From: Capillimicrobium parvum
Lineage (GTDB): Bacteria > Actinomycetota > Thermoleophilia > Solirubrobacterales > Solirubrobacteraceae
Assembly (NCBI RefSeq): GCF_021172045.1
Contig: NZ_CP087164.1
Coordinates: 3,658,001 to 3,722,000 of the forward strand
Reading direction: 5' to 3'
DNA: 64,000 nt
Part shown: positions 1 to 64,000 of the stretch, one piece after another
Layout of the letters: every line of letters begins with the position of its first letter
Numbering within the stretch: position 1 is the first letter of the stretch
Translations under genes and position numbers: made by a program
The notes under the pieces: generated by a model
Database searches by the model: none
What the model was told of the DNA's origin: nothing
What the model saw: the letters and a program-made list of their open reading frames with translations, nothing else

Positions 1-484
1 GCGCGTAGCGGACGAAGGCGGCCAGGACCGCGAGCGCCTCCGGCGCATCCGCGAGCCGCTCCAGCTCGTCGACGACGAGGACCAGCCGGGCACCTTCCGC
101 CGCCTCCGCGAGCAGCCCGGCCGCCTCGGCGTGCGGGATGCCGGCGGCGAGCGCCGCGCCGGCCACGTCGCTCGCACGCGGCACCGGCCGCGCGAGCGCC
201 GCCTCCAGGTACGTGAGCAGGCGTCCGGGCGCCGCGTCGGTGTCGTCGAGCGTCAGCCACGCGACCGGGCGGTCCAGCGCGGCGGTGGCCTCGACCACCG
301 CGGTCGTCTTGCCCGAGCCCGCCGTCGCGCAGACCCAGACGAGCGGGTGCGCGTCGACGATCCCGGCCAGCAGGCCGCTCACCCGGGGCCGGGCGACGAG
401 CCGCTCGGAGAGCGGCGGCACCGCCAGCTTGCTCTGGATGACCGAGCGCCGGCCGCGCGACCCTGTTCTGCCGTCCTGGGACAT
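1..484 (-). CDS. Partial LuxR/MalT-type ATP-binding regulator (N-terminal part)
   Basis: The ATG at 484 opens a frame that runs off the left edge of the window (about 161 codons). The translation begins MSQDGRTGSRGRRSVIQSKL. It has a Walker A motif, ATAGSGKTT, near residue 55 and a Walker B-like LVLVVDEL near residue 138. The opening 'SKLAVPPL..RLVARPR' pattern is typical of MalT/LAL-type regulators, which have an N-terminal NTPase, a TPR-like middle and a C-terminal LuxR helix-turn-helix. The DNA-binding end is outside the window, so the subfamily is inferred from the ATPase alone. The gene is separated from the aspS stop by about 50 bp and reads the same way. Confidence 0.7.
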   Translation of the reverse strand, partial: MSQDGRTGSRGRRSVIQSKLAVPPLSERLVARPRVSGLLAGIVDAHPLVWVCATAGSGKTTAVVEATAALDRPVAWLTLDDTDAAPGRLLTYLEAALARPVPRASDVAGAALAAGIPHAEAAGLLAEAAEGARLVLVVDELERLADAPEALAVLAAFVRYA

Positions 485-534
485 TGGACGCGATCCGCGG
501 CGAGCATACCGGCGCCCGGCCGGCCGACCCGGCG

Positions 535-2286
535 CTACAGGAGGCGCAGGCCGAGCTCGCGCAGCTGGCGCTCGTCCACCGGGGCCGGAGCGCCGGTCAG
601 CGGATCGCCGCCGCTGGCGGTCTTCGGGAAGGCGATGACGTCGCGGATCGAGTCCGCGCCGGCCATGATGGCGGCGATGCGGTCCAGGCCGAACGCGATG
701 CCCCCGTGGGGCGGCGCGCCGTAGCGCAGCGCGTCGAGCAGGAAGCCGAACCGGCGCTCGGACTCCTCCTCCCCCATCCCGAGGATCTCCAGCACGCGGC
801 GCTGTACATCGGTGTCATGGATGCGGATGGAGCCGCCGCCGAGCTCGGACCCGTCCACGACGAGGTCGTACGCGCGCGAGCGCAGCGAGCCCGGGTCGTC
901 CAGATCGCCGAGCGGCGCCGTGAACGGATGGTGCAGCGCGTCCCAGCGCTGCTCGTCGTCGGCCCACTCGAACATCGGGAAGTCGACGACCCACACCGGC
1001 GCGTGGCCGTGGGCGTGCGGACGGCCCAGGTGCAGCCGCAGAGCGCCGAGCGCGTCGGCGGCGACGCGGGGCCGGTCGGCGACGGCCAGCAGCAGGTCGC
1101 CCTCGGAGGCGCCCAGGCGGCTCGAGATCGCCTGCATCTCCTCGTCGGCGAGGAACTTCGCGACCGGCGAGCGCCACACGCCACCGGACTGCACGAACGC
1201 CCAGACGAGGCCCTTGGCGCCGTGGCGCTGGGCCATCTCCGTGAGCTCGTCGAGCTCCTTGCGCGGCGTCTCGCGCGGCCCGACGTTGAAGGCGCGCACG
1301 ACGCCGCCGGAGTCCAGGACCGAGCGGAAGACCTTGAACTCGGTCTGGCCGAGCGCGTCGGAGAGGTCGTGGATCTCCAGCCCGAAGCGCAGGTCCGGGC
1401 GGTCGGAGCCGTAGCGGGCCATCGCCTCGTCGTAGGGCATGCGCGGCCACGGCGGCGCCGCGACGTCGAAGCCGCTGACCGCGAACACACGCGCCATCAG
1501 CGTCTCCATCAGGTCGATGACGTCGGCCTCCTCGACGAAGGACATCTCGATGTCGAGCTGCGTGAACTCGGGCTGGCGGTCGGCGCGCAGGTCCTCGTCG
1601 CGGAAGCAGCGCACGATCTGGAAGTAGCGCTCGAAGCCGCCGATCATGAGCAGCTGCTTGAAGAGCTGCGGCGACTGCGGCAGCGCGTACCAGTTGCCGG
1701 GCTGCAGGCGCGCGGGCACGAGGAAGTCGCGCGCGCCCTCGGGCGTCGAGCGCGTCAGCATCGGCGTCTCGATCTCGAGGAAGTCCGCACCGGAGAGCAC
1801 CGAGCGCATCTCGCGGGTGATCGCGTCGCGCAGGATGATGTTGTCGCGCATGCGCTCCCGGCGCAGGTCCAGCACGCGGTGATGCAGGCGCGTGTTCTCG
1901 TCGACCGGGCCGTCCTCGTCCACCGGGAACGGCGGGGTGTCGGACTGGGCGAGGACCTCCATGTCGGCGACCTGGAGCTCGACCTCGCCGGTCGGCAGGT
2001 TCGGGTTGACGTTGCCCTCCTCGCGCACGACGAGCAGGCCGTGCGCCGAGAGGACGTGCTCGGCACGCAGGCGCTCGGCGGCGGCGAACGCCTCGCCCGA
2101 GGTCTCCGGATGGAAGACGAGCTGCAGCAGGCCGGAGCGGTCGCGCAGGTCGATGAAGATCAGCCCGCCGTGGTCGCGGCGGCGGTGCACCCAGCCGGCG
2201 ACGCGCAGCTGCTCGCCGGCGCGCGACGCGCGCGGCTCGCCGGCCCACGTGTCGCGGTAGCGGTTGGCCGTCGGGGGGCGCTTCAC
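535..2286 (-). CDS. aspS: Aspartyl-tRNA synthetase (class II)
   Basis: 583 residues, the usual bacterial length. It charges tRNA-Asp (and tRNA-Asn if non-discriminating) in the cytoplasm. There is an N-terminal OB-fold anticodon-binding region (GWVHRRRDHGGLIFIDLRDR), then class II motif 2 (RCFRDEDLRADRQPEFTQ) and motif 3 (GIAFGLDRIAAIMAG), with a GAD-type insertion between. The open frame extends upstream to 2616 but that part is compositionally unlike the family. The GTG at 2286 is the better start because it overlaps the hisS TGA as GTGA and begins right at the family's N-terminus (VKRPPTANRYRDTW). Last gene of the hisS-aspS pair. Confidence 0.96.
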   Translation of the reverse strand: MKRPPTANRYRDTWAGEPRASRAGEQLRVAGWVHRRRDHGGLIFIDLRDRSGLLQLVFHPETSGEAFAAAERLRAEHVLSAHGLLVVREEGNVNPNLPTGEVELQVADMEVLAQSDTPPFPVDEDGPVDENTRLHHRVLDLRRERMRDNIILRDAITREMRSVLSGADFLEIETPMLTRSTPEGARDFLVPARLQPGNWYALPQSPQLFKQLLMIGGFERYFQIVRCFRDEDLRADRQPEFTQLDIEMSFVEEADVIDLMETLMARVFAVSGFDVAAPPWPRMPYDEAMARYGSDRPDLRFGLEIHDLSDALGQTEFKVFRSVLDSGGVVRAFNVGPRETPRKELDELTEMAQRHGAKGLVWAFVQSGGVWRSPVAKFLADEEMQAISSRLGASEGDLLLAVADRPRVAADALGALRLHLGRPHAHGHAPVWVVDFPMFEWADDEQRWDALHHPFTAPLGDLDDPGSLRSRAYDLVVDGSELGGGSIRIHDTDVQRRVLEILGMGEEESERRFGFLLDALRYGAPPHGGIAFGLDRIAAIMAGADSIRDVIAFPKTASGGDPLTGAPAPVDERQLRELGLRLL

Positions 2287-3527
2287 AGGCCGGGACCCCG
2301 CAGGACGTCGCGGACGACCTCGTCGACGGCGACCGCGGCCTGCTCGCCGGCCTCCATGTCCCGCAGCTGGGCCTGACGACCGTCGGAGTCCACCCAGGCA
2401 ACGTAGCGTGCGCCGAGCCGGTTGGCGTGCTTGAGGACGCCCTTGTGCGAGCGGGCGGCGAGGTCGAGCTGGGCCTGCAGCCCGGCGCGGCGCGCGTCGG
2501 CCACGAGGCGGAACTGGACCGGGCCGACGGGCGCGGCGACCAGGAGGTCGACGGGCGGTGCGGCGTGCGCCGGCGTGGCCGCGGCCATGAGGATGCGCTC
2601 GATGCCGGCCGCCCACCCCATGCCGGGGGTCGCCGGGCCGCCGACCTGCTCGACGAGGCCGTCGTAGCGCCCGCCGCCGCCGAGGGCCGACTGGGCGCCG
2701 AGCTCGCTCGAGTGGATCTCGAAGACCGTGCGCTGGTAGTAGTCCAGGCCGCGCACGAGGGTCGGGTCGACGTCGTAGACGACGTCGCCGGCGTCCAGCA
2801 GCGCGCAGACCGCGTTGAAGTGCTCGGCGTCGTCGGGGTCGAGGAAGTCGCGCAGCAGCGGTGCGGTGCGCATGACCTCCTGCGTGCCGGGGTGGTCGGC
2901 GTCGAACGCGCGCAGCGGGTTGAGCTCGATGCGGTCGCGCACCTCCTGGGAGAGGCGGTCCTCGTGGGTGCGCAGGTGGCCCTGCAGCGCGACGCGGTAG
3001 TGCTGGCGGGACTCCAGCTTGCCCAGGCTGGAGACGCGGACGTGCACGCCGCGCGCGCCGAGGTCGCCCAGCAGCGTCGTCAGCAGCAGGATGGCCTCGG
3101 CGTCGACGGCCGGGTCCTCGGAGCCGATCGCCTCCGCGCCGATCTGCCAGAACTGGCGGAAGCGCCCGGCCTGGGCGCGCTCGTAGCGGAAGTACGGGCC
3201 GAGGTACCAGAGCTTCACCGGCTGGGCGAGCTTGTGCATGCCGTGCTCGACGTAGGCGCGGCAGACGGAGGCCGTGCCCTCGGGACGCAGCGTCAGCGAC
3301 CGGCCGCCGCCGTCCTCGAAGGTGTACATCTCCTTCTGGACGATGTCGGTGGACTCGCCGACGCCGCGGGCGAAGAGCTCGGTGTGCTCGAAGATCGGCG
3401 TCTCGACGCGCTCGTAGCCGGCGGCCTCGAGGACCTCGCGGGCGCGCTCCTCGAGCGCGGCGCGGGCGGCGGCCTGCTCGGGCAGCACGTCGTACGTGCC
3501 GCGCGGCGCCTGGATGCGCTCGCTCAC
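2283..3527 (-). CDS. hisS: Histidyl-tRNA synthetase
   Basis: 414 residues, class II synthetase charging tRNA-His. Visible hallmarks are the N-terminal 'RGTYDVLPEQ' and motif 1 region, motif 2 (FRYERAQAGRFRQFWQIG), the histidine-specific signature LVRGLDYYQRTVFE, and GMGWAAGIERI near motif 3. A C-terminal anticodon-binding domain follows. The GTG start at 3527 has an upstream GGGAGG Shine-Dalgarno at 7 nt spacing, which lies inside the last of three tandem repeats. The stop overlaps the aspS start (GTGA), so translation of the pair is probably coupled. Confidence 0.96.
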   Translation of the reverse strand: MSERIQAPRGTYDVLPEQAAARAALEERAREVLEAAGYERVETPIFEHTELFARGVGESTDIVQKEMYTFEDGGGRSLTLRPEGTASVCRAYVEHGMHKLAQPVKLWYLGPYFRYERAQAGRFRQFWQIGAEAIGSEDPAVDAEAILLLTTLLGDLGARGVHVRVSSLGKLESRQHYRVALQGHLRTHEDRLSQEVRDRIELNPLRAFDADHPGTQEVMRTAPLLRDFLDPDDAEHFNAVCALLDAGDVVYDVDPTLVRGLDYYQRTVFEIHSSELGAQSALGGGGRYDGLVEQVGGPATPGMGWAAGIERILMAAATPAHAAPPVDLLVAAPVGPVQFRLVADARRAGLQAQLDLAARSHKGVLKHANRLGARYVAWVDSDGRQAQLRDMEAGEQAAVAVDEVVRDVLRGPGL

Positions 3528-3583
3528 GATGAGGCCTCCCGCCGGGTCAGGGCGGTGGCGTGTGAGGACCCGCAGGGTCTCAC
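3524..3583 (-). CDS. Mini-ORF 3: 19-residue peptide coupled to hisS
   Basis: GTG at 3583, TGA at 3526-3524; the TGA shares three bases with the hisS GTG (GTGA). The peptide is MRPCGSSHATALTRREASS. It has its own GGGAGG ribosome-binding site 7 nt upstream. It is identical to the two mini-ORFs before it. It contains one Cys and one His and no membrane segment. It may be a translated leader or coupling peptide for hisS, or simply a by-product of the repeat. No known family is recognised. Confidence 0.45.
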   Translation of the reverse strand: MRPCGSSHATALTRREASS

Positions 3584-3692
3584 GATGAGGCCTCCCGCCG
3601 GGTCAGGGCGGTGGCGTGTGAGGACCCGCAGGGTCTCACGATGAGGCCTCCCGCCGGGTCAGGGCGGTGGCGTGTGAGGACCCGCAGGGTCT
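3525..3692. repeat. Three perfect 56-bp tandem repeats between MBL gene and hisS
   Basis: Units lie at 3525-3580, 3581-3636 and 3637-3692 and are identical. On the minus strand each unit contains a good ribosome-binding site (GGGAGG, 7 nt before a GTG). Each also has a near-palindrome reading GTGAGACCC..GGGTCCTCAC and another GC-rich inverted repeat (CCGCC..GGCGG). Because 56 is not a multiple of three, each GTG opens a frame that ends exactly at the next GTG. The first unit holds the hisS start codon and the last ends at the MBL stop codon, so the array occupies the whole junction. Confidence 0.95.
3580..3639 (-). CDS. Mini-ORF 2: second copy of the 19-residue peptide
   Basis: GTG at 3639, TGA at 3582-3580, which overlaps the GTG of mini-ORF 3 as GTGA. 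Sequence and ribosome-binding site are identical to those of mini-ORF 3. Only translation data would show whether the peptide is made. Confidence 0.4.
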   Translation of the reverse strand: MRPCGSSHATALTRREASS

Positions 3693-3695
3693 CAC
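3636..3695 (-). CDS. Mini-ORF 1: first copy of the 19-residue peptide
   Basis: GTG at 3695 overlaps the TGA of the MBL hydrolase (3694-3692) as GTGA, and its own TGA (3638-3636) overlaps the next GTG. This copy lacks the repeat-encoded GGGAGG site because that part lies in the MBL coding end. It would therefore depend on ribosomes finishing the MBL gene. Confidence 0.4.
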   Translation of the reverse strand: MRPCGSSHATALTRREASS

Positions 3696-4339
3696 GGCTG
3701 GGCGAGCTCGGCCAGGAACGGGTTCGTCGCGCGCTCCCGACCGAGCGTCGTGAGCCCCATGTGGCCGGGGTGCACGCGCGTCTCGTCGGGCAGGGTGTCC
3801 AGCAGCCGCTGGATCGAGGCGGCCAGCGTCGGCCAGTCGGCCCCGGGCAGGTCCGTCCGGCCGACCGAGCCCTGGAACAGGACGTCGCCGGAGAACATCG
3901 CCTCCTCGCCGTCGACCACGTAGGAGACGTGGCCGGGACTGTGGCCCGGGGTGAAGATCACGTCGATGTCGAGCCCGGCCAGCGCGAGGCGCTCGCCCCC
4001 GGCGACGGTCTGCTCGGCGTCCCAGTCCTCGAACGGGCCGAAGCCGGGGAAGCGGACGTAGCTGTTGATGTCGGCGAGGATCGGCTTCTCGATCTCCGGG
4101 ACGTAGACCGGCGCGCCGGTCGCGCGGGCCACGGGCGCCACGGCGCCGACGTGGTCGAAGTGCGTGTGGGTGAGCAGGATCGCCTCGAGCCGTACGCCGA
4201 GCTCGTCGAGCACCGTGAGGAGGCGGTCGGCCTCGTCGCCGGGGTCGATGAGCAGCGCCCGATCGTCGCCGGCGCGGCGCAGCAGGTAGGCGTTCTCCTG
4301 CAGCGGCCCGACCGTGAGCATGCGCACGTCGATGGTCAC
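3692..4339 (-). CDS. MBL-fold metallo-hydrolase (glyoxalase II-like)
   Basis: 215 residues. It has the metallo-beta-lactamase metal motif THFDHVGA, the later ligand GHSPGHVSY and a GDVLF segment, and the HPGHMG ending typical of hydroxyacylglutathione-hydrolase-like enzymes. The substrate cannot be told from sequence. The open frame extends upstream to 4537, but the GTG at 4339 gives the family N-terminus (VTIDVRMLTVGPLQENAYLL). That GTG also overlaps the preceding gene's TGA (GTGA). The same hydrolase next to hisS is a common actinobacterial arrangement, from general knowledge. Confidence 0.85.
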   Translation of the reverse strand: MTIDVRMLTVGPLQENAYLLRRAGDDRALLIDPGDEADRLLTVLDELGVRLEAILLTHTHFDHVGAVAPVARATGAPVYVPEIEKPILADINSYVRFPGFGPFEDWDAEQTVAGGERLALAGLDIDVIFTPGHSPGHVSYVVDGEEAMFSGDVLFQGSVGRTDLPGADWPTLAASIQRLLDTLPDETRVHPGHMGLTTLGRERATNPFLAELAQP

Positions 4340-4698
4340 TTGGCGGGCTCCTGCCCCTTCTGGCGCATCCGGCGGCGGTAGAGCCAGAGGTCGGTGTAGT
4401 AGCCGAGCGGGATGTAGAGCAGCAGCATGAACGCGCTCACGCCGAGGGCATTGGCGATCGGCAGCTTGAACAGGAGGATCACCAGCAGGGCGAAGAAGAC
4501 GACGGCGAGCAGCGCGCGGTTGATCGCGCCGCGCCACGTCGGCGGGGTGTCGAACCGGTTCGCCTTCCCGCCGCGGCCGCCCTTCTGCTCGGGCTTGCGG
4601 TCCTTGTCGGTGGGCTTGCGCCCCGTGCGGCCGCGGGTCTCGACCATCCCGGCGGCGTTGCCGCGATGCTTGGTGCGCCGGCGCTTGGTCTGGGCCAT
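4336..4698 (-). CDS. Small two-helix membrane protein
   Basis: 120 residues. The N-terminal half is very basic and hydrophilic (MAQTKRRRTKHRG... with many K/R/G). Two hydrophobic helices follow (around residues 60-80 and 83-100), then a basic C-terminus, so it is probably an inner-membrane protein with a cytoplasmic N-terminal tail. Function unknown. The start ATG at 4698 is 5 bp after the upstream gene's stop, and its TGA overlaps the MBL GTG, so it belongs to the operon. Confidence 0.75.
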   Translation of the reverse strand: MAQTKRRRTKHRGNAAGMVETRGRTGRKPTDKDRKPEQKGGRGGKANRFDTPPTWRGAINRALLAVVFFALLVILLFKLPIANALGVSAFMLLLYIPLGYYTDLWLYRRRMRQKGQEPAK

Positions 4699-4703
4699 GC
4701 CTT

Positions 4704-5594
4704 CTAGCGTATCGGCGCGTGCCCGGCGAGCGTCGCTTCCAGGGTTCGGCGGTTGCGAACGGCGAGATCTTCGGGGAACCCGGCGAAGGCCGCCTCGGGT
4801 GGGAGCCCGATGATCTCGGCCTCGGCGATGGGTGCGTGGGCCCGCACCGCCTCGACCACGTTCGCCAGCGGGAGGGCCAGGTGGTCCTCGACGTTCATCG
4901 ACACCTGGGCGACGTTCTCGCGCGCCGCGAGCGTCAACCCGATGGCCCGCAGGCCGGGCAGGCCGTGCGCTCCGCCCTCGCGGATGTCGGCGGCGATCCG
5001 CTTGGCGTCGTCCAGGGTCGCGGGCGGCGCGAGCTCGAGGTTGAAGGCGATGAGCGGCGGGCGCGCGGCGACGAGGGTGGCGCCGGCGGTCGGATGCGGC
5101 TCGAGGGGGCCGTAGTCGGGCACGAGCTCGCCGGTGCGCATGCGCTCGGTCAGGGCGTCGATGCCGCCGCGGCGGATCTCCGCGCGCGTGCGGCCGCCCC
5201 CGAGCGCGCCGTAGAGGAAGACGGGAACCTCGAGCTCGTGGCCGATGCGGTCGGCGAGGACGAGCGCCTCCGCGACCGCCGGGCCCCGCCGCGCCTCGTC
5301 GAGGTGGACGACGGGCGCGACGTCGAGCGCGCCGACGTGCGGGTGGATGCCCGGGTGCTCGCGCACGTCGAGCATGCGCACGATCTCGCCGGCCCCGGCG
5401 ACGAGCGCGCCCGCCAGCCGTCCGGGCGCCGCGGCGAGCGTGAAGACCGAGCGGTGATGGTCCGGGTCGGCGTGGACGTCGAGGACACGGGCCCCCGCCG
5501 TGGTGAACGTGTCGCCGATCGTGGCGAGCACGAGCGGATCGCGGCCCTCGGAGACGTTCGGGACGGCGATCAGCGGGCCGGCGCCGGCGCTCAC
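4704..5594 (-). CDS. ftcD: Glutamate formimidoyltransferase
   Basis: 296 residues. It matches the N-terminal and middle domains of formiminotransferase: PLIAVPNVSEGRD at the start, then DPDHHRSVFT, HPGIHPHVGALDVAP and VFLYG. The enzyme moves a formimino group from formiminoglutamate to tetrahydrofolate (histidine degradation and one-carbon supply). It lacks the cyclodeaminase domain of the bifunctional enzyme. The GTG start at 5594 overlaps the TGA of the upstream peptidase (GTGA). Confidence 0.88.
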   Translation of the reverse strand: MSAGAGPLIAVPNVSEGRDPLVLATIGDTFTTAGARVLDVHADPDHHRSVFTLAAAPGRLAGALVAGAGEIVRMLDVREHPGIHPHVGALDVAPVVHLDEARRGPAVAEALVLADRIGHELEVPVFLYGALGGGRTRAEIRRGGIDALTERMRTGELVPDYGPLEPHPTAGATLVAARPPLIAFNLELAPPATLDDAKRIAADIREGGAHGLPGLRAIGLTLAARENVAQVSMNVEDHLALPLANVVEAVRAHAPIAEAEIIGLPPEAAFAGFPEDLAVRNRRTLEATLAGHAPIR

Positions 5595-6535
5595 AACGCG
5601 AAGCGGCCGGCGTCGAGCACCGTCGTGCCGTCGAGCGTGAGGGTGGCGTCGAGCACGAGGACGTCGAGGTGCACGGGGACGCTGACCGTACCGCCGATCC
5701 CGGCGCTGGCCCCGAAGGCGACGTGGACCGTGCCGAGCATCTTCTCGTCCTCGAGGATGTTGCCGGTCAGCCCGGCGCGCTCGTTCGTGCCGACGCCCAG
5801 CTCGGCGAGGTTCGTCCCGAGGTCCCCCGCCGCGGTGAGACGTTCGAGGAGCCGCTCGCCCTCAGGGCCCTCGGCGGTGGCGAGACGGCCGTCTCGGAGG
5901 GTCAGTCGCGCGGGCGGGTCGGCCAGGCCGATGGCGGCGAGACTCGACGCGTAGAGGGTGCCGTCGCCGCCGATGGGCGAGATGAACCCCTCGCCGCAGG
6001 GCAGGTTGCCGAACGCGCCGGGGGCGGTGAGGTCGCCGTCGTCGGGGATCGCGTCGCGGCCGGTGAGGTCGAGGGTGAGGTCGGTGCCGCGGGGGCAGGT
6101 GATGCGCGCGGTGCTCGCCCCGGTGAGGAGGTCGGCCACCTTGTTCGAGCGCTCGCCCATGAGGTCGAAGTCGGCGGCCATGAGGCGGGCGAGCATGTCG
6201 GCGGTGACGTGCGGCATCGTCGCACCGCGAGCGCCGGCGTCGCTGGCGGCCTTGCGCGCGCGTGTGTGGGAGATGGACCAGGCGGTCGGAGCGATGAAGA
6301 CGTCGGCGGCGGCGAGCGCCGCGGCGACGGCCTTGGACGGCTCCTGGCCGTCGGTGGTGCGGGCGGTCGCGACCGTCAGCGTGGCGTCGGCCCCGGCGCG
6401 CTCGGCCTCGTCGCGCAGGGCGGCGGAGATGTCGGCGGTGGAGGCGTCGCCGACCACGACCACCTCCTCGCCCGGGCGGACGGCCAGGCAGCGGTGGATG
6501 ACGGTCTCGACGGCGCGGGCGAGGTCGGTCGGCAT
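5591..6535 (-). CDS. Aminopeptidase T-like (M29-type) protein
   Basis: 314 residues starting MPTDLARAVETVIHRCLAVR. The N-terminus and the later segments VADLLTGASTARITCPRGTD, FGNLPCGEGFISPI and HVAFGASAGIGG resemble the leucyl-aminopeptidase/aminopeptidase T (M29) group, in which a conserved Glu in the 'P.GE' region and a C-terminal His bind metal. The open frame upstream of 6535 (to 6682) is arginine-rich noise, so the ATG at 6535 is preferred. First gene of the run that leads to aspS; its TGA overlaps the ftcD start. Confidence 0.75.
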   Translation of the reverse strand: MPTDLARAVETVIHRCLAVRPGEEVVVVGDASTADISAALRDEAERAGADATLTVATARTTDGQEPSKAVAAALAAADVFIAPTAWSISHTRARKAASDAGARGATMPHVTADMLARLMAADFDLMGERSNKVADLLTGASTARITCPRGTDLTLDLTGRDAIPDDGDLTAPGAFGNLPCGEGFISPIGGDGTLYASSLAAIGLADPPARLTLRDGRLATAEGPEGERLLERLTAAGDLGTNLAELGVGTNERAGLTGNILEDEKMLGTVHVAFGASAGIGGTVSVPVHLDVLVLDATLTLDGTTVLDAGRFAL

Positions 6536-6621
6536 CGGCGGGACGCTACTCAGTAGATCCGGGCGGCGCCTCTGACGCAGCGCATCAGCCCCGCGCGAAG
6601 CCTCGCGTGACCTCGGCCGGC

Positions 6622-7095
6622 TCAGCGGCGGGCGTGCCCGACGGCCTGGAGGCGGTCGCCGGTGCGGGCGAGCTCGCCGCACGGGCGGTCGCCGGGCCAG
6701 CTCGCGGCGCGCAGCCGGTCCTCGAGCTTCGAAGAGATGGCCGTCAGCAGCGCGTCCGCCTCGCCCGCCACCTCGTTCTCCGGGACGTGCAGCACGGTGC
6801 GCAGGAAGTGCTCGACCACCCGCCGGCGACGCCGGACGGCGTCGGACTGGCGACGGCCGTCGGCGGTGAGCAGCCAGCCGCCGGTCTCCGCCCGCACGAT
6901 GAATCCGTCGGCCTCGAGACGCCGCAGCATCTCGTGGACGGTCGGAGCCGAGAGCCCGAGCGAGCGGGCGATCGCCGCGCCGGCGACGGGCACACCGCCA
7001 CGACCGAGACGGCCCATCACCTCGAGGTACCGCGCCTCCGCGGGGCTGGGCGGGCGCAGCTCGGTTTCGTGCTGATCCGTGGCGCTCTGGCTCAT
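6622..7095 (-). CDS. DtxR/MntR-family metal-dependent repressor
   Basis: 157 residues. A winged helix-turn-helix (EARYLEVMGRLGRGGVPV, then SAPTVHEMLRRLEADGFIV) is followed by a metal-binding and dimerisation region (RRRVVEHFLRTVLHVPENEV, then EADALLTAISSKLEDRL). It is about the length of MntR, without the SH3-like third domain of DtxR. An alternative TTG start lies at 7104. It is divergent from the fur-like gene across a 75-bp region, so one may regulate the other. Confidence 0.85.
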   Translation of the reverse strand: MSQSATDQHETELRPPSPAEARYLEVMGRLGRGGVPVAGAAIARSLGLSAPTVHEMLRRLEADGFIVRAETGGWLLTADGRRQSDAVRRRRRVVEHFLRTVLHVPENEVAGEADALLTAISSKLEDRLRAASWPGDRPCGELARTGDRLQAVGHARR

Positions 7096-7170
7096 GGCAG
7101 GCAACTATAACAACGAGTTCAAAATAGCTGCCACCTAACGGTTACCCACGCATTGCTAGGCTTTCCACCA
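7096..7170. promoter_or_regulatory. Divergent promoter region between the DtxR-type and Fur-type regulators
   Basis: This 75-bp gap must hold both promoters. It is noticeably AT-richer than its surroundings (ACTATAACAACGAGTTC and CAAAATAGC). A TAGG-like half-site is visible as CACCTAACGGTTACC, loosely similar to a DtxR/IdeR half-site. No full 19-bp iron box or Fur box can be called by eye. Confidence 0.4.
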
Positions 7171-7611
7171 ATGGCCGACGGTGCGCACATCCAGCTTCCC
7201 GAGGACGCCCTCTGCTCCGCACTGCGCGAGCGGGGCCAGCGCGTGACGCCCCAGCGGCTCACGATCGCGCGCGTCGTCCGGGAGCTCGACCGCCACGTGA
7301 CGGCCGAGCAGGTCCTCACCGCCGTGTCCGATCGGCTCCCCGGAGTCTCCCTGCCGACCGTCTACGCGACGCTCGAGCTCCTCGAGGAGCTTGGCAGCGT
7401 TCGCCGGGTCAGCGCCGGCGGCGGCGCGGTCCTCTACGACCCGCGCACGCACCCCCACCACCACGTCGTCTGCACCCGTTGCGGAGCCGTCGCCGACATC
7501 GACGCCCCGCTCGACGACGAAGCCGTCATCACCGCCGCGCGCGACGCGGGCTTCGAGCCGGAACGCGCCGACACGGTCGTCCACGGCATCTGCATGGCCT
7601 GCCGCAGCTGA
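7171..7611 (+). CDS. Fur-family transcriptional regulator
   Basis: 146 residues, standard Fur length. A winged helix covers residues 15-80 (RGQRVTPQRLTIARVVREL, LPTVYATLELLEELGSV). Then come the HPHHHVVCTRCG metal and Zn site and a second CxxC at the very end (HGICMACRS). Whether it senses Fe, Zn, Mn or peroxide cannot be decided from sequence. The frame opens at 7153, but the ATG at 7171 gives a normal N-terminus. Confidence 0.9.
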   Translation: MADGAHIQLPEDALCSALRERGQRVTPQRLTIARVVRELDRHVTAEQVLTAVSDRLPGVSLPTVYATLELLEELGSVRRVSAGGGAVLYDPRTHPHHHVVCTRCGAVADIDAPLDDEAVITAARDAGFEPERADTVVHGICMACRS

Positions 7612-7654
7612 GGCGGTCGTCTCAGCCGCACGCGCACTAGACTGCGCGATCCCC

Positions 7655-7728
7655 GCCGGAGTAGCTCAGTCGGTTAGAGCAGCGGAATCATAATCCGCGT
7701 GTCGGGGGTTCGAGTCCCTCCTCCGGCA
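7655..7728 (+). tRNA. tRNA with anticodon CAT (elongator Met, or Ile2)
   Basis: 74 nt cloverleaf. The acceptor stem is GCCGGAG/CTCCGGC with discriminator A, and the D-loop is AGCTCAGTCGGTTAGAGC. The anticodon arm is GCGGA-ATCATAA-TCCGC with CAT in the loop, and the T arm is GGGGGTTCGAGTCCCTC. It lacks the three G-C pairs of initiator tRNA, so it is elongator Met or lysidine-type Ile. The 3' part is the attachment site used by the neighbouring island. Confidence 0.95.
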
Positions 7729-7729
7729 T
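7687..7729 (+). repeat. att copy 1 (tRNA 3' end)
   Basis: The 43 nt from the anticodon loop to one base past the tRNA (ATCATAATCCGCG ... CTCCGGCAT) recur exactly at 15479-15521 and with one A-to-G change at 63239-63281. A tRNA 3' end as a direct repeat, with a tyrosine integrase next to the far copy, is the classic signature of site-specific integration. Confidence 0.92.
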
Positions 7730-7732
7730 TGG

Positions 7733-7758
7733 AAAGGCCCTGCAAAAGCAGGACTTTT
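7733..7758 (+). terminator. Hairpin with T-tract after the tRNA
   Basis: CCTGC-AAAA-GCAGG stem-loop, extended by AAAG/CTTT pairing and ending in CTTTT. It could act as an intrinsic terminator for the tRNA. It lies just on the island side of the attachment repeat. Confidence 0.6.
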
Positions 7759-7792
7759 CGCGTTCCCCTGGAAGTACGAAGGTCATCGAAAT

Positions 7793-7822
7793 AGGTCCCG
7801 AACAAGTGTCCTCTCGGGACCC
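7793..7822. repeat. GGTCCCGAA-type inverted motif near att copy 1
   Basis: AGGTCCCGAAC (7793-7803) is followed by the inverted form CTCTCGGGACC (7812-7822). The same GGTCCCGAA word occurs twice at 15374-15395, near att copy 2. Repeated short motifs inside both ends of an integrative unit are what integrase arm sites look like; this role is inferred. The rest of the 250-bp gap up to 8011 shows no gene. Confidence 0.4.
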
Positions 7823-8011
7823 GTTCGGCCTCTCGGAGCGGTTCAATCGGACGCGTTCAGGGCCCGTACCGCCCGGCTCTGAACCCTGATCGCCGGTCGT
7901 GCAGGGGCATGGCGGACTGTGTCGCCGCCCGAGCCCACGTTGGCGCGTTGGCGTGCCCGTGGGCCCAGGCGCGGGCGTAGGCTCGCGCCGAGACCGCAGA
8001 GTCGCCATCCG

Positions 8012-11000
8012 ATGGTTCCGCTGCCAAGCACCAACGCGCGTCTTTTCGTCCGGCCCGCGGACATGCTCGTGCTGGCGGCGGAGTGGACCGGCGTGAGCGA
8101 GACCACGGCGCCGTCTGGGCAGCTACTCATCAGCCCGGCGTTCGCCGGCGAGGGTCGTGTGACGCTGACGCTGCCGCCGCAGGCGATCGCCGAGGCGAAG
8201 TTCGACCGCGACGACGACGTCGCCCGGCGCGGCGCCCGGCTCTCCGGTCCGAGCCAGGTGACGTTCCTCCTCGCCGACGACACGCAAATCGAGATGACTG
8301 CGGAAGGCCTGCTCGCCGCGCTTGCCGCGGCAGGCCAGCACGTCGAGCTGGTGGCCGCCGGGCGCGAGCCGACCGCGATCGAGCTCCCCTGGCACCTGAC
8401 GCTCACGCTCCAGCACCTCACCGGCGGCCAGGTCGTCTCGCGCCACGACGCGACGGCGGTCACGTCGGTAGGCGGCGTCGCCGGACTCTGGCACGCGCGG
8501 CTCTGCGCCGATGGCGCGGGCGAGGACGACGCGGCCCTGCTGTTGCTGCCGCTGCACGCTGACCAGGACGATGCGCAGCTCGATGTCCAGCCGCTGTCCG
8601 GGCAGCAGCGCCAGTCCATCGTCGACGCGGCCCATGCCGCGGCCGGCCCGGCGCTGGCCCGTGCCCGGCGGGTGGGGCTCGGCCCGCTCGGCGGCACGCT
8701 GTCCGCGGCGCTGTCGTCGGCGGACCTCGAGTGGAACCACGACGCCACGCTCGGGCGCGATCACCAGGTGCGCACCGCCGAGCACGGGGTGCTGTACCCG
8801 TTCGGCCACCGCGCGATCTTCGTCGAGACGGCGCGGCGCGAGCTGCTCCCGGCCGGCGACCCGGCGGTCGCGGGCCTGCACCGCGAGGCGCAGCTCATCA
8901 TCATCGACCGCAAGCGGGCGACGACCGACGGAGAGCTCGAGCTGCGCCGGCGGTTCCCGTTCAGCGAGGTCGAGATCCTCGCGGCGAGCTTCCCGCACAT
9001 GAAGCCGCCGAGCCCCGCGGACTTCACCACCGTCCGCCGCCCCGTCGTACCGCACGGCGAGCTCGCAGACGAGCAGCAGCAGCTGCGCGACCAGCGGGCC
9101 GAGCTTGCGGCGCTGGTGCAGCAGCGGATCGACGACCTCCCGGACGCGCTGCAGGCGTACCTCGATGCGCACATGGGCTCCTCCGACCAGCTCGCCGACG
9201 CTCAGCAGCACCTGGCCGACACGCCCGACCCGCAGACACTGAGAGAGGAGAACGCCGAGACGAACCGGACCATCGACCTGCTCGAGCACGAGCTTGGCCT
9301 GCTCGTGCCGACCACGGGCGCGGACGGCGAGACGATCGAACCCGATCCGGCCCAGGTGCAGGCGCTGCAGGACCAGATCTCCGCGCTGATCGCCACCCTG
9401 CACTCCAACGCCGAGATCCAGCAGGCGGCCGTCGACTTCCCGGCGGCGGTCGCTGCGGTGCAACAGCTGCAGGCGGCCGTCCAACGCGAGTTCGACAACC
9501 TGGCGCGCACGCTCGACGCCCTCGCCGCCCAGGGCGACGAGCAGGCCGTCGGCGTCCAGAACCTCGACGCGGCGATCGCCGCCCTGCAGGTCCGGCTCGA
9601 TCGTCTCGACCGGGCCGAACACGCGGACGAGCCGCTGGCGTATGTCCCGCAGACGCCCGACGGCACGCCGCTGCGCTTCCCGCTCCGGTTCGCCGCGGCG
9701 GCCAGCGACGTCGTTCTCGACATGCCGTTGGTCTTCGTGAGGGACTTCTCGCTGCGGGAGGAGGAGTTCCTGCCGGCGTTCTCCTCGCTGACCGATCCGA
9801 CGGCTCTCGCGACGGTGGCGTCGCTGTGGCAAGGCCACGCGGTCGTGCCCGTGCCCGGCGTGCCGATCGACATGGTCAACAGCGGCCAGCCGCAGCCGCT
9901 GCCGGGGGACGTGCACCAGGTCCATGCCCTGACGCTCGCAGGAGTCGCGCACTCCGGCGGCTTCCGGCCGACCATCGGCCAGTTCGACGTCGAGCTGCCG
10001 TCGCTGCGCTCGCTCCTGCCCGAGACCGGCGGCGTCCGGCCGCTGCATTTCACCGAGGCGTTCCTCAACGAGCCGGAGATCCCCGAGCTGCCGTTCACCC
10101 TGGACCCGCGCTTTACCGGCGACCCCGCCATTGGTATCGGGATCGACTTCGTGCGCCAGGCGCAGCGCTCGGGCGGTCTGGTCTCGCCGAAGTTCGTCGT
10201 CGACGGGATCTCGCGCCGCCTTGGACCGGTCGCCGCCCGCGCGCTGCCGCCGGGCCTCGCCGACGCGCTGCCCCCGGGCATCCCCACCTTCGACCTCGCG
10301 TCCGTCTATGCGGGCGCGACGCTACTGGGCTTCCCGCTCACGTCGCTGATCAAGCTGCCCCTCGACCCGTTGTCGGCCGCCACCGACGCCTTGCCCAAGC
10401 CGCCGGCGATGACGCAGTTGCTCGACGCCGGCATCCCGACGGGGATGCGGATGTCGTGGACGCTTGACCTGCAGGAGCACGGGCCGTTTCGCCCCGGCCC
10501 CGCCACGAAGCTCACGCTGACGGTCGAGTGCTCGGCGGCACGCCAGGACACGACGTGCACGGTCAACGACTTCGCGCTCGTGCTGCCGCCCGGCGGCTCC
10601 GTCGCGGGGCTGCTGACGCTCAACTTCCGGTCCCTGCAGTTCGCCCAGCATGAAGGCCGCACACCGGAGTTGAAGATCGACCACATGACGGTCGGCTTCG
10701 GCGGCGCGCTGAAGCTGTTGCAGGAGCTTCAGGCCGAGCTGCAGAAGGTGCTCGAACTGCCCGACACGGGCGTGAAGGTCGACGTGCGCCCCACCGGCCT
10801 GACCGCCGGCTATGGCGTCGCCGTCCCCAGCGTGACGGCCGGGACCTTCCTGCTGAGCAACATCGCGATGCAGGCGGGCGTCGACGTGCCGTTCGACGGC
10901 AAGCCGGTCACCGTGTCGCTGTCGTTCGCCAAGCGCGACAACCCGTTCACCGTCAGCGTCATGGCGTTCGGCGGCGGCGGTTATCTCGACATGACGCTCG

Positions 11001-11446
11001 GTCCGGAGGGCCTCATGCGGCTGGAGGCGTCGATCGACTTCGGCGCAGCGATCTCGGTGGACTTCTTCGTCGCCCGCGGCGAGGTCCACGCGCTGGGCGG
11101 CGTGCGGTTCCGCCAGGCCGGCGGCTCGATCGACATCGACGGCTTCATCAGCATCGGGGGCAGCGTCGAGGTCCTCGGCCTCGTCTCGGTGTCGATCGAG
11201 CTGCTGGTGACGCTGAGCTACCGCGACGGCAACCGGCTCGTCGGCCGAGCGACGATCGTCGTCGAGGTGGACCTGACGCTGTTCTCGCGCTCGGTGGAGA
11301 TCGACAGCGGCGAGTGGGTGCTCGCCGGCAGCGAGAGCCCCGCGCGGGAGAGGCTCGACGGCCCCGTGCCTGTGCTGTTCTCCGCCGAGGAGGACCCGCG
11401 CCTGGCCGCATGGCGCGCCTACCGACAGGCGTTCGCGACGGCATGA
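8012..11446 (+). CDS. Giant protein A of unknown function (1144 aa)
   Basis: No family recognised with confidence. The ATG at 8012 (MVPLPSTNARLFVRPADM) is preferred over an in-frame start at 7919, whose extra 31 residues are Arg/Pro noise. Three parts are visible. Residues about 1-340 are mixed alpha/beta with many short beta-rich stretches. Residues about 349-540 are Gln/Ala/Asp/Leu-rich with heptad-like spacing, a probable coiled coil. Residues about 570-1144 are beta-rich, ending in a long Gly/Val/Ser-rich region (around 985-1110) of alternating hydrophobic residues (AFGGGGYLDMTLGPEGLMRL, GSVEVLGLVSVSIELL). There is no signal peptide or transmembrane helix. It overlaps protein B by ATGA, so the two are probably made together, perhaps as structural or assembly partners (inference). 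Confidence 0.85.
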   Translation: MVPLPSTNARLFVRPADMLVLAAEWTGVSETTAPSGQLLISPAFAGEGRVTLTLPPQAIAEAKFDRDDDVARRGARLSGPSQVTFLLADDTQIEMTAEGLLAALAAAGQHVELVAAGREPTAIELPWHLTLTLQHLTGGQVVSRHDATAVTSVGGVAGLWHARLCADGAGEDDAALLLLPLHADQDDAQLDVQPLSGQQRQSIVDAAHAAAGPALARARRVGLGPLGGTLSAALSSADLEWNHDATLGRDHQVRTAEHGVLYPFGHRAIFVETARRELLPAGDPAVAGLHREAQLIIIDRKRATTDGELELRRRFPFSEVEILAASFPHMKPPSPADFTTVRRPVVPHGELADEQQQLRDQRAELAALVQQRIDDLPDALQAYLDAHMGSSDQLADAQQHLADTPDPQTLREENAETNRTIDLLEHELGLLVPTTGADGETIEPDPAQVQALQDQISALIATLHSNAEIQQAAVDFPAAVAAVQQLQAAVQREFDNLARTLDALAAQGDEQAVGVQNLDAAIAALQVRLDRLDRAEHADEPLAYVPQTPDGTPLRFPLRFAAAASDVVLDMPLVFVRDFSLREEEFLPAFSSLTDPTALATVASLWQGHAVVPVPGVPIDMVNSGQPQPLPGDVHQVHALTLAGVAHSGGFRPTIGQFDVELPSLRSLLPETGGVRPLHFTEAFLNEPEIPELPFTLDPRFTGDPAIGIGIDFVRQAQRSGGLVSPKFVVDGISRRLGPVAARALPPGLADALPPGIPTFDLASVYAGATLLGFPLTSLIKLPLDPLSAATDALPKPPAMTQLLDAGIPTGMRMSWTLDLQEHGPFRPGPATKLTLTVECSAARQDTTCTVNDFALVLPPGGSVAGLLTLNFRSLQFAQHEGRTPELKIDHMTVGFGGALKLLQELQAELQKVLELPDTGVKVDVRPTGLTAGYGVAVPSVTAGTFLLSNIAMQAGVDVPFDGKPVTVSLSFAKRDNPFTVSVMAFGGGGYLDMTLGPEGLMRLEASIDFGAAISVDFFVARGEVHALGGVRFRQAGGSIDIDGFISIGGSVEVLGLVSVSIELLVTLSYRDGNRLVGRATIVVEVDLTLFSRSVEIDSGEWVLAGSESPARERLDGPVPVLFSAEEDPRLAAWRAYRQAFATA

Positions 11447-14400
11447 GCGAACTGCTGTGGATCAGCGTTCCGGGGGGCGTCGACGGCCGCCCGCTGCTAC
11501 GCGTGCTCGTCGTGCCGCGCCTTGACGGCGGGACGCTCGCGGGGTCCGGCATGGCAGCCTGGCCGTCACGTGGACTGCTGGCCGGACCCGCGCTGAGCGT
11601 CGAATGGCGCGCCGGTGAGGGGTCGCCGATCACGGCGATTCCGGTGAGCTCAGGCGACGTCACGTTCACCCACCAACAGGACCTGTGGGCGCAGTTCTTC
11701 GCTGCCGAGACACCGGTCGGCACCACCGCGGGCCCCGTCCCTCCGCCCGAACAGCCGGTCGTCCAGCCGAGCTCGCGCGACGCCCAGGCCATCAGCGACA
11801 CGTTCGCGGCGCCGGCGGCGGTGGACTTCGGCGCGCCGGACTCGGCACCGCCGACGACATACCACGCGAAGGTGCAGGAGGCGCTCGCCACATGGACGCC
11901 GGACGGCGCCGACACCCCCGCTCCGGACCCTGCGCCGCCGGGTCCGCCGCCCCCGCCACCCGACTTCCACCTCACGATCTCCCTGCTGCGCGAGCATCCC
12001 GCCGTCCTGCGCGCGCTCGGGTTGATCTTCTCGGTGCGGGTGGCCCCGCCCGCCGGGCTCGCGCAGGCCGGTCAGGTGCGCATCGTCTGGCCGGCGCCCG
12101 ACCCGGGCCTGCCCACCATCGTCTCGCCCTGGTCGATGTACGGCACCGGATTCCTTCCGGCGTCGCGCGGGCCGGAGATCAGCCGCGGCATGGTGACGCT
12201 GACGCCCGACCCGGCGGTGACGGGCGATCCCGGCGGGCGCTGGACGGTGACGACCGTCGATGTCGAGGGCGGCGCCCGGAAGCTGCGCGACGCGTCGCAA
12301 CTCGTCGCGGCCGGTCAGGCGGCAGAGCTCGCCGCGGACCCGGCGAAGCCGCTCTCGCTGCCGACGATGCGCACCGCGGGCATCCAGCTCGTACGGGTCG
12401 ACCGCCACGCCGAGTTCGAACGCCGGCGCGGCATGGCGCTCGAGAGCAACGCCCGCGCCACGCTCGACGGAATGGTGCTCGACGCCGAGCATCTCGTCCT
12501 GGGCTACCGCATCGACATCCGACTCGGCAACCGGTGGCGATCGCTGCACCGGCGGATCGCGACCTACCACCGCGGAACGCCCGCCCAGGTCATCGGCGAG
12601 GCGGGTCTGCACGAAGAGGGCCACATCAAGGCCAACGGCGCCGCGCGCGGCGCCGACGACGTGCTGCGCGCGAGCGAGGTCGTCGCGCGCTGGAACGGCT
12701 GGAGCTTGGCGACCGTACGCCCGCGCTTCGACATGCCCGCCGTGGTCCCGGGGCCGTCGCGCGGGGCGGGTCTGGCGATCGCGTTCGGCTGGGACTTCGT
12801 GGCCGAGCCGGAATCGCTCCCCCGGTTGCGCTTCACCGAGCGGTACGCGCTGCGGGCTCGTGTGGCCGACATCGCCGGCGGCGGTCTCACGCTCGACGAT
12901 CCGCAGGCGGATCGCTGCGCGATCACCGAGATCGGCTACGGCCGCTTCGAGCCCGTCCCCTCTCCGCCGGTCCTGCTCGAGCCGGGGCTCACGGCCGCCG
13001 ACCTCGGCCCCGGCGAGGCCGTCGACCAGGTCGTTGTACGCAGCGACCCAGGGTCGACGGTTGACGCGTTCGTCGCGCAGAACCCCGGCTACACGATGCG
13101 ACCACGGCGCAAGCTGCTGCGCCCGCGCACCTCGCTGGCGATCGCCGAGCAGCACAAGATGCTCGACCACGACGACGCGGACCAGACGTTCGCCTGGGTC
13201 CTGCGGGCGGTCGCAGCGGGTGACGCGTTCGGCGCCGAGGAGGCCGGGGACGGGCCGCTGCCGGATCCCGCGGCGGGCGGCATCAACGCCGTCCCGCGCG
13301 ACGAGGCGGGCAAGCCGCCGGCCGCGACCTCCGCCCACCGCGACTGGGACGCGCCCTGGCCACAGCCCGAACCACCCAAGACGCTCGAGCTGGCCGGCCC
13401 CCAGGCCGGCGAGCCCCCGGTCGCCTGGCGCGACGAGACGCTCGTCGTGCGCCTCGCACCGGGCGAGCGGGTCACCGTTGAGCTGTCCTCCCGGCTCACT
13501 GCCGACTTCCTCGACCACTTCGCGCTGCAGGACGCGATGCCGGCGTCGTCCAAGGGCGCCGCCCAGGCCGGGCGCCATCCGCTGATCACGCCCGTGCACC
13601 CGGTCACCCTCGTCCACGCGGTCCGCAAGCCGATCGATCCGCCTGATCCGGGCTCGACGCTGACTCCGGCGCCGCGCGAGTCAGGGCAGACGTTCGCCGT
13701 GCTCGCATCTGCGCCGACGCTGTTCGGCGTGGACGTCAACAGCACCGGGCAGCTCGACGTGAGCGCCGCCTGGACGGAGCACGCCGACGACGCGACACGA
13801 CAAGCGACCGCGTCGGTGCAGTCGTTCATCGTCGACCGCGGGGACACCGTGCTCAAGGAGCCGCTGCGACACGAATTCGGCGACACGCGCCATCGCGTCG
13901 TCACCTACACGGTGACGGCGGTCAGTCGCTTCCGGCCGTTCTTCCATCCGTCCGAGCTGACCGCCGACCCCGACGCCTTCGTCCAGCGCACCCAGCTCCG
14001 GGCGACGGTCCCGATCCCCAACACCGCGCGGCCCGCCGCGCCCACAGTGCTGGGCACTCGCCCGGCGTTCACCTGGAAGGATTCGCGTGAGCCGTCGGCC
14101 GGCGGCACCGTGACGCTGCGGCGCGAGCGCCTCGCCGGCCGCCTCCGGGTGGAACTCGGGCGACCGTGGTTCGCGACCGGTGAAGGCGAGCGCCTGGGAG
14201 TCGTGCTGTGGGACCGGCCGACCGGGGCGGCCGAGCCGCAGGCGCCGCTGGTGACCGAGTGCGGACGCGACCCGATCTGGGACACGACCGACCCGCCGCG
14301 GTGGCCGGCGGAGTCCCAACTGGTTGGCGCGGCGGGTCCTGCCGGACGCCACACGCTGCAGGAGGCGGCAGTGCCTGCACTGGTCGTGCCGTTCGAGCCG

Positions 14401-14970
14401 TTCTTCCACGGCGACCGCTGGTACGCGGACGTCGCGCTGCCGGGCCTCGCCTCGGCCTCCTATTGCCCGTTCGTGCGGCTGGCGGTGGCCCGCTGTCAGC
14501 CCGACAGCATCGCCGATCACCATCTCTCCCCAGTCGTGCTCTGCGCGATGACGCAATTGCTGCCCGACCGCACGCTCACGGTCGAGCAGGCGGGCTCGAC
14601 GGTCCAGGTCAGCCTTGCCGGGCTCGGACCGCGAGGCCCTCAGCCGAACCGCGTTGACGTGGTGGTCGAGCAGTGCGGCGCGCCCCGGCCACTCGCCGAC
14701 ACGGTGCAGATGTCCTCTCTGGAGCCCGGCCCTACAGGCGACGGCGTGCCGGTCTGGCGGCCCGTCGCCGACCATGTGGTCCACACGACGCTGAACGCCG
14801 CCCCGATCACCGTGCCGCTGCCGGGCGGCGGCGCTGCCACCCGCCTGCGCATCCGCGAGGTCGAGCTCGTGGGGGCCGACGTCGGAGCCCCGGAGCCGCA
14901 GGCCGGCTCGCCGGGCGAGCTCGGTGAGCGCGTGACGTTCACCGACACAGTGCTCCTGCCCCTGAACTGA
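11443..14970 (+). CDS. Giant protein B of unknown function (1175 aa)
   Basis: Starts MSELLWISVPGGVDGRPLLR at an ATG that overlaps protein A's TGA (ATGA); the longer frame from 11314 lies inside gene A. No family recognised. Residues 1-155 form a compact start. A proline-rich linker follows (PDPAPPGPPPPPPDFHL, about 165-178). The remainder is beta-rich with many Arg and Trp, including an FN3-like strand pattern (HRVVTYTVTAVSRFRPFF, about residue 820). No transmembrane helix, signal peptide or enzymatic motif is evident. The size match with protein A and the coupling suggest a two-protein complex. It is the last sizeable gene of the att-flanked 7.75-kb unit. Confidence 0.85.
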   Translation: MSELLWISVPGGVDGRPLLRVLVVPRLDGGTLAGSGMAAWPSRGLLAGPALSVEWRAGEGSPITAIPVSSGDVTFTHQQDLWAQFFAAETPVGTTAGPVPPPEQPVVQPSSRDAQAISDTFAAPAAVDFGAPDSAPPTTYHAKVQEALATWTPDGADTPAPDPAPPGPPPPPPDFHLTISLLREHPAVLRALGLIFSVRVAPPAGLAQAGQVRIVWPAPDPGLPTIVSPWSMYGTGFLPASRGPEISRGMVTLTPDPAVTGDPGGRWTVTTVDVEGGARKLRDASQLVAAGQAAELAADPAKPLSLPTMRTAGIQLVRVDRHAEFERRRGMALESNARATLDGMVLDAEHLVLGYRIDIRLGNRWRSLHRRIATYHRGTPAQVIGEAGLHEEGHIKANGAARGADDVLRASEVVARWNGWSLATVRPRFDMPAVVPGPSRGAGLAIAFGWDFVAEPESLPRLRFTERYALRARVADIAGGGLTLDDPQADRCAITEIGYGRFEPVPSPPVLLEPGLTAADLGPGEAVDQVVVRSDPGSTVDAFVAQNPGYTMRPRRKLLRPRTSLAIAEQHKMLDHDDADQTFAWVLRAVAAGDAFGAEEAGDGPLPDPAAGGINAVPRDEAGKPPAATSAHRDWDAPWPQPEPPKTLELAGPQAGEPPVAWRDETLVVRLAPGERVTVELSSRLTADFLDHFALQDAMPASSKGAAQAGRHPLITPVHPVTLVHAVRKPIDPPDPGSTLTPAPRESGQTFAVLASAPTLFGVDVNSTGQLDVSAAWTEHADDATRQATASVQSFIVDRGDTVLKEPLRHEFGDTRHRVVTYTVTAVSRFRPFFHPSELTADPDAFVQRTQLRATVPIPNTARPAAPTVLGTRPAFTWKDSREPSAGGTVTLRRERLAGRLRVELGRPWFATGEGERLGVVLWDRPTGAAEPQAPLVTECGRDPIWDTTDPPRWPAESQLVGAAGPAGRHTLQEAAVPALVVPFEPFFHGDRWYADVALPGLASASYCPFVRLAVARCQPDSIADHHLSPVVLCAMTQLLPDRTLTVEQAGSTVQVSLAGLGPRGPQPNRVDVVVEQCGAPRPLADTVQMSSLEPGPTGDGVPVWRPVADHVVHTTLNAAPITVPLPGGGAATRLRIREVELVGADVGAPEPQAGSPGELGERVTFTDTVLLPLN

Positions 14971-15093
14971 GCGGCGTGGGTGGGCGCTCGCTCTGGTCGA
15001 GCGCAATCGTTGCGCCTTGGCGTTGGCGGTAGCTCCGCACCGCCCCGGCGTTCCTGGGCGCGGGTACCTGGTGTCGCCCAGGGCAGGCGTCTT

Positions 15094-15318
15094 CTAGCGG
15101 CGGATGCTCCGGGCGCACGGTTCGCAGAGCGGCGTGCCGCCGTACCGCACGACCGCGCAATCTCTCGGGTGGTAGTTGCATCCCGCGCTTGGCCCGGGCT
15201 GCCCCCAGGGTGGTGGCAAGCCAACCGAGTAGGAGCTGTCCGCAGGCGGGCTCGCGCCGATGAACGCCCGCTTCCCGCACGGTCGGCAAGAACATCTGAT
15301 TGAGGCCCCGCACGACAT
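15094..15318 (-). CDS. Possible small Cys-rich (zinc-ribbon-like) protein
   Basis: 74 residues from an ATG at 15318. Cysteines are spaced CxCxxC near the N-terminus (CSCRPCGK), with a C-terminal CNYHPRDC and CEPCARS, a plausible four-ligand zinc site. The segment YHPRDCAVVRYGGTPLCEPC looks like a genuine protein pattern rather than shadow noise. No ribosome-binding site is obvious. It is the only other gene candidate in the 500 bp between giant protein B and att copy 2. Confidence 0.35.
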   Translation of the reverse strand: MSCGASIRCSCRPCGKRAFIGASPPADSSYSVGLPPPWGQPGPSAGCNYHPRDCAVVRYGGTPLCEPCARSIRR

Positions 15319-15373
15319 TCACCGGCGCCGCGCGACGTCGGCGCCCTAAACGCCAGGCGCGCCTGCCGATTCG

Positions 15374-15395
15374 GGTCCCGAAAAAGGTCCCGAAC
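15374..15395. repeat. Two GGTCCCGAA motifs near att copy 2
   Basis: GGTCCCGAA at 15374-15382 and GGTCCCGAAC at 15386-15395, direct repeats 12 bp apart. They match the motif beside att copy 1. They are proposed arm-type sites for the left unit; the function is inferred. Confidence 0.4.
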
Positions 15396-15464
15396 TGCCC
15401 AGTTCTGACCGCTGCTGAGGGGGTCTCAGGGCACCTCAGAGCCCCCGAGACATCGCGTTAGTGC

Positions 15465-15476
15465 GCCAAATTTGGC
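15465..15476. repeat. Perfect palindrome next to att copy 2
   Basis: GCCAAATTTGGC, a 12-bp perfect inverted repeat in an AT-rich island, 2 bp before att copy 2. A related palindrome (GAGCCAATTTTGGCTC) precedes att copy 3. It is possibly a recombinase or excisionase site. Confidence 0.4.
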
Positions 15477-15478
15477 CG

Positions 15479-15521
15479 ATCATAATCCGCGTGTCGGGGG
15501 TTCGAGTCCCTCCTCCGGCAT
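15479..15521 (+). repeat. att copy 2 (exact tRNA 3' end duplicate)
   Basis: 43 nt identical to 7687-7729. No acceptor 5' half or D-arm precedes it, so it is not a functional tRNA. It splits the island into a 7.75-kb left unit and a 47.8-kb right unit. Confidence 0.92.
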
Positions 15522-15546
15522 GATGTGATGTCTCGGGACATCGGTC

Positions 15547-16118
15547 TCAGTTCGGGGGGCCCGGCCATCGGCCGGGCTCTGTGTTTTGGTTGCGCCAGTA
15601 GCTGCGGTTGGGGTCGATGTGGTGGACGGAGAGCACTTCGCCGGTGGTGGTGGTCGTCGGCGAATGCGAGGACGCGTTTGCGGGCGTGGACGGTGCCGAG
15701 TCCGAGGTGTGCATGCGGCCGGCGCGGCGGATCGTCATGCGGCCTTTGGGATCGAGTCGGTCGTAGCGCACGCGGTAGTGCCCTGGGGCGTGTCCGTTGC
15801 TGGCGGGGGCGGCCTTTGGGGTGGCGCGGTAGGCGTCGCCGGGGGTGCGCCGGTGCAGCGCTCGGTGCGGGCGGCGCTCGTTGGAGTGCTTGCGAAACTC
15901 GTCGCGCTGGCGTTGGAGTTCGGGGAGCGTTCGGGCGGGCGGTCTGGCGTTCAGCCAGCGCTGCAGAGTCTGGTGGAAGCGCTCGGTCTTGCCTTGGGTT
16001 TGCGGGTGTCCGGGGGATCCGTTCTTCTGGCGAACACCGAGGATCGGTAGGAGGTCTTCAAACGCGTTGCGGCCGCCGCCGAACCGGGCGGTGTAGACGC
16101 GGCCATCGCGACCGGCCG
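15547..16118 (-). pseudogene. IS481-family transposase remnant (left copy)
   Basis: Reading leftward, the segments LLPILGVRQKNGSPGHPQTQ, GKTERFHQTLQRWL, ERRPHRALHRRTPGDAYR and HHIDPNRSYWRNQNTEP follow the C-terminal half of an IS481 DDE transposase, up to the GPPN end. Compared with the copy at 63.3 kb it has a deletion of about 23 bp and a one-base loss, both frameshifting. The N-terminal half is missing. The terminal sequence TGTCTCGGGACAT lies between it and att copy 2. Confidence 0.8.
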
Positions 16119-16330
16119 TGGCTGATCAGCGTGAAGTCGACCAGCAGTCCCGGGACGGTGGCTTCGGCGGCCGACCAGCTGGCGTCGCTGTCCGGCCTGG
16201 ACGGGGTCGCCATCCTCGTCGTGCCATTCATGACACCCGCCGGGGCGAAGGCCGCCGCCCGGCGCGGGCTGAGCTGGATCGACTTGTCGGGCAACACGCA
16301 CGTGCGCGACGACGACCTCTACAAGGCGAT
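16118..16330 (+). pseudogene. Fragment of a conserved 'VEVK...LVVPFM...WIDLSGN' protein
   Basis: The frame reads VKSTSSPGTVASAADQLA, then VAILVVPFMTPAGAKAAARR and GLSWIDLSGNTHVRDDDLY. This pattern occurs in a group of bacterial proteins with a nuclease-like or winged-helix (AbiEi-like) fold; that assignment is from memory and tentative. Both ends are missing, since it runs from the IS481 remnant into an unrelated fragment. Confidence 0.45.
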
Positions 16331-16687
16331 CGGCCGCCAGGACGCCATCACCATGTTCAACCTCGGCGCGGCGCTGGGCTTCGTCGCCGACCGCGACGCC
16401 CTGGCCGACCCCTCCGGCTTCTGGCTCGTCGACGACGCCTTCAACGACACGACACCGCCGGTCTATGCACGGTGATGACCCACGAGATCGGCCACCTGCT
16501 CGACCTCGACCACGCGCCCGCCCCGGCAAACGTCATGTCCCCCACCTACCGGGCCGACACGGAGACCTGCACGACCGCGTTCCCACCCAAGCCCGCGCCT
16601 CCATCGCCGCCCGCCGTCGAGCCCCCGCCGATCGACACCCTCGACCGCGTCGCTGGGCGCACGCCAAGCCCGTCGCGCCGGCAGTGA
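16322..16687 (+). pseudogene. Remnant of a matrixin-like zinc metallopeptidase
   Basis: One frame reads GFWLVDDAFNDTTPPVYAR and stops at 16475. The next frame continues VMTHEIGHLLDLDHAPAPAN with NVMSPTY. HEIGHLLDLDH fits the zinc motif HExxHxxxxxH and is followed by a Met-turn-like NVM. The frameshift and lack of a start mark it as decayed. Confidence 0.55.
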
Positions 16688-16693
16688 TCCTGC

Positions 16694-17092
16694 ATGGCGC
16701 CCACGCGTTCGGCGCACGGCGCGCTGGCCAACACGCAGCCGGGCCGCCTCGTGGTCACCTTCTACCGCCACGGGCCGGTCCTGGGCTGCGCCGACCACGC
16801 CTGCCGCCAGCACACCCCCTGGTCCCTCCGCGGCCCCATCGTTCGCCGCACCGTCCGCTACAACCCGGTCAGCGAGACGGTGTCCGCCGTCCGCGCGCCG
16901 CGGAACTGGGCGATCGCCACACTGCAACTTACCCAGCCCGGCACCCGCCCCGGCCTCACCGTCGCGCTGCTGCCCCCGCAGGTGCACACAGTGAAGTTCC
17001 GCCACAGGACGGCCCATCTTGAAGCTCAGCACGGTGCCGGTGATCACGCCGATCGGGAACAGAGCGATCATCACCCGGCTCCAGCGGCGTGA
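16694..17092 (+). other. Uncertain open frame, possibly the continuation of the decayed peptidase
   Basis: 132 codons containing RLVVTFYRHGPVLGCADHAC and VSAVRAPRNWAIATLQL, which read like real protein. No family is recognised and no ribosome-binding site is seen. Its 3' end overlaps the cydA remnant on the other strand. It may be a separate fragment or the C-terminal part of the broken metallopeptidase. Confidence 0.25.
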
Positions 17093-17250
17093 TCGTCCAA
17101 CACAGCGGGTTGCCGGTGCGCTGCCCTAACGGCTTCATGAGCAGCACCAGCACTGGGAACGCGATGCCGAAGCACATCAGCGGGACGTGGGCGGTGAACA
17201 ACAGCGCCTGCGTCTGCCGCGCCTGAAGCAGGTGATCCTGCGCGGCCCGG
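17010..17250 (-). pseudogene. Remnant of cytochrome bd oxidase subunit I (cydA N-terminus)
   Basis: One leftward frame reads ARQTQALLFTAHVPLMCFGI, then FPVLVLLMKPLGQRTGNP. After a frameshift the next reads VMIALFPIGVITGTVLSFKM. This matches the first transmembrane helix of CydA, followed by the '(R)TG.P' and 'TGT.LSF.(M/L)G' segments. Only about 80 codons survive, in two frames. Confidence 0.55.
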
Positions 17251-17298
17251 GCAGAGTGCGAGCGCGCTGCTATTAGTCGAGGAAGACGTTCACGTCCT

Positions 17299-17745
17299 TC
17301 ACCTATCCGGGTCCTCCGTAGGGCCACGCCCCCGATGAACCCCAGCCGATCGAAGCACCGGTTCCCGGCGGCCGGTCTGTTGACGCAACGACTGGCCCAC
17401 GCCGAGGATCGCGCGCGACTCGAGCGGTTCGTCCTGAGCGAAGACCGCCGTCTGTGCTGGGCGCGGGACGCCGCCGATCAGCCGTACGAGCGGCGCCGGG
17501 CTCGCGCTCGGCGAGTCGATCCATCGTCTTCCCCGTCGGGCCGTTGATTGGGCAAGACGCCGGCGAAAGATGCGCACGAGCAGGTACGGGCTCACGAGCG
17601 CGGCCGCGGCGAGCGCCACGAGCGCGACAAGGGCCGCGCACGCGAGGACCACGACGGCGATCACGGCGAACTCCGGGACGAGCAGAAAAAGGAGCACGAT
17701 CCAGACAACGGCGACGCCGGGCATCCACTCGACTGCGTAGGTCAT
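17299..17745 (-). CDS. Possible small membrane protein
   Basis: 148 codons from the ATG at 17745 (MTYAVEWMPGVAVVWIVLLF). There are two strong hydrophobic helices (residues 9-30 and 32-52), then a basic stretch (RIFRRRLAQSTARRGRR) and a low-complexity tail with no clear family. The tail may be non-native, since the region is full of gene fragments. A similar short membrane protein is at 30701-30982. The 300 bp upstream (17746-18059) hold no convincing gene. Confidence 0.4.
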   Translation of the reverse strand: MTYAVEWMPGVAVVWIVLLFLLVPEFAVIAVVVLACAALVALVALAAAALVSPYLLVRIFRRRLAQSTARRGRRWIDSPSASPAPLVRLIGGVPRPAQTAVFAQDEPLESRAILGVGQSLRQQTGRREPVLRSAGVHRGRGPTEDPDR

Positions 17746-18059
17746 GCGATCGAGCGTCCCGCGGCGCGGTCGTTGTCCGTGACGCGGGCGCCCCGGCGCA
17801 CCTCCAACGCCACGCGGTCCGACGGGTGGGCGACGGCGCCGGCTGTCGTCGCGAGCACGACGATCGACGCGGTGAGATGACGAAGCTCCACGGCGTTCTC
17901 CAATCGGTAGCGAATCGGCTTCCAACCGTAAGCGCGCCAAGGCGGTCGGCAAGCGGCGTCCGCTCACGGCCCATCGCCGAACGCGATCACGCGTGAGCGC
18001 GTCGGAGGCGACACTCGTCGGCATGACGGCGACCCCCGCCCGCTCGTCAACGAGAACCG

Positions 18060-18235
18060 GGAGTTCCACCCATGGCCGATCGCCGGCAAGAGCGGCCGGC
18101 CGCGCCAGAAGCCCGACCTCGTCATCGCCGACCGTGGCTATGACCACGACAAGTGCCGCCCGCTGCTCTGGCGGCGCGGCATCAAGCCGCTCATCGCCTG
18201 CCGCGGCACAACGCAAAAGCAGACGCTCAATCTCA
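18060..18235 (+). pseudogene. IS5/IS4-type transposase fragment
   Basis: Frame reading AGKSGRPRQKPDLVIADRGY, then DHDKCRPLLWRRGIKPLIAC. The D in VIADRGYDHDK is the second catalytic Asp of IS5-group DDE transposases. About 55 codons remain and neither end of the element is recognisable. Confidence 0.65.
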
Positions 18236-18363
18236 CGCTGGGTCGCCAGGGCACCCAGGACGTCCCGGTCGGGATGGCGCTCGAAGGTCTGACCGCAGCC
18301 AATGTGGCCTGCCAGAACGCGGGATCGTCGGCGTGACTCGCCGCGCGAGCTGCGGTCGCGCGA

Positions 18364-21300
18364 TCAGCCAGAGGCGTAGGGCATCGTCGCCTGTGCCAAC
18401 AGCTCGTTCGGCTTGCGGTTTGAGTCAGCTGTTCCCGCGATTGGGATCTCCACCTCGATGAGCGTTCCGCTTCCGGACGGGCTCTCGATCTGTATCCGAC
18501 CTCCGAGCGCCTCGATTCGATCCCGCAGCCCCGTCAGTCCGGACCCTCGGTTGGAGTCCGCGCCGCCCACACCGTTATCGCGAATCGAAAGCACAAGCAT
18601 GTCGTCCTCGACACGGAGGGAGACCCACACGCGCGTGGCGTTCGCGTGCTTTGACGCGTTGGTGAGCGCCTCCGAGACGGTGTAGTAGGCGGCTACCTCG
18701 ACATGGTCCGGGAGCCGTTGCTCGAAGCCCATGTCGAGCTTGACGCGGACTGGAGAGCGGCGCCCGAGTGCTTTCAGCGCCGGCGAGAGACCCCCCTCGG
18801 AGAGGATCGATGGATGGATACCGCGTGAGAGCTCACGCAGTTCGTCGATGGCCATCGTCAGACCATCCGCAACGCGGGTGAGATCGGCGCGGAGCTCGTC
18901 GGCTCCCGTCGGAAGCTTCGCACCGGCCCTGCGGAGCGCGACGGTCAGGGTGACGAGTCGCTGCTGTGCTCCGTCGTGCAGGTCGCGCTCGATGCGGCGG
19001 CGGGCGTCGTCGCCGGCTGCAACTATGCGCGCGCGTGAGGCGGCGAGCTCTGCTCGGCTGTCGGCGTTTGCGATCGCGGTGCCCAGCAGCTCGGCGAACT
19101 TCTCGAGGCGCTTCTCCGCGTTGACCGGGAGGCGTTTGTTCATGGCCGTGACCGTCACGAAGCCCCATTGCTGCCCCTCGACAACGATCGGGGCCCCAAC
19201 CGATGAGACGGCGCCGATCTCCCGAAGCAGGTCAGCCATCCGGCCGGAGATGTGTTCGAAGTCGCTCCGCTCGACGCGGGCGTGGCGACCTGTCCGGTGG
19301 ACCAGCGTCGATGCCATGTAGTCCTCGAGCTCCCAGCGCGATCCGGTCGAGACCCCGCGGATGCCGTCGCTCACGCCAACGACGACCATCGCCGATCCAT
19401 CGGCTTCGAAGCGCCCGACGTACGCTTGCGAGGAGTCGAACAGGCCCCCCATTTCGTTCGTGACCGCCGAGAAGATCTCCTCAGGGCTGACGCCGCGCGC
19501 CACCAGCGTGGCCACCCGCCGCAGCGCCGCCTGCTCGTCGGCCAGCTCGCGAGCGCGCGCCTCCGACGCTGCCAGCTCGGCGCGCGCCTCGTAGTTCGCG
19601 ATCGCCGTGGCAACCAGCTCGATGAAGTCGTGGAGACGATCCTCCGTTCCCGCGGGAAGTGGCACCCCTGCCCGCGAGAAGACGCACATCTTGCCCCACA
19701 CGGCTCCATTGACCACGATTGGACCCGCACAACCGGAACCGAGCTGCGCCGCACGCGCAAGCTCCCCAACCATTCCCGGCGCCGTCGAGAAGTCATCGAC
19801 TCGCGCGGGGCCGCGCGTGTCAAAGACTGCCGCAGCGAGGCTTCCAGGCTCTCGTGGCGTCCTGGTACCGACGCCGAGGAATCGCTCCGCTCCTGCGAGG
19901 TCGGGCCGAAATGCCTCGCCGAGCGTGAGAGCCGTTCCGTCGGCGTCGTAGCGCGTGACGATCACGCCGGGCGCGTCCAAGACGGATGCGACCTCTCGAG
20001 CGACGGTGGAGAAGAGCTGCTCTGACACCGGCGCGCGGGCGACCATCGTGGCCACCCTCCGCAGCGCCGCCTGCTCGTAGGCCAGCTGCGCGAGGCGGTC
20101 GCGGGCCTGACTGTCCGCGATCGCGGTCGCGACCAGCTCGGTGAATCGGGCGAAATGCTCTTCGGTGCCGGCGGGGATCCTTGCACCCTGCTTGGCCGCT
20201 CCGGTCATGAACCCCCAGATGGAGCCGTCGACGACGATCGGGACGCCGACGATCGAGAGCATCCCGTCCTCTCTGACGGCGGCGCCCAGCGGTCCCGGCA
20301 TCGTCGTGTAGTCCTGCTTCCGCGCCGGGCGCCCGGTGGCGAGGATCATCCCGGCCACGCCCTCGTCCTCGACAGGCCAACGACTCCCGACCGTGAAGCT
20401 CGTCTCGCCGGCGATGCCCACCATCGTGAACGTCCGGTCAGGGCCGTAACGCTGCAGGGCCACGAGAGGCACATCGATGACGTCCGCGACCTCCCTTACG
20501 ACGGCGGCGAACAACTCGTCGGAGCTCGTGCCCTTCGCGACGAGCGTCGCGACTCGGCGCAGGGCCGCTTGCTCTCCGGCGAGGGCGCGCGCGCGCGCCT
20601 CCGAGGCGGCCAGCTCGGCGCGGCTCTCGGTATTCGCGATCGCGGTGGCCACCAGCTCGGTGAACTTCTCAACCCGCTTCTCCGCGTTGGCGGGCGGTTG
20701 GTCATCCCCTCTCCAGCTCGCCGCGATCACGCCCCAAAGCGCGCCGTCGACGACGATCGGCGCCCCGACCGTGGCGTTGACGTCGTCGCGACGGAGTACC
20801 TCGGCGATGGTGCCGCTCCCGCCTTCGGCGAAATCGAGTCGCGCCGAGCGTCCCGTGCGCAGGATGCGGGCATTCACGCTGTCGCCGTCGAGCGGCAGAC
20901 GCACTCCGGTGCGGACGATCTCAGGGCTCTGGCCGCGAATCGCCAGGACCGAGATCTCGTGCTCGTTCTCGTAGCGGGCCAAGCCGGTCTGGGCTGCTCC
21001 GAGCAGCTGGCCGACCTCGGCGATGACGGCGTCGAACACCTCAGCGGGCGCGGCGCCCTCGGCGACGAGCGTCGCGACTCGCCGTAGCGCCGCCTGCTCC
21101 TCCACGAGCCTCGACAGCTCGTCACGCGCTTCCGCGTTGGCAATTGCCGTCGCGACCAACTCGGTGAACTCCGCGATCCGCGAGTCGGTCTCTAGCGGAA
21201 GAGGCTCGCTCTGACTCGTGACGGCGATCAGCGTGCCCCACAGCCTGCCTTCGGCGACAATCGGAGTGGCGACGCTCGAACGAATGCCCAGGACACGCGC

Positions 21301-23586
21301 CATTTCGGCGACCGGGCCCGTGGCCTTCGCCCAATCGTCGAGGCGAGCGGCCTCCCTCGTTCGAAATACGGCGGTGACGACGTTCTCGCCCTCCAGCGTG
21401 AAGCGGGCGCCCAGCGGAGGCGGGTCCCACGGGGTATCTGACTGCGCGACGAGCGTGGCCGTCCCGTCGCGCTCAAAGCGAAGCATCCCGACGGCCTCCA
21501 CGTCCAATACTCGCGCCACCTCTTCCGCGACCGTCTCCAAGAGCTCGACCGGCGAGGCTTCGCGGGCTACGAGTGTTGCCACGCGCCGCAGCGCCGCCTG
21601 CTCGTCAGCGAGCTGGCTGAGTGCGGCGCGCGACTCGGCGTTCGCGAGCGCCGTCGCGACGAGATCCGTGAAGTCTGCCAGCCGCGCGCCCGTGTCTTCG
21701 GGAAGCGATGCGCTTCGCGGCGAGAGAAGCACCATCGCGCCCCACACGCCCCCTCCGACGACAATCGGGCTTCCGACCGCAGAGCGCATCCCTGCCGCCC
21801 GAACCGCACCAGCGCTGTCCCCGGGCACCTGCTCGTAGTCCTCGACGCGCGCGGCGCGACCAGTACGCCGGATCGTTGCCAGGAGCCCCGGCGTGTCGAA
21901 CTGCCAGCGCGAGCCGATCGGGAACGGCTCGTCGCCAGTCTCGCTGAAGCCGCCTACCACGACCGCGGCGGTCGGCTCGTAGCGGATCAGTCTGACCAAT
22001 GAGACCTCGAAGACGCGCGCGACCTCCTCGGCAACGACAGCGACGAGGCGTTCAGGAGACGACTCGTAGGCGACGAGGGTTGCGACCTGCCGCAAGGCGG
22101 CCTGCTCCTCGGCGAGCTCGCGCAGATGCCTCTCGGCCCGTTTCGTCGCAGAGATGTCGCGCAGCGCGCCGCAGATGAGGACCGGCTCGGCCTCGACCAG
22201 GCTCAGCGCCAGCTCGACAGGAAACTCGCTGCCGTCCGCGCGCATGCCGGTGAGCTCCACCCGGCGCCCGAGCATGTTCCCTTCGCGGGTCTTCACGAAG
22301 CGAGCGAAGGCGGCGCTGTGGCGCTCGCGAAGCGAAGGCGGCACGATCAGCTCGGCCATCGTCCGCCCGAGCGCCTCCGTGCGGGAATAGCCGAACGTCC
22401 GTTCGGCGGCCGGGTTGAACTCGACGATGCGCCCTGACGCGTCCGCCACGATGACGCAATCGATGGCCGCCTCCAGATACGCGCTCAGGTGCTCCCCCGC
22501 CCTCGGGCGCGGCCAGCCCTCCTCGACTTCCGCGGCGCGCTCACAAGCGTCCCCGCGCGGCGGGGCAGCTCGCTTCCTCCCAGGTTCGCGAGCGCGCTCT
22601 TCGGCCCTGCCGAGCGCCTCGCCCGGTGCGGCCCTGGCGCGCCGTCGGTCTGACCGGCGGACGAGATAGGCCTCGCCCTGACCCAGCGGCTCTGCCACGG
22701 CGAGCGATCCGTCGCCCATGGCGATCTCGCCACCGCTCTCGGGAATGTCGAGTGGCTTTGGGTGCGCCAGGCGGTCGCCGATGAGCAGGTAGCCCTCTCG
22801 GTTGACGAGCAGATCGCTGCTCTTCGTCGTGAGATCGCCGTAGCGACGCCGAAGGCGGTCGTCCTGGTCGCGCCGGTGCTCCAGCAGGCATTGCTCCGTC
22901 GTCCTCGCCGCACCGGCCACGAGCTCCAGGCTTCCGGGGTGGGCGATCCTCCAGGGGCTCGAGAGATCGATGACCCCCATGAGCCGGCCGGAGACCGGAT
23001 CGTGGATCGGAGCGCCGGAGCAGACCCATTCGCGGTGGTGGTAGCTGAAGTGCTCGAAGGCGAACACCTGGACCGGGTGATCTGCCGCCAGCGCCGTACC
23101 GACGCCGTTCGTGCCGTTGACGGTTTCGCTGCACCGCGCGCCCTCGACGAGATTCATCTCGGCGGCCTTCGCCTTGAGCCACTCGGCGCCGCCCAGATAG
23201 AGCGTGAGCCCGGACGCATCGGTCACCTGGACCAGGCTGTTGGACTCCTCGGCCAGCATCTGAAGTGGCTCTGCGAGCACGTGCCTGAGCAGTCCGAGCG
23301 GATGCTCGAGCCAGCGCTCACGCGTCTCTGACGGGTCCGCCTCGATCGCGGGCAGCGGATCGATCGCCTCCAGGCCCGTGGCCAGCGTGCGCCGCCACGA
23401 GTCGACGATCGCGGGTCGCAATCCCGCCGTCATCTCCGGAGGGAGCTCGGGGCCGAGGGCCCCCTCACCGAGCGCGCCCTCGCCGACCAGGTGGTCCCAG
23501 CGCCTCTGCAGCACTCGAGCGCGCGTCAGCAGATCAGTGTGCGCTCCGACTGCTTGCCACGGCGATGGCATCCCCCTGGCGATCAT
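18364..23586 (-). CDS. Giant multi-GAF/PAS sensor histidine kinase (1740 aa)
   Basis: Order of parts: an N-terminal AcoR/DhaR-like sensor region (RPAIVDSWRRT; GTNGVGTALAADHPVQVF) to about 330, then a PAS domain at about 365-490 (CVIVADASGRIVEFNPAAER). Six tandem GAF modules follow, beginning near 492, 660, 829, 1002, 1170 and 1350, each opened by an 'EQAAL RxVATxVA' helix. Next are HisKA_3 (RRRIERDLHDGAQQRLVTL, about 1528; His in DLHDG) and a HATPase (SEALTNASKHA, DNGVGG, GSGLTGLRDRIEALGG). It is a NarL-type cytoplasmic kinase with no transmembrane helix. Likely inputs are small ligands, redox or light (inference). Receiver-only and NarL-type partners are encoded within 5 kb. Confidence 0.93.
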   Translation of the reverse strand: MIARGMPSPWQAVGAHTDLLTRARVLQRRWDHLVGEGALGEGALGPELPPEMTAGLRPAIVDSWRRTLATGLEAIDPLPAIEADPSETRERWLEHPLGLLRHVLAEPLQMLAEESNSLVQVTDASGLTLYLGGAEWLKAKAAEMNLVEGARCSETVNGTNGVGTALAADHPVQVFAFEHFSYHHREWVCSGAPIHDPVSGRLMGVIDLSSPWRIAHPGSLELVAGAARTTEQCLLEHRRDQDDRLRRRYGDLTTKSSDLLVNREGYLLIGDRLAHPKPLDIPESGGEIAMGDGSLAVAEPLGQGEAYLVRRSDRRRARAAPGEALGRAEERAREPGRKRAAPPRGDACERAAEVEEGWPRPRAGEHLSAYLEAAIDCVIVADASGRIVEFNPAAERTFGYSRTEALGRTMAELIVPPSLRERHSAAFARFVKTREGNMLGRRVELTGMRADGSEFPVELALSLVEAEPVLICGALRDISATKRAERHLRELAEEQAALRQVATLVAYESSPERLVAVVAEEVARVFEVSLVRLIRYEPTAAVVVGGFSETGDEPFPIGSRWQFDTPGLLATIRRTGRAARVEDYEQVPGDSAGAVRAAGMRSAVGSPIVVGGGVWGAMVLLSPRSASLPEDTGARLADFTDLVATALANAESRAALSQLADEQAALRRVATLVAREASPVELLETVAEEVARVLDVEAVGMLRFERDGTATLVAQSDTPWDPPPLGARFTLEGENVVTAVFRTREAARLDDWAKATGPVAEMARVLGIRSSVATPIVAEGRLWGTLIAVTSQSEPLPLETDSRIAEFTELVATAIANAEARDELSRLVEEQAALRRVATLVAEGAAPAEVFDAVIAEVGQLLGAAQTGLARYENEHEISVLAIRGQSPEIVRTGVRLPLDGDSVNARILRTGRSARLDFAEGGSGTIAEVLRRDDVNATVGAPIVVDGALWGVIAASWRGDDQPPANAEKRVEKFTELVATAIANTESRAELAASEARARALAGEQAALRRVATLVAKGTSSDELFAAVVREVADVIDVPLVALQRYGPDRTFTMVGIAGETSFTVGSRWPVEDEGVAGMILATGRPARKQDYTTMPGPLGAAVREDGMLSIVGVPIVVDGSIWGFMTGAAKQGARIPAGTEEHFARFTELVATAIADSQARDRLAQLAYEQAALRRVATMVARAPVSEQLFSTVAREVASVLDAPGVIVTRYDADGTALTLGEAFRPDLAGAERFLGVGTRTPREPGSLAAAVFDTRGPARVDDFSTAPGMVGELARAAQLGSGCAGPIVVNGAVWGKMCVFSRAGVPLPAGTEDRLHDFIELVATAIANYEARAELAASEARARELADEQAALRRVATLVARGVSPEEIFSAVTNEMGGLFDSSQAYVGRFEADGSAMVVVGVSDGIRGVSTGSRWELEDYMASTLVHRTGRHARVERSDFEHISGRMADLLREIGAVSSVGAPIVVEGQQWGFVTVTAMNKRLPVNAEKRLEKFAELLGTAIANADSRAELAASRARIVAAGDDARRRIERDLHDGAQQRLVTLTVALRRAGAKLPTGADELRADLTRVADGLTMAIDELRELSRGIHPSILSEGGLSPALKALGRRSPVRVKLDMGFEQRLPDHVEVAAYYTVSEALTNASKHANATRVWVSLRVEDDMLVLSIRDNGVGGADSNRGSGLTGLRDRIEALGGRIQIESPSGSGTLIEVEIPIAGTADSNRKPNELLAQATMPYASG

Positions 23587-23684
23587 ACGCCCGGGCGGAC
23601 CGTTCGGCGAGCGTTCGAGTCCATCCGCAGACCGGTTCTGGGCAGTCCGTGCTTCCCAGCAGGCTGAGCTGCGTTTCGCCGATC

Positions 23685-23797
23685 CTCGCGAGAGGCGGTC
23701 GCACCGGCTACATGCTCAACCGTCGCGTTACCGATATCGAGGAGCTCCTCGACGCGGCGGGAGGGGTCAGCCATGGCCGGCCGGTCGTAGACCCACG
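23685..23797 (+). pseudogene. Fragment of a NarL/LuxR-type response regulator
   Basis: The frame reads GGRTGYMLNRRVTDIEELLD, then AAGGVSHGRPVVDPR. It matches the end of the receiver domain of the intact NarL-type gene at 28142-28828 (GYMLKSRVTDVDEFLDAVGR) but on the other strand. No start, catalytic Asp or DNA-binding domain remains. It sits between the kinase and its receiver gene. Confidence 0.7.
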
Positions 23798-23801
23798 ATC
23801 A

Positions 23802-24197
23802 TCAGACCAGTTGGGCCTCGTCGGCCTCGTCGCCATCGATCGAGGCGAGCATCCGACGGACGCTCGCCGCGGACAGTTCGCTCTTCGCCAGAAACCCGAT
23901 GGCCGAGCTCGCCCGGATGAGGTCCGCGTACTCGGCCTCGTCATAGGTGGAGATCAGGATCACGTAGGGGGCGGCGCCATCCCTCGGCTCCTTGGACAAC
24001 CGGCGAGCGGGCTCGAAGCCGCTTTCGCCGCCGAGATCGATGTCGACGAGTGCGACGTCTGGCCGCAGTTCGGCGATCTGCCGAAGTCCCTCGGCCACGG
24101 ACGCGGCTTCCCCGACGACCTCGAGGCCCTGCTCCACGAGCAGACCGCGCATCTCCGCTCTGAAGCTCGCGTTGTCGTCGACGATCAGATAGCGCAA
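23802..24197 (-). CDS. Receiver-only response regulator (paralogue 1)
   Basis: 131 residues from a TTG at 24197 (MRYLIVDDNASFRAEMRG). It has acidic residues in IVDDN, phospho-acceptor Asp in VALVDIDLGGESG, Thr/Ser in ILISTYDEAEY and Lys in GFLAKSEL. No output domain is present. The frame opens at 24287, but that stretch contains a palindromic element that is noncoding upstream of its paralogue, so a downstream start is chosen. It lies between the kinase gene and upstream small genes on the same strand and is the likely phospho-partner of the kinase. Confidence 0.85.
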   Translation of the reverse strand: MRYLIVDDNASFRAEMRGLLVEQGLEVVGEAASVAEGLRQIAELRPDVALVDIDLGGESGFEPARRLSKEPRDGAAPYVILISTYDEAEYADLIRASSAIGFLAKSELSAASVRRMLASIDGDEADEAQLV

Positions 24198-24229
24198 GAG
24201 GTCGGACGTGCACGATTCCAGGAACGGCC

Positions 24230-24278
24230 GCGGCGCACCATTGGTGCTACCCCCCAGAACAGGCACCCGGATAGCCCC
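24230..24278 (-). promoter_or_regulatory. Conserved upstream element with GCACCAATGGTGC palindrome (RR 1)
   Basis: Read leftward: GGGGCTATCCGGGTGCC, TGTTCTGGGGGGTAGCACC, then ATGGTGCG. About 45 of 50 positions agree with 27676-27728 upstream of the paralogous receiver gene. The core is a 6-1-6 perfect inverted repeat (24235-24247). It is a candidate operator or promoter shared by both genes. Confidence 0.65.
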
Positions 24279-24344
24279 AATGGTCAACAGGAAGCGATCG
24301 AGCTCACCCCGCCAGGGCGGCAGACGACCACATCGACAATCGAG

Positions 24345-24644
24345 CTACACCACAACCGGCGACTTCCTTCGCAGCGCGCCGAGGACGCTCGCAGCGCTGC
24401 CCATCGGCCGCTGCGCAGCAACCGAGAGCCGAGCGACCAGCTCGGCATACACCCGCGAGGCATGCTCCTCGCGTTCGAGTGCCGCCCGGTAGCACGAGAA
24501 AGCGAGCCGGCGGTCGGGCGAAGAGGCGGCCGACCACTGCTCATGGGCCTCCCACACGCAGACGCACTCCTCCCGCCAGTCGACATATGCGTCGACGAAT
24601 CTGTCCACCAGCTTCCTATCGAGATGTCGATTCACCGAAGTCAT
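24345..24644 (-). CDS. Small helical protein, paralogue of 41514-41807
   Basis: 99 residues from the ATG at 24644 (MTSVNRHLDRKLVDRFVDAY). It is predicted all-helical. The pattern DAYVDWREE..W..HEQW and CYRAALEREEHASRVYAEL recurs almost unchanged in the protein at 41514. Function unknown. It follows the LysR-patatin run on the same strand. Confidence 0.7.
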   Translation of the reverse strand: MTSVNRHLDRKLVDRFVDAYVDWREECVCVWEAHEQWSAASSPDRRLAFSCYRAALEREEHASRVYAELVARLSVAAQRPMGSAASVLGALRRKSPVVV

Positions 24645-24791
24645 CACCCAAATCGCTCCCGGCGCCGCGACGGTCACGCCGAGCGTGTGGACGCGGCGCC
24701 GCCCCGCGAGTCGGCTGTCGCCGATCGCCCAACTCACCGACGAGGTGCGCGCTCGGTACGTACACAACAGCCCCCGGACCTGACGCGCCGT

Positions 24792-25058
24792 TCAACTCCT
24801 GCCGACGAGACGCGACGCACGGGCCAGCATCGACGCCTGCAGTGGTGCCCGGCTGAAGCGGTCATCATCGCGACGCAGGTGTCCGGGGTCGTATCCGAGC
24901 CGCAGGTGCGCGCGTGGGTCGCGGCGGTACAGCGTCACGACACCATCTGTCCAGTCGACCCGCCAGCCTTCGTCTTCAAGCGGCATCACCCGTCCGGGCC
25001 GCCGCCGGCTGCCGTAGCAGGTGATCACGATCGGATACCGCTCGACCGAGGGCATCAT
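24792..25058 (-). CDS. Hypothetical 88-aa protein
   Basis: Begins MMPSVERYPIVITCYGSRRR. It is mixed and hydrophilic, with a beta-type middle (GWRVDWTDGVVTLYRRD). It starts 2 bp after the patatin gene's stop, so it is an operon member. No family recognised. Confidence 0.6.
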   Translation of the reverse strand: MMPSVERYPIVITCYGSRRRPGRVMPLEDEGWRVDWTDGVVTLYRRDPRAHLRLGYDPGHLRRDDDRFSRAPLQASMLARASRLVGRS

Positions 25059-25060
25059 CT

Positions 25061-26074
25061 CTAGCTCCCCTTCTTCTGGGCATACAGGGCACGGGCACTC
25101 ACCGTTTCGCGCGCGGCCAGTGGTCGCCGTCGGCGCTGAGCGGGCAAGCCGTCACGGGAGTCGCTGACGAGTCGCAGGTGCGGGTGACCGGACTGCGCGC
25201 CCAGCTCCCTGCGGCCGGCGGCGAGCGCTTCGGCGATCAGGGCGCCAGAGTGCTCGAAGCTCGTCGGCTGCACGCCGGCCGAGTTCGGCGCGGGCATGAC
25301 CACGATCTCGGCATCGCCCGCGTATCGGGCGATGTCGGATTCGAGTCGGCTCGTGACCAGGAGCCCGAGTCCGTAGATCGCAGCGTCGAGCGCGGTCTTC
25401 GCGGGACGCTCGGACGGTCGGTCGCGACGCTGGGCGGGAAGCACGTAGATCCGCTCGGCGCCGAGCGCGACGGCGTGGGAGATCGGTGCGTTGTTGACGA
25501 CGCCACCGTCGACCAGGCGTCGCTCGCCCATCGCCACGGCGGGATATATCCCGGGGATCGACGCGGACGCTGCGATCGAATCGACGGCAGGTCCTTCGGA
25601 GAGCAGCACCTCGCGGCCCTCGTTCAGATCGAACGCGACGACATGCAGCGGAATGGGAGCCTCGGCGAGGTCCGCGAACTCGAGGTATCGGTGCGTGAGT
25701 GCTCGCAGCCCGCGGTCGGGAACCAGATGGTCGCGTCGTCCGCAGAAACCGCCGATAAGGGCGCTCATGCTCACCGGGAACAGGTCTTCACGGCGGAGAT
25801 CGCCCCAGATGCGCGCAAGCATGCGAGCCGTCGCGGCGGTTTGCGGCCGCGACGCGATGAACGCCGCGTTGAGTGCTCCGGCAGATGTCCCGACGAGGAG
25901 GTCAGGCTCGATTCGGTGCTCGTACAGCGCCTGCAGCATCCCGACCTGCGCCGCAGCAAGGCTCGCGCCGCCCGACAGAACGAATGCGGTACGCGGGCGG
26001 TGGGTGCCGACGGCGGTGATTCGCCCGCGCTGGGCAAGGACGCCATCTCCGGAGCCGACGCGTGGATGGTTCAT
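25061..26074 (-). CDS. Patatin-like phospholipase
   Basis: 337 residues. Catalytic Ser in GTSAG (LLVGTSAGALNAAF) and Asp in VDGGV (RRLVDGGVVNNAPI) form the Ser-Asp dyad. The oxyanion region is LSGGASLAAAQVGMLQALYE, where the usual GGG is SGGA. This is the RssA/YlbK-type bacterial group, with no signal peptide or transmembrane helix. The ATG at 26074 overlaps the preceding 60-aa gene's stop (ATGA). Confidence 0.88.
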   Translation of the reverse strand: MNHPRVGSGDGVLAQRGRITAVGTHRPRTAFVLSGGASLAAAQVGMLQALYEHRIEPDLLVGTSAGALNAAFIASRPQTAATARMLARIWGDLRREDLFPVSMSALIGGFCGRRDHLVPDRGLRALTHRYLEFADLAEAPIPLHVVAFDLNEGREVLLSEGPAVDSIAASASIPGIYPAVAMGERRLVDGGVVNNAPISHAVALGAERIYVLPAQRRDRPSERPAKTALDAAIYGLGLLVTSRLESDIARYAGDAEIVVMPAPNSAGVQPTSFEHSGALIAEALAAGRRELGAQSGHPHLRLVSDSRDGLPAQRRRRPLAARETVSARALYAQKKGS

Positions 26075-26253
26075 GGCACGTACCGGAACGGGTGGCGAAA
26101 CGCGTCGGCCGCGTTGGGCGCGGGAACGCCGAACGCAATCAGGTCATCGCGCCGAGCGTCGTAGACGACGATCTGCGTATTGCCGGTCTCGCGATCCCAC
26201 TCGAGCCTCACGGTGAGGCCGTCGCCGGATCGGGTGTCGAGCTCAACGAACAT
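26071..26253 (-). CDS. Hypothetical 60-aa protein
   Basis: MFVELDTRSGDGLTVRLEWD, a short beta-rich protein (RETGNTQIVVYDARRDDLI) with a Pro/Phe-rich end. It overlaps the upstream gene by 11 bp and the patatin gene by ATGA, so it is translationally coupled. No family recognised; its style is like the 88-aa protein downstream. Confidence 0.6.
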   Translation of the reverse strand: MFVELDTRSGDGLTVRLEWDRETGNTQIVVYDARRDDLIAFGVPAPNAADAFRHPFRYVP

Positions 26254-26635
26254 CGCGCGATCCCAAATCAACCCAACTGGAAGGCGGCAGCTCCTGGGGA
26301 GCGGTCGCCGCAAGCATCTCCCGGCCCTTGCGCTGCAGCGCGCACAGGTAGTCAAGGTGCGCCGCCCAGGACCAGTCGCATCGGAGACCATCCGCCAACT
26401 CGGCCGTGTCCGCGTGAGCGTCAAGCAGTTCGTAGGCGAGCGCAGCCAGACCGGCGCCCGTCTGAGCGTCGCGTTGAGGATCGTCGCCGGCACGTGTGTC
26501 GGCGACCCCCGCGTGAGGAGTCCGGGGCACCGGATGAGGGCGACGACCGGCCGCGCCAAGCCGCACTCCAACGAAGGCGACACCGGCGCCAACGACCGCC
26601 TGCACGGTGGTGGCCGTTGAGGGGGGCAGTCTCAT
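26243..26635 (-). CDS. Hypothetical 130-aa protein
   Basis: Starts at the ATG 26635, which overlaps the LysR TGA as ATGA. The N-terminus is weakly hydrophobic (TVQAVVGAGVAFVGVRLGAA), possibly a membrane anchor. The second half is helical with several Trp and Cys residues (GLRCDWSWAAHLDYLCALQR). Unknown function; member of the LysR-patatin operon. Confidence 0.55.
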   Translation of the reverse strand: MRLPPSTATTVQAVVGAGVAFVGVRLGAAGRRPHPVPRTPHAGVADTRAGDDPQRDAQTGAGLAALAYELLDAHADTAELADGLRCDWSWAAHLDYLCALQRKGREMLAATAPQELPPSSWVDLGSRDVR

Positions 26636-27552
26636 GCGGCGACCAGGCCTCGGTCCGAAGCAACCCGGTTCGGCGTGCGCGCCACGGCTCGCAGAAGCGC
26701 AACGGTCGGTAGATGCTCGGTGTGCCGAGCGGAGACGATCGCTGTCGCCAAGACCGGGCTGTCGCCGTCCAGTGGGACGAAGCGAACGCCCGCATCCGCG
26801 TAGCGCTCGCCGACGCATTCGGGTAGCAGCGCCATCCCGGCACCCGACGCGACCGCCAGCAACACGTGGTCGACGTGACCGTCGGGCATCTCGACGAGGG
26901 TGGGCGCCACGCCGGCGGCGGAGCAAGCTGCCAGCACGGCGTCATAGAACGGCCGATCTGCATCGCGCGGAGGCACGACGATCCGCTCCGGAGCGATCTG
27001 CGCGAGGCTGACGCAAGCCTTCACGGCGTGCTCGTGGCCGACCGCGAACACCGCCACGGCTCGCTGCTCACCCAGCGGTGTCACGCGAACTCCGCTCGCA
27101 GGAACTGGAAGCGACACGACTGCGACGTCCAGGTCGCCTGTGCGCACCGCATCGACAAGCTCAAGGCCGGACCCCGGCTCGAGCGTCGCCTGAAGATTGG
27201 GCATGCTGGTGACAACACGCCGCAGAGTGCGCGGGACGCTGGTCAGCAACGCTGTCGGCACGTAGCCAATCCGCAGGACACGGCCCGGACGTTCGCTTGC
27301 GCTGCGGGCCGCCAGCTGCGCTGCGTCTGCCTGACGTAGCACCCGATATGCGTGGGGCAGCATTGCGCCGCCCGCGTACGTCAGCTCGACGCTTCGCTTC
27401 GTGCGATCAAACAGCCGAACGCCGAGCTCGTCCTCGAGCTTGCGAACCTGCTCTGAGACCGCTGGTTGAGCGACGTGCAGTCGCTCAGCCGCCCGCCTGA
27501 AATGCAACTCCTCGGCGACTGCGACAAAGTATCTGAGGTGACGAAGCTCCAT
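26632..27552 (-). CDS. LysR-family transcriptional regulator
   Basis: 306 residues. The N-terminal winged helix is MELRHLRYFVAVAEELHFRR, then LHVAQPAVSEQVRKLEDELG and LFDRTKRSVELT. A periplasmic-binding-like effector domain follows. The ATG at 27552 has a GGGAGA site just upstream; the longer frame to 27651 is not needed. It is unusual in being the first gene of its putative target operon rather than divergent from it. Confidence 0.92.
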   Translation of the reverse strand: MELRHLRYFVAVAEELHFRRAAERLHVAQPAVSEQVRKLEDELGVRLFDRTKRSVELTYAGGAMLPHAYRVLRQADAAQLAARSASERPGRVLRIGYVPTALLTSVPRTLRRVVTSMPNLQATLEPGSGLELVDAVRTGDLDVAVVSLPVPASGVRVTPLGEQRAVAVFAVGHEHAVKACVSLAQIAPERIVVPPRDADRPFYDAVLAACSAAGVAPTLVEMPDGHVDHVLLAVASGAGMALLPECVGERYADAGVRFVPLDGDSPVLATAIVSARHTEHLPTVALLRAVARTPNRVASDRGLVAA

Positions 27553-27675
27553 GGTCTCCCGTCCATTTGGTCGGTGCCTGTGCAGCATCGCCAAGGAGAG
27601 GCTCCGCGTCTTCACGGCCAGCGCCCAATCCAGGCCCCGGCCACCCTCCAACCTTGGTCTGCACGCTAGCTGGGC

Positions 27676-27728
27676 CGGGCTACCCGGGTCCCCGCTTTGG
27701 GGGCTAGCACCAATGGTGCGGTGCGGCC
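27676..27728 (+). promoter_or_regulatory. Conserved upstream element with GCACCAATGGTGC palindrome (RR 2)
   Basis: GGGCTACCCGGGTCCC, CGCTTTGGGGGCTAGCACC, then ATGGTGCGG. It ends about 25 bp before the receiver gene start and matches the element at 24230-24278. The palindrome is at 27707-27719. Conservation of noncoding DNA at two loci suggests a shared regulator or a recent duplication. Confidence 0.65.
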
Positions 27729-27752
27729 CGCTTTTGCCATCGTGAGGACGGC

Positions 27753-28145
27753 ATGTCTGTGCGTGTTTTCATCGTCGACGACAACACGGGCTTCCGAGAG
27801 GAGATCCGCGCGCTGCTGACCGAACAGGGGCTCGAGGTCGTCGGGGGCGCCGGATCCTCGACCGAGGCGCTTCGGCAGATCGCCGAGCTGCGGCCGGATG
27901 TCGCGCTGATCGACATCGACCTCAGCGGGGAAAGCGGATTCGAGCTGGCCCGCCAGGTGAGCGACCAACCAGAGAAGGCGGCGCTGACCCGCCTGATCTT
28001 GATCTCGACTCACGATGCGGCCGAATACGCCGAGTTGATCGAGACGAGCCCGGCGATCGGATTCCTGGCGAAGACCGAGCTGTCAGCGGAGCGGATCCGA
28101 CGGATGCTCACCGATCTCGACGATCGAGCCGCGGAAGCGTCCTAG
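27753..28145 (+). CDS. Receiver-only response regulator (paralogue 2)
   Basis: 130 residues, MSVRVFIVDDNTGFREEIRA. Phospho-acceptor Asp in VALIDIDLSGESG, Thr/Ser in ILISTHDAAEY and Lys in GFLAKTEL. There is no output domain. It is close to the receiver at 23802-24197. Its TAG shares a CTAG with the stop of the convergent NarL-type gene. Confidence 0.9.
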   Translation: MSVRVFIVDDNTGFREEIRALLTEQGLEVVGGAGSSTEALRQIAELRPDVALIDIDLSGESGFELARQVSDQPEKAALTRLILISTHDAAEYAELIETSPAIGFLAKTELSAERIRRMLTDLDDRAAEAS

Positions 28146-28828
28146 CTCGTCTGGCACGCGTCGAGAAAGACGACCACCGCGAGCACGCGGCGATGATCGT
28201 CGTTGGTCTCGGGCAGTCGCAGCTTCGTCAGGATGCTGTGCACGTGCTTCTCGACGGTTCCCTCGGTGATCCACAGGCGCCGGCCGATCCCGGCATTTGA
28301 GCGGCCTTCGGCCATCAGAGCGAGCACCTCGCGCTCGCGGCGAGTGAGTTCCTCGAGCGGATCGTCGACCTCCCGAGCTGCAACGAGCTCTTGCACCAAT
28401 GCGGGGTCGACGACCGAACCGCCGCGGCTGATTCGGCCCACGGCGTCGAGGAACTCGTCGACATCGGTGACGCGGCTCTTGAGCATGTAGCCGATGCGGG
28501 GCCCGCTCGCGAGCAACGTCATCGCGTGCTCCACTTCGACGTGGGCGGACAGGATCAAGAGCGCCGTCTCCGGAAACTGCTCGCGGATCGCCTGGGCGGC
28601 CTCCAGGCCCTCCGTCCTATGCGCCGGAGGCATGCGAATGTCGACGATCGCGAGATTCGGCTGTTGCTCGCCCACCAGCCGCATCAGTTCAGACCCGTCA
28701 CCTGCTTGGCCGATGACCTCGTACCCGCCGCGCTCGAGCAGGCTCGCGAGGCCCTCGCGCATCAGCACGTCGTCCTCGGCGAGGACGACGCGCGTGCCCT
28801 CGGTGCCGTCCGGATCTACATGGGTCAC
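28142..28828 (-). CDS. NarL/FixJ-family response regulator
   Basis: 228 residues from a GTG at 28828 (VTHVDPDGTEGTRVVLAEDD). The receiver has Asp in AIVDIRMPP, and the LuxR-type helix-turn-helix is LTRREREVLALMAEGRSNAG, then EGTVEKHVHSILTKLRL. The frame is open far upstream (to 29056), but that part is low-complexity. It is the expected DNA-binding partner for a HisKA_3 kinase such as the one at 18364-23586. Confidence 0.88.
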   Translation of the reverse strand: MTHVDPDGTEGTRVVLAEDDVLMREGLASLLERGGYEVIGQAGDGSELMRLVGEQQPNLAIVDIRMPPAHRTEGLEAAQAIREQFPETALLILSAHVEVEHAMTLLASGPRIGYMLKSRVTDVDEFLDAVGRISRGGSVVDPALVQELVAAREVDDPLEELTRREREVLALMAEGRSNAGIGRRLWITEGTVEKHVHSILTKLRLPETNDDHRRVLAVVVFLDACQTS

Positions 28829-29263
28829 CCGGGTGAGTATCCCGCAGCAAGGCCGGCGAAACCAGGCCAGAGCCCCTCTGGAGGAGAACCACCGGTCAGA
28901 CCTTTGACGTGGATCGCTCGCCGGAGCCTCGGTCGGGCGCATGATCGTGCTGCGACGCCGTCGCCGGGGCCGGCCGTCGAAGCGGTGACGGACCTGCTCG
29001 CACGCACGCCCCGCCCCGGCGCGGTGATGCACGCGGGAGCGGCACTCCGGTGGCACCGGGCGAAGCGAGCGAGCCGTCGGGCAACGCGATCGTCACCTCT
29101 TACCCGCTGATCGGCCATCACGTTCGAGCGCCTCGAAGTGCTTGCCTACGGTCAGATCACGCGAGTAATCACATGGATCATCACCATGCTCGAGACGGCC
29201 CACGTCCAAGGTGACGAAGCCGCTCGGTCTCGGTGTGAGTCCCCTACCAGAAGGGTAATCGCA
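28829..29263. other. 435-bp intergenic region without a convincing gene
   Basis: It lies between the start of the NarL-type gene and the cupin gene, so it holds two divergent promoters. One repeated word is visible: GATCACGCGAGTAATCAC at about 29153-29170, resembling GATCACGCGAGTGGGATCAC at about 59110-59129 upstream of a UspA gene. Open frames here are arginine-rich shadows. Confidence 0.4.
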
Positions 29264-29695
29264 ATGTCCCTCAAGGACCCTGTGCTCACTGGACCGCGCG
29301 CCGGGCGCACCGTCACGTACGGGAGTGGCTCGAGCGCCGAGCTCAAGCTGGCCGGTGAGCAGGCGGGCGGCGACTGGGCCGTCGTGGAATGGCAGGTCCG
29401 CGCCGGCGACGAGCCACCGATTCACACCCACACGCGCGAGGACGAGACCATCTACGTTCTCGAAGGCTCGATCACCGCGTTCGTCGGTGACCAGCGAATC
29501 GAAGTGGAGGCCGGGTCCTATGCGGCGCTCCCCAAGGACGTGCCGCATGGCCTGACGGTGCGCGGTGATGAGGCGCGGCTGCTCGTCACCGTCGAGCCGG
29601 CGGGCGCGGAGTACTTCTTCGTTCCCCGCGACGACGGCGATGCGGATCCGGATCGGTTCGGCATCGTCCTGCACCAGCCCGCTCCGACCGGCTGA
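29264..29695 (+). CDS. Cupin-domain protein
   Basis: 143 residues, MSLKDPVLTGPRAGRTVTYG. Cupin motif 1 is PPIHTHTREDETIYVLEG (metal ligands His, His, Glu), and motif 2 is AALPKDVPHGLTV. It is a single-domain beta-barrel, probably a small metal-dependent or binding protein. A ribosome-binding site, AGAAGGG, precedes the ATG. No neighbour suggests a pathway. Confidence 0.85.
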   Translation: MSLKDPVLTGPRAGRTVTYGSGSSAELKLAGEQAGGDWAVVEWQVRAGDEPPIHTHTREDETIYVLEGSITAFVGDQRIEVEAGSYAALPKDVPHGLTVRGDEARLLVTVEPAGAEYFFVPRDDGDADPDRFGIVLHQPAPTG

Positions 29696-29984
29696 CTGCG
29701 CGCGGTCGGGAGTGGCGCCGCCCGCCGGCGACGTCCTCCCGACGGCCGTCGCGACCTGCGACGGAGAGCAGGCGGTTGGGAGTCCCCATGAGAACGTCGC
29801 CGCTGAGCTTCAGCGCTGTGGGACTTGGCCGCTGCGACTGCTGGCATCGGCGGATGGGCGCCCCTGAGAGTCAAGTCACCGAACCTGGACGCTCTGGCGC
29901 CGGTTGAAGAGTGACGCCCCTGCCGGGCTTCGCGGCGGGCGGCGCGGAGGCGAGCCCGTAGGGCGAGCCGGCGCGCCGCCCGCC

Positions 29985-30300
29985 GCTCAGTCGGTGGGCG
30001 CCGCGGTTCGGGCGAGGTCGCGGTCGCTGAGGCGGTGGCCAGCGACCTTCGAGGGCGAAGATCTCGGCCTGGTCGACGAGTCGGTCGACCATCGCGGCGG
30101 CGCGACGACGTCGTCGCCGAACATCTCGCGCCGGCTCGAGAACGGCTTCGTTGCTGGTGACCAGCAGCGAGGCGCGTTCTCGCGCGTGAGACCACCATGA
30201 ACATCCGGTTGGCGGCTTCGCGCCTCGACCGGATGCAGCCGACCTCGTCGACGATCACCACCGGTCGAACTGACAGACCTGCCCGGGCCGAGGGAGGGTC
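29985..30300 (-). pseudogene. Remnant of IS21-type ATPase helper (istB)
   Basis: Leftward segments in shifting frames: PVVIVDEVGCIRSRREAANR, MFMVVSRART, MVDRLVDQAEIFALE and RLSDRDLARTAAP. They match the C-terminal half of IstB (Walker B 'VVIVDEVGY', 'AANLMF', 'DRLVHHAEI'). Several frameshifts are present and no istA is seen. The 290 bp to its left and 400 bp to its right show no supported gene. Confidence 0.65.
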
Positions 30301-30700
30301 AGTCTTCACGCGGCGCCGACCGCGCAGGCCGCATTGGCTGAGCCAGGGCCGACACTCGCTTCGCGCCTCCGATCTCCTCCTTGATGGCTTGGCGACGCGA
30401 ATCACGGATGGAGGTCGTGCGGGCGACGGGCCCCAGGCGCTGCCGGTCACGGCGGAGGCGAGCGCTGGTCCACAACGGGTCGTCGGCGCCATGAGAACGG
30501 GCTGGCCGCAGCCGAGCGGACCAGGGAAGGCTCCGGACTCGGGGGTCCGGATCAGCGTTTGCGGCTGCTGCCGCTGTCGCCGCGAAGGCGCCCGAGCGCT
30601 GCCCCGAGCAGGACCCGGAGCTCGACAAGACAGGCCACCGCCATCAGGCCCTTCGTCCACACGGGCAAGTCGCCGGTTGAACGTGACCGCAGGACGACCA

Positions 30701-30982
30701 TCATCCCTCGCCGCTGTCCCCGAGGATGTCAAGCAGCGTCGCCACCAGGACCACGATCTCGACAACCAGGACGACGAACAGCAACGCGGTTGCCCACCAC
30801 GACGCAATCAGCACAGCGGCCGCGACGAGCGCAGCGATCATCAAGACCGAAGCCGCCACCTCAGGCAGCAACAGATCGCCGGCGTGCAACTGCACCTCGC
30901 CGCCCACCAACCGCGCGAATGGCGCCAGCGCGAACCGGTGAAAACCGGCGCACATGGCGGGCACGATGGCCGAACCGCACAC
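30701..30982 (-). CDS. Possible small membrane protein
   Basis: 93 codons from a GTG at 30982. There are two hydrophobic helices (LMIAALVAAAVLIASWWATA, then LLFVVLVVEIVVLVATLLDI) and a short acidic end. It is similar in style to the membrane ORF at 17299-17745. No family is known and start evidence is weak. Confidence 0.4.
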   Translation of the reverse strand: MCGSAIVPAMCAGFHRFALAPFARLVGGEVQLHAGDLLLPEVAASVLMIAALVAAAVLIASWWATALLFVVLVVEIVVLVATLLDILGDSGEG

Positions 30983-31102
30983 GGTCGGCCGACCTGGTCG
31001 CGGTCAAGCGTGTGGCAGAGTCACCTTGCTTGTCCATTTCACCCTCTGCATCGCGGCGATATACGTGAACCACCCGAAAACCGGGTACGGGAGCGGCACG
31101 GC

Positions 31103-31600
31103 TCAGACACGATCGCTGAGCTGCGCGCGCAGCATCCACTGCTGGTGTTCGAGCGTGCGTACGACGTCGACGAGCACGTCCTGGGAGACCGCGTCGCGCT
31201 CGGCGATCCGGTCCATGCGCTCGCGCGCGGTCTCGCTCACCTGGGCGATCCGGTCGGTGATGGCCCGTACCACGACGTGGCTCTCGGTCGCCTCGGCCGT
31301 GACCTGCGACAGCGGCGATCCGGCCGCGACGGCGCGAGCTTGCCCGTCCGGCACGTAGCCGAGGGCGACCGCTCGCTCGGCGACTACATCGGCGAGATCG
31401 CGCCAGGACGCGACAAGCTCGTCGAGCTCTTGATGCACCGGCCGGAAGGCGTGTCCTATGACGGCCCAGTGCAGCTGCTTGCCGATCAGCGACAGGTCGA
31501 CGAGCTCTTGCATCGTGGACTCCAGCTCGTGAGCGATCGCCGCCCGTGAGTGCGGCTCGGCGAGCGCCGGCAGATGACTCGAGGTGCTGGGTGAGGCCAT
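31103..31600 (-). CDS. dps: Dps-family ferritin-like protein
   Basis: 165 residues. The Dps signature region is LSLIGKQLHWAVIGHAFRPV, then HQELDELVASWRDLADVVAE, giving the intersubunit ferroxidase His/Asp/Glu set. It would store iron and protect DNA during stress in the cytoplasm. The ATG at 31600 has AAGGGAG upstream. Last gene of a run with the DUF6510 protein, reductase and molybdoenzyme. Confidence 0.9.
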   Translation of the reverse strand: MASPSTSSHLPALAEPHSRAAIAHELESTMQELVDLSLIGKQLHWAVIGHAFRPVHQELDELVASWRDLADVVAERAVALGYVPDGQARAVAAGSPLSQVTAEATESHVVVRAITDRIAQVSETARERMDRIAERDAVSQDVLVDVVRTLEHQQWMLRAQLSDRV

Positions 31601-31627
31601 GATCGTTTCTCCCTTTGTCGGGTTCAG

Positions 31628-31894
31628 CTAGGCGCGCGGTAGCTCCAACCGCCACGCCCCGGTGAGGTGCACCACATGGCGGCCGGGCAGCGTCGCCACC
31701 ACGGCAGCGATCTTGTCGCAGACCGGGCAGCGCAGGACCGCCCCAGCGCCGAGGTACACGCGGTGCGCGGCGACGGGGCGCTGCGTGCCGCATGACTGGC
31801 ACGTGTGCGGCGCGGCGGTCATCTCCGCACCGAACAACTCCTGAAGAAGACCGCCCAGCGCGTTGCCGTCCAACCATCGTGCGTCGTCGCTCAT
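31628..31894 (-). CDS. DUF6510-type zinc-ribbon protein
   Basis: 88 residues, MSDDARWLDGNALGGLLQEL. It has two CxxC pairs (CQSCGT, CPVCDK), a zinc ribbon. The 'LDGNA..GLL.E.FG' start and 'C..CG...PVA' core fit the small actinobacterial DUF6510 group, which is often next to sulfite-oxidase-like and ferredoxin-reductase-like genes (from general knowledge). Start is 2 bp after the reductase stop. Confidence 0.8.
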   Translation of the reverse strand: MSDDARWLDGNALGGLLQELFGAEMTAAPHTCQSCGTQRPVAAHRVYLGAGAVLRCPVCDKIAAVVATLPGRHVVHLTGAWRLELPRA

Positions 31895-31895
31895 C

Positions 31896-32633
31896 TCATC
31901 CTCCTGTGGCACCGAATCGCTCGAGGTGAATCGCGGCGCTGTCGTGGCCGAGGCCCAGGAGCAGATCGGCGGCCCGCTCGACAAATGCCGTCGGCCCGCA
32001 CACGAAGATCCGTGGCCGTTGGGACGCCGGCGGGCCGACCCGGCTGAGCATGTCCGCGTCGATCCTGCGCGCGAAGCCCGGCCAGCCCGCCGGGGGCTGG
32101 CGCGTGAACGTCTGATGCACCGCGAGCCCGTCGCCGCCGCCGAGCCGTGTCAGCTCGTCGCGATACAGGACGTCGTCGCTGGAGCGAGCGGACAGCAGCA
32201 GCCGCGTGTCCACCGTGCTCGACTGCGCCGCACGGTGGCGCACCATCGCCATCAACGGCACAAGCCCCGATCCCCCGGCCACGAGCAGCAGCGGACCGCC
32301 GTCCTGGATGCGCCACACGAAGTACCCGCCGATCGGGCCACGGAGCTCCAGCGCATCACCGCGACCCAGCTCGTCGGTCAGATAGGGCGAGACCTCGCCG
32401 TCCTCGAGCCGTTCGACCGTCAGCGCAAGCGTTGCGTCCTCCGGCGCCGAGGCGATCGAGTAGGAGCGCTGCGCCTGGTATCCATCCTCGGCGGTGAGAC
32501 GGACGTCGACGTGCTGGCCGGCGCAGTGCCCGTGCCAGCCTGGCACATCCAGCACCAGGGTCTTCGCGCGGGGGGTCTCGACGATCACGTCTCTGACGGC
32601 GGCGAGCCGCCACTTGATGTGGGTCGGCGCCAC
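31896..32633 (-). CDS. Ferredoxin-reductase-type FAD/NAD(P)-binding oxidoreductase
   Basis: 245 residues. FAD-binding motif RSYSIAS (R-x-Y-S), NAD(P) motif GGSGLVPLMAMVRH, and a C-terminal FVCGPTAFVE (CGP). There is no iron-sulfur domain, so an outside electron partner is needed. It starts at GTG 32633, 2 bp after the stop of the sulfite-oxidase-like gene, and probably works with that molybdoenzyme. Confidence 0.88.
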   Translation of the reverse strand: MAPTHIKWRLAAVRDVIVETPRAKTLVLDVPGWHGHCAGQHVDVRLTAEDGYQAQRSYSIASAPEDATLALTVERLEDGEVSPYLTDELGRGDALELRGPIGGYFVWRIQDGGPLLLVAGGSGLVPLMAMVRHRAAQSSTVDTRLLLSARSSDDVLYRDELTRLGGGDGLAVHQTFTRQPPAGWPGFARRIDADMLSRVGPPASQRPRIFVCGPTAFVERAADLLLGLGHDSAAIHLERFGATGG

Positions 32634-32635
32634 GC

Positions 32636-33238
32636 TCAGTCCCCCTGATAGCGCTGCTCTTTCCAGGGATCGCCGTAGTTGTGGTAGCCGTAGGCCTCCC
32701 AGAAGCCGGGCTCGTCGTCCTCGCGCAGCGCGAGCCCGCGGACCCACTTCGCGCTCTTCCAGAAGTACAGATGCGGGACCAGCAGCCGCGCCGGGCCGCC
32801 GTGCTCGGGCTCGAGCGGCTCGTCCCCGTACTCGTAGGCGATCCACGCCCGGCCACCGGTGATGTCCTCGAGCGGCAGGTTGGTCGTATAGCCGCCGTCA
32901 CACCACACGGTGACGTAGCCGGCGACGGTGTCGACGCCTTCCAGCAGAGTGTCGATCGACACCCCGGTCCAGGTCGTGTCGAGCTTGGACCACTTCGTGA
33001 CGCAGTGGATGTCGACGGTCACGGATTCGCGCGGCAGCGCGACGAACTCCTCCCACGGCCACGACACCGGCTCCTCCACCGCGCCGCTGATCGTCAAGCT
33101 CCATTCATCCAGCGGCGTGTGCGGCGTCGGTCCCGCCGACAACACCGGAAAATCGCGTGTGACGTACTGGCCCGGCGGCACGCGCGCGGGATCGACGTCT
33201 GCACGGCGGCCGTGAAAACCTCGTGAGAACGGTGGCAT
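32636..33238 (-). CDS. Sulfite-oxidase-like molybdopterin oxidoreductase
   Basis: 200 residues from ATG 33238 (MPPFSRGFHGRRADVDPARV); an earlier in-frame ATG is possible. The molybdenum-ligating Cys is in VDIHCVTKWSKLDTTWTGV (about residue 79). Other family marks are WTGVSIDTLL, GYTTNLPLEDI and a C-terminal GFWEAYGYHNYGDPW. It has the catalytic domain only, with no haem or dimerisation domain and no Tat signal, so it is likely cytoplasmic. First gene of the reductase/DUF6510/Dps run. Upstream (33239-33520) no gene is seen. Confidence 0.88.
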   Translation of the reverse strand: MPPFSRGFHGRRADVDPARVPPGQYVTRDFPVLSAGPTPHTPLDEWSLTISGAVEEPVSWPWEEFVALPRESVTVDIHCVTKWSKLDTTWTGVSIDTLLEGVDTVAGYVTVWCDGGYTTNLPLEDITGGRAWIAYEYGDEPLEPEHGGPARLLVPHLYFWKSAKWVRGLALREDDEPGFWEAYGYHNYGDPWKEQRYQGD

Positions 33239-33520
33239 GGGCTGAGCATGGCGGCCCATCGCTCCACCGACAGCGGAGCTGGCGATCAACCGATACGCGA
33301 TCACGCTCGACGCATGCCGCCGGCCGACGGACCGAATGCGGGCGCACGTTGGGCCCCGTCCAGCTCTCATCCAGCTTCCCGACGGCCTGGGCGGGTGCTC
33401 GGCGAATCCTCGCGGCAGGTGCGCAGACCTCTCACCCACGGCCCGGTGTTGCGGGTGGTCGCCGACCGGGAGGGCACGCAGTTCAGCGCCCGGTTGGTCG
33501 GCGTCGTTCATCGCGGCCGT

Positions 33521-34033
33521 CTAGCCCCTCAGGACGCGTCGCATGGCCTCCAGCGCGGTGCCGAAGACGGCGTGCGACGTCAACTCCCACACGACCGCGG
33601 CCGGCGCCAGCCGCCACGGCGGCCGTTGCACTCCGAGCGCAGGAAGGAGGGAGCCATGCGTGCCCGCATACATCGCGAGCCCGGCGGGCACCCCTCGACC
33701 ACGAGTCACCACGGCCCAGCGGCTCGCGGCGGCGAGGTAGGCGCTGCCGAGCGCCGCGCCGAAGCCGTAGTGGATCACCTGCTGCGCGCGCACCCGCTGA
33801 CGAGCGGTCAGGCCGTGGTGGCCGAGCGCCGCGGCGGCGCGCCCGACGAGGACTGCGGGAGGCATGTTCTCGGGCCGCCCGCTCGGGTCCGCTCCCACCT
33901 CCTGCTTCTGGGCAGCGGACGGCGTCAGGATCCGCTCCGCGAGCGCCTGCAGCGGCGGCTCGCTGAGCGCCTTGACCCACGACGCCCCGAGGCCGGCGAC
34001 GACCCCTCGGTACGAGTTGGCTGTGGTCGTCAT
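33521..34033 (-). CDS. DUF1440-type membrane protein
   Basis: 170 residues, MTTTANSYRGVVAGLGASWV. 'GVVAGL.ASWVKALSEPPLQ' and 'HYGFGAALGSAYLAAA' fit the DUF1440/YagU-type inner-membrane family, with about three hydrophobic segments. Its ATG overlaps the GMC oxidoreductase TGA (ATGA), so it is the last gene of that operon. Confidence 0.75.
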   Translation of the reverse strand: MTTTANSYRGVVAGLGASWVKALSEPPLQALAERILTPSAAQKQEVGADPSGRPENMPPAVLVGRAAAALGHHGLTARQRVRAQQVIHYGFGAALGSAYLAAASRWAVVTRGRGVPAGLAMYAGTHGSLLPALGVQRPPWRLAPAAVVWELTSHAVFGTALEAMRRVLRG

Positions 34034-35664
34034 GGCGTCGACTCCTGTACGTCGGTGGTGTGCGGGGGGACCGTGGTGTCCGACCGATCGAACTTCCCGT
34101 TCGTCGCGTTGCGCGCCGCCGACGGCGCCCCGAGGCGCTCGAGCAGGTGGTCACCGACACGCAGCGCGTTGGCGATTGCCGTCAGCCCCGGGTTCACGGC
34201 GCCCGAGGACGGAAAGAAGCTTGTGTCGACGACGTAGAGGTTGTCGATGTCGTGGGCTTTGCAGTGGACGTCGAGCGCGGACTGCCGCGGATCCGTGCCG
34301 AAGCGCACGGTGCCACACTGGTGCGCGATGCCCGCGAGGGGGATCTGCTCGCTGAGCACCGACCAGCGCGGGATGCTGGTCTGGTGGCAACCGAGCGGAC
34401 CGAGCAGGTCCTTGAGCTTGGCCAGCAGCCGCTTGTGCGCCTCGGCGTTGTGATGGATCTTGGCGAGATGGATGTTCCCTTGGCGGTCGACCGTGACGCG
34501 GTTGTGCGGGTCCGGGAGATCCTCGGTGGTGAGCCAGAAGTCCATGGCGTGCCTGGCCACGTAGTCGAGCGCGCGGCCGGGGGCGAACCAGGGTGCGCCG
34601 GCGCGGAGGATGTCGCGGTCTGACTTGCCGAGCATCTGGATGTGCCCGAGCGGGAGGTCTGAGTCGCCGGCGCCCCAGTAGTAGTCGTTGAGGCCGAGCG
34701 TCTTCTGGAACTTGGTGTCGTTCGGCGCCTTGGAGATCGCGATCACGGCTGAGTTCAGGTGGGCCATGTAGTGCCGGCCGACGACGTCGGAGGAGTTCGC
34801 CAGGCCGTTGGGGTGCTTGTCACTCACCGAGCGCAGCAGCAGCGCGGCGGAGTTGGCAGCGCCGCAGGCGACGACGACGATGTCCGCGCTGTAGATCTCC
34901 TCCCTCCCACACCGGTCGACCACGACTCGCCTGAGCGAGCGTCCGGAGGCGTTCGCTTCCAAGCGGTGGACTCGGGCGTGGGTGCGCAGCGTGACGTTGG
35001 GGTGCTTGAGTGCGGGGCGCACGCAGACGACGTGGGAGTCGGCCTTGCCCTCGGTCAGGCAGGGGAAGCCGTCGAAGCGGTTGCAGCGCACGCAGCGGCC
35101 GGCGTCCGGGTCGGATTCGTCGAGGTCGACGCCGAGCGGGAGGTGAAACGGCTGATGGCCGGCGCGCAGGAGATCGTCGTGGAGCTGCTGGATGCGCGGC
35201 TCGTGGGAGACGGCCGGGTAGGGGAACGGGCGCGAGCGCGGCGGCTCGGTCGGGTCTTCGCCGGCCTGGCCGTGGACGAGGTAGAGCCGCTCGGCCTCGG
35301 TGTAGTAGGGCTCGAGGTCGGCGTAGGAGATCGGCCAAGCGGGGGACACGCCGCCGTAGTGCTCGACGTCTTGGAACTCGCGCTCGCGAAGGCGGAAGAG
35401 GGCGCCGCCGTAGACCTTGGTGCTGCCGCCGACGAAGTACTGGGCATGAGGCCGGAACGCGACGCCGTGCCGGTCGTACCAGCGCTCGGTGGTGACGTAT
35501 CGCTCGCGGCCGAACACCTCCCTGGAGTCCCAGTTCTCGGGCTCGCGCGGGAGGTAGCCGCCGCGCTCGAGCAAGAGGATCTTCTTGCCCGACGGCGCAA
35601 GGCGGTGCGCGAGCGTGCCGCCGCCGGCGCCCGTGCCGATGATGATCACGTCGTAGGGGTCCAC
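34030..35664 (-). CDS. GMC-family FAD oxidoreductase
   Basis: 544 residues from GTG 35664 (VDPYDVIIIGTGAGGGTLAH). Dinucleotide-binding GTGAGGG, GMC motif GGSTKVYGGALFRLREREF, and a C-terminal active-site region with SFFPSSGAVNPGLTAIANAL (His/Asn area). It oxidises an alcohol or sugar-type substrate. CVRCNRFDGFPC suggests an extra metal or disulfide. It lies between the cyclase and the DUF1440 gene. Confidence 0.9.
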   Translation of the reverse strand: MDPYDVIIIGTGAGGGTLAHRLAPSGKKILLLERGGYLPREPENWDSREVFGRERYVTTERWYDRHGVAFRPHAQYFVGGSTKVYGGALFRLREREFQDVEHYGGVSPAWPISYADLEPYYTEAERLYLVHGQAGEDPTEPPRSRPFPYPAVSHEPRIQQLHDDLLRAGHQPFHLPLGVDLDESDPDAGRCVRCNRFDGFPCLTEGKADSHVVCVRPALKHPNVTLRTHARVHRLEANASGRSLRRVVVDRCGREEIYSADIVVVACGAANSAALLLRSVSDKHPNGLANSSDVVGRHYMAHLNSAVIAISKAPNDTKFQKTLGLNDYYWGAGDSDLPLGHIQMLGKSDRDILRAGAPWFAPGRALDYVARHAMDFWLTTEDLPDPHNRVTVDRQGNIHLAKIHHNAEAHKRLLAKLKDLLGPLGCHQTSIPRWSVLSEQIPLAGIAHQCGTVRFGTDPRQSALDVHCKAHDIDNLYVVDTSFFPSSGAVNPGLTAIANALRVGDHLLERLGAPSAARNATNGKFDRSDTTVPPHTTDVQESTP

Positions 35665-35672
35665 GCGTCCGC

Positions 35673-36515
35673 TCAGACGAGGGCGATCGGGGAGGTCCAC
35701 GCGCCGGTGGCGCCGCGTAGCTTCGGGTGCGTGACGATCAGCGCGAACTCGCGCACGCCGTCGCGCGCGAGCTCCGACGTGTCGAGGTTCTCGACGATGA
35801 ACACGCCGTGGTGCGCGTTGAGGAGCTGAGGGACCTCGAACGGCCGGTCGGGGTCCTCGGCGGGGACCGGACCGTAGCTCCAGGTGTCGCAGCCGGTGAG
35901 CGCGACGCCCCGGCCCGCCAGCCACCTGGCGAGGTCCCGGCCAGGGCCGGGCTCGCCGGCGAGGTAGGTCTCAGCGTCGTCCCAGTGCGCGCCCCAGCCG
36001 GTGTGGAAGAGCACCGCGTCGCCGGGCGCCGGATCGATGTTCGGGATGCCGATCAGCTCACCCGCGCCGAGCGGCGCGACGTCCACCAGCCAGCCGCGGG
36101 TCACGATCTGGGGCACCGCCTCGACGCCGAGGCGAGTCACCCCGGTCGTGCCTGCGAGCTCGGCGACGGTCCAGCCGTTGTAGCCGCGATCACCGATCTG
36201 CAGGTGGCTCAAGGCGTCGAGGTGCGTACCGATCTGCTGGGTCCCGGCAATCTGCTCGGTGATCCAGTTGACGCGGTTTGCGCCGAGGCCACCGCCGTTG
36301 GCGTGATGGGCGGTGGTGACCAGCGTCTGGCGGAAGTAGCGCCCCGAGAACGCGGGCACGTCCGCATCGAGCACTCGCCCCAGGTCGTACATCCGCCCCG
36401 AGCGCACAAGCCGCAGCGCCGCGGCGCGCGTCGCGTCGGTGACGTGATTGAGCATGCCGAGCTGGTCGTCGGAGCCGAACGGCGACGGCCACCAGCTGTT
36501 GCGTTCGCCGCTCAC
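35673..36515 (-). CDS. Cyclase/kynurenine-formamidase-like hydrolase
   Basis: 280 residues from GTG 36515 (VSGERNSWWPSPFGSDDQLG). Metal-binding cyclase motif TQQIGTHLDALSHLQIGDRG (HxDxxxH) and the later VLFHTGWG fit the PF04199 cyclase family. It hydrolyses a cyclic or amide substrate not identifiable here. It overlaps the SDR stop as GTGA and precedes the GMC enzyme by 8 bp. Confidence 0.87.
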   Translation of the reverse strand: MSGERNSWWPSPFGSDDQLGMLNHVTDATRAAALRLVRSGRMYDLGRVLDADVPAFSGRYFRQTLVTTAHHANGGGLGANRVNWITEQIAGTQQIGTHLDALSHLQIGDRGYNGWTVAELAGTTGVTRLGVEAVPQIVTRGWLVDVAPLGAGELIGIPNIDPAPGDAVLFHTGWGAHWDDAETYLAGEPGPGRDLARWLAGRGVALTGCDTWSYGPVPAEDPDRPFEVPQLLNAHHGVFIVENLDTSELARDGVREFALIVTHPKLRGATGAWTSPIALV

Positions 36516-37396
36516 TCGGACGACCACGGCTCGCGGAAGTCCGCGTACAGGGTCAGGCCGCCGTCGACGAAGATCGTCTGCCCGGTGATGTAGGCCGCGT
36601 CGTCGGAGGCCAGGAACGCGCACACGCCGGCCATCTCGTCTGCGCTGCCGGCCCGGCCCAGCGGGATGTGGCTGGTGACCATCTCCGCCTTGACGGGGTC
36701 GTCGACCCAGGCGCGGTTGATGGGGGTGATGGTGGCGCCGGGGCCGACGCCGTTGACGCGGATGCCACGGCCGCCGTACTCGAGCGCGAGCGTTCGCGTC
36801 AGGTTCTGCATCCCGCCCTTGCTGACGCTGTAGCCGAGGTAGTTCGGCTTGGGGATGATCTGATGCACGCTCGAGACGTTGATCACGACGCCCGGCTTCT
36901 CGTCGGCCAGGAATCCCTTGATCGCCTCTCGCGCGCACAGGAACGCGCCCCGCAGGTTGACCGCGAGGACCTTGTCGAAGTCTGCGCTGCCGAGCTCGTC
37001 GGACGGTCGCGAGATCTGGATGCCGGCGTTGTTGACGAGAATGTCGAGGCCGCCGAGGCGCTCGGTCGCGTCGCCGACCATGCGCACGGCGTCGTCCTCG
37101 CGGGACACGTCGCCTTGAACGAGCACGTCGCGGACGCCGTGCTGCCGGACGTTGCGCACGCAGGCATGCACCTGGTCCTCGGTCCCTGCCGCCTCGTCGA
37201 GGGTGGTCAGGTAGTTGATGGCGACGTTGGCCCCGAGCTCGGCGAAGCGCACGGCGATCGCCTGCCCGATCCCGGACGAGCCGCCGGTCACCAGCAGGTT
37301 CTTGCCCTTCAGGCCGGACATGCCGACGCGGCGCGGCCGCGGATCACCGGTGGGCGCGGTCTGCGACACCGGTTCTTCTCCGATGCGCGGGTTCAT
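36512..37396 (-). CDS. Short-chain dehydrogenase/reductase
   Basis: 294 residues. NAD(P) motif TGGSSGIGQAIAVRF, NNAG (DILVNNAGIQ), catalytic Ser in INVSSVHQ and YSVSKGG (Tyr/Lys). It resembles glucose-1-dehydrogenase-type SDRs. Start at ATG 37396 gives an N-terminal extension; ATG 37322 (MSGLKGKNLLVTGG) is the conservative alternative. First gene of the coupled SDR-cyclase-GMC-DUF1440 run. Confidence 0.9.
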   Translation of the reverse strand: MNPRIGEEPVSQTAPTGDPRPRRVGMSGLKGKNLLVTGGSSGIGQAIAVRFAELGANVAINYLTTLDEAAGTEDQVHACVRNVRQHGVRDVLVQGDVSREDDAVRMVGDATERLGGLDILVNNAGIQISRPSDELGSADFDKVLAVNLRGAFLCAREAIKGFLADEKPGVVINVSSVHQIIPKPNYLGYSVSKGGMQNLTRTLALEYGGRGIRVNGVGPGATITPINRAWVDDPVKAEMVTSHIPLGRAGSADEMAGVCAFLASDDAAYITGQTIFVDGGLTLYADFREPWSSE

Positions 37397-37632
37397 GCAG
37401 GCGCCGTGCTTTCCATGCAACCAAGATGCGACGGGCGGCCGTCACCCACAAGAGGTTGTGCGCCTGTGCTGATAACCCGCGCCGATGAGCCAGCGGCTGT
37501 TGGTGACGGCTCCCTCTGCGAGAGCTGAATCACGAGCCGATTGAACGCCGTCACGCTGAGATCAGACGTCGTTGCTCTGACGCGATTCGTTCTCGCGATC
37601 GACAGAGCGAATGGCCGGAGGAGTCTGAGGCC

Positions 37633-37881
37633 ATGCCGACATGGCCCGAGAACCCCGACGAACCCATCGACCCCGCGATCGCGCCGCTCATCGAGGCCGG
37701 CGAGGGCGAAGCGGAGGGCTTCGACGTAGCCGAGGCTGACCTCATCAGGCACGCCGAGCACTCGGACCAGCATGGCACCGATCCCATCTGGCGGGATGCC
37801 GCCGGGTTCCCCCCGGAAGAGATCCCGCGGCTGGATGACGACCGCTACGGCGTGGCCGACGACGAGGACCCGGAGACCTGA
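37633..37881 (+). CDS. Small acidic hypothetical protein
   Basis: 82 residues, MPTWPENPDEPIDPAIAPLI. It is very acidic (GEGEAEGFDVAEADLIRHAE, DDDRYGVADDEDPET), with no Cys or transmembrane helix. The 'EAEGFD.AE..LI.HA.H.D' pattern looks conserved in actinobacteria, from memory. It sits 29 bp before the NTF2-like gene on the same strand. Confidence 0.65.
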   Translation: MPTWPENPDEPIDPAIAPLIEAGEGEAEGFDVAEADLIRHAEHSDQHGTDPIWRDAAGFPPEEIPRLDDDRYGVADDEDPET

Positions 37882-37910
37882 TCGTGTTCAGACAGACAAG
37901 GAGCAAGAGA

Positions 37911-38291
37911 ATGGACGACGCCAAGCAGTCCGCCGAAGATCTGGCGATGCTCGAGCAGCTCAACAAGGACTTCTTTCACTCCGACCAGTTCAGCGATGTC
38001 AAGCGCTTCAGCGAGTTCCTCGCCGAGGACTTCATCTCGCAGTTTCCGGGTGTCACGCGCAACCGTGCCCAGTTCCTCGACTACATCGCCAAGCCGCGCC
38101 CCTTCCAGGATCTCGCTATGCACGACGTCAACATCCGCATCCTCAGTGACGTCGCGTTGATCCACGGCCGTGCCACTTACACCATGATCGCCGACACAGC
38201 GCAGCAGGAGGCTCTGTATACGGACGTGTACCAGAAGCGCGAGGGCACCTGGGTCTGTGTCGCAGCCTGTGCGATCGCTCCGGGCGCCTGA
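37911..38291 (+). CDS. NTF2-like (DUF4440-type) protein
   Basis: 126 residues from ATG 37911 after AAGGAG. N-terminal helices (MLEQLNKDFFHSDQFSDVKR) and the beta sheet with FLAEDFISQFPG, IRILSDVALIHGRATY and VYQKREGTWVCVAA fit the SnoaL/DUF4440 cone fold. It is a small ligand-binding or enzymatic protein of unknown substrate. Confidence 0.8.
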   Translation: MDDAKQSAEDLAMLEQLNKDFFHSDQFSDVKRFSEFLAEDFISQFPGVTRNRAQFLDYIAKPRPFQDLAMHDVNIRILSDVALIHGRATYTMIADTAQQEALYTDVYQKREGTWVCVAACAIAPGA

Positions 38292-38726
38292 CCGCCCGCG
38301 AGGCGACGCGTCGGGAAACCCGCCGTCGGCTACCCGGCGGCTCGGGTGATGTACGACGATCTGGCGGCAAACACGCGCCTGGACGACGCCCGCCACGGCG
38401 GCGAGCGCCGGTGGGCGGCAGATGTCGCACCGGCGGGGACCCTGACGCGCTCGCCTCCTCGCTGCTCGCCCCTCACCGGACGTTCGCTCGGGCCGCGATC
38501 TCTGGTCTGGTCGGCGATCGAGAAACAGAGGCTCGAGCCGATTGAGCCGGCCGGGCCGCGTCGCGGCGGTTCACCCGACGGATCGCGCGCTCTCGCGCAC
38601 GCCGAAGACCTCGCGCTGCTTCGCGCCGCCTGGCGACCCGGCGGCGGCCCGGGGCAACAAGACGAAGCGATCGAGCGATACCGAAGGCGTTCGAACCCGC
38701 CCGGATCCGCGCCGTAGGGTCATCTC
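38292..38726. other. 435-bp region without a supported gene
   Basis: Open frames here are Arg/Pro-rich with no ribosome-binding site and no recognisable motif. It contains the promoter area for 38727. Possibly decayed sequence. Confidence 0.4.
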
Positions 38727-39080
38727 ATGCAAGGCTTGGAAGATGTCAACGTCAGCGACGGCGAGCCCGTTCCGGCTTCCCTGATCCCACGAGCAGTGAC
38801 GGCCGGCGAGCTGCACTTCGACGACGGGGCGATGCAGACGTTCGACCCGAACGGAGACACGAGCTACGTCGAGGCGGACGGTCGATTCACGCACGGCAAG
38901 TGGTACCTCGACGAAGATGGACGCTTCTGCTCGTTCTGGCCGCCGGACTATCGAGCTTGTTACGACCTGCTCTGGATCGTCGAGGGCGACGAGATCGTCG
39001 GGCTGAGATTCACCGAGCCGGGCCGCAGCACGCGATTCGACGGTCGATACAGGACGTCGGCTCACGGGGCCCGCCCGTGA
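38727..39080 (+). CDS. Hypothetical 117-aa protein
   Basis: MQGLEDVNVSDGEPVPASLI. The central part (FTHGKWYLDEDGRFCSFWPP, then CYDLLWIVEGDEIVGLRF) is beta-rich with regularly spaced aromatics and reads as a genuine small beta-barrel-type protein. No family named, no signal peptide. The following 330 bp (39081-39411) hold no gene. Confidence 0.6.
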   Translation: MQGLEDVNVSDGEPVPASLIPRAVTAGELHFDDGAMQTFDPNGDTSYVEADGRFTHGKWYLDEDGRFCSFWPPDYRACYDLLWIVEGDEIVGLRFTEPGRSTRFDGRYRTSAHGARP

Positions 39081-39411
39081 TGCAGCTCACCTGCGAAACC
39101 GTTCTGGCCGAGGGCGTTGTCGACCACGTGTAAAGCGCCGATCCTGTTGGGCGTCGACGAGCGTCCGGCGAACTTCACGTCCTCGGCGTACTCCGGGGCT
39201 CCCCCGCTTTGGTGCCCTTCCTCGCGCCCACCCTGGACCTGGGAGCAGCGGCGGCGATGAGGGGGCGCGAGCAGGGGCCGGACGGCCGGGAGCGAGCGAC
39301 CCGTGACTATCGGCGGATGCGAGGCGCCGGCTGCGCGTCGAGGCTTCGCGCCCGAAGTCCGAGCTGCCGAGTACGCCGCTGCGCCGGCTGTTGACCGGCG
39401 AGTGACCTGGG

Positions 39412-39711
39412 TCAGGCCGCGGCGGCCACCGGCACCGAAGCGAGCCCGGGCCCGCAGGCCCAGACGTCGTCCGTGAGCTGGCCGGCCCGATCAGATGTCC
39501 AGCGCCCGCTCTCGACAAGGTGGTCGCACAGCGTCTGGATGTCTGACACGGCGGCCCTCGCGGCCGCGTCCTCGACGACGTCCGCGCAGAACAGCAGGGC
39601 GTCGGCGGCGTGGCGGATCCGCGCCTGCTCGGAGACCAGCAGCTTGGCAGCGCCCAAGTCCCTCACGGTTCGGATCACGCGGCCGTAGGCGCATGCGCGC
39701 GGACCAGTCAC
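39412..39711 (-). CDS. Hypothetical 99-aa helical protein
   Basis: MTGPRACAYGRVIRTVRDLG. All-helical pattern with ARIRHAADALLFCADVVEDA and QTLCDHLVESGRWT. No family named. The gap to the aldolase (39712-40128) shows no other gene. Confidence 0.55.
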   Translation of the reverse strand: MTGPRACAYGRVIRTVRDLGAAKLLVSEQARIRHAADALLFCADVVEDAAARAAVSDIQTLCDHLVESGRWTSDRAGQLTDDVWACGPGLASVPVAAAA

Positions 39712-40128
39712 AGTCGCTCCTCCTCATGGGCTGACATCACCCCACAGACGGTGCCGCCGCGGCCCGCGCCCGGCAACAGCAAACGCAACGCACATGATCA
39801 GGCTCGCCTCTCACCCATACCCCACGGTCTTCACCTACTTCACCGTCGTGGCGGTTGCGCTCGCGTATTGCGCCCGTTGCCGATTGCCTCGGACGATCGA
39901 CCGTTCGCCCGCGCGGATTGGCGGACGGGCCCGCACGTTGCAGTGTTCGGCGCTCACAAGCAGGGTCCGAACACTGACTGGCTCGGCGAGTCCGAACGTG
40001 GGGCCGTCCCCGGACGCGAGCACAGAAAGGCCACGCATGCCCCTCACAGACCCCGTCGAGACCAGCCCGTGTGATCGTGCGCGCAAGGACGGAACCGTTG
40101 ATGTTCTCGAAGCCGGGACAGGGCACTG

Positions 40129-41205
40129 ATGCCTCTCGCCACGCCGTGTCAGTACGCGGCGATGCTCGACGCGGCGGCCGATCGCGGGTACGCCTACGCG
40201 GCCGTCAACGTCACCTCTTCGGAGACGTTGAACGCCGCGCTGCGGGGGTTCGAGCTCGCGAACGCGGATGGAATCGTCCAGATCACGGTGGGGGCCGCCG
40301 AGTATCTCTCCGGGACCGGAGCGAAGGACGCGCTCCTCGGCGCACGCGCACTCGCCCACTACGCCCACGTCGTCGCCGAGGCGAGTCCGGTCCTCGTCGC
40401 CCTTCACACCGATCACTGCCCACCAGCGCACGTCGACGACTGGCTTCGCCCGCTGCTCGCCGAGTCCCGCCGGCGGGTCGCACGCAACGCCGCTCCTCTG
40501 TTTCACTCGCACATGTTCGACGGCTCCGCGCTTCCGCTCGCGGAGAACCTGCGGATCGCCGCTGACCTGCTCGCGGTGTGCGCCGAGCTCGACGTAGTGC
40601 TCGAGGTCGAATCCGGTGTGGTCGGCGGAGAGGAGGACGGCATCGCCGGGCCCGACAAAGCGCACCCCGACCTCTACACGACCCCCGAGGACCTCCTGCA
40701 GGTCGCCGGCGCCCTGGGTGTCGGAGAGCGCGGCCGGTACCTGCTCGCGGCGGCGTTCGGCAACGTGCACGGAACCCACGCTCCGGGCAACGTGGTTCTC
40801 CGCCCCGAGATCCTGCGAGACGGCCAGCGAGCGCTCGCGACCGCGTACCCCGGCGCCCGCTTCCAGTACGTGTTCCACGGCAGCAGCGGATCGAGCGCCC
40901 AAGAGCTCGCCGACGCGGTCTCGTTCGGGGTGGTGAAGGTGAACGTCGACACCGACAACCAATACGCGTTCACCCGGGCGATCGCCGGTCACGTGCTCGA
41001 CCACTGGGAAGGTGTGCTCAGGATCGACGGCGGCCTCGGGGACAAGCGCAGCTTCGACCCGCGAGCATGGGGCCGCGCCGGAGAGGCAGCGATGGCGGAG
41101 AGGGTCCGGCGCGCGTGCGAGCAGCTCGGATCGGCCGGGCGCAGCCTCGCATCCTCGGCGGCGGTGATTGACGGCGCCGGCCGGGCACTGGCCGATCCCA
41201 GCTGA
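40129..41205 (+). CDS. fba: Class II fructose-bisphosphate aldolase
   Basis: 358 residues. Zinc-binding HTDHCPP (about residues 93-99), EVESGVVGGEEDG, AFGNVHGTH, the phosphate-binding FHGSSGSS (about 249) and VNVDTDNQYA mark the class II family. It cleaves fructose-1,6-bisphosphate to DHAP and G3P. It is a glycolytic gene on an accessory island with no other glycolysis genes nearby, so probably an extra copy. Confidence 0.92.
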   Translation: MPLATPCQYAAMLDAAADRGYAYAAVNVTSSETLNAALRGFELANADGIVQITVGAAEYLSGTGAKDALLGARALAHYAHVVAEASPVLVALHTDHCPPAHVDDWLRPLLAESRRRVARNAAPLFHSHMFDGSALPLAENLRIAADLLAVCAELDVVLEVESGVVGGEEDGIAGPDKAHPDLYTTPEDLLQVAGALGVGERGRYLLAAAFGNVHGTHAPGNVVLRPEILRDGQRALATAYPGARFQYVFHGSSGSSAQELADAVSFGVVKVNVDTDNQYAFTRAIAGHVLDHWEGVLRIDGGLGDKRSFDPRAWGRAGEAAMAERVRRACEQLGSAGRSLASSAAVIDGAGRALADPS

Positions 41206-41513
41206 GTCTCGATCAACGTTGGATCTCGCGGGTGCGGCCGAGAAGGCATCGGCTCACGGGCTGATCCAGCCGCGGTCCCAGATCCTGGGTGCTGGTGCTG
41301 GCCCCAGGCGGCCGCCGGGCGCGTGCGCCTTCGCTCGCCGGTCGCTGCCAGCGGCCCGAGTCCACCGACTCGCGATATGCCCTGGTAGCCCTTGAGCGCG
41401 ACCGCGACCGCGACCGCGAGTGACCCCGCTGCGCGATGCCGACAACGCCGGCCGATCGACCGATCGGCCGGCGGTGTCGAAGAGGACTCTGTCGATGCTT
41501 CAGTTTGCAGGCG

Positions 41514-41807
41514 ATGAAGTTCCCCCGGATGTGCAACCCATGGACCGAGCGCCCGCTCATCGACGACGCCTTCGATGCCTATCTCGAGTGGCGGGACGAG
41601 TCCGCCGAGGTGAGGCACGCCTACGAGCGGTGGAACTGCGCGCCGGCACGCGAGGCCCGGAGGGAGTTCTGGGCCTACCGCGCCGCACTCGAGCGCGAGG
41701 AACACGCCGCACGCGTCTACGGCAGGCTTGCGAGCCGGTTGGACGCGACGACGCGCGAGCGCGCTGAGCAGCGACGCCTCTCACACCTTCGGCCGTTGCT
41801 CTCGTGA
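41514..41807 (+). CDS. Small helical protein, paralogue of 24345-24644
   Basis: 97 residues, MKFPRMCNPWTERPLIDDAF. Shares DAYLEWRDE..EVRHAYERW and YRAALEREEHAARVYGRL with the protein at 24345. Predicted all-helical, unknown function. The 308 bp upstream hold a short GCGACC repeat (41398-41420) but no gene. Confidence 0.65.
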   Translation: MKFPRMCNPWTERPLIDDAFDAYLEWRDESAEVRHAYERWNCAPAREARREFWAYRAALEREEHAARVYGRLASRLDATTRERAEQRRLSHLRPLLS

Positions 41808-41861
41808 CGGCGTTCTCGGTCCTTAGCGTCCACGGCGTGCCGCTGAGCTCTCGTGCGGATC

Positions 41862-43307
41862 ATGCGTAGCGCGAACGACGTCGGGTCGGACGCGCCTCCG
41901 ACGAACCCCACCCCGGGGCTCCGGCGGATCCTCTTCGTCTCTGACGCAGCTGTCGCCGACGTCGACGAGCTGCCGCCCATCGTCCGCGCGATCATCGACG
42001 CCGCGATCGAGGTCTATGTTCTCACGCCTACGCTCCCCGGACGACTGGCCTGGCTCGCCGATGACCTGGATCGATTCCGGCACCATGCCGACGAGCGCCT
42101 CGACACGGTCCTGAGCCAATTGCACGCGATCGGTGCGAACGTGGGCGGCGCGGCTCGCCTGGGAAGCATCCTGACGGTCATCGCCGACGCAGTGACGGCG
42201 TTCGAGCCCGATCACATCCTCATCGCCCTGCACGTCTCAGAGCACGCCAACTGGCAGGAGCGCCGGCTCGTCGAGCACGTCGAGAACCGTTTTCGCCTGC
42301 CGGTCACCACGTTCGCCGTCGACCCCGCCGGGCACACTCGCACGGCCGACGGTCCGCTGCTGCTGTGGTACGACGGATCGGAGGATGCCAAGTACGCGAT
42401 CGAGCACGCAGGGCGCCTGCTGGGCGGCCGCGATGCGCTGGTCGTGACCGTCTGGCAAGCGACGCCCGCACCGGGCAGCCCCGCATCCGCCGGCGTGTCG
42501 GATCTCGTCGACGTCGATCGCGCCGCCGCCGACCTCGGCGAGCGCCTGGCCTGCGACGGCGTTCGCATCGCGCAACAGGCAGGCCTTCACGCCAAGCCGC
42601 TCGCCGTCGAGGCCACCGGACCGGTATGGAGGACGGTCGTCGAGACCGCCGACCGCCACGACGCGGCCACCATCGTCGTGGGATCGGGACCGACCGGTCT
42701 GCGACCGCTGCTTCTGGGAAGCGTCTCGGGCACGATCGTGCATCACGCCGATCGACCCACGCTGGTCATCCGCAGTCCCAGCAGACCGGGCGCTCCGCAC
42801 ACTGAGCACGAGGATTCGGGTCGCCGTGGCGAACGTCATCGGGGCCGGCGCCGCGATCCGTCTGAAGCAGTGCATCCCACCGAAGGAGAGAACATGAGCG
42901 TCGAAGAGATCCTCGGAACGCATCGGCGTCCACTCATCGCCGACGTCGCCACGCTTGCGGCGTGCATCGACGAGTGCGCCGCGTGCGCGGCGACGTGCAC
43001 GATCTGCGCCGACGCGTGCCTCGCCGAGCCCGATATCGAAACGCTGGCTCGCTGCATCCGGCTCTGCCTCGATTGCGCCGACGCGTGCGTTGACGCCGGG
43101 CGCATCCTCAGCCGCCAGACCGACCCTGACGCGGACACGCAGCTCACGGCGCTCCAGGCATGCCTGGCCGCGTGTCGCGCCTGCGCCGCGGAATGCGAGC
43201 GTCACGCGCATCACCATGAGCACTGCCGTCTGTCCGGCGAGGAGTGCCGCCGGTGCGAACGCGCCTGCGCTGACCTGCTCGCGGCCCTTGGCGGCGCGCC
43301 ACGGTGA
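41862..43307 (+). CDS. UspA-like protein fused in frame to a four-helix Cys-rich copper-binding domain
   Basis: 481 codons from ATG 41862. Residues about 15-150 are a degenerate Usp fold (RRILFVSDAAVADVDELPPI). About 165-305 is a full UspA domain (PLLLWYDGSEDAKYAIEHAG, with TIVVGSGPTGLRPLLLGSVS). About 306-344 is an Arg/Glu-rich linker of poor quality. About 345-481 is a DUF326 (Csp-like) four-helix domain with about 18 Cys (DECAACAATCTICADACLAE, CRACAAECERHAHHHEHC). An internal ATG at 42894 has a strong site (GAAGGAGAG), so the copper-type domain can also be made alone. The fusion may be a lost stop codon. The 300 bp after it are empty. Confidence 0.82.
   Translation: MRSANDVGSDAPPTNPTPGLRRILFVSDAAVADVDELPPIVRAIIDAAIEVYVLTPTLPGRLAWLADDLDRFRHHADERLDTVLSQLHAIGANVGGAARLGSILTVIADAVTAFEPDHILIALHVSEHANWQERRLVEHVENRFRLPVTTFAVDPAGHTRTADGPLLLWYDGSEDAKYAIEHAGRLLGGRDALVVTVWQATPAPGSPASAGVSDLVDVDRAAADLGERLACDGVRIAQQAGLHAKPLAVEATGPVWRTVVETADRHDAATIVVGSGPTGLRPLLLGSVSGTIVHHADRPTLVIRSPSRPGAPHTEHEDSGRRGERHRGRRRDPSEAVHPTEGENMSVEEILGTHRRPLIADVATLAACIDECAACAATCTICADACLAEPDIETLARCIRLCLDCADACVDAGRILSRQTDPDADTQLTALQACLAACRACAAECERHAHHHEHCRLSGEECRRCERACADLLAALGGAPR
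42894..43307 (+). CDS. Internal start: stand-alone four-helix copper-binding protein
   Basis: The ATG is preceded by GAAGGAGAGAAC, the best ribosome-binding site in this locus. From here the product is 137 residues (MSVEEILGTHRRPLIADVAT), the normal length of DUF326/Csp proteins, which bind many Cu(I) ions through Cys. Likely the native gene start; longer read-through from the Usp gene remains possible. Confidence 0.7.
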   Translation: MSVEEILGTHRRPLIADVATLAACIDECAACAATCTICADACLAEPDIETLARCIRLCLDCADACVDAGRILSRQTDPDADTQLTALQACLAACRACAAECERHAHHHEHCRLSGEECRRCERACADLLAALGGAPR

Positions 43308-43610
43308 ACCTGACCCGCCACGCACGTGCGCCGACTCCGGGCCGGGACGGCCGTCGCCCTCGCCGCACCCCGCGCGGCTGCCGACGCCGAGCGCAACAAG
43401 CCTGACCGCAGCAACGACGCGCGCTCGCACCGTCGCACACGGTTCACCGACGGCTCGGATGCGGCCGTTATCCGACGGCCCAGGACGAGCGCGCATCTCG
43501 AGCGCGCACACGTCGCGCGGCCCGACCGCTGAGCCGCGCGCCACGCGCCGTGACCGCGGCTGCCGGCGTCTGGCTCCGGTCATCGGATCGGCGAGACATC
43601 GGTGGCGCCA

Positions 43611-45005
43611 TCAATCGTTGAGATGCGCCGCCGGACGGCCGGCGTCAGCATCCGCGGATCTCGTGATCAGCCGAGCCCCGCGGCCGCGCGTGGCAAAGCT
43701 GATGGACCAGCGGATGAGGACGAGAAGCCGGTTCTGGAAGCCCACGAGATAGAAGAGGTGCACAAGCAGCCAGGTCGTCCACGCGAGGAAGCCGCTGAGC
43801 TTGATGCCCTTGATATCGGCGACGGCGGCGGCGCGGCCGATGGTGGCCAGGTTGCCCTTGTCGTGGTACCGGAAGGGCGGCGCCGCGCCGCCCCTCAGGC
43901 GGGCGCGGGCGGCCTTCGCGACGTAGCGGCCCTGCTGGATGGCGACCGGGGCGACGCCAGGGAACGTGATCGCCGTGCCGTCGCGGCCGCGGACGCGGAC
44001 CATGTCGCCGAGCGCGAAGACCTCGGGATGTCCGGGCAGGGTGAGATCGGCCTCGACCGTCACTCGTCCCGCGCGATCCTTCTCCGCGCCGGTGAGCTCG
44101 GCCAACTGCCCGGCGAGCCCTGACGCGGTCACCCCGGCGGCCCAGACGACGGTGCGCGCTGGGATGCGCCGCGTCGCGTCATCTGCGTCCTGGAGCGTGA
44201 CGCCGGTCCCGTCGACGTCGACGACGGTGCTGGCGAGCACCGGGGTGACGCCCAGTCGGCGCAGCGACCGCTCGGCCTTCGCCGACAAGGACGGCGGGAA
44301 GCCGGTGAGCACGCGGTCGCCCGCCTCGATGAGCAGGATGCGGCCGCTGCCGGGATCCGCGGTCCGGAAGTCGCCGCGCAGGCTGTCGCGGGCGAGCTCG
44401 GCGATCTGGCCGGCCATCTCGACGCCGGTGGGGCCGGCGCCGACGACTGCGAACGTCAGCCACTCGGCGCGCCGGTGGGGATCGCGCTCGAGCTCGGCGG
44501 CCTCGAAGGCGGCGAGGATGCGGCTGCGAACGGTCAGCGCGCTCTCGAGCGACTTCACCTCGGCCGCGTGGGCCCTCCACTCGTCGTGACCGAAGTAGGA
44601 GTAGTGCGAGCCGGCCGCCACGATCAGCGTGTCGTAGGGCACCGGCTCCGGCGTCGGCAGGTCGCCGACCGATCGGAGAACCACTTCGCGCCGCCGGAGA
44701 TCGAACCCAGCGATCTCGGCGAGCAGCACGCGCACGTTGCGGTTGCGCTTGAACACCGCCCGCAGCGGGTACGCGACCTCGCCCGGCGACAACGCGCCGG
44801 TGGCGACCTGGTAGCTCAGCGGCTGGAACAGGTGGAAGTTGCGCCGGTCGATCAGCGTGATCTCGACGTCCGCCCCCCGCAGGCCGCGCGCGGCGTGGAG
44901 TCCGCCGAAGCCGCCGCCGACGATGACGACTCGGTGGGCGCGTTCGGGGGCGCTCAGGACGTCACCTCCACGACCTGGTCCCTGCGGACGTGAGTCAGCG
45001 GCCAC
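43611..45005 (-). CDS. ndh: Type II NADH dehydrogenase (NDH-2)
   Basis: Up to 464 residues. FAD motif RVVIVGGGFGGLHAARGL, NAD motif FAVVGAGPTGVEMAGQIAEL, and EVFALGDMV with TFPGVAPVAIQQGRYVA. A C-terminal membrane-associated stretch is FLAWTTWLLVHLFYLVGF. It passes electrons from NADH to quinone without proton pumping. The GTG at 45005 is one start; a non-standard CTG about 16 codons in has a better site (GGAGGTG). Confidence 0.92.
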   Translation of the reverse strand: MAADSRPQGPGRGGDVLSAPERAHRVVIVGGGFGGLHAARGLRGADVEITLIDRRNFHLFQPLSYQVATGALSPGEVAYPLRAVFKRNRNVRVLLAEIAGFDLRRREVVLRSVGDLPTPEPVPYDTLIVAAGSHYSYFGHDEWRAHAAEVKSLESALTVRSRILAAFEAAELERDPHRRAEWLTFAVVGAGPTGVEMAGQIAELARDSLRGDFRTADPGSGRILLIEAGDRVLTGFPPSLSAKAERSLRRLGVTPVLASTVVDVDGTGVTLQDADDATRRIPARTVVWAAGVTASGLAGQLAELTGAEKDRAGRVTVEADLTLPGHPEVFALGDMVRVRGRDGTAITFPGVAPVAIQQGRYVAKAARARLRGGAAPPFRYHDKGNLATIGRAAAVADIKGIKLSGFLAWTTWLLVHLFYLVGFQNRLLVLIRWSISFATRGRGARLITRSADADAGRPAAHLND

Positions 45006-45089
45006 AGACGGGTGACGTCGCCGGTCGCCCAGGTCGTCGCCGACAGCGGCCGATCCCGCACCTTGAGGTTCGCCGCCATCGAACGTCCG

Positions 45090-45635
45090 TCAAGAGGCTG
45101 GCTTCGTCTCGGCGGCGGGGTCGACGGCTTCGCCGAGCAAGGCGCGAACAGCAGCCTCCGTGTGACCGTAGTTCCCCTCACCGATATGGGTGTAGCGAAT
45201 CCGGCCCGCGCGATCGATGAGGTACATGGTCGGCCAGTACCGGTTCTCGTACGCGTTCCATGCGACGAAGTCGTTGTCCAGTCCGACGGGATACTCGAGG
45301 CCGTGCTCCCGGACGGCGCGCTCAACGTTCTCAACGGACCGCTCGAACGCGAACTCCGGGCTGTGGACGCCGACGACCGCGAAGCCCGGCTGGTACTGAC
45401 CGTGCATCCGACGCAGGAAAGGGATGGTGCGCTGGCAGTTCACGCAGGCGAAGGTCCAGAACTCGAGCAGGACGACGCGGTCGCGAAGGGCCGCAAGCCT
45501 CAAAGGCTCGCCGTCCGGAGTGTTGAACCACGGCTCGACGCCCACCAGTTCCGTAGCGCAGCCGAGGACAGGCAACCGACGCGCAGCATCCTCCTGCATC
45601 GGTGCGCGAGAGGTGTTGCGCGAAGGGAAGGCCAT
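45090..45635 (-). CDS. Thioredoxin-like (TlpA/NHL-type) protein
   Basis: 181 residues from ATG 45635 (MAFPSRNTSRAPMQEDAARR). Redox motif FACVNCQRTIPFLRRMHGQY (CVNC), then VGVHSPEFAFER, NRYWPTMYLIDRAG and GEGNYGHTE. No clear signal peptide with this start. The 'FWTFACVNC..T.P.L' pattern is that of thioredoxin domains in NHL/TlpA proteins. Same strand as ndh, 84 bp upstream of it. Confidence 0.85.
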   Translation of the reverse strand: MAFPSRNTSRAPMQEDAARRLPVLGCATELVGVEPWFNTPDGEPLRLAALRDRVVLLEFWTFACVNCQRTIPFLRRMHGQYQPGFAVVGVHSPEFAFERSVENVERAVREHGLEYPVGLDNDFVAWNAYENRYWPTMYLIDRAGRIRYTHIGEGNYGHTEAAVRALLGEAVDPAAETKPAS

Positions 45636-45807
45636 GACCCGATTGATGGTGGCGGGCGGATGAGTCACGGCGATCACGTCGGCCGATCGCACGATCACAT
45701 GTGCCGATCGAGATGGATTCGTCGCCCAGACGGCCAGGAAGACCACCAGGCTCGCTCAGGGTGAGAAGCGATGACCACCCGGCCCGCCAAGCGCCGGCAC
45801 GTGAGCG

Positions 45808-47695
45808 CTACGACGCCGCCAGCTTGGCGCGGGCGCCGGCGGCGCGGACCGCGCGCGACAGGTGGTCGAGGTCGTAGGCGCCGTGATGGCGGCGCCCGTT
45901 GATGAAGAACGTGGGCGTGCCGGACACGTGGCCGAGATCCGCGCCCTCCACGTCCTCGGCGATCCGGTTCGCCCCAACGCGACCTTGCAGGTTCTCGGTG
46001 AAGCGCGCCACGTCGAGCCCGAGTCGGGCGGCGTACGACACGAGATCGGCCATCTGCAGCTTGTTCTGGTGCTCGAGCAGCTGGTCGTGCATCTCCCAGA
46101 ACGCCCCCTGATCGGCGGCGGCCTCAGAGGCCAGTGCCGCCAGCTCGGCGTGAGGATGCACGTCTGTGAGCGGCAGGTGCCGCCACACGTAACGGACGTC
46201 CGCGAAGTCGCGGAGCAACTCGCGCACCTCGGGCTCTGCCCGCCCGCAGTACGGGCACTCGAAGTCGCCGTACTCGACCACGGTCACCGGCGCGTCGAGC
46301 GGACCGCGGATGTGGTCCGACTCAGGATCGACCGGGAACTCGAGGTCGAGGAGCGGCTCTGCGCCGCCGAGCAGGGCGGCGATCCGGCGCCGCTGCGACA
46401 GCAGTCCGATGGTGCGGAACACCAGCCACGTGACGGCGGCCGCGCCGACCGGGGCGGCGAGGATGCCGGCCTTGGCCTCGTCGAGCTGTGCGCCGTGGAA
46501 GGCCAGCGTGGCCACGAGCAGCGACAGGGTGAAGCCGACGCCGGCGCTCGCGCCTGCGCCTGCGACGGCACCCCAGCCCGCCGTCGGTCGCAGTCGCCCG
46601 CGTGAAAGCCAGGTCACGAGGAGCGCCGTGCCGACGATGCCGAACGGCTTGCCTGCGACGTAGCCGACGAGAACGCCGAGCGTGATCGGCGAGTGCGCGG
46701 CCCGCTCGAGGAAGTCGCCGTCGATCTCGATCCCCGCATTCGCCAGGGCGAACAGCGGGACGATCACATAGCTCGTCCACGGGTGATAGAGGAGCTGCAG
46801 GCGCTCGTTGGGCGAGATCGCGCTCCTGATGCTCTCGCGGGCCATGCGCTGGAGCTCGGGCGTGGGCTGCTCGCGAAATTCGCGGAAGCGCCTTCCGGCG
46901 TGCTCGAGGTCCGAGCGGGCGGCGGGCCTGGCCCCACACCAGGAGCCCAAACGCGAGGCCGACCACCAGCGGCTCGATGCCCGACTCGAGCACGAGGACC
47001 CACATCGCGCTGCCGAGCACGAAGTAGGGCGCTCCGCGCCGCAGCTTGAGCCCGAGCTGCAGCACCAGCGCCACCGCAAACAGCCCGGCCGCCCAGATCA
47101 GCGGCATGAGGTCGATCGAGTCGCTGTAGACAAGCGCGATCACGACAAGCCCGAGCAGGTCGTCGGCGATGACGACCGTGAGCATGAAGGCCCGCAGGCG
47201 GTCCGAAGCCCGCCCACCGAGCAGCGTGAGCAACCCCAGCGCGAACGCCGTATCGGTCGACATCGCAATGCCCCAGCCCTGGGCGGCCGAGCTCCCGAGG
47301 TTGAACGCGAGGTCGATCGCCACCGCGGCACCCATGCCGCCGACCGATGCCAGGAAGGGAAGCACCAGCCGCCGGCGCTCGCGAAAGTCGCCGAGGTCGA
47401 ACTCACGCCGCGCCTCCAGACCGAGCACGAAGAAGAAGAACGCCATCAGCCCGCTGTTGACCCACTCGCGCAGCGTCAGCTCGACCCCCCCGTCGCCGAG
47501 GTCGATCGAGAACACGGCCTTCCACAGCCCCTGGTAGGAAGAAGCGTCCACGTTCACCCACACGAGCGCCGCCGCCGTCGCCGCGAGCAGGACCACGGCG
47601 CCGCCGCTCTCGGTGCGCAGGAACTCGCGCAGCGGGCTCTTGAACCGGCGCGTCCACGCGGTCGTCCCCGACCAGAGCTCCGCGCGAGTGGTCAC
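45808..47695 (-). pseudogene. nhaA: NhaA Na+/H+ antiporter fused to DsbA-type thioredoxin domain, with a frameshift
   Basis: From GTG 47695 the first frame encodes NhaA helices (LMAFFFFVLGLEARREFDLG, AMSTDTAFALGLLTLLGG, VVIADDLLGLVVIAL) and goes off family after VWGQARRP. The frame from about 46,930 onward resumes with [18 protein letters not shown], the remaining helices ([20 protein letters not shown]) and a DsbA domain with CPYC ([20 protein letters not shown]). A one-base shift in a GGGGCCAGGCCCGCCGCC stretch (about 46905-46940) explains it. NhaA-thioredoxin fusions are known in actinobacteria. True mutation or sequencing error cannot be told apart here. Confidence 0.82.
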
Positions 47696-47728
47696 CGGCG
47701 GTCCGCCTCGTTCACGGCTCGGCCGGGA

Positions 47729-48979
47729 TCAACGCGCCACGCGATCAGCCTGACGGGAGGCTGTCGAGGACTCGGGGACCTCGAGCCTGGAGCTCTCGCG
47801 CGCCAGCAGGCTGCGGCCGGTCTCGTGATCGAAGAGCTGCAGCTGAGACGTGTCGACCCAGAGCCGGGCCTCCTGTCCCTGCTTGATCGCGCTTGCCGCT
47901 GCGAGGCGAGCGACGACCTGAACGCCGTCAGCAGAAGGAGCCACGCCGGCCAGGTCCGTCTCGTCTGCGAGCTCCTCGAGCTCACTCGATGAGACCGGCG
48001 GGGAGTCGATCGTGAAGTGAGCGTAGGAATCGGAGCCGAGCGCCTCGAGGACGTCGATCTTGGTCTTGAAGATGTGGCCCCGTGCCGGAACGGTCACCAG
48101 GCGCGCGTCCTCGAAGTGCTCGGGACGGATCCCGACGATCACCTCGCCCCCGCCCGCTCCGTCGGCCGCTTCCAAGCGCCCGCGCATCTCGCGTGTGACG
48201 TCCAGCTCCCCGATCGGTGTCCGTAGCTGATCTCCGTCGAGTTGGCCCGGTAGGAAGTTCATCGCCGGCGAGCCGATGAAGCCCGCGACGAAGAGGTTGA
48301 CCGGGTGCTCATACACATCGGCGGGCGTTCCCACCTGCTGGATCCGCCCGGCGCGCATGACGGCGATTCGATCGCCGAGCGTCACCGCCTCGACCTGGTC
48401 GTGCGTGACGTAGATCGTCGTCGTCCCAAGCCGCTCATGAAGGCGCGAGAGAGCGGTCCGCGTCTGCACCCTCAGCTTGGCGTCGAGGTTGGACAGGGGC
48501 TCGTCCATCAGGAACGCCCTGGGGTCGCGGACGATCGCGCGCCCCATCGCAACCCGCTGGCGCTGCCCACCCGAGAGGTTGGCCGGCTTGCGGTCGAGAT
48601 AGCGCTCGATATCCAGCACCCTCGCCGCCTCTCCCACCTTTCGGGCGACCTCCTCGCGAGGCGCCCCCGCCAGCTTCAGGGCAAAGCCCATGTTCTGCGC
48701 CACGGTCATGTGCGGATACAGCGCGTAGTTCTGAAACACCATCGCGATGTCCCGATCCCGCGGCGCGAGATCGTTCACCACATCGCCGCCGATCCGGATG
48801 ACGCCCTCGGTGACGTCGTCGAGTCCGGCGACCATTCGCAACGCCGTCGACTTTCCGGAACCCGACGGACCAACCAGGATCATGAACTCTCCATCCGCGA
48901 TCGCGAGGCTCATGTCCGAGACCGCCACGACACCGTCGGAGTAGCGCTTGGTCACGTGTTCGAAATCTATGCTGGCCAC
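47729..48979 (-). CDS. ABC transporter ATPase of the MalK/UgpC type
   Basis: 416 residues. Walker A GPSGSGKST, Q-loop FQNYALYPHMTV, signature LSGGQRQRVAMGRAI, Walker B FLMDEPLSNLDAK and switch His in THDQ. A C-terminal MOBE/TOBE region begins with IVGIRPEHFEDARL. This type energises sugar or glycerol-phosphate importers, but no permease or binding protein is nearby, so it may serve other transporters. GTG start. Confidence 0.9.
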   Translation of the reverse strand: MASIDFEHVTKRYSDGVVAVSDMSLAIADGEFMILVGPSGSGKSTALRMVAGLDDVTEGVIRIGGDVVNDLAPRDRDIAMVFQNYALYPHMTVAQNMGFALKLAGAPREEVARKVGEAARVLDIERYLDRKPANLSGGQRQRVAMGRAIVRDPRAFLMDEPLSNLDAKLRVQTRTALSRLHERLGTTTIYVTHDQVEAVTLGDRIAVMRAGRIQQVGTPADVYEHPVNLFVAGFIGSPAMNFLPGQLDGDQLRTPIGELDVTREMRGRLEAADGAGGGEVIVGIRPEHFEDARLVTVPARGHIFKTKIDVLEALGSDSYAHFTIDSPPVSSSELEELADETDLAGVAPSADGVQVVARLAAASAIKQGQEARLWVDTSQLQLFDHETGRSLLARESSRLEVPESSTASRQADRVAR

Positions 48980-49268
48980 CCTGGCCCCTTTCTGCGCGCA
49001 ACGCGCCGTGCGCGTCGGCTGCGCCGGACCGCCGCGGCGGCCCGGGTTTCCATGTGTATCCGTCTGACGCGCGGCATCCTCAACCGCAGTGTGCGGCCGT
49101 GGAGACCCGGTTCAACAGCGCGCCGTGATCGGCGAATCGGCGCGGACGATCAGCCGTGACTCGTCGCGCATCCCCCGCGGCGGACGATGCGCGGCCGCGC
49201 GGGGGAAGCGTGACGCGCCGGCGTGCGCGCGCGTCGGCGGTGAACGCCGAGAACGGCACCGCCGTCGG

Positions 49269-50231
49269 CTAGCTGTCGAGCCCGGTGACCTGCCGAACGC
49301 GGTCGAGTGGGGGTCGGTTGCCGAGGGCGCTGTGGGTGCGCCGCTCGTTGTAGTGGCGCACCCAGTGTGGCAGCGAAGCTCGACGGGCCTCGCTTGAGGC
49401 GTATTCGAGCGCGTAGGCCCACTCACGCTGCAGCGTCTGCTGGTAGCGCTCCACTTTGCCGTTGGTGCGCGGCGTGTAGGGCCGCGTGCGGAGGTGATTC
49501 ATCGCCCTGGCGTGCAGCAGTGCCTTGAGCGTCTTGTTGTGGACGTAGGCGAACGCGTTGTCGGTCATCAGTCGCTCGGCGACGATGCCGTGCTCGAGGA
49601 AGAAGTCCAGCGCGCGACGGGTAAACGCGGTGACCGTGGCGGCCTTCTCGTCGTCGTGGATCTCGCTGTAGGCCAGGCGGCTGCAATCGTCGACGATCGA
49701 GTGGCAGTACTCCCAACCGACCCGCCGTGAGCGCCTGGTGCGGTCGCCGGTGACGGCGTGGCCGGGCTCGGTGAACTTGCCGAAGCGCTTGACGTCCATG
49801 TGCAGCAGGTTGCCGGGGCACGGCCACTCATAGCGGACGACCGCCGGCCGCTCAGGGGCGGGGCGCCGGGACACGCCGGCGCGTTGCAGGACTCGGTGGA
49901 CGGTCGAGTGCGACCGCGCGATCTCGGGCTCGTCGGCGAGCCTCCGTGGGCTCCATCCGGTCCGCTTGCGCAGCTCGCAGATCCGCTGGGCCTCCTCGGC
50001 TGGCACCTGTCGCGGTGAGCGGTGCGGGCGGCTGGAGCGCTCGGTCAGACACGCCAGCGATGTTTGCTCGTCCGGCGTGGCTTGGCGCCAGCGATGCACC
50101 CACTCCCACACGGTCGACTTCGAGACGTTCGCCCAGGGGGCCGCCTGGGCGAACGTCTCGCCGTCGTCAACAACACGACGAACGACAACCTCGCGTCCAC
50201 GCGCGGTGAACCGGGCTCTATGGTGCGCCAT
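49269..50231 (-). mobile_element. IS481-family transposase, apparently intact
   Basis: 320 residues from ATG 50231 (MAHHRARFTARGREVVVRRV). N-terminal helix-turn-helix (ETFAQAAPWANVSKSTVWEW), DDE core with HMDVKRFGKF, YCHSIVDDCSRLAYSEIHDD, ERLMTDNAFAY and TNGKVERYQQTLQREWAY, ending HYNERRTHSALGNRPPL. Terminal repeats could not be fixed with confidence. It lies between the orphan ATPase and msrA, and is a different lineage from the two IS481 remnants at the island ends. Confidence 0.88.
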
Positions 50232-50327
50232 CCGGGCCTCCTTGAGACGTGTGAGCTTCGACACCCACACCCTCTCGGCAGGCCCGGACCTACTTCACGG
50301 CGTTCGGAACGTCCCTGGGCACGTCAC

Positions 50328-50855
50328 CTAGCCCGCGGGCGGTGCGACCTCTTGGCGGCGCGGGAGCTTCCAGCTGGGCCGTACGAAGTGGCAGGTGTAG
50401 CCGTTGGGGTATCGCTCGAGGTAGTCCTGGTGCTCGGGCTCGGCCTCCCAGAACGGGCCGGCGGCCTCGATTGCGGTGACGACCTTGCCCGGCCACAGCC
50501 CGGAGGCGTCAACGTCGGCGATCGTCTCCCGCGCGACGCGCTCCTGTTCGGCGTCGAGGGGGTAGATCGCCGATCGATAGCTCGGCCCCACGTCGTTGCC
50601 CTGGCGGTTCTTCGTCGTCGGGTCGTGAATCTGGAAGAAGAACTCGAGGATGTCGCGGTAGGAGATCTGCTCGGGGTCGAAGACGATCTCGATCGCCTCG
50701 GCGTGGGTGCCGTGGTGGCGATAGGTCGCGTTGGGCACGTCGCCGCCGGTGTAGCCGACGCGCGTCGAGATCACACCGGGACGCTTGCGCAGGAGGTCCT
50801 GCATTCCCCAAAAGCAGCCGCCGGCCAGGATCGCCTTCTCCGTCGTCTGGGTCAT
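50328..50855 (-). CDS. msrA: Peptide-methionine (S)-S-oxide reductase
   Basis: 175 residues. Catalytic [11 protein letters not shown] (Cys in GCFW), [40 protein letters not shown] and [12 protein letters not shown] are MsrA hallmarks. It repairs oxidised methionine. Its ATG overlaps the stop of the upstream oxidoreductase (ATGA). Confidence 0.95.
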
Positions 50856-51805
50856 CGGTCGCTCCTCGCGTTCGCGGAGCGCGCCGGGGAGGCCGGCACG
50901 CGGATGATCGTCTTGCCCTTGCGTCGCTCGGTCGGATTGAGCGCCGCAACGGCATCGTCGAGGGTCGCGACGGTGCCGATGTGCGTCCGCAGGCGTCCGT
51001 CGCGGATCCGCTGGACGATCTCCCCCAACTGGCCACGATCGGACTCGACCACGAAATCGATCGCCAGGCCGTCCGCGGGCGGCGCCTCGGGAGGCCCGAC
51101 GACGCTCACCAGCGTTCCTCCGGCCCGAACCAGGCCCGCGGAGCGCTTCTGGATGTCGCCGCCAATGACGTCGAACACCAGATCGACGCCGCCGACGTCC
51201 TCCAGCGCGTCGGTCTGAAGGTCGACGAACTCGTGCGCGCCGAAGTCGAGCGCCGTCTGGCGGTCGGCGGCGCGTCCGGTGCCGATCACGTAGGCGCCGA
51301 ACTCGCGGGCGAGCTGGGTCACCATCGAGCCGACCGCGCCCGCCGCGCCGTGTGCGACGACGCTCCGCCCGGCCTGGAGTCGACCGTGGTCGAACAGTCC
51401 CTGCCACGCCGTCAGGCCCGAGATCGGCAGGCTCGCGCCCACCACGAAGTCGACGTCGCCCGGAAGCGGCGCGAGGTTCCGCGCCTCGACGGCCACATAC
51501 TCCGCCAGCGTGCCGTCGCGATGCCAGTCGGTGAGGCCGAACACGCGCTGTCCCACCGACAGTCCCGTCGTGCCGTACCCCATAGCGGTCACCACTCCGG
51601 CCAGCTCGTGCCCAGGGATCGACGGTGCCCTGTCCCCGCCCCGGCGATCGGTCCAGGTAGACGGCCACTCCAGCTCGGTCGGCACGAATCCCGACGCATG
51701 AACCTCCACGATGACGTCGTTGATCGCCGGCAGCGGCTCGGGCCGCTCCACCAGGCTCATCCCGTCGGTTCCCGCCGCCTCGTCCGTCACCACAATCGCC
51801 TTCAT
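50852..51805 (-). CDS. NADP-dependent quinone-oxidoreductase-like enzyme (copy 1)
   Basis: 317 residues, [23 protein letters not shown] fold: [20 protein letters not shown], nucleotide-binding [20 protein letters not shown] and [15 protein letters not shown]. No structural or catalytic zinc Cys set. Close tandem duplicate of 51861-52778, with a basic C-terminal extension ([12 protein letters not shown]). Coupled to msrA. Confidence 0.9.
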
Positions 51806-51860
51806 GGGAATCGTCTCCTCGATCATTTGTCTCGTTTGGTCGTTGATGGGCGCGTGTCGC

Positions 51861-52778
51861 TCACCAACGGACACGGACGATCGTCTGCCCGCTGATCCGC
51901 TCAGTCGGGTTGAGGGCGGTGACGGCATCGTCGAGGGTCGCGACGGTGCCGATGTTCGTTCGCAGTCGTCCGTCGCGCACCCGCTGGACGATCTCCCCCA
52001 GCTGTGCGCGATCGGGCACGACGACGAAGTCGATTCCTCGGCCGTCGGCGGGCCGCGCCTCGGGGGGGCCGGCGATGGTCACCAGCGTTCCTCCGGTCCG
52101 AACCAGGCCCGCGGACCGCCTCTGGATGTCACCGCCGATGACATCGAACACCAGATCAACGCCGCCGACGTCTTCCAGCGCCTCGTTGCCGAGGTCCACG
52201 AACTCGTGCGCGCCGAAGTCGAGCGCCGTCTGGCGATCGGCGGCGCGTCCGCTGCTGATGACGTAGGCGCCGAACTCGCGGGCGAGCTGGGTCACCACCG
52301 ACCCGACCGCGCCGGCCGCTCCGTGCACCAGGACGCTCCGCCCGGCCCGAAGACCGCCGTGGTCGAACAGTCCCTGCCACGCGGTCAGACCCGGCATCGG
52401 CAGGCTCGCACCCACCGTGAAGTCCACGTCGCCCGGAAGCGGCGCGAGGTTTCGCGCCTCGATCGCCACATACTCAGCCAGCCCGCCGCCGCGATACGAG
52501 TCGGTGAGGCCGAACACGCGCTGTCCCACCGACAGTCCCGTCGTGCCGTACCCGAGTGCGGTCACCACTCCGGCCAGCTGCTGCCCAGGGATCGACGGCG
52601 TTCGGTCATGGTCAAGGCGATCGGTCCAGGTCGAGGGCCACGTCAGCTCGCCCGTGGTGAATCCCGACGCATGAACCTCGACGACGACGTCGTTGATCGC
52701 CGGCAGCGGCTCGGGCCGCTCCACCAGCCTCATCCCCGCCGTTCCCGCCGCCTCGTCCGTCACCACAATCGCCTTCAC
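51861..52778 (-). CDS. NADP-dependent quinone-oxidoreductase-like enzyme (copy 2)
   Basis: 305 residues from GTG 52778 ([20 protein letters not shown]), with GAGGTG upstream. Nearly the same sequence as copy 1 ([37 protein letters not shown]), so it arose by recent tandem duplication. It probably reduces small quinones or enones with NADPH (family inference). Confidence 0.9.
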   Translation of the reverse strand: MKAIVVTDEAAGTAGMRLVERPEPLPAINDVVVEVHASGFTTGELTWPSTWTDRLDHDRTPSIPGQQLAGVVTALGYGTTGLSVGQRVFGLTDSYRGGGLAEYVAIEARNLAPLPGDVDFTVGASLPMPGLTAWQGLFDHGGLRAGRSVLVHGAAGAVGSVVTQLAREFGAYVISSGRAADRQTALDFGAHEFVDLGNEALEDVGGVDLVFDVIGGDIQRRSAGLVRTGGTLVTIAGPPEARPADGRGIDFVVVPDRAQLGEIVQRVRDGRLRTNIGTVATLDDAVTALNPTERISGQTIVRVRW

Positions 52779-53637
52779 GGGCACCTCACCATTTCGAGTT
52801 CTCGCCACAGGGCTGACGAGAACAACGGAACGCGACAGCGGTGCGCCCGGCAACACGGGGCGACGCTCAGACGATCGGGGCTTCCGATCACGACCGGCGG
52901 TTGCCGGGCTTGACGCGCTCGATCAGCGACGCGCGTCGGATAGCTCACGACGGGGTCGGCGGCCGTCATGAATCGGCGCTCGGACCCGGTCGGGCCCCGA
53001 GGACTCGTCAGCGACGATGCTGTGGATGTCGACGAACGCGTGGCACCGACCTGCGCTGCGCGGTCGGCCGTCTGGCGGCCGTCGCGCATCTCCACGTGCC
53101 CATACACCACGGCTGATCGGCGCACGCTCTCACGTCATCGCCGCGTCGTCTCGTCATGGCCGCGCACAGGCGCAACCTTGGAGCCATCGCTGCGCTGCGG
53201 CCGGTGGACAAGCTGGCGTGGAGCGGCCGCCCACGGTTCCCCCTCCTCCGGATGGGCGGCCTCGGCACCGCCGCCGGTGTCACGCGGACCAGTCGCCTTG
53301 AAGCCGGTCGCGGCGCACGCGATATCCCCGGTCGATCGCCCAAGCCGCAGCGATTCCTGAACTCACCGGGCACGTCCCGGGCGTCGACGTGCACCGCGCG
53401 ATTCGCTCTGTCACGGCGCGCAGTTCCAAGCTCGTCAGCCCGGGAGCGGCCAAGCGCAGGCTCTTGGCGCACGGCGCGTGTCGGGCGACGATCGACCACG
53501 AGCCTCTTCGACGACCTTGCCCGGCCCCGGCGGGAGACCGGAAGGTCGACGTCGAGCATCGTGCTGGGCGACGCGGTGCTCGGCGGCCAGCCAGACGATC
53601 GCGGAGCGGTTGCTTGCCGATGTCGTTGCCGACCGGC
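52779..53637. other. 860-bp region without a supported gene
   Basis: All frames are Arg/Ala-rich with no recognisable domain or good ribosome-binding site. A short helical stretch (SQTIAERLLADVVADRLMRS) in one frame near 53600 is the only hint of a decayed gene. Confidence 0.4.
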
Positions 53638-54954
53638 TCATGCGCTCGCTTCTGCGAGACGCCGAACGATTGGAGGGCAGGGTGGGACCGTGCCCGGCCC
53701 TGGCGGGACATCGGGATGATCGGTTGCACGGCGCACCCTTCCACTGGCCATCTGACGGATCAGGAGGCTGACCGCGGCCGCGGCCAGCACTGCCACGGCC
53801 ACGGAGTAGACAAGCGCCGTCTTGTGCAACCCGAAGTGCGATGTTCCGATGCCGGCGATCACTGCCGGAATGCCGGTTGCGAGGTAGCTGACGATGTAGA
53901 TCGCGGTGATGAGCCCCGCCCGGTCGTCGGACGCGGCCCGCGCAACTGTGGATCGGTACGCCCCCACGAACGCTGACCCGAAGCCGAGCCCGGCGAACGC
54001 GGTGCCGACGAAGAGCACCGCTGGCGTGCCCGTCGCAACCGAGGCGAACGTCATCAAGGCGCCGACGATCAGCGTGACGCACCCACCCAGCATCACGCCC
54101 GCCGGACTCTTCCTGGCTACCGCGGCCGAGGCGGCTGCCGCGAACCCGGTGAGCAGGAAGATCAGGGCGCCGCCCCAGAGCAGGTTCTTCGAGTGCAGCA
54201 ACTGCAAGGCCAGCGACGGGCCCAGCGAGAGATAGAGCCCGGCAAGCGCCCACACTCCCACCAGGACCGGGAGCGCCGTGGCAAATTCACGCCTGGTCCC
54301 GTGCGGGACAGTGACATGCGGGCGCAAGGAGCTCACAACGCCAGGGCGCCTTGTTCCCGGTTCTGGGATCTCCACGACAGCGACGATGCCGATGATGAAC
54401 GCCGCAACGAGCAGCCACCAAACCAGGTGGGTCGGCGCCGGCACGTATTGGGCCAACGCGCTCGCGCCGAGTGCCCCGACGGCCTGTCCGCCTGTCGGCG
54501 CCGCGCTGGAGACGACCGGTGTGATGCCGCTGTCGGGCCGCAGGTCGAGCAGGGCGGCACTGGCCGTTCCGGAGATCAGGCCAACGGCGACGCCTTGCAC
54601 CGCGCGACCGGCGAACAGCAGACCAACCCCGTGCGCAAGGAGAAACAAGCCGCACGCGACCGCGCCCAACGAGAGAGCCGCGAGCATGACCGGTCTGCGG
54701 CCCAGGTAGTCCGACGCCGAGCCGAGAAAGACCAGCGTCACCAACAGGACGACGACGTAGACCGTGAACAACAAGGTGAGGGTGGTCGCCGAGAACCGGA
54801 ACTGGACCTGATAGAGCCGGTACAGGGGCGACGCCGCGGCGTTCGTAGCAGCCGCCAAGAGACCGATCGCGGCCACCGCCCAGAACGACACACCTCTCGA
54901 CAGACCTGCTCGCCGGAACCGCTTCTCTGCACCCTCGGTGCTCGGGGCAGACAT
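53638..54954 (-). CDS. MFS transporter
   Basis: 438 residues from ATG 54954 (MSAPSTEGAEKRFRRAGLSR). Twelve hydrophobic segments. The cytoplasmic loop motif is GSASDYLGRRPVMLAALSLG (G-x-x-x-D-x-x-G-R-R). Likely a drug- or metabolite-type exporter. The C-terminus is cytoplasmic and Pro-rich. The 540 bp between it and the ferritin-like gene are a divergent promoter region with no gene seen. Confidence 0.9.
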   Translation of the reverse strand: MSAPSTEGAEKRFRRAGLSRGVSFWAVAAIGLLAAATNAAASPLYRLYQVQFRFSATTLTLLFTVYVVVLLVTLVFLGSASDYLGRRPVMLAALSLGAVACGLFLLAHGVGLLFAGRAVQGVAVGLISGTASAALLDLRPDSGITPVVSSAAPTGGQAVGALGASALAQYVPAPTHLVWWLLVAAFIIGIVAVVEIPEPGTRRPGVVSSLRPHVTVPHGTRREFATALPVLVGVWALAGLYLSLGPSLALQLLHSKNLLWGGALIFLLTGFAAAASAAVARKSPAGVMLGGCVTLIVGALMTFASVATGTPAVLFVGTAFAGLGFGSAFVGAYRSTVARAASDDRAGLITAIYIVSYLATGIPAVIAGIGTSHFGLHKTALVYSVAVAVLAAAAVSLLIRQMASGRVRRATDHPDVPPGPGTVPPCPPIVRRLAEASA

Positions 54955-55494
54955 GGGTGACGGTGCGCGCGATCTCCCGGCGCGGCTCAAGGCCTTGTCC
55001 GCTCGTCGTCGAGAGCTCTCAGCCGGATTGGCCGGGTGCGTGTCGGTGCGCCGAGCTGCATGTGGTCGGGCGCGGCCAGCCTCGGCCCCCGCTCGTTGAT
55101 CACCGAGCCGTCATAACCAGACAGAACACCTTCGGAGGGCGCCGTAGGGGTCAGACGAGTAGCCGTCACGAGCGATCCCCCGGGCTCCGACATGCCAGCC
55201 ACTCTGCATCCAGGCGCGACGCCCACAACCACACGGGCCGATCACACGATCAGCGGTCGCGATGGCGCGCGAGGCGATCGCGGCGGCGGCCGTCTGCCTG
55301 GCGAGCGAGCCCGCGGACTGCCTCCACGGCACCACGCCGACCGTCGGCGGCGGGCGGCTCGCCGTCTGATCGGCCAGCCATATCGCGCAGTAGCACGCCT
55401 TTGTTGAGGCGGACTCCGGCCGCCGCATCATGGAGGCCGTCCTGACCACGAGCGCCGCAGCGCGGCGCTCGCCCGAACTCCGAAGGAGAAGACC

Positions 55495-56577
55495 ATGGAA
55501 GACGTCGAGCAGTCCTGGCGCCTGGCCGACCGCCGATCGTTCCTGCTGAGGGGTGCGGCGGTTGGCGCCGGCGCCATCGGCGTGAGCCGCCTCCTGACCG
55601 CTCCGCCAGCCTCCGCGAGCGGAGGGCTCACGAAGGGGGACATGGCCATTCTCCAGTTCCTCGCCGCGGCCGAACTGCTCGAGGCGGACCTGTGGGAGCA
55701 GTACAACGAGCTCGGCGGGGTCCAGGACAGCGAGCGCCCCGGCGGAACCGGCAACAAGGCCTACACCGCCGCCCTCTCGGTGCTGGACAAGGACATCCCG
55801 CAGTACATCCACGACAACGCCGAGGACGAGCAGAGCCACGCGAGCTTCATCAACGCGTATCTGGAGGCCAACGGAGCGGATCCCATCAACCTGGACAAGT
55901 TCCGCACCGTGCCCGGCAGCAAGGCGACCGGCGCTCGTCAGATCGGCCGCTTGACCAACCTGATGGAGCTGACCATCGACACGAGCTGGTGGACGCGCTA
56001 CCGCAGCGACTCGCAGAATCCGGACCTGGGTGACACCCTCCCGCACGCGGTCCCCGACCTGGCTGTGGGAAAGCACCCGGCGATCCCGCGCAGCGACGAC
56101 GATCTGCGCCCGCGCAAGCACCTGCAGGCGATCGCAAACACGGCCGGCTTCCACTTCGGCACCATCGAGCAGGGCGGCAGCAGCCTGTACGCCTCCCTGG
56201 CGCAGCGAGTGACGAACCCGGAGGTGTTGCGCATCCTGCTGAGCATCGGCCCCACGGAAACGATGCACTTCCAGACGTGGCAGGACAAGGCTGGCAACGC
56301 TCCGCCGCTGACCGATCCCACCACCGGCCTCACGTTCCCCGACCTGAACGCGGGACGGCCGCTGTTCAAGGCCAACCGGATCATGCCCGAGCCGACCCGC
56401 TTCCTCGATCCGAAGTTCCCGCGCTGCTCGATCATCCGCCCCACCAACACCGAGGGCGCTGCCCTTGGCGCGGCGAAGTTCCTGACCGCCATGGGGCTGT
56501 TCCACGGACAGTCGCCCGACTTCTTCGCCGGCGTCCAGGCGCTGGCTGAGGCCGCGGACGCCGCGCAGCGTCAGTAA
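55495..56577 (+). CDS. Tat-exported ferritin-like domain protein
   Basis: 360 residues, MEDVEQSWRLADRRSFLLRG. Twin-arginine signal DRRSFLLRGAAVGAGAIGVS, ending ...PPASASGG. The first part is a ferritin-like four-helix domain (LQFLAAAELLEADLWEQYNE with Glu ligands, then HDNAEDEQSHASFINAYLEA with E..H). A second helical half has PTETMHFQTWQDKAGN. Probably a secreted metal-binding or peroxide-related protein. Strong site GAAGGAGAAG. tatA and tatC follow directly. Confidence 0.87.
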   Translation: MEDVEQSWRLADRRSFLLRGAAVGAGAIGVSRLLTAPPASASGGLTKGDMAILQFLAAAELLEADLWEQYNELGGVQDSERPGGTGNKAYTAALSVLDKDIPQYIHDNAEDEQSHASFINAYLEANGADPINLDKFRTVPGSKATGARQIGRLTNLMELTIDTSWWTRYRSDSQNPDLGDTLPHAVPDLAVGKHPAIPRSDDDLRPRKHLQAIANTAGFHFGTIEQGGSSLYASLAQRVTNPEVLRILLSIGPTETMHFQTWQDKAGNAPPLTDPTTGLTFPDLNAGRPLFKANRIMPEPTRFLDPKFPRCSIIRPTNTEGAALGAAKFLTAMGLFHGQSPDFFAGVQALAEAADAAQRQ

Positions 56578-56685
56578 CGGGCATCGCCGCGAGAAAGAGC
56601 GACGCCGTACCGGGCAATCGCCCAGCTGCTTGACCCGCTCCGGACCGCACACGGTCCGGCAACTTCCCAACCACAAGGACCGCGC

Positions 56686-56895
56686 ATGATCGAGAACATC
56701 CTCAGCCCTACTCATCTCCTCCTGATCTTGGTCGTCGCGCTGATCGTGCTCGGCCCCAAGCGACTGCCGGAGGCAGGCCGCGGGCTTGGTTCTGCGATCC
56801 GCGGCTTCAAGGACTCGCTCTCCACGGCGGAACGTCGCGAGGAGCAGCCCGCGATCCAGCCGTCGCGCGACCCCAATCACACGCCTGGTGCGTAG
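56686..56895 (+). CDS. tatA: TatA-type twin-arginine translocase subunit
   Basis: 69 residues, MIENILSPTHLLLILVVALI. One transmembrane helix, then the hinge VLGPKRLPEAGRGLG and an amphipathic helix (SAIRGFKDSLSTAE), with a charged tail. Same strand, about 110 bp after the Tat substrate gene. Confidence 0.93.
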   Translation: MIENILSPTHLLLILVVALIVLGPKRLPEAGRGLGSAIRGFKDSLSTAERREEQPAIQPSRDPNHTPGA

Positions 56896-56916
56896 GCCGC
56901 TGAGATCACGATCCTG

Positions 56917-57855
56917 ATGGAAGCGTTTCCGCTGCGAGCCGTCGCTCACGACGAGCGCCTCACGCTGACCGAGCATCTCGGCGAGCTGCGAGCACGGCTC
57001 CTGCTGAGCGTGACGGTGTTGGCAGTCCTGTTCGCGGGATGTTTGTGGCAGAGCCGCTCGCTCCTGCACGTGCTCAACGTGCCGTTGGCCCAGATCACGA
57101 TCAGCTCGCCGGCGGAGGGTGCCCGCGGCGAGCTGCCCCAGGCGCTGGCGCGCAGCGCCAGCGCCTTCACCCGGCTCGCGCACGCCTCCTCTCTCGCCCC
57201 GGCCGACCAGCGGGCCGCGCTGAACGCCGCCCGCTCCCTCGGGGCCGCCAGCCAGACGCTCTCGCGCCCCGACGCCCGTGCGCCGATCACGCTCGGGCTC
57301 GGGGAGCCGTTCGCCACCTCGGTCACGGTCGCGTTTGCCTTCGCGTTGCTTCTCGGACTGCCGTTCCTGCTGTTCCAGGCGTGGGCGTTCATCTCACCGG
57401 CGATCGCTCCCGCCGAGCGGCGCGCGGTGCGTCCGCTCCTGTTGTGCGCCCCCGCCCTCTTCGCGATAGGGGTTGCGTTCGCCTACTTCCTGGTCCTTCC
57501 GCCGGCCGTGCGGTTCCTACAGGGGTTCAACCACGGCGCCTTCGATGTCATGGTTCAGGCGCGCGCCTACTACCGCTTCGAGCTCATGACTATGCTCGCG
57601 CTCGGCGCGATGTTCGAGATCCCCGTCGTGCTGCTGGCGCTCGGTCGCGCGGGCATCCTCAGCTCGGCGGCGTTGCGCCGCCATCGCCGGTACGCGATCG
57701 TCGGGCTCTCCGTCCTGGGCGCGCTCCTGCCCGGTACAGACCCCGTGACCACTCTGCTCGAGACGCTGCCGCTCTTCGGCCTCTATGAGGCGACGATCGT
57801 CCTGCTTCGCTTGAGCGAGCACAGACGCGACCGGCAGCAGGCGCTCTCCGCATAA
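56917..57855 (+). CDS. tatC: TatC twin-arginine translocase subunit
   Basis: 312 residues. The N-terminal cytoplasmic LTEHLGELRARLLLSVTVLA (conserved E..LR.R) and six helices are visible, with FLLFQAWAFISPAIAPAERR. Between helices 1 and 2 the external loop is much longer than usual (from about residue 55 to 125, including ARSASAFTRLAHASSLAPAD). 21 bp after tatA. Together with the ferritin-like gene it forms a three-gene Tat cassette. Confidence 0.92.
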   Translation: MEAFPLRAVAHDERLTLTEHLGELRARLLLSVTVLAVLFAGCLWQSRSLLHVLNVPLAQITISSPAEGARGELPQALARSASAFTRLAHASSLAPADQRAALNAARSLGAASQTLSRPDARAPITLGLGEPFATSVTVAFAFALLLGLPFLLFQAWAFISPAIAPAERRAVRPLLLCAPALFAIGVAFAYFLVLPPAVRFLQGFNHGAFDVMVQARAYYRFELMTMLALGAMFEIPVVLLALGRAGILSSAALRRHRRYAIVGLSVLGALLPGTDPVTTLLETLPLFGLYEATIVLLRLSEHRRDRQQALSA

Positions 57856-58129
57856 AGGCGGCTCCCCGTGAGCTCGGCACGGGTGACAGGGGCAGGTCCA
57901 CGGCGCGGCTGCCAAGCCGGCATGGGCACCCGCGACCAGCACGTTCACGATGCTCTCTGTCAGCGGCTGGGCCGACGACTCCAGCGAGCAGGGCGCGGAT
58001 GGCACGTTCCCGGGGACGCGCCCCCGGCCTGGCCGGCGTCGACTCGGGTCATCGGCGACATGCGCGTCGGCGAGGGCGTTCATCCGCCGGCGCGCGGGAG
58101 GTACTTCGCAAGAGCAAAGCCGCGACGGT

Positions 58130-59005
58130 TCACGGAGACCGGCGGATGAGGTCCCGGCACTCTGCCGCGCTCGGGGAGGCCGTACGGGTGAGCACCAGAA
58201 GCGGGCAACGGGCGCTGTGCGCCAGCTGCTGGGAGGTGCTTCCGTGGATCAGACGGCCGATCGGGCCATAGCCGCGCGAGCCAACGACCAGCAGATCGAG
58301 CGACGCGCTGTACAGCGCCAGCTCCTCGGCAGGCTGACCGTAGGCCGCGCGTGGCTCGACGTCACCGAGCGCTGCGATCCGCCGGCGCGCATCCTCGATG
58401 AGGCGCCGTGGCGTGTTATCGGCCGCCCCTGGCCCGAGAAAGGCTTCGGACGGAAGCGACACAGCCTCGAGCGCTGACAGCTTGGCACCGGACGCGGCGG
58501 CGAGCATCCGGGCCACCGACAGCGCGTGTGCACTCTCGGGAGAGCCGTCGTACCCGACGCCGATTTCGCGCAGCGCAGCCGGCTGTCGTGAGTAGTTCGT
58601 CGGCGCGATCGCAATCGAACACGGCGCGCCGTTCAGCGCCGCACTGGTGTCATCTCCGATGAGCACCCGCCCGAGGAGCCCCCGGCGGGATGAACCCACG
58701 ACCACCAGATCGGCGCCGATCATCTCGCAGAGCTCATGCAGGCCGCGTCCCACCGAAGAAGACCCGCGCCAGCGCAGGTGCGCCCCGGCGCCCGTCTCCT
58801 CGCGCACCGTTTGGAGCAACGCCTCGGCACGCTCCGCCTCGACGGCTTCGTACGCCGCGCCGGCGCCGGCGTGGGCGTGGGCACCGCCCGGAGCGACATG
58901 GGCGAGCGTGAGCTCCCCGCCCGCCGCGACCAGCAGCTTGGCGAGCGCTAACGCGTCGCGGCCGCCCTCCCGTCCGTCCACGCCGACAACGATCTGCTTG
59001 AACAT
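58130..59005 (-). CDS. Tandem-domain universal stress protein
   Basis: 291 residues with two UspA domains. The first starts MFKQIVVGVDGREGGRDALA and has VVVGSSRRGLLGRVLIGDDT. The second starts REIGVGYDGSPESAHALSVA and has LVVGSRGYGPIGRLIHGSTS. The G-x2-G-x9-G(S/T) pattern suggests ATP binding. Single-gene unit. The 270 bp downstream up to tatC hold no gene. Confidence 0.93.
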   Translation of the reverse strand: MFKQIVVGVDGREGGRDALALAKLLVAAGGELTLAHVAPGGAHAHAGAGAAYEAVEAERAEALLQTVREETGAGAHLRWRGSSSVGRGLHELCEMIGADLVVVGSSRRGLLGRVLIGDDTSAALNGAPCSIAIAPTNYSRQPAALREIGVGYDGSPESAHALSVARMLAAASGAKLSALEAVSLPSEAFLGPGAADNTPRRLIEDARRRIAALGDVEPRAAYGQPAEELALYSASLDLLVVGSRGYGPIGRLIHGSTSQQLAHSARCPLLVLTRTASPSAAECRDLIRRSP

Positions 59006-59212
59006 CCCGTTTCGCTCCTAACCAATCAGTCTCCCGGTCTGATGGGCGTCATCAATCGCCCTCATCGCCATGCTCGCCCGAGCGCCCCGCGCTGCGAGCG
59101 CCAAACGCGATCACGCGAGTGGGATCACCTCGGCGCGTCCGGTCGACCAGCGACGTGACGTGGCGCCGGGCTGGCGCTCACGGCGGGTCAGTGCGTCCAG
59201 GCCGAGTGTCGT

Positions 59213-60139
59213 TTACCAGCCCTCGGCGATCTGGATGATCGTCTTCCCGGACACCCGAGGAGCGTCGGGGCCGAACGCGGCGGGCGCTTCGGCAAGCGGC
59301 CGCACGGCCCCCACATTCGAAGTCAGTCGGCCGTCGCGCAGCCGCTGCGCGAGCTCGGCGAGCTGGGAACGATCGGCCTCAACGACGAAGAAGATCGCCC
59401 GCCCGTTCTCAGGCTGGATCGTCGGCGGCTCGGCAATGGTGACGAGCGTGCCGCCGGCTCGTACGAGGGCGGTCGAACGCTGAAGGATGTCACCGCCGAT
59501 CACGTCGAGCACCACGTCGGCCTCACCGGCGTCCTCGAGAGGGTCGGCCTCCAAGTCCACAAACTCCTCGACGCCAAGACCGAGCGCACGGTCACGGTCG
59601 CCGGTCCGGCCGGTTCCGATCACGCGAGAGCCAGCCTGACGGGCGAGCTGCACAGCGATCGAACCGACGGCGCCCGCGGCGCCGTGGACCAGCACGGTCT
59701 GGCCGGCGATGAGATGGGCGTGGTCGAACAGGGCCTGCCATGCAGTCAATCCGGAGATCACCGCACCGGCGGCGACGGCATGGTCGACGCCCGTTGGCAG
59801 CGGCGCAAGGTTGCGTGCCTCGATCGCCACGTACTCCGCCAACGCGCCGTTTCGGGTCCAGTCGGCCAGGCCGAACACTCGCTGGCCGACGGTCAGGCCG
59901 GTGGTGCCGAAGCCCAACTCGGCGACGACACCCGATACCTCGTGCCCCGGCACGCTCGGCCTCCGGTCCCGGCCACCGCGATCAGTCCAGGTCCCCTCCC
60001 AGGCCAGCTCCCCACGGGTGAACCCCGCAGCATGCACGCGCAGAACGACGTCGTTCTCGGCGGCGTGCGGGTACGGCAGGTCCGCGAGGGACAGTCCAGC
60101 CAGACCAGCGTCGCGGTCGCGGATGGCGATGGCTTGCAT
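59213..60139 (-). CDS. NADP-dependent quinone-oxidoreductase-like enzyme (copy 3)
   Basis: 308 residues, MQAIAIRDRDAGLAGLSLAD. Same architecture as copies 1 and 2 ([53 protein letters not shown]) but clearly diverged, so an older paralogue. No zinc motif. Confidence 0.9.
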   Translation of the reverse strand: MQAIAIRDRDAGLAGLSLADLPYPHAAENDVVLRVHAAGFTRGELAWEGTWTDRGGRDRRPSVPGHEVSGVVAELGFGTTGLTVGQRVFGLADWTRNGALAEYVAIEARNLAPLPTGVDHAVAAGAVISGLTAWQALFDHAHLIAGQTVLVHGAAGAVGSIAVQLARQAGSRVIGTGRTGDRDRALGLGVEEFVDLEADPLEDAGEADVVLDVIGGDILQRSTALVRAGGTLVTIAEPPTIQPENGRAIFFVVEADRSQLAELAQRLRDGRLTSNVGAVRPLAEAPAAFGPDAPRVSGKTIIQIAEGW

Positions 60140-60233
60140 GGCAGTTTCCTCTCACATGGTGGAGATTCCGTGCCGGTCTGTACAGCAGGTGCGCACAGAT
60201 GACAGCCGTTCACGTGATCAACAGAAGCGCGGA

Positions 60234-61242
60234 CTAGATGAGTCGTTCCACGGCCGGTGAGGGGCCGACGGGCTGGAAGGGGACATAAGCAGCCGGGTCG
60301 AAGTCGGCGGTGCTATCTCGCCAGCGCCGACCCTGGGGGCCTCGATGGACGCCGACCTCGACCTGCTGCTCATTGCGGTGTTCTGCACCGCCGACGATCT
60401 CCTGCCCAAGCGGCCGGCGAACGCCAGGCGGATCGTGACCGATGCGGAGGTCGTCACGCTCGCCGTCGCCCAGCAACTGCTGGGCCTCAACGCCGACGAG
60501 CAGTTCTGCGCCGGGGCCACCCGGCGACTCGGGCATCTGTTTCCGCGACTGCCCAAGCGTCCGGGCTACGTCAAGCGCCGCCAGCGTTTGGCCGACACGA
60601 TCGAAGCGCTGATCGCCGAGTTCGCCGCGCATAGTCCGGGATCGGTCGACGATCTGCTCGTCGTCGACAGCACCCCCGTGGAAGGTGGCCGCTCGATCGA
60701 GACGATGCGCCGCAGCGCGCTCGGTGACGCTGCGGACTACGGCTACTGCGCCAGCCATAGCCGCTTCTTCTGGGGCTTTCGGCTGCATGGCATCTTCGCG
60801 ACCGACGGCACGCCCAGGGCGTTGGCGCTGACCTCGCCGAAGGTCGGCGAGCGCGACGTGTGTCTGCGCATGCTCGACCGCCTCGGCCACCACGGGCCGG
60901 TCACGATCGTCGGCGACAAGGGCTACGCCGGCCGCCAGTTCGAGACTGACGCCGCCGCCCTGGGCGCTGTGGTCGTCCGGCCCCGCCGCAAAGACGAGCC
61001 CGGCCCCCGACCGCATCTCGCGCCGATCCGCCAACGCGTCGAGAGCATCTTCCAGACCGCCAAGCACATGCTCGGCCTTGAACGCCACGGCGCCCGCCAA
61101 CTGCACACGCTGCGCGCACGCCTGGCCGCCAAGTTCCTCGCGTTGACCGCAGCGATCGCCCTCAACCACCGCCTCGGACGACCCCCACGCAACCTCACCG
61201 CCTACTACGCCTGACCACGAACCCGCGGAACGACTCATCTAG
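60234..61242. mobile_element. Complete IS982-type insertion sequence
   Basis: About 1009 bp bounded by 20-bp inverted repeats: CTAGATGAGTCGTTCC at 60234 and its complement GGAACGACTCATCTAG ending at 61242 (19 of 20 positions match over the full arms). One transposase gene is inside. No clear target duplication. The right repeat supplies the stop codon of the integrase. Confidence 0.9.
60345..61214 (+). CDS. IS982-family transposase
   Basis: 289 residues, MDADLDLLLIAVFCTADDLL. DDE core: LLVVDSTPVEGGRS (first Asp), TIVGDKGYAGRQFE (second Asp) and IRQRVESIFQTAKHMLGLER (Glu). Frame intact and both terminal repeats present, so possibly active. Confidence 0.92.
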   Translation: MDADLDLLLIAVFCTADDLLPKRPANARRIVTDAEVVTLAVAQQLLGLNADEQFCAGATRRLGHLFPRLPKRPGYVKRRQRLADTIEALIAEFAAHSPGSVDDLLVVDSTPVEGGRSIETMRRSALGDAADYGYCASHSRFFWGFRLHGIFATDGTPRALALTSPKVGERDVCLRMLDRLGHHGPVTIVGDKGYAGRQFETDAAALGAVVVRPRRKDEPGPRPHLAPIRQRVESIFQTAKHMLGLERHGARQLHTLRARLAAKFLALTAAIALNHRLGRPPRNLTAYYA

Positions 61243-63044
61243 GATTCGACACAACGAGCGATGACGCTGGGTCGATCAGGGTTGCGTAATGGTGCAAGAC
61301 GCAGCATCTTCGGAGGGACCCCAGACGCCACGCAGCATTTTGCGCACGATCCGGCGCGACGGGCACCTACGCGGCTGCTGAGATTGCTGGTGCTCCAGCG
61401 CGGTTCGCGGGTTCTCGCTGAGCAGTCGCGCACCTCGCGCGCCCATTTCGCCGGGATCTCCTCGTCGAGGCGCTCCAGAAGCTGGGAGATGTCCCCGGGA
61501 GCTCGGAAGGCTTCGACCCGCAGTGGCTGCGTCGCCGGCTGCAGAGCGCTGGCTATGCGGCGCGCTAGGTCGGGCTGCGGTGCGTACGCCATGTACTGCT
61601 CGGTGGTCGACAAGCGGTCATGGCGCATCAGCGCCGAGATGGTGCGGACGACGACGCCCTCGCGAGCGAGTCCTGTCCCGAAGCTGTGGCGTGTGTTGTA
61701 CATGGGGATCCGCTTCTGACCGGCCGCCTGCTGAGCCGCTTTGAAGGCGTCGCGGAGCGGTCGATCGCCCGCTGGGTGCCTGAGGACCTCCCGCGTGAAC
61801 ACGTGATCGGTGTCGCCCGTGCAATAGCTGCGTGCCGTCAAAGTCAGCAGAGCATCGCGAAGGCGAGGCGTCATTGGGATCGGCGCCGAATCCGGTGTCT
61901 TCGTGGTGTCGACCGCGTTGCGCACCCAGTTGTCATAGACGCGAATGACGCCGGCGACGAAGTCGACGGCGCCCCACCGCAATCCGAGCGCCTCGCCCGG
62001 CAGCCGCATCCCTGCATGAAATCCACACAGCCAAAACGCCTCCGGGAAGCGCCCTGGCGCCTGCTCGAGCAGACGCGCGACTTCGGCCGGGTCATAGAAG
62101 TCGTCGCGTCGCAGGATCCGTTCACGGTCACCTTTCCTGCTGGTCCGGCGCACGTGGGTCAGTGGGTTTCGGTCGATCCAGCCTTCGCTGCAGCCGAAGT
62201 CCAAGACGGCGCCGAGCAAGTCGCGGTATTTGTTGCGCGTCTGTACAGCGGCGGGGGTGCACCAGAGCCACAGCTCTCTGACACGCAGCTCGACGTGCCA
62301 ACCTTCAGCGCGCAGCGCATCGACCTCGATGCGCGAGACCGGCTTCATGCGCTGTGCTCCCGACGGCACGACTCGGTAGGCGCCCGGGCGCCGGGGCTTC
62401 CACGTGCCGTGCAGCTCATCGGCCAGACGGACGGCCTCTGCCTTGGTTGCTACCTCGATCGGCTGAGAGCCGGCAGGCGCAGCCGTCCAACGTTCGATCC
62501 GGGTCTTGCGGATCGTCTCGCCCTGCTCGCGGAGCTCCTTGGCCCGGTCCACGCCGACGACGCGCTGGGCCTCACAGCCTGCGAGGTACTGCTTGAGCTC
62601 GACGGGGTCGAGGCGATCGACCCGCGTGTCAGCACCGAGATCCCGGAAGAGACGCTCGAAGAGGTTGACGTAGTCGAGTGTCGTGGAGCGCTTCAGTCCG
62701 CGCTCGCCGGCACGCTCTGCAATCCATCCCTCGACAACATGCACGAGCGTGCGCGTCGGCGAGCCGCCGGAGGTCGTGCGCGGCGCCGTGGCGAGGATCT
62801 CGGCGAGAAGCGCCGCCGCGTCCTTCGGTGTCAGATGCTCCTCGGTAGGCCGTGGCCCATCGCCGCTGCGCCAAACGGTCGCGCCGCGCGCGGTTCGCCG
62901 ACCTGAATCCTTGACGTGCGCCGGACCCAGTCGCCGTCCGTGCTTTCCATCAGCGTCGTTCCAATAGGCCCAGAACGCGCGACGGCCGCGTGCGTCAATC
63001 TTGACCTGCGTATGGCCCGTGGGCACCACAGAGGATCGGCTCAC
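61239..63044 (-). CDS. int: Tyrosine-type site-specific integrase, 3' end cut by IS982
   Basis: 601 codons from GTG 63044. An N-terminal arm-binding region runs to about 90, then a core-binding domain (TLVHVVEGWIAERAGERGLK). The catalytic domain has Arg in GFHAGMRLPGEALGLRW (about 345), YNTRHSFGTGLAREGV (about 447), His in LMRHDRLSTTEQYMAYAP and Tyr in the same motif (about 489). The last 50 codons are not family-like, and the TAG at 61241-61239 lies in the IS982 repeat, so the natural C-terminus is lost, though the catalytic part is complete. It reads away from att copy 3, 195 bp distant. Confidence 0.9.
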   Translation of the reverse strand: MSRSSVVPTGHTQVKIDARGRRAFWAYWNDADGKHGRRLGPAHVKDSGRRTARGATVWRSGDGPRPTEEHLTPKDAAALLAEILATAPRTTSGGSPTRTLVHVVEGWIAERAGERGLKRSTTLDYVNLFERLFRDLGADTRVDRLDPVELKQYLAGCEAQRVVGVDRAKELREQGETIRKTRIERWTAAPAGSQPIEVATKAEAVRLADELHGTWKPRRPGAYRVVPSGAQRMKPVSRIEVDALRAEGWHVELRVRELWLWCTPAAVQTRNKYRDLLGAVLDFGCSEGWIDRNPLTHVRRTSRKGDRERILRRDDFYDPAEVARLLEQAPGRFPEAFWLCGFHAGMRLPGEALGLRWGAVDFVAGVIRVYDNWVRNAVDTTKTPDSAPIPMTPRLRDALLTLTARSYCTGDTDHVFTREVLRHPAGDRPLRDAFKAAQQAAGQKRIPMYNTRHSFGTGLAREGVVVRTISALMRHDRLSTTEQYMAYAPQPDLARRIASALQPATQPLRVEAFRAPGDISQLLERLDEEIPAKWAREVRDCSARTREPRWSTSNLSSRVGARRAGSCAKCCVASGVPPKMLRLAPLRNPDRPSVIARCVES

Positions 63045-63190
63045 GCGTCCGTTGGCTGGCGTCTCCGTGCCATCACGAGACGTTGTCGGCGGCTGCGGTG
63101 CGATGCCGAAGACCCTACGCCGCCGAATGGACAGATTTCCCTACGATTTCCCCAACAGTCGTTGGAGGCCCGATTCAGGCGCGAGTGTTG

Positions 63191-63238
63191 GAGCCAATTT
63201 TGGCTCAAACATCGACAATTTCGCCTCATTCCAGGCGA
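63191..63238. repeat. Two inverted repeats before att copy 3
   Basis: GAGCCAATTTTGGCTC (63191-63206) and TCGCCTCATTCCAGGCGA (63221-63238). Both are AT-rich-centred palindromes between the integrase start and att copy 3. The first resembles GCCAAATTTGGC beside att copy 2. Plausible recombinase, Xis or integrase-promoter sites. Confidence 0.4.
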
Positions 63239-63281
63239 ATCATAGTCCGCGTGTCGGGGGTTCGAGTCCCTCCTCCGGCAT
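63239..63281 (+). repeat. att copy 3 (tRNA 3' end duplicate, one mismatch)
   Basis: Same 43 nt as 7687-7729 except ATCATAGTCC for ATCATAATCC. Right boundary of the island; the rest of the tRNA is absent here. Confidence 0.92.
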
Positions 63282-63330
63282 TGTGTGATGTCTCGGGACA
63301 TGGGTCTCACATGTCTCGGGACATCGGTCT

Positions 63331-63718
63331 CAGTTCGGGGGCCCGGCCATCGGCCGGGCTCTGTGTTTTGGTTGCGCCAGTAGCTGCGGTTGGGGTCGAT
63401 GTGGTGGACGGAGAGCACTTCGCCGGTGGTGAGGTCGGTGACCGTGACGTGGTGGTCGTCGGCGAACGCGAGGACGCGTTTGCGGGCGTGGACGGTGCCG
63501 AGTCCGAGGTGGTGCATGCGGTCGGCGCAGCGGATCGTCATGCGGCCTTTGGGATCGAGTCGGTCGTAGCGCACGCGGTAGTGCCCTGGGGCGTGTCCGT
63601 TGCTGGCGGGGGCGGCCTTTGGGGTGGCGCGGTAGGCGTCGCCGGGGGTGCGCCTGTGCAGCGCTCGGTGCGGGCGGCGCTCGTTGTAGTGCTTGCGAAA
63701 CTCGTCTAGCTGGCGTTG
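63331..63718 (-). pseudogene. IS481-family transposase remnant (right copy)
   Basis: C-terminal part only: ERRPHRALHRRTPGDAYR, YDRLDPKGRMTIRCADRMHH, LGLGTVHARKRVLAFADDHH and HHIDPNRSYWRNQNTEPGRW. Nearly identical to the remnant at 15547-16118 but without its 23-bp deletion. Cut at about 63718, after which the sequence becomes unrelated. Terminal TGTCTCGGGACAT occurs twice between att copy 3 and the gene. Confidence 0.82.
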
Positions 63719-63865
63719 GACGCTGCTCCGAACTGCTGAACGTCAACCTTCTCGTCCAAAAGAAGAAGCGCGACTTATGCGTAGTCGTCCTAATCCGCCG
63801 TCGTACAGATGGCGGATGTGCCAGCGCGCGGCGCGCGGGACACTCAGTCGTGAGATGGAGAGGCC

Positions 63866-64000
63866 ATGACGACTCAGACGATCAAGCGCCCCGTCAAGCG
63901 GCGCGCCGCCGACCTGGAGGCGGTCTTCCCCGGCCGGTACCTCAGCGTGACAAGCTTCAAGCGGGACGGCACCGGCGTCGCGACGCCGGTGTGGTTCGTG
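63866..64000 (+). CDS. Partial PPOX-type flavin/F420 enzyme (N-terminus)
   Basis: 45 codons before the window ends, MTTQTIKRPVKRRAADLEAV. 'GRYLSVTSFKRDGTGVATPVWFV' is the typical first strand pair of pyridoxamine-5'-phosphate-oxidase-like F420/FMN proteins. GGAGAGG lies just upstream. It is the first gene right of the island, presumably chromosomal. Confidence 0.7.
   Translation, partial: MTTQTIKRPVKRRAADLEAVFPGRYLSVTSFKRDGTGVATPVWFV

Follow-up and report, generated by a model that had tools for sequence, protein, structure and literature searches.

A co-inherited pair of giant genes on a tRNA-site island of Capillimicrobium parvum and its possible role as an exported complex

Introduction

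What can two giant, adjoining genes of no recognisable family be doing for a bacterium when they make up the whole content of a small island bounded by copies of a tRNA end? The question is raised by a stretch of 64,000 nucleotides from the genome of Capillimicrobium parvum, referred to here as the window. An earlier note, made from the letters of the window, had described a mobile unit of this kind and proposed that its two genes, called A and B in the current analysis, constitute a self-contained system. The pair amounts to about 7 kb and about 2,300 residues. Our best reading, to which we give a probability of roughly 0.35, is that A and B form an exported two-subunit complex that handles lipid or membrane.

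Results and discussion

The two genes and their island

The features of the window that are relevant to the pair are the following.

7655..7728, plus strand: tRNA-Met (CAT), the integration site; its 3' part is att copy 1 at 7687-7729
8012..11446, plus strand: gene A, 1144 residues; beta-rich N-terminal part, coiled-coil insert at about 349-536, C-terminal amphipathic beta-meander at about 922-1105
11443..14970, plus strand: gene B, 1175 residues; an N-terminal part is followed by a poly-Pro linker near residue 165 and, from about 504 to the end, by FnIII-like beta-sandwiches
15479..15521, plus strand: att copy 2, identical to the tRNA-Met 3' end over 43 nt
61239..63044, minus strand: candidate integrase of the att series, a tyrosine recombinase matched by PF00589 at E 1.2e-15
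63239..63281, plus strand: att copy 3, which has one mismatch and closes the second tandem island on its right

The coordinates and the sequence agree with the earlier description of two giant genes of 1144 and 1175 residues that overlap by ATGA; the shared ATGA was read directly, and the two reading frames form a single operon. The start of A has been placed at the ATG at 8012, with an in-frame GTG upstream at 7919. Both genes are uninterrupted along their 3.4 and 3.5 kb, their GC3 values are 0.93 and 0.90, and both retain the conserved positions of their families. The poly-Pro run of B is found near residue 165, as had been stated. The pair had also been described as free of membrane helices, export signals and enzyme motifs, and this holds: neither protein has a strong uncharged hydrophobic 18-mer (the best mean hydropathy of uncharged 18-mers is 1.46 in A and 0.77 in B), no Tat-like signal is seen in A, in B or in the frame upstream of A, and no enzyme domain has been found in the family searches.

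The identical att repeats said to bound the unit are a direct repeat of 43 nt, exact between 7687-7729, the 3' end of tRNA-Met, and 15479-15521. Att copy 3 differs by one mismatch, both within the 32-nt probe used and over the full 43 nt, and the probe gave no match across 100 shuffles of the window. Between 7730 and 15478 the only long plausible genes are A and B. The description of the unit as integrase-less is correct for the segment between att copies 1 and 2, which contains no recombinase, but not for the att series as a whole, as the tyrosine recombinase lies 195 nt from att copy 3. Since this third copy adjoins the recombinase, two islands can be recognised in tandem at this tRNA, the first of 7.8 kb carrying the pair and the second of about 47.8 kb carrying the recombinase.

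The tRNA-Met site looks like an insertion hot spot. In relatives one side of this tRNA is kept and the content of the other side varies. The block at 0.5-7.6 kb of the window, upstream of the tRNA, is matched beside the same tRNA in four relatives (G002, G003, G004 and G008), while the recombinase is the only window ORF of at least 100 residues beyond 7.7 kb to be matched in the seven flanks from six genomes that were searched (27-31% identical, in G005). Extra att copies downstream of the tRNA have been identified in G005 and G006.

Searches for a known family

Searches of Pfam, NCBIfam, PHROGs, PADLOC and the PDB sequences have revealed nothing above noise for the core of A or of B, which upholds the statement that no family could be assigned. 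Likewise, no family emerged for either protein when 17 relatives of A and 15 of B were scanned, or when A and B profiles were searched against the PDB sequences. Four long A proteins, of up to 3311 residues, show only a sub-threshold TAT_signal match. Two candidates have been set aside as chance or coiled-coil matches, each confined to one of the 17 members: DUF4376, which matches A over 34 residues at E 1.2e-4, short of its cut-off, and Apolipoprotein on one other A protein (E 5e-5). The coiled coil of A has TraB (E 0.0048) as its best row in NCBIfam and SMC at E 0.04; the coiled coil alone is matched, and head domains of Jet/SMC-type ATPases have not been found.

An origin of the pair in phages, or as phage structural genes, is rejected. 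Neither A nor B has a match in 50,697 phage records at E values up to 10, and pattern scans of viral contigs returned no relative of A and a single contig of 16.7 kb for B. Weak rows were obtained from a viral fold library, and some of these are tail fibres.

The pair is covered by none of the libraries searched and is filed under no known family. DUF6603 is a possible look-alike family. Literature listings and the opening parts of abstracts contain no work recognised as concerning the A-B pair, and the annotated copies encountered are all labelled 'hypothetical protein'. The newness of the pair rests on missing family matches, no new mechanism being demonstrated.

Spread of the family

When 84,980 species genomes were scanned with a single ten-residue pattern taken from the alignment of B, 529 stretches were identified, of which 429 are relatives of B; as one pattern gives a lower bound, at least 429 loci hold a B relative. 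The best 80 of the 429 were kept, a selection that favours close kin. The set of relatives used for alignment comprises the window's own proteins with 67 A proteins (ORFs below 890 or above 1700 residues excluded) and 74 B proteins (ORFs below 1000 or above 1500 residues excluded).

The distribution is patchy. In a search of 61 genomes, the organism's own and its near relatives, B was found in its own only and is missing from the other 60. Across 396 genomes belonging to the phylum, A has been identified in 11, including the genome under study, and B adjoins A in all ten others. Streptomyces, Nonomuraea, Amycolatopsis and their kin encode members of the family. Of 72,556 plasmid records searched at E values up to 1, 14 match A, 15 match B and 12 match both. 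A quick tree of B, computed without bootstraps, has 75 rows in 11 phylum-level groups, with 6 rows belonging to none. The sisters of the window's B are two Hymenobacter proteins of Bacteroidota (SH-aLRT 98), and a wider set of 12 (support 100) also includes eight proteins of Actinomycetota and one of Sphingomonas. Transfer between phyla would be the simple reading of this subclade.

Pairing and co-inheritance of A and B

The 103 loci that were read had been chosen through A or through B and not through the pair, and their adjacency therefore counts as a genuine finding. Both genes lie on one strand in 95 of the loci, with A first in 94; in the 95th pair both frames extend past the contig edge. 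The two genes overlap or are separated by at most 50 nt in 81 of the 95 pairs, and by 51-250 nt in 11; the ORF starts are the most upstream candidates, so that overlaps are overcounted. Three pairs are spaced more widely, one owing to a split A (L017) and two to an intervening WD40 gene. In the eight loci with B only, B lies at a contig end in five, with an A-like end readable by eye at the edge in two of them, and on rhizobial plasmids in three, with B ORFs of 511, 698 and 1261 residues.

The distance matrices of A and B over 63 pairs are correlated with r = 0.945, a value reached in none of 2000 permutations, and the correlation is 0.829 over the 1884 locus comparisons in which the B proteins are less than 45% identical. 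A and B are paired and co-inherited. Co-occurrence of the two in other genomes, which the earlier note had listed as a check, is thus established; co-occurrence with tRNA sites, listed beside it, fails. Only 5 of the 60 loci scanned have any predicted tRNA; in one the prediction falls inside B itself, and in the other four the nearest tRNA is at least 2.6 kb away. A tRNA-linked family is rejected.

The neighbours of the pair change clade by clade. No universal third gene is present among 750 neighbour ORFs, the recurring groups being clade-bound or broad, as in the case of response regulators. The pair is a conserved unit, and in the loci read it is not always part of a larger conserved locus. 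From 119 listed neighbours and beyond the list, 62 hand-chosen proteins were scanned for domains. A protein of about 300 residues follows the pair in a Streptomyces/Kitasatospora clade, with an ATP-grasp protein farther downstream. Four loci whose A has no coiled coil (L039, L042, L045 and L046) encode a WD40 propeller, which either stands between the two genes or is fused to A, and a fifth such locus (L041) has a similar gene 3.2 kb upstream.

Exported hydrolases have been observed near the pair, namely M23, astacin, neprosin, C70 papain-like, Amidase_2, patatin, phospholipase C and M35 proteins; as the tally has no control, a link with hydrolases is an impression only.

Structure models

B was modelled from 75 sequences with a mean pLDDT of 88.0 and a pTM of 0.70, and the model shows FnIII-like beta-sandwiches from about residue 504 onwards. 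FnIII chains head its fold list, with 15 chains at Z of at least 8 over 263-362 aligned residues; their rmsd of 8-17 extends over several domains, and the top match is tenascin (Z 9.7, rmsd 14.2, 267 residues). No Pfam match is present in the B cores. The model of A (pLDDT 84.6, pTM 0.69, 68 sequences) ends in a C-terminal beta-meander with strands of up to 19 residues. Residues 903-1119 are similar to parts of OmpG and CymA (Z 13.1, rmsd 4.2-5.0, 168-177 residues), a partial barrel match in which no closure is seen, and 213 of 981 chains reach Z of at least 8 with this region. Up-down meanders are known to match each other readily, which weakens the barrel likeness of A. Foldseek gave no match of A to the PDB at E 0.001 or better; in its weak rows, at E values of 1.2e-3 to 0.06, ApoB100, MTP and TULIP-type proteins appear alongside many porins. 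In B the VIA rows cover residues 505-1175 and in A they cover 903-1119, and elsewhere known folds may still be present; whole-length fold matches of both proteins are poor, with TM about 0.1.

In the 68 aligned rows, 12 of the 13 strands of A at 922-1105 have one face with at most 9% charged, N or Q residues. Hydrophobic runs of at least 6 residues occur 2.71 times per 100 residues in the A family (sd 0.56). The comparison set comprised E. coli OmpF, OmpA, OmpG, LptD, TamA, TamB, YdbH and PepN, for which the corresponding values are 0.23 in PepN, 0.18-1.75 in the five barrels and 1.30 and 1.53 in the two grooves. Because the A family lies above both the barrels and TamB/YdbH, this test cannot separate a barrel from a groove.

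The long coiled coil predicted earlier for A is present in the window's model, with helices at 349-536; it is not a general feature, the insert being missing from most relatives seen. Counterparts of 92-234 residues occur in 8 of the 13 loci of the window's subclade, the other five having 19-23 residues only, and the coiled coil is missing from the more distant A members aligned. On these alignments it is classed as a lineage-specific insert.

Export signals

Tat-like motifs are present within the family. The test asked for an RR motif with an uncharged hydrophobic stretch after it, within the first 110 residues, and genes cut by contig ends were excluded. Signals have been identified in 32 of 88 complete A proteins and in none of 99 B proteins, against backgrounds of 14/1900 in shuffled A N-termini and 24/862 in neighbour ORFs. 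Widening the test to the start of the core gave 33 A and 1 B, the two additions being unconvincing. Most A hits are classical-looking (of the SRRKFLSYAG- and SRRELLGLAG-type). That of L076 is not; judged by eye to be a false match, it is counted in the 32/88 and scored as absent on the tree. Mapped on the tree of B, the signal is present in 24 of 65 rows (10 of the 75 rows, with cut A, being excluded) and requires at least 7 changes of state. All 13 loci of the window's subclade are without a Tat-like signal.

A signal on A and none on B in many lineages suggests that the pair may be exported by Tat in the folded state with B as a hitchhiker. The gene tatA follows the pair on one Sinorhizobium plasmid. 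Counting against Tat export are the 56 of 88 A proteins without such a signal, and also the size of the complex, as a folded cargo of this size is very large for Tat. With a signal on one subunit only, both export and the largest load that Tat can carry could be tested directly and cheaply. In two of the 15 B proteins scanned, wall-binding domains are present: CWB2 at the end of one (E 2e-46) and PG_binding_1 on another.

Proposed function and alternatives

A pair that costs about 7 kb, is inherited together almost perfectly and has kin in distant phyla should pay its host. In the tentatively preferred reading, A and B would join as subunits in a single giant and obligate complex, which in the window amounts to about 2,300 residues. 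Both would be produced from one operon by coupled translation, and folding and assembly would take place in the cytoplasm. Where A has a signal, the Tat translocase would move the folded pair out, and B would hitchhike. Outside the cell B would serve as a scaffold of FnIII-like domains, and lipid or membrane would be bound by the sheet at the C-terminus of A, one face of which is wholly hydrophobic. We infer the complex and its export; lipid or membrane as the target is a guess. Accessory modules would be exchanged by clade, namely the coiled coil within A in part of the window's kin, the WD40 propeller beside or fused to A and the wall-binding domains on single B proteins. The window's copy is a member of a compact subclade without signals, which would have moved between phyla; this copy would act inside the cell or leave it by another route.

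A more specific form of this proposal, which we regard as a long shot, is a lipid-carrying particle of about a quarter-megadalton, exported by Tat with B signal-less, that shuttles lipid or hydrophobic cargo outside the cell, the signal-less branch of the window being used otherwise. If true, such a particle would be a bacterial working counterpart of carriers of the apolipoprotein/MTP type.

Alternatively, A and B may build a cell-surface or matrix structure, such as an adhesin or an S-layer-like or fibre-like assembly, a possibility we consider doubtful. In its favour are the FnIII-like domains of B, the occurrence of CWB2 in one B protein and of PG_binding in another, and a PG_binding gene that adjoins the pair in one Hymenobacter, but a wall-binding domain is present in only 2 of 15 B proteins, a crude scan has revealed no consistent membrane segment and the window's own pair is without a signal.

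It is unlikely that the pair is a two-component weapon, secreted or released by lysis, in which B binds the target cell and the sheet of A inserts as a pore. Such a role could explain the patchy spread across phyla and plasmids, the 60 near relatives without B, the barrel-like sheet and the exported hydrolases among the neighbours. However, the hydrolase counts are uncontrolled, no immunity-like partner recurs beyond single clades among the 750 neighbour ORFs, and pore toxins seldom display their barrel before insertion.

The earlier note had named a defence complex among its suggestions, and had itself called any link to known defence systems guesswork. The analysis gives it no positive support: PADLOC yields a single, weak coiled-coil match, to the window's A, at E 0.11. 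A cytoplasmic system, perhaps of anti-phage defence, with the Tat-bearing members as another branch, would suit the signal-less compact subclade, the weakly SMC/JetC-like coiled coil, the WD40 partners and the mobile island, but with no enzyme domain found and Tat-like signals on 32 of 88 A proteins it is improbable. That the pair is the decayed leftover of a larger locus, as the split A at L017 and the three rhizobial plasmids with B but without A might suggest, is hardly credible, since the window's genes are intact with high GC3 and conserved positions retained, and the two-gene form is the norm among the loci read.

Comparison with known systems

The preferred reading of an exported complex brings the pair close to several known systems, each of which it resembles in part. 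The long antiparallel amphipathic meander modelled for A resembles part of the outer-membrane beta-barrels OmpG and CymA, with Z 13.1 over 168-177 residues. Unlike these, the A family is also found in one-membrane hosts, as Streptomyces, Nonomuraea, Amycolatopsis and their kin have a single-membrane envelope; its signal is Tat-like rather than Sec, and it has more long hydrophobic runs than the E. coli barrels. The lipid carriers of the AsmA/TamB and ApoB/MTP types are similar in having a beta-sheet with one hydrophobic face, and ApoB100 and MTP appear among the weak Foldseek rows, but A has no significant or Pfam match to them and no inner-membrane anchor has been seen in it. B resembles FnIII multidomain proteins in the beta-sandwich arrays of its model and differs from them in that its cores have no Pfam match.

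The E. coli complex PaoABC is reported as a Tat hitchhiker complex (PMC4273604), and at the family level the likeness lies in a signal on one subunit and a partner from the same operon without one. The A-B pair differs in being far larger, in having no cofactor or enzyme domain found and in an export that is only inferred, and the window's own pair has no signal. As regards the island, the first unit of the window differs from tRNA-site islands with a tyrosine recombinase in having no recombinase of its own, and its excision is only predicted; the direct repeats of the tRNA 3' end, the recombinase at one end and the tandem copies are features that it has in common with them.

Surroundings of the att copies and the second island

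The stretches that follow att copies 2 and 3, two of the repeats of the tRNA-Met 3' end (window 15528-15917 and 63311-63720), share 93% identity over 411 alignment positions, and are perhaps the end of a mobile element that has inserted twice beside att. The genes considered around att copy 2 and in the second tandem island are as follows.

Genes beside att copy 2 and in the second island (window positions)
15094-15318, minus strand, cysteine-rich ORF of 74 aa, within the 0.5 kb separating B from att copy 2
16118-16684, plus strand, matrixin-type metallopeptidase fragment (PF00413, E 4.2e-7), shortly past att copy 2
18364-23586, minus strand, sensor histidine kinase of 1740 aa with many GAF domains and one PAS domain, near the second-island start
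56917-57852, plus strand, TatC gene (PF00902, E 1.6e-52), second island

The 74-aa ORF appears zinc-ribbon-like by eye, and a Pfam search with it gave no matches. The matrixin-type gene, which is apparently incomplete, retains the motif HEIGHLLDLDH. The TatC gene is one of three in the whole genome. A Ferritin_2 protein (55495-56574) adjoins it and has an N-terminal start judged by eye to be Tat-like.

Additional tRNA-Met att copies have been identified in two relatives (G005 and G006; loci L135-L137) downstream of the same tRNA as in the window, and both those of G005 have recombinase-like ORFs beside them.

Variants of the giant gene pair

Loci with variant forms of the A-B pair
L018, 6013-21647, giant pair (Ruegeria)
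L020, 7045-21519, giant pair (Sinorhizobium)
L049, 13796-16586, genes behind B in the Streptomyces/Kitasatospora clade; similar genes in L052, L054, L058, L063 and L064
L042, 5343-10001, WD40 propeller
L045, 7885-10005, WD40 propeller
L046, 5564-7491, WD40 propeller
L039, 7823-9980, WD40 propeller (by eye)

The giant pairs of Ruegeria and Sinorhizobium comprise A proteins of 3311 and 3052 aa, big portions of which fall beyond the core match, and B proteins of 1899 and 1766 aa respectively. In the Streptomyces/Kitasatospora clade B is followed by an unknown protein of ~300 aa, a second unknown and an ATP-grasp protein, the last assigned by a Pfam run on L049 only; this gene set is possibly an extended form of the A-B system.

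The WD40 propeller of the four remaining loci is either joined to A or sited between A and B, and A in these relatives is devoid of the coiled-coil insert. The propeller and the insert seem to substitute for each other.
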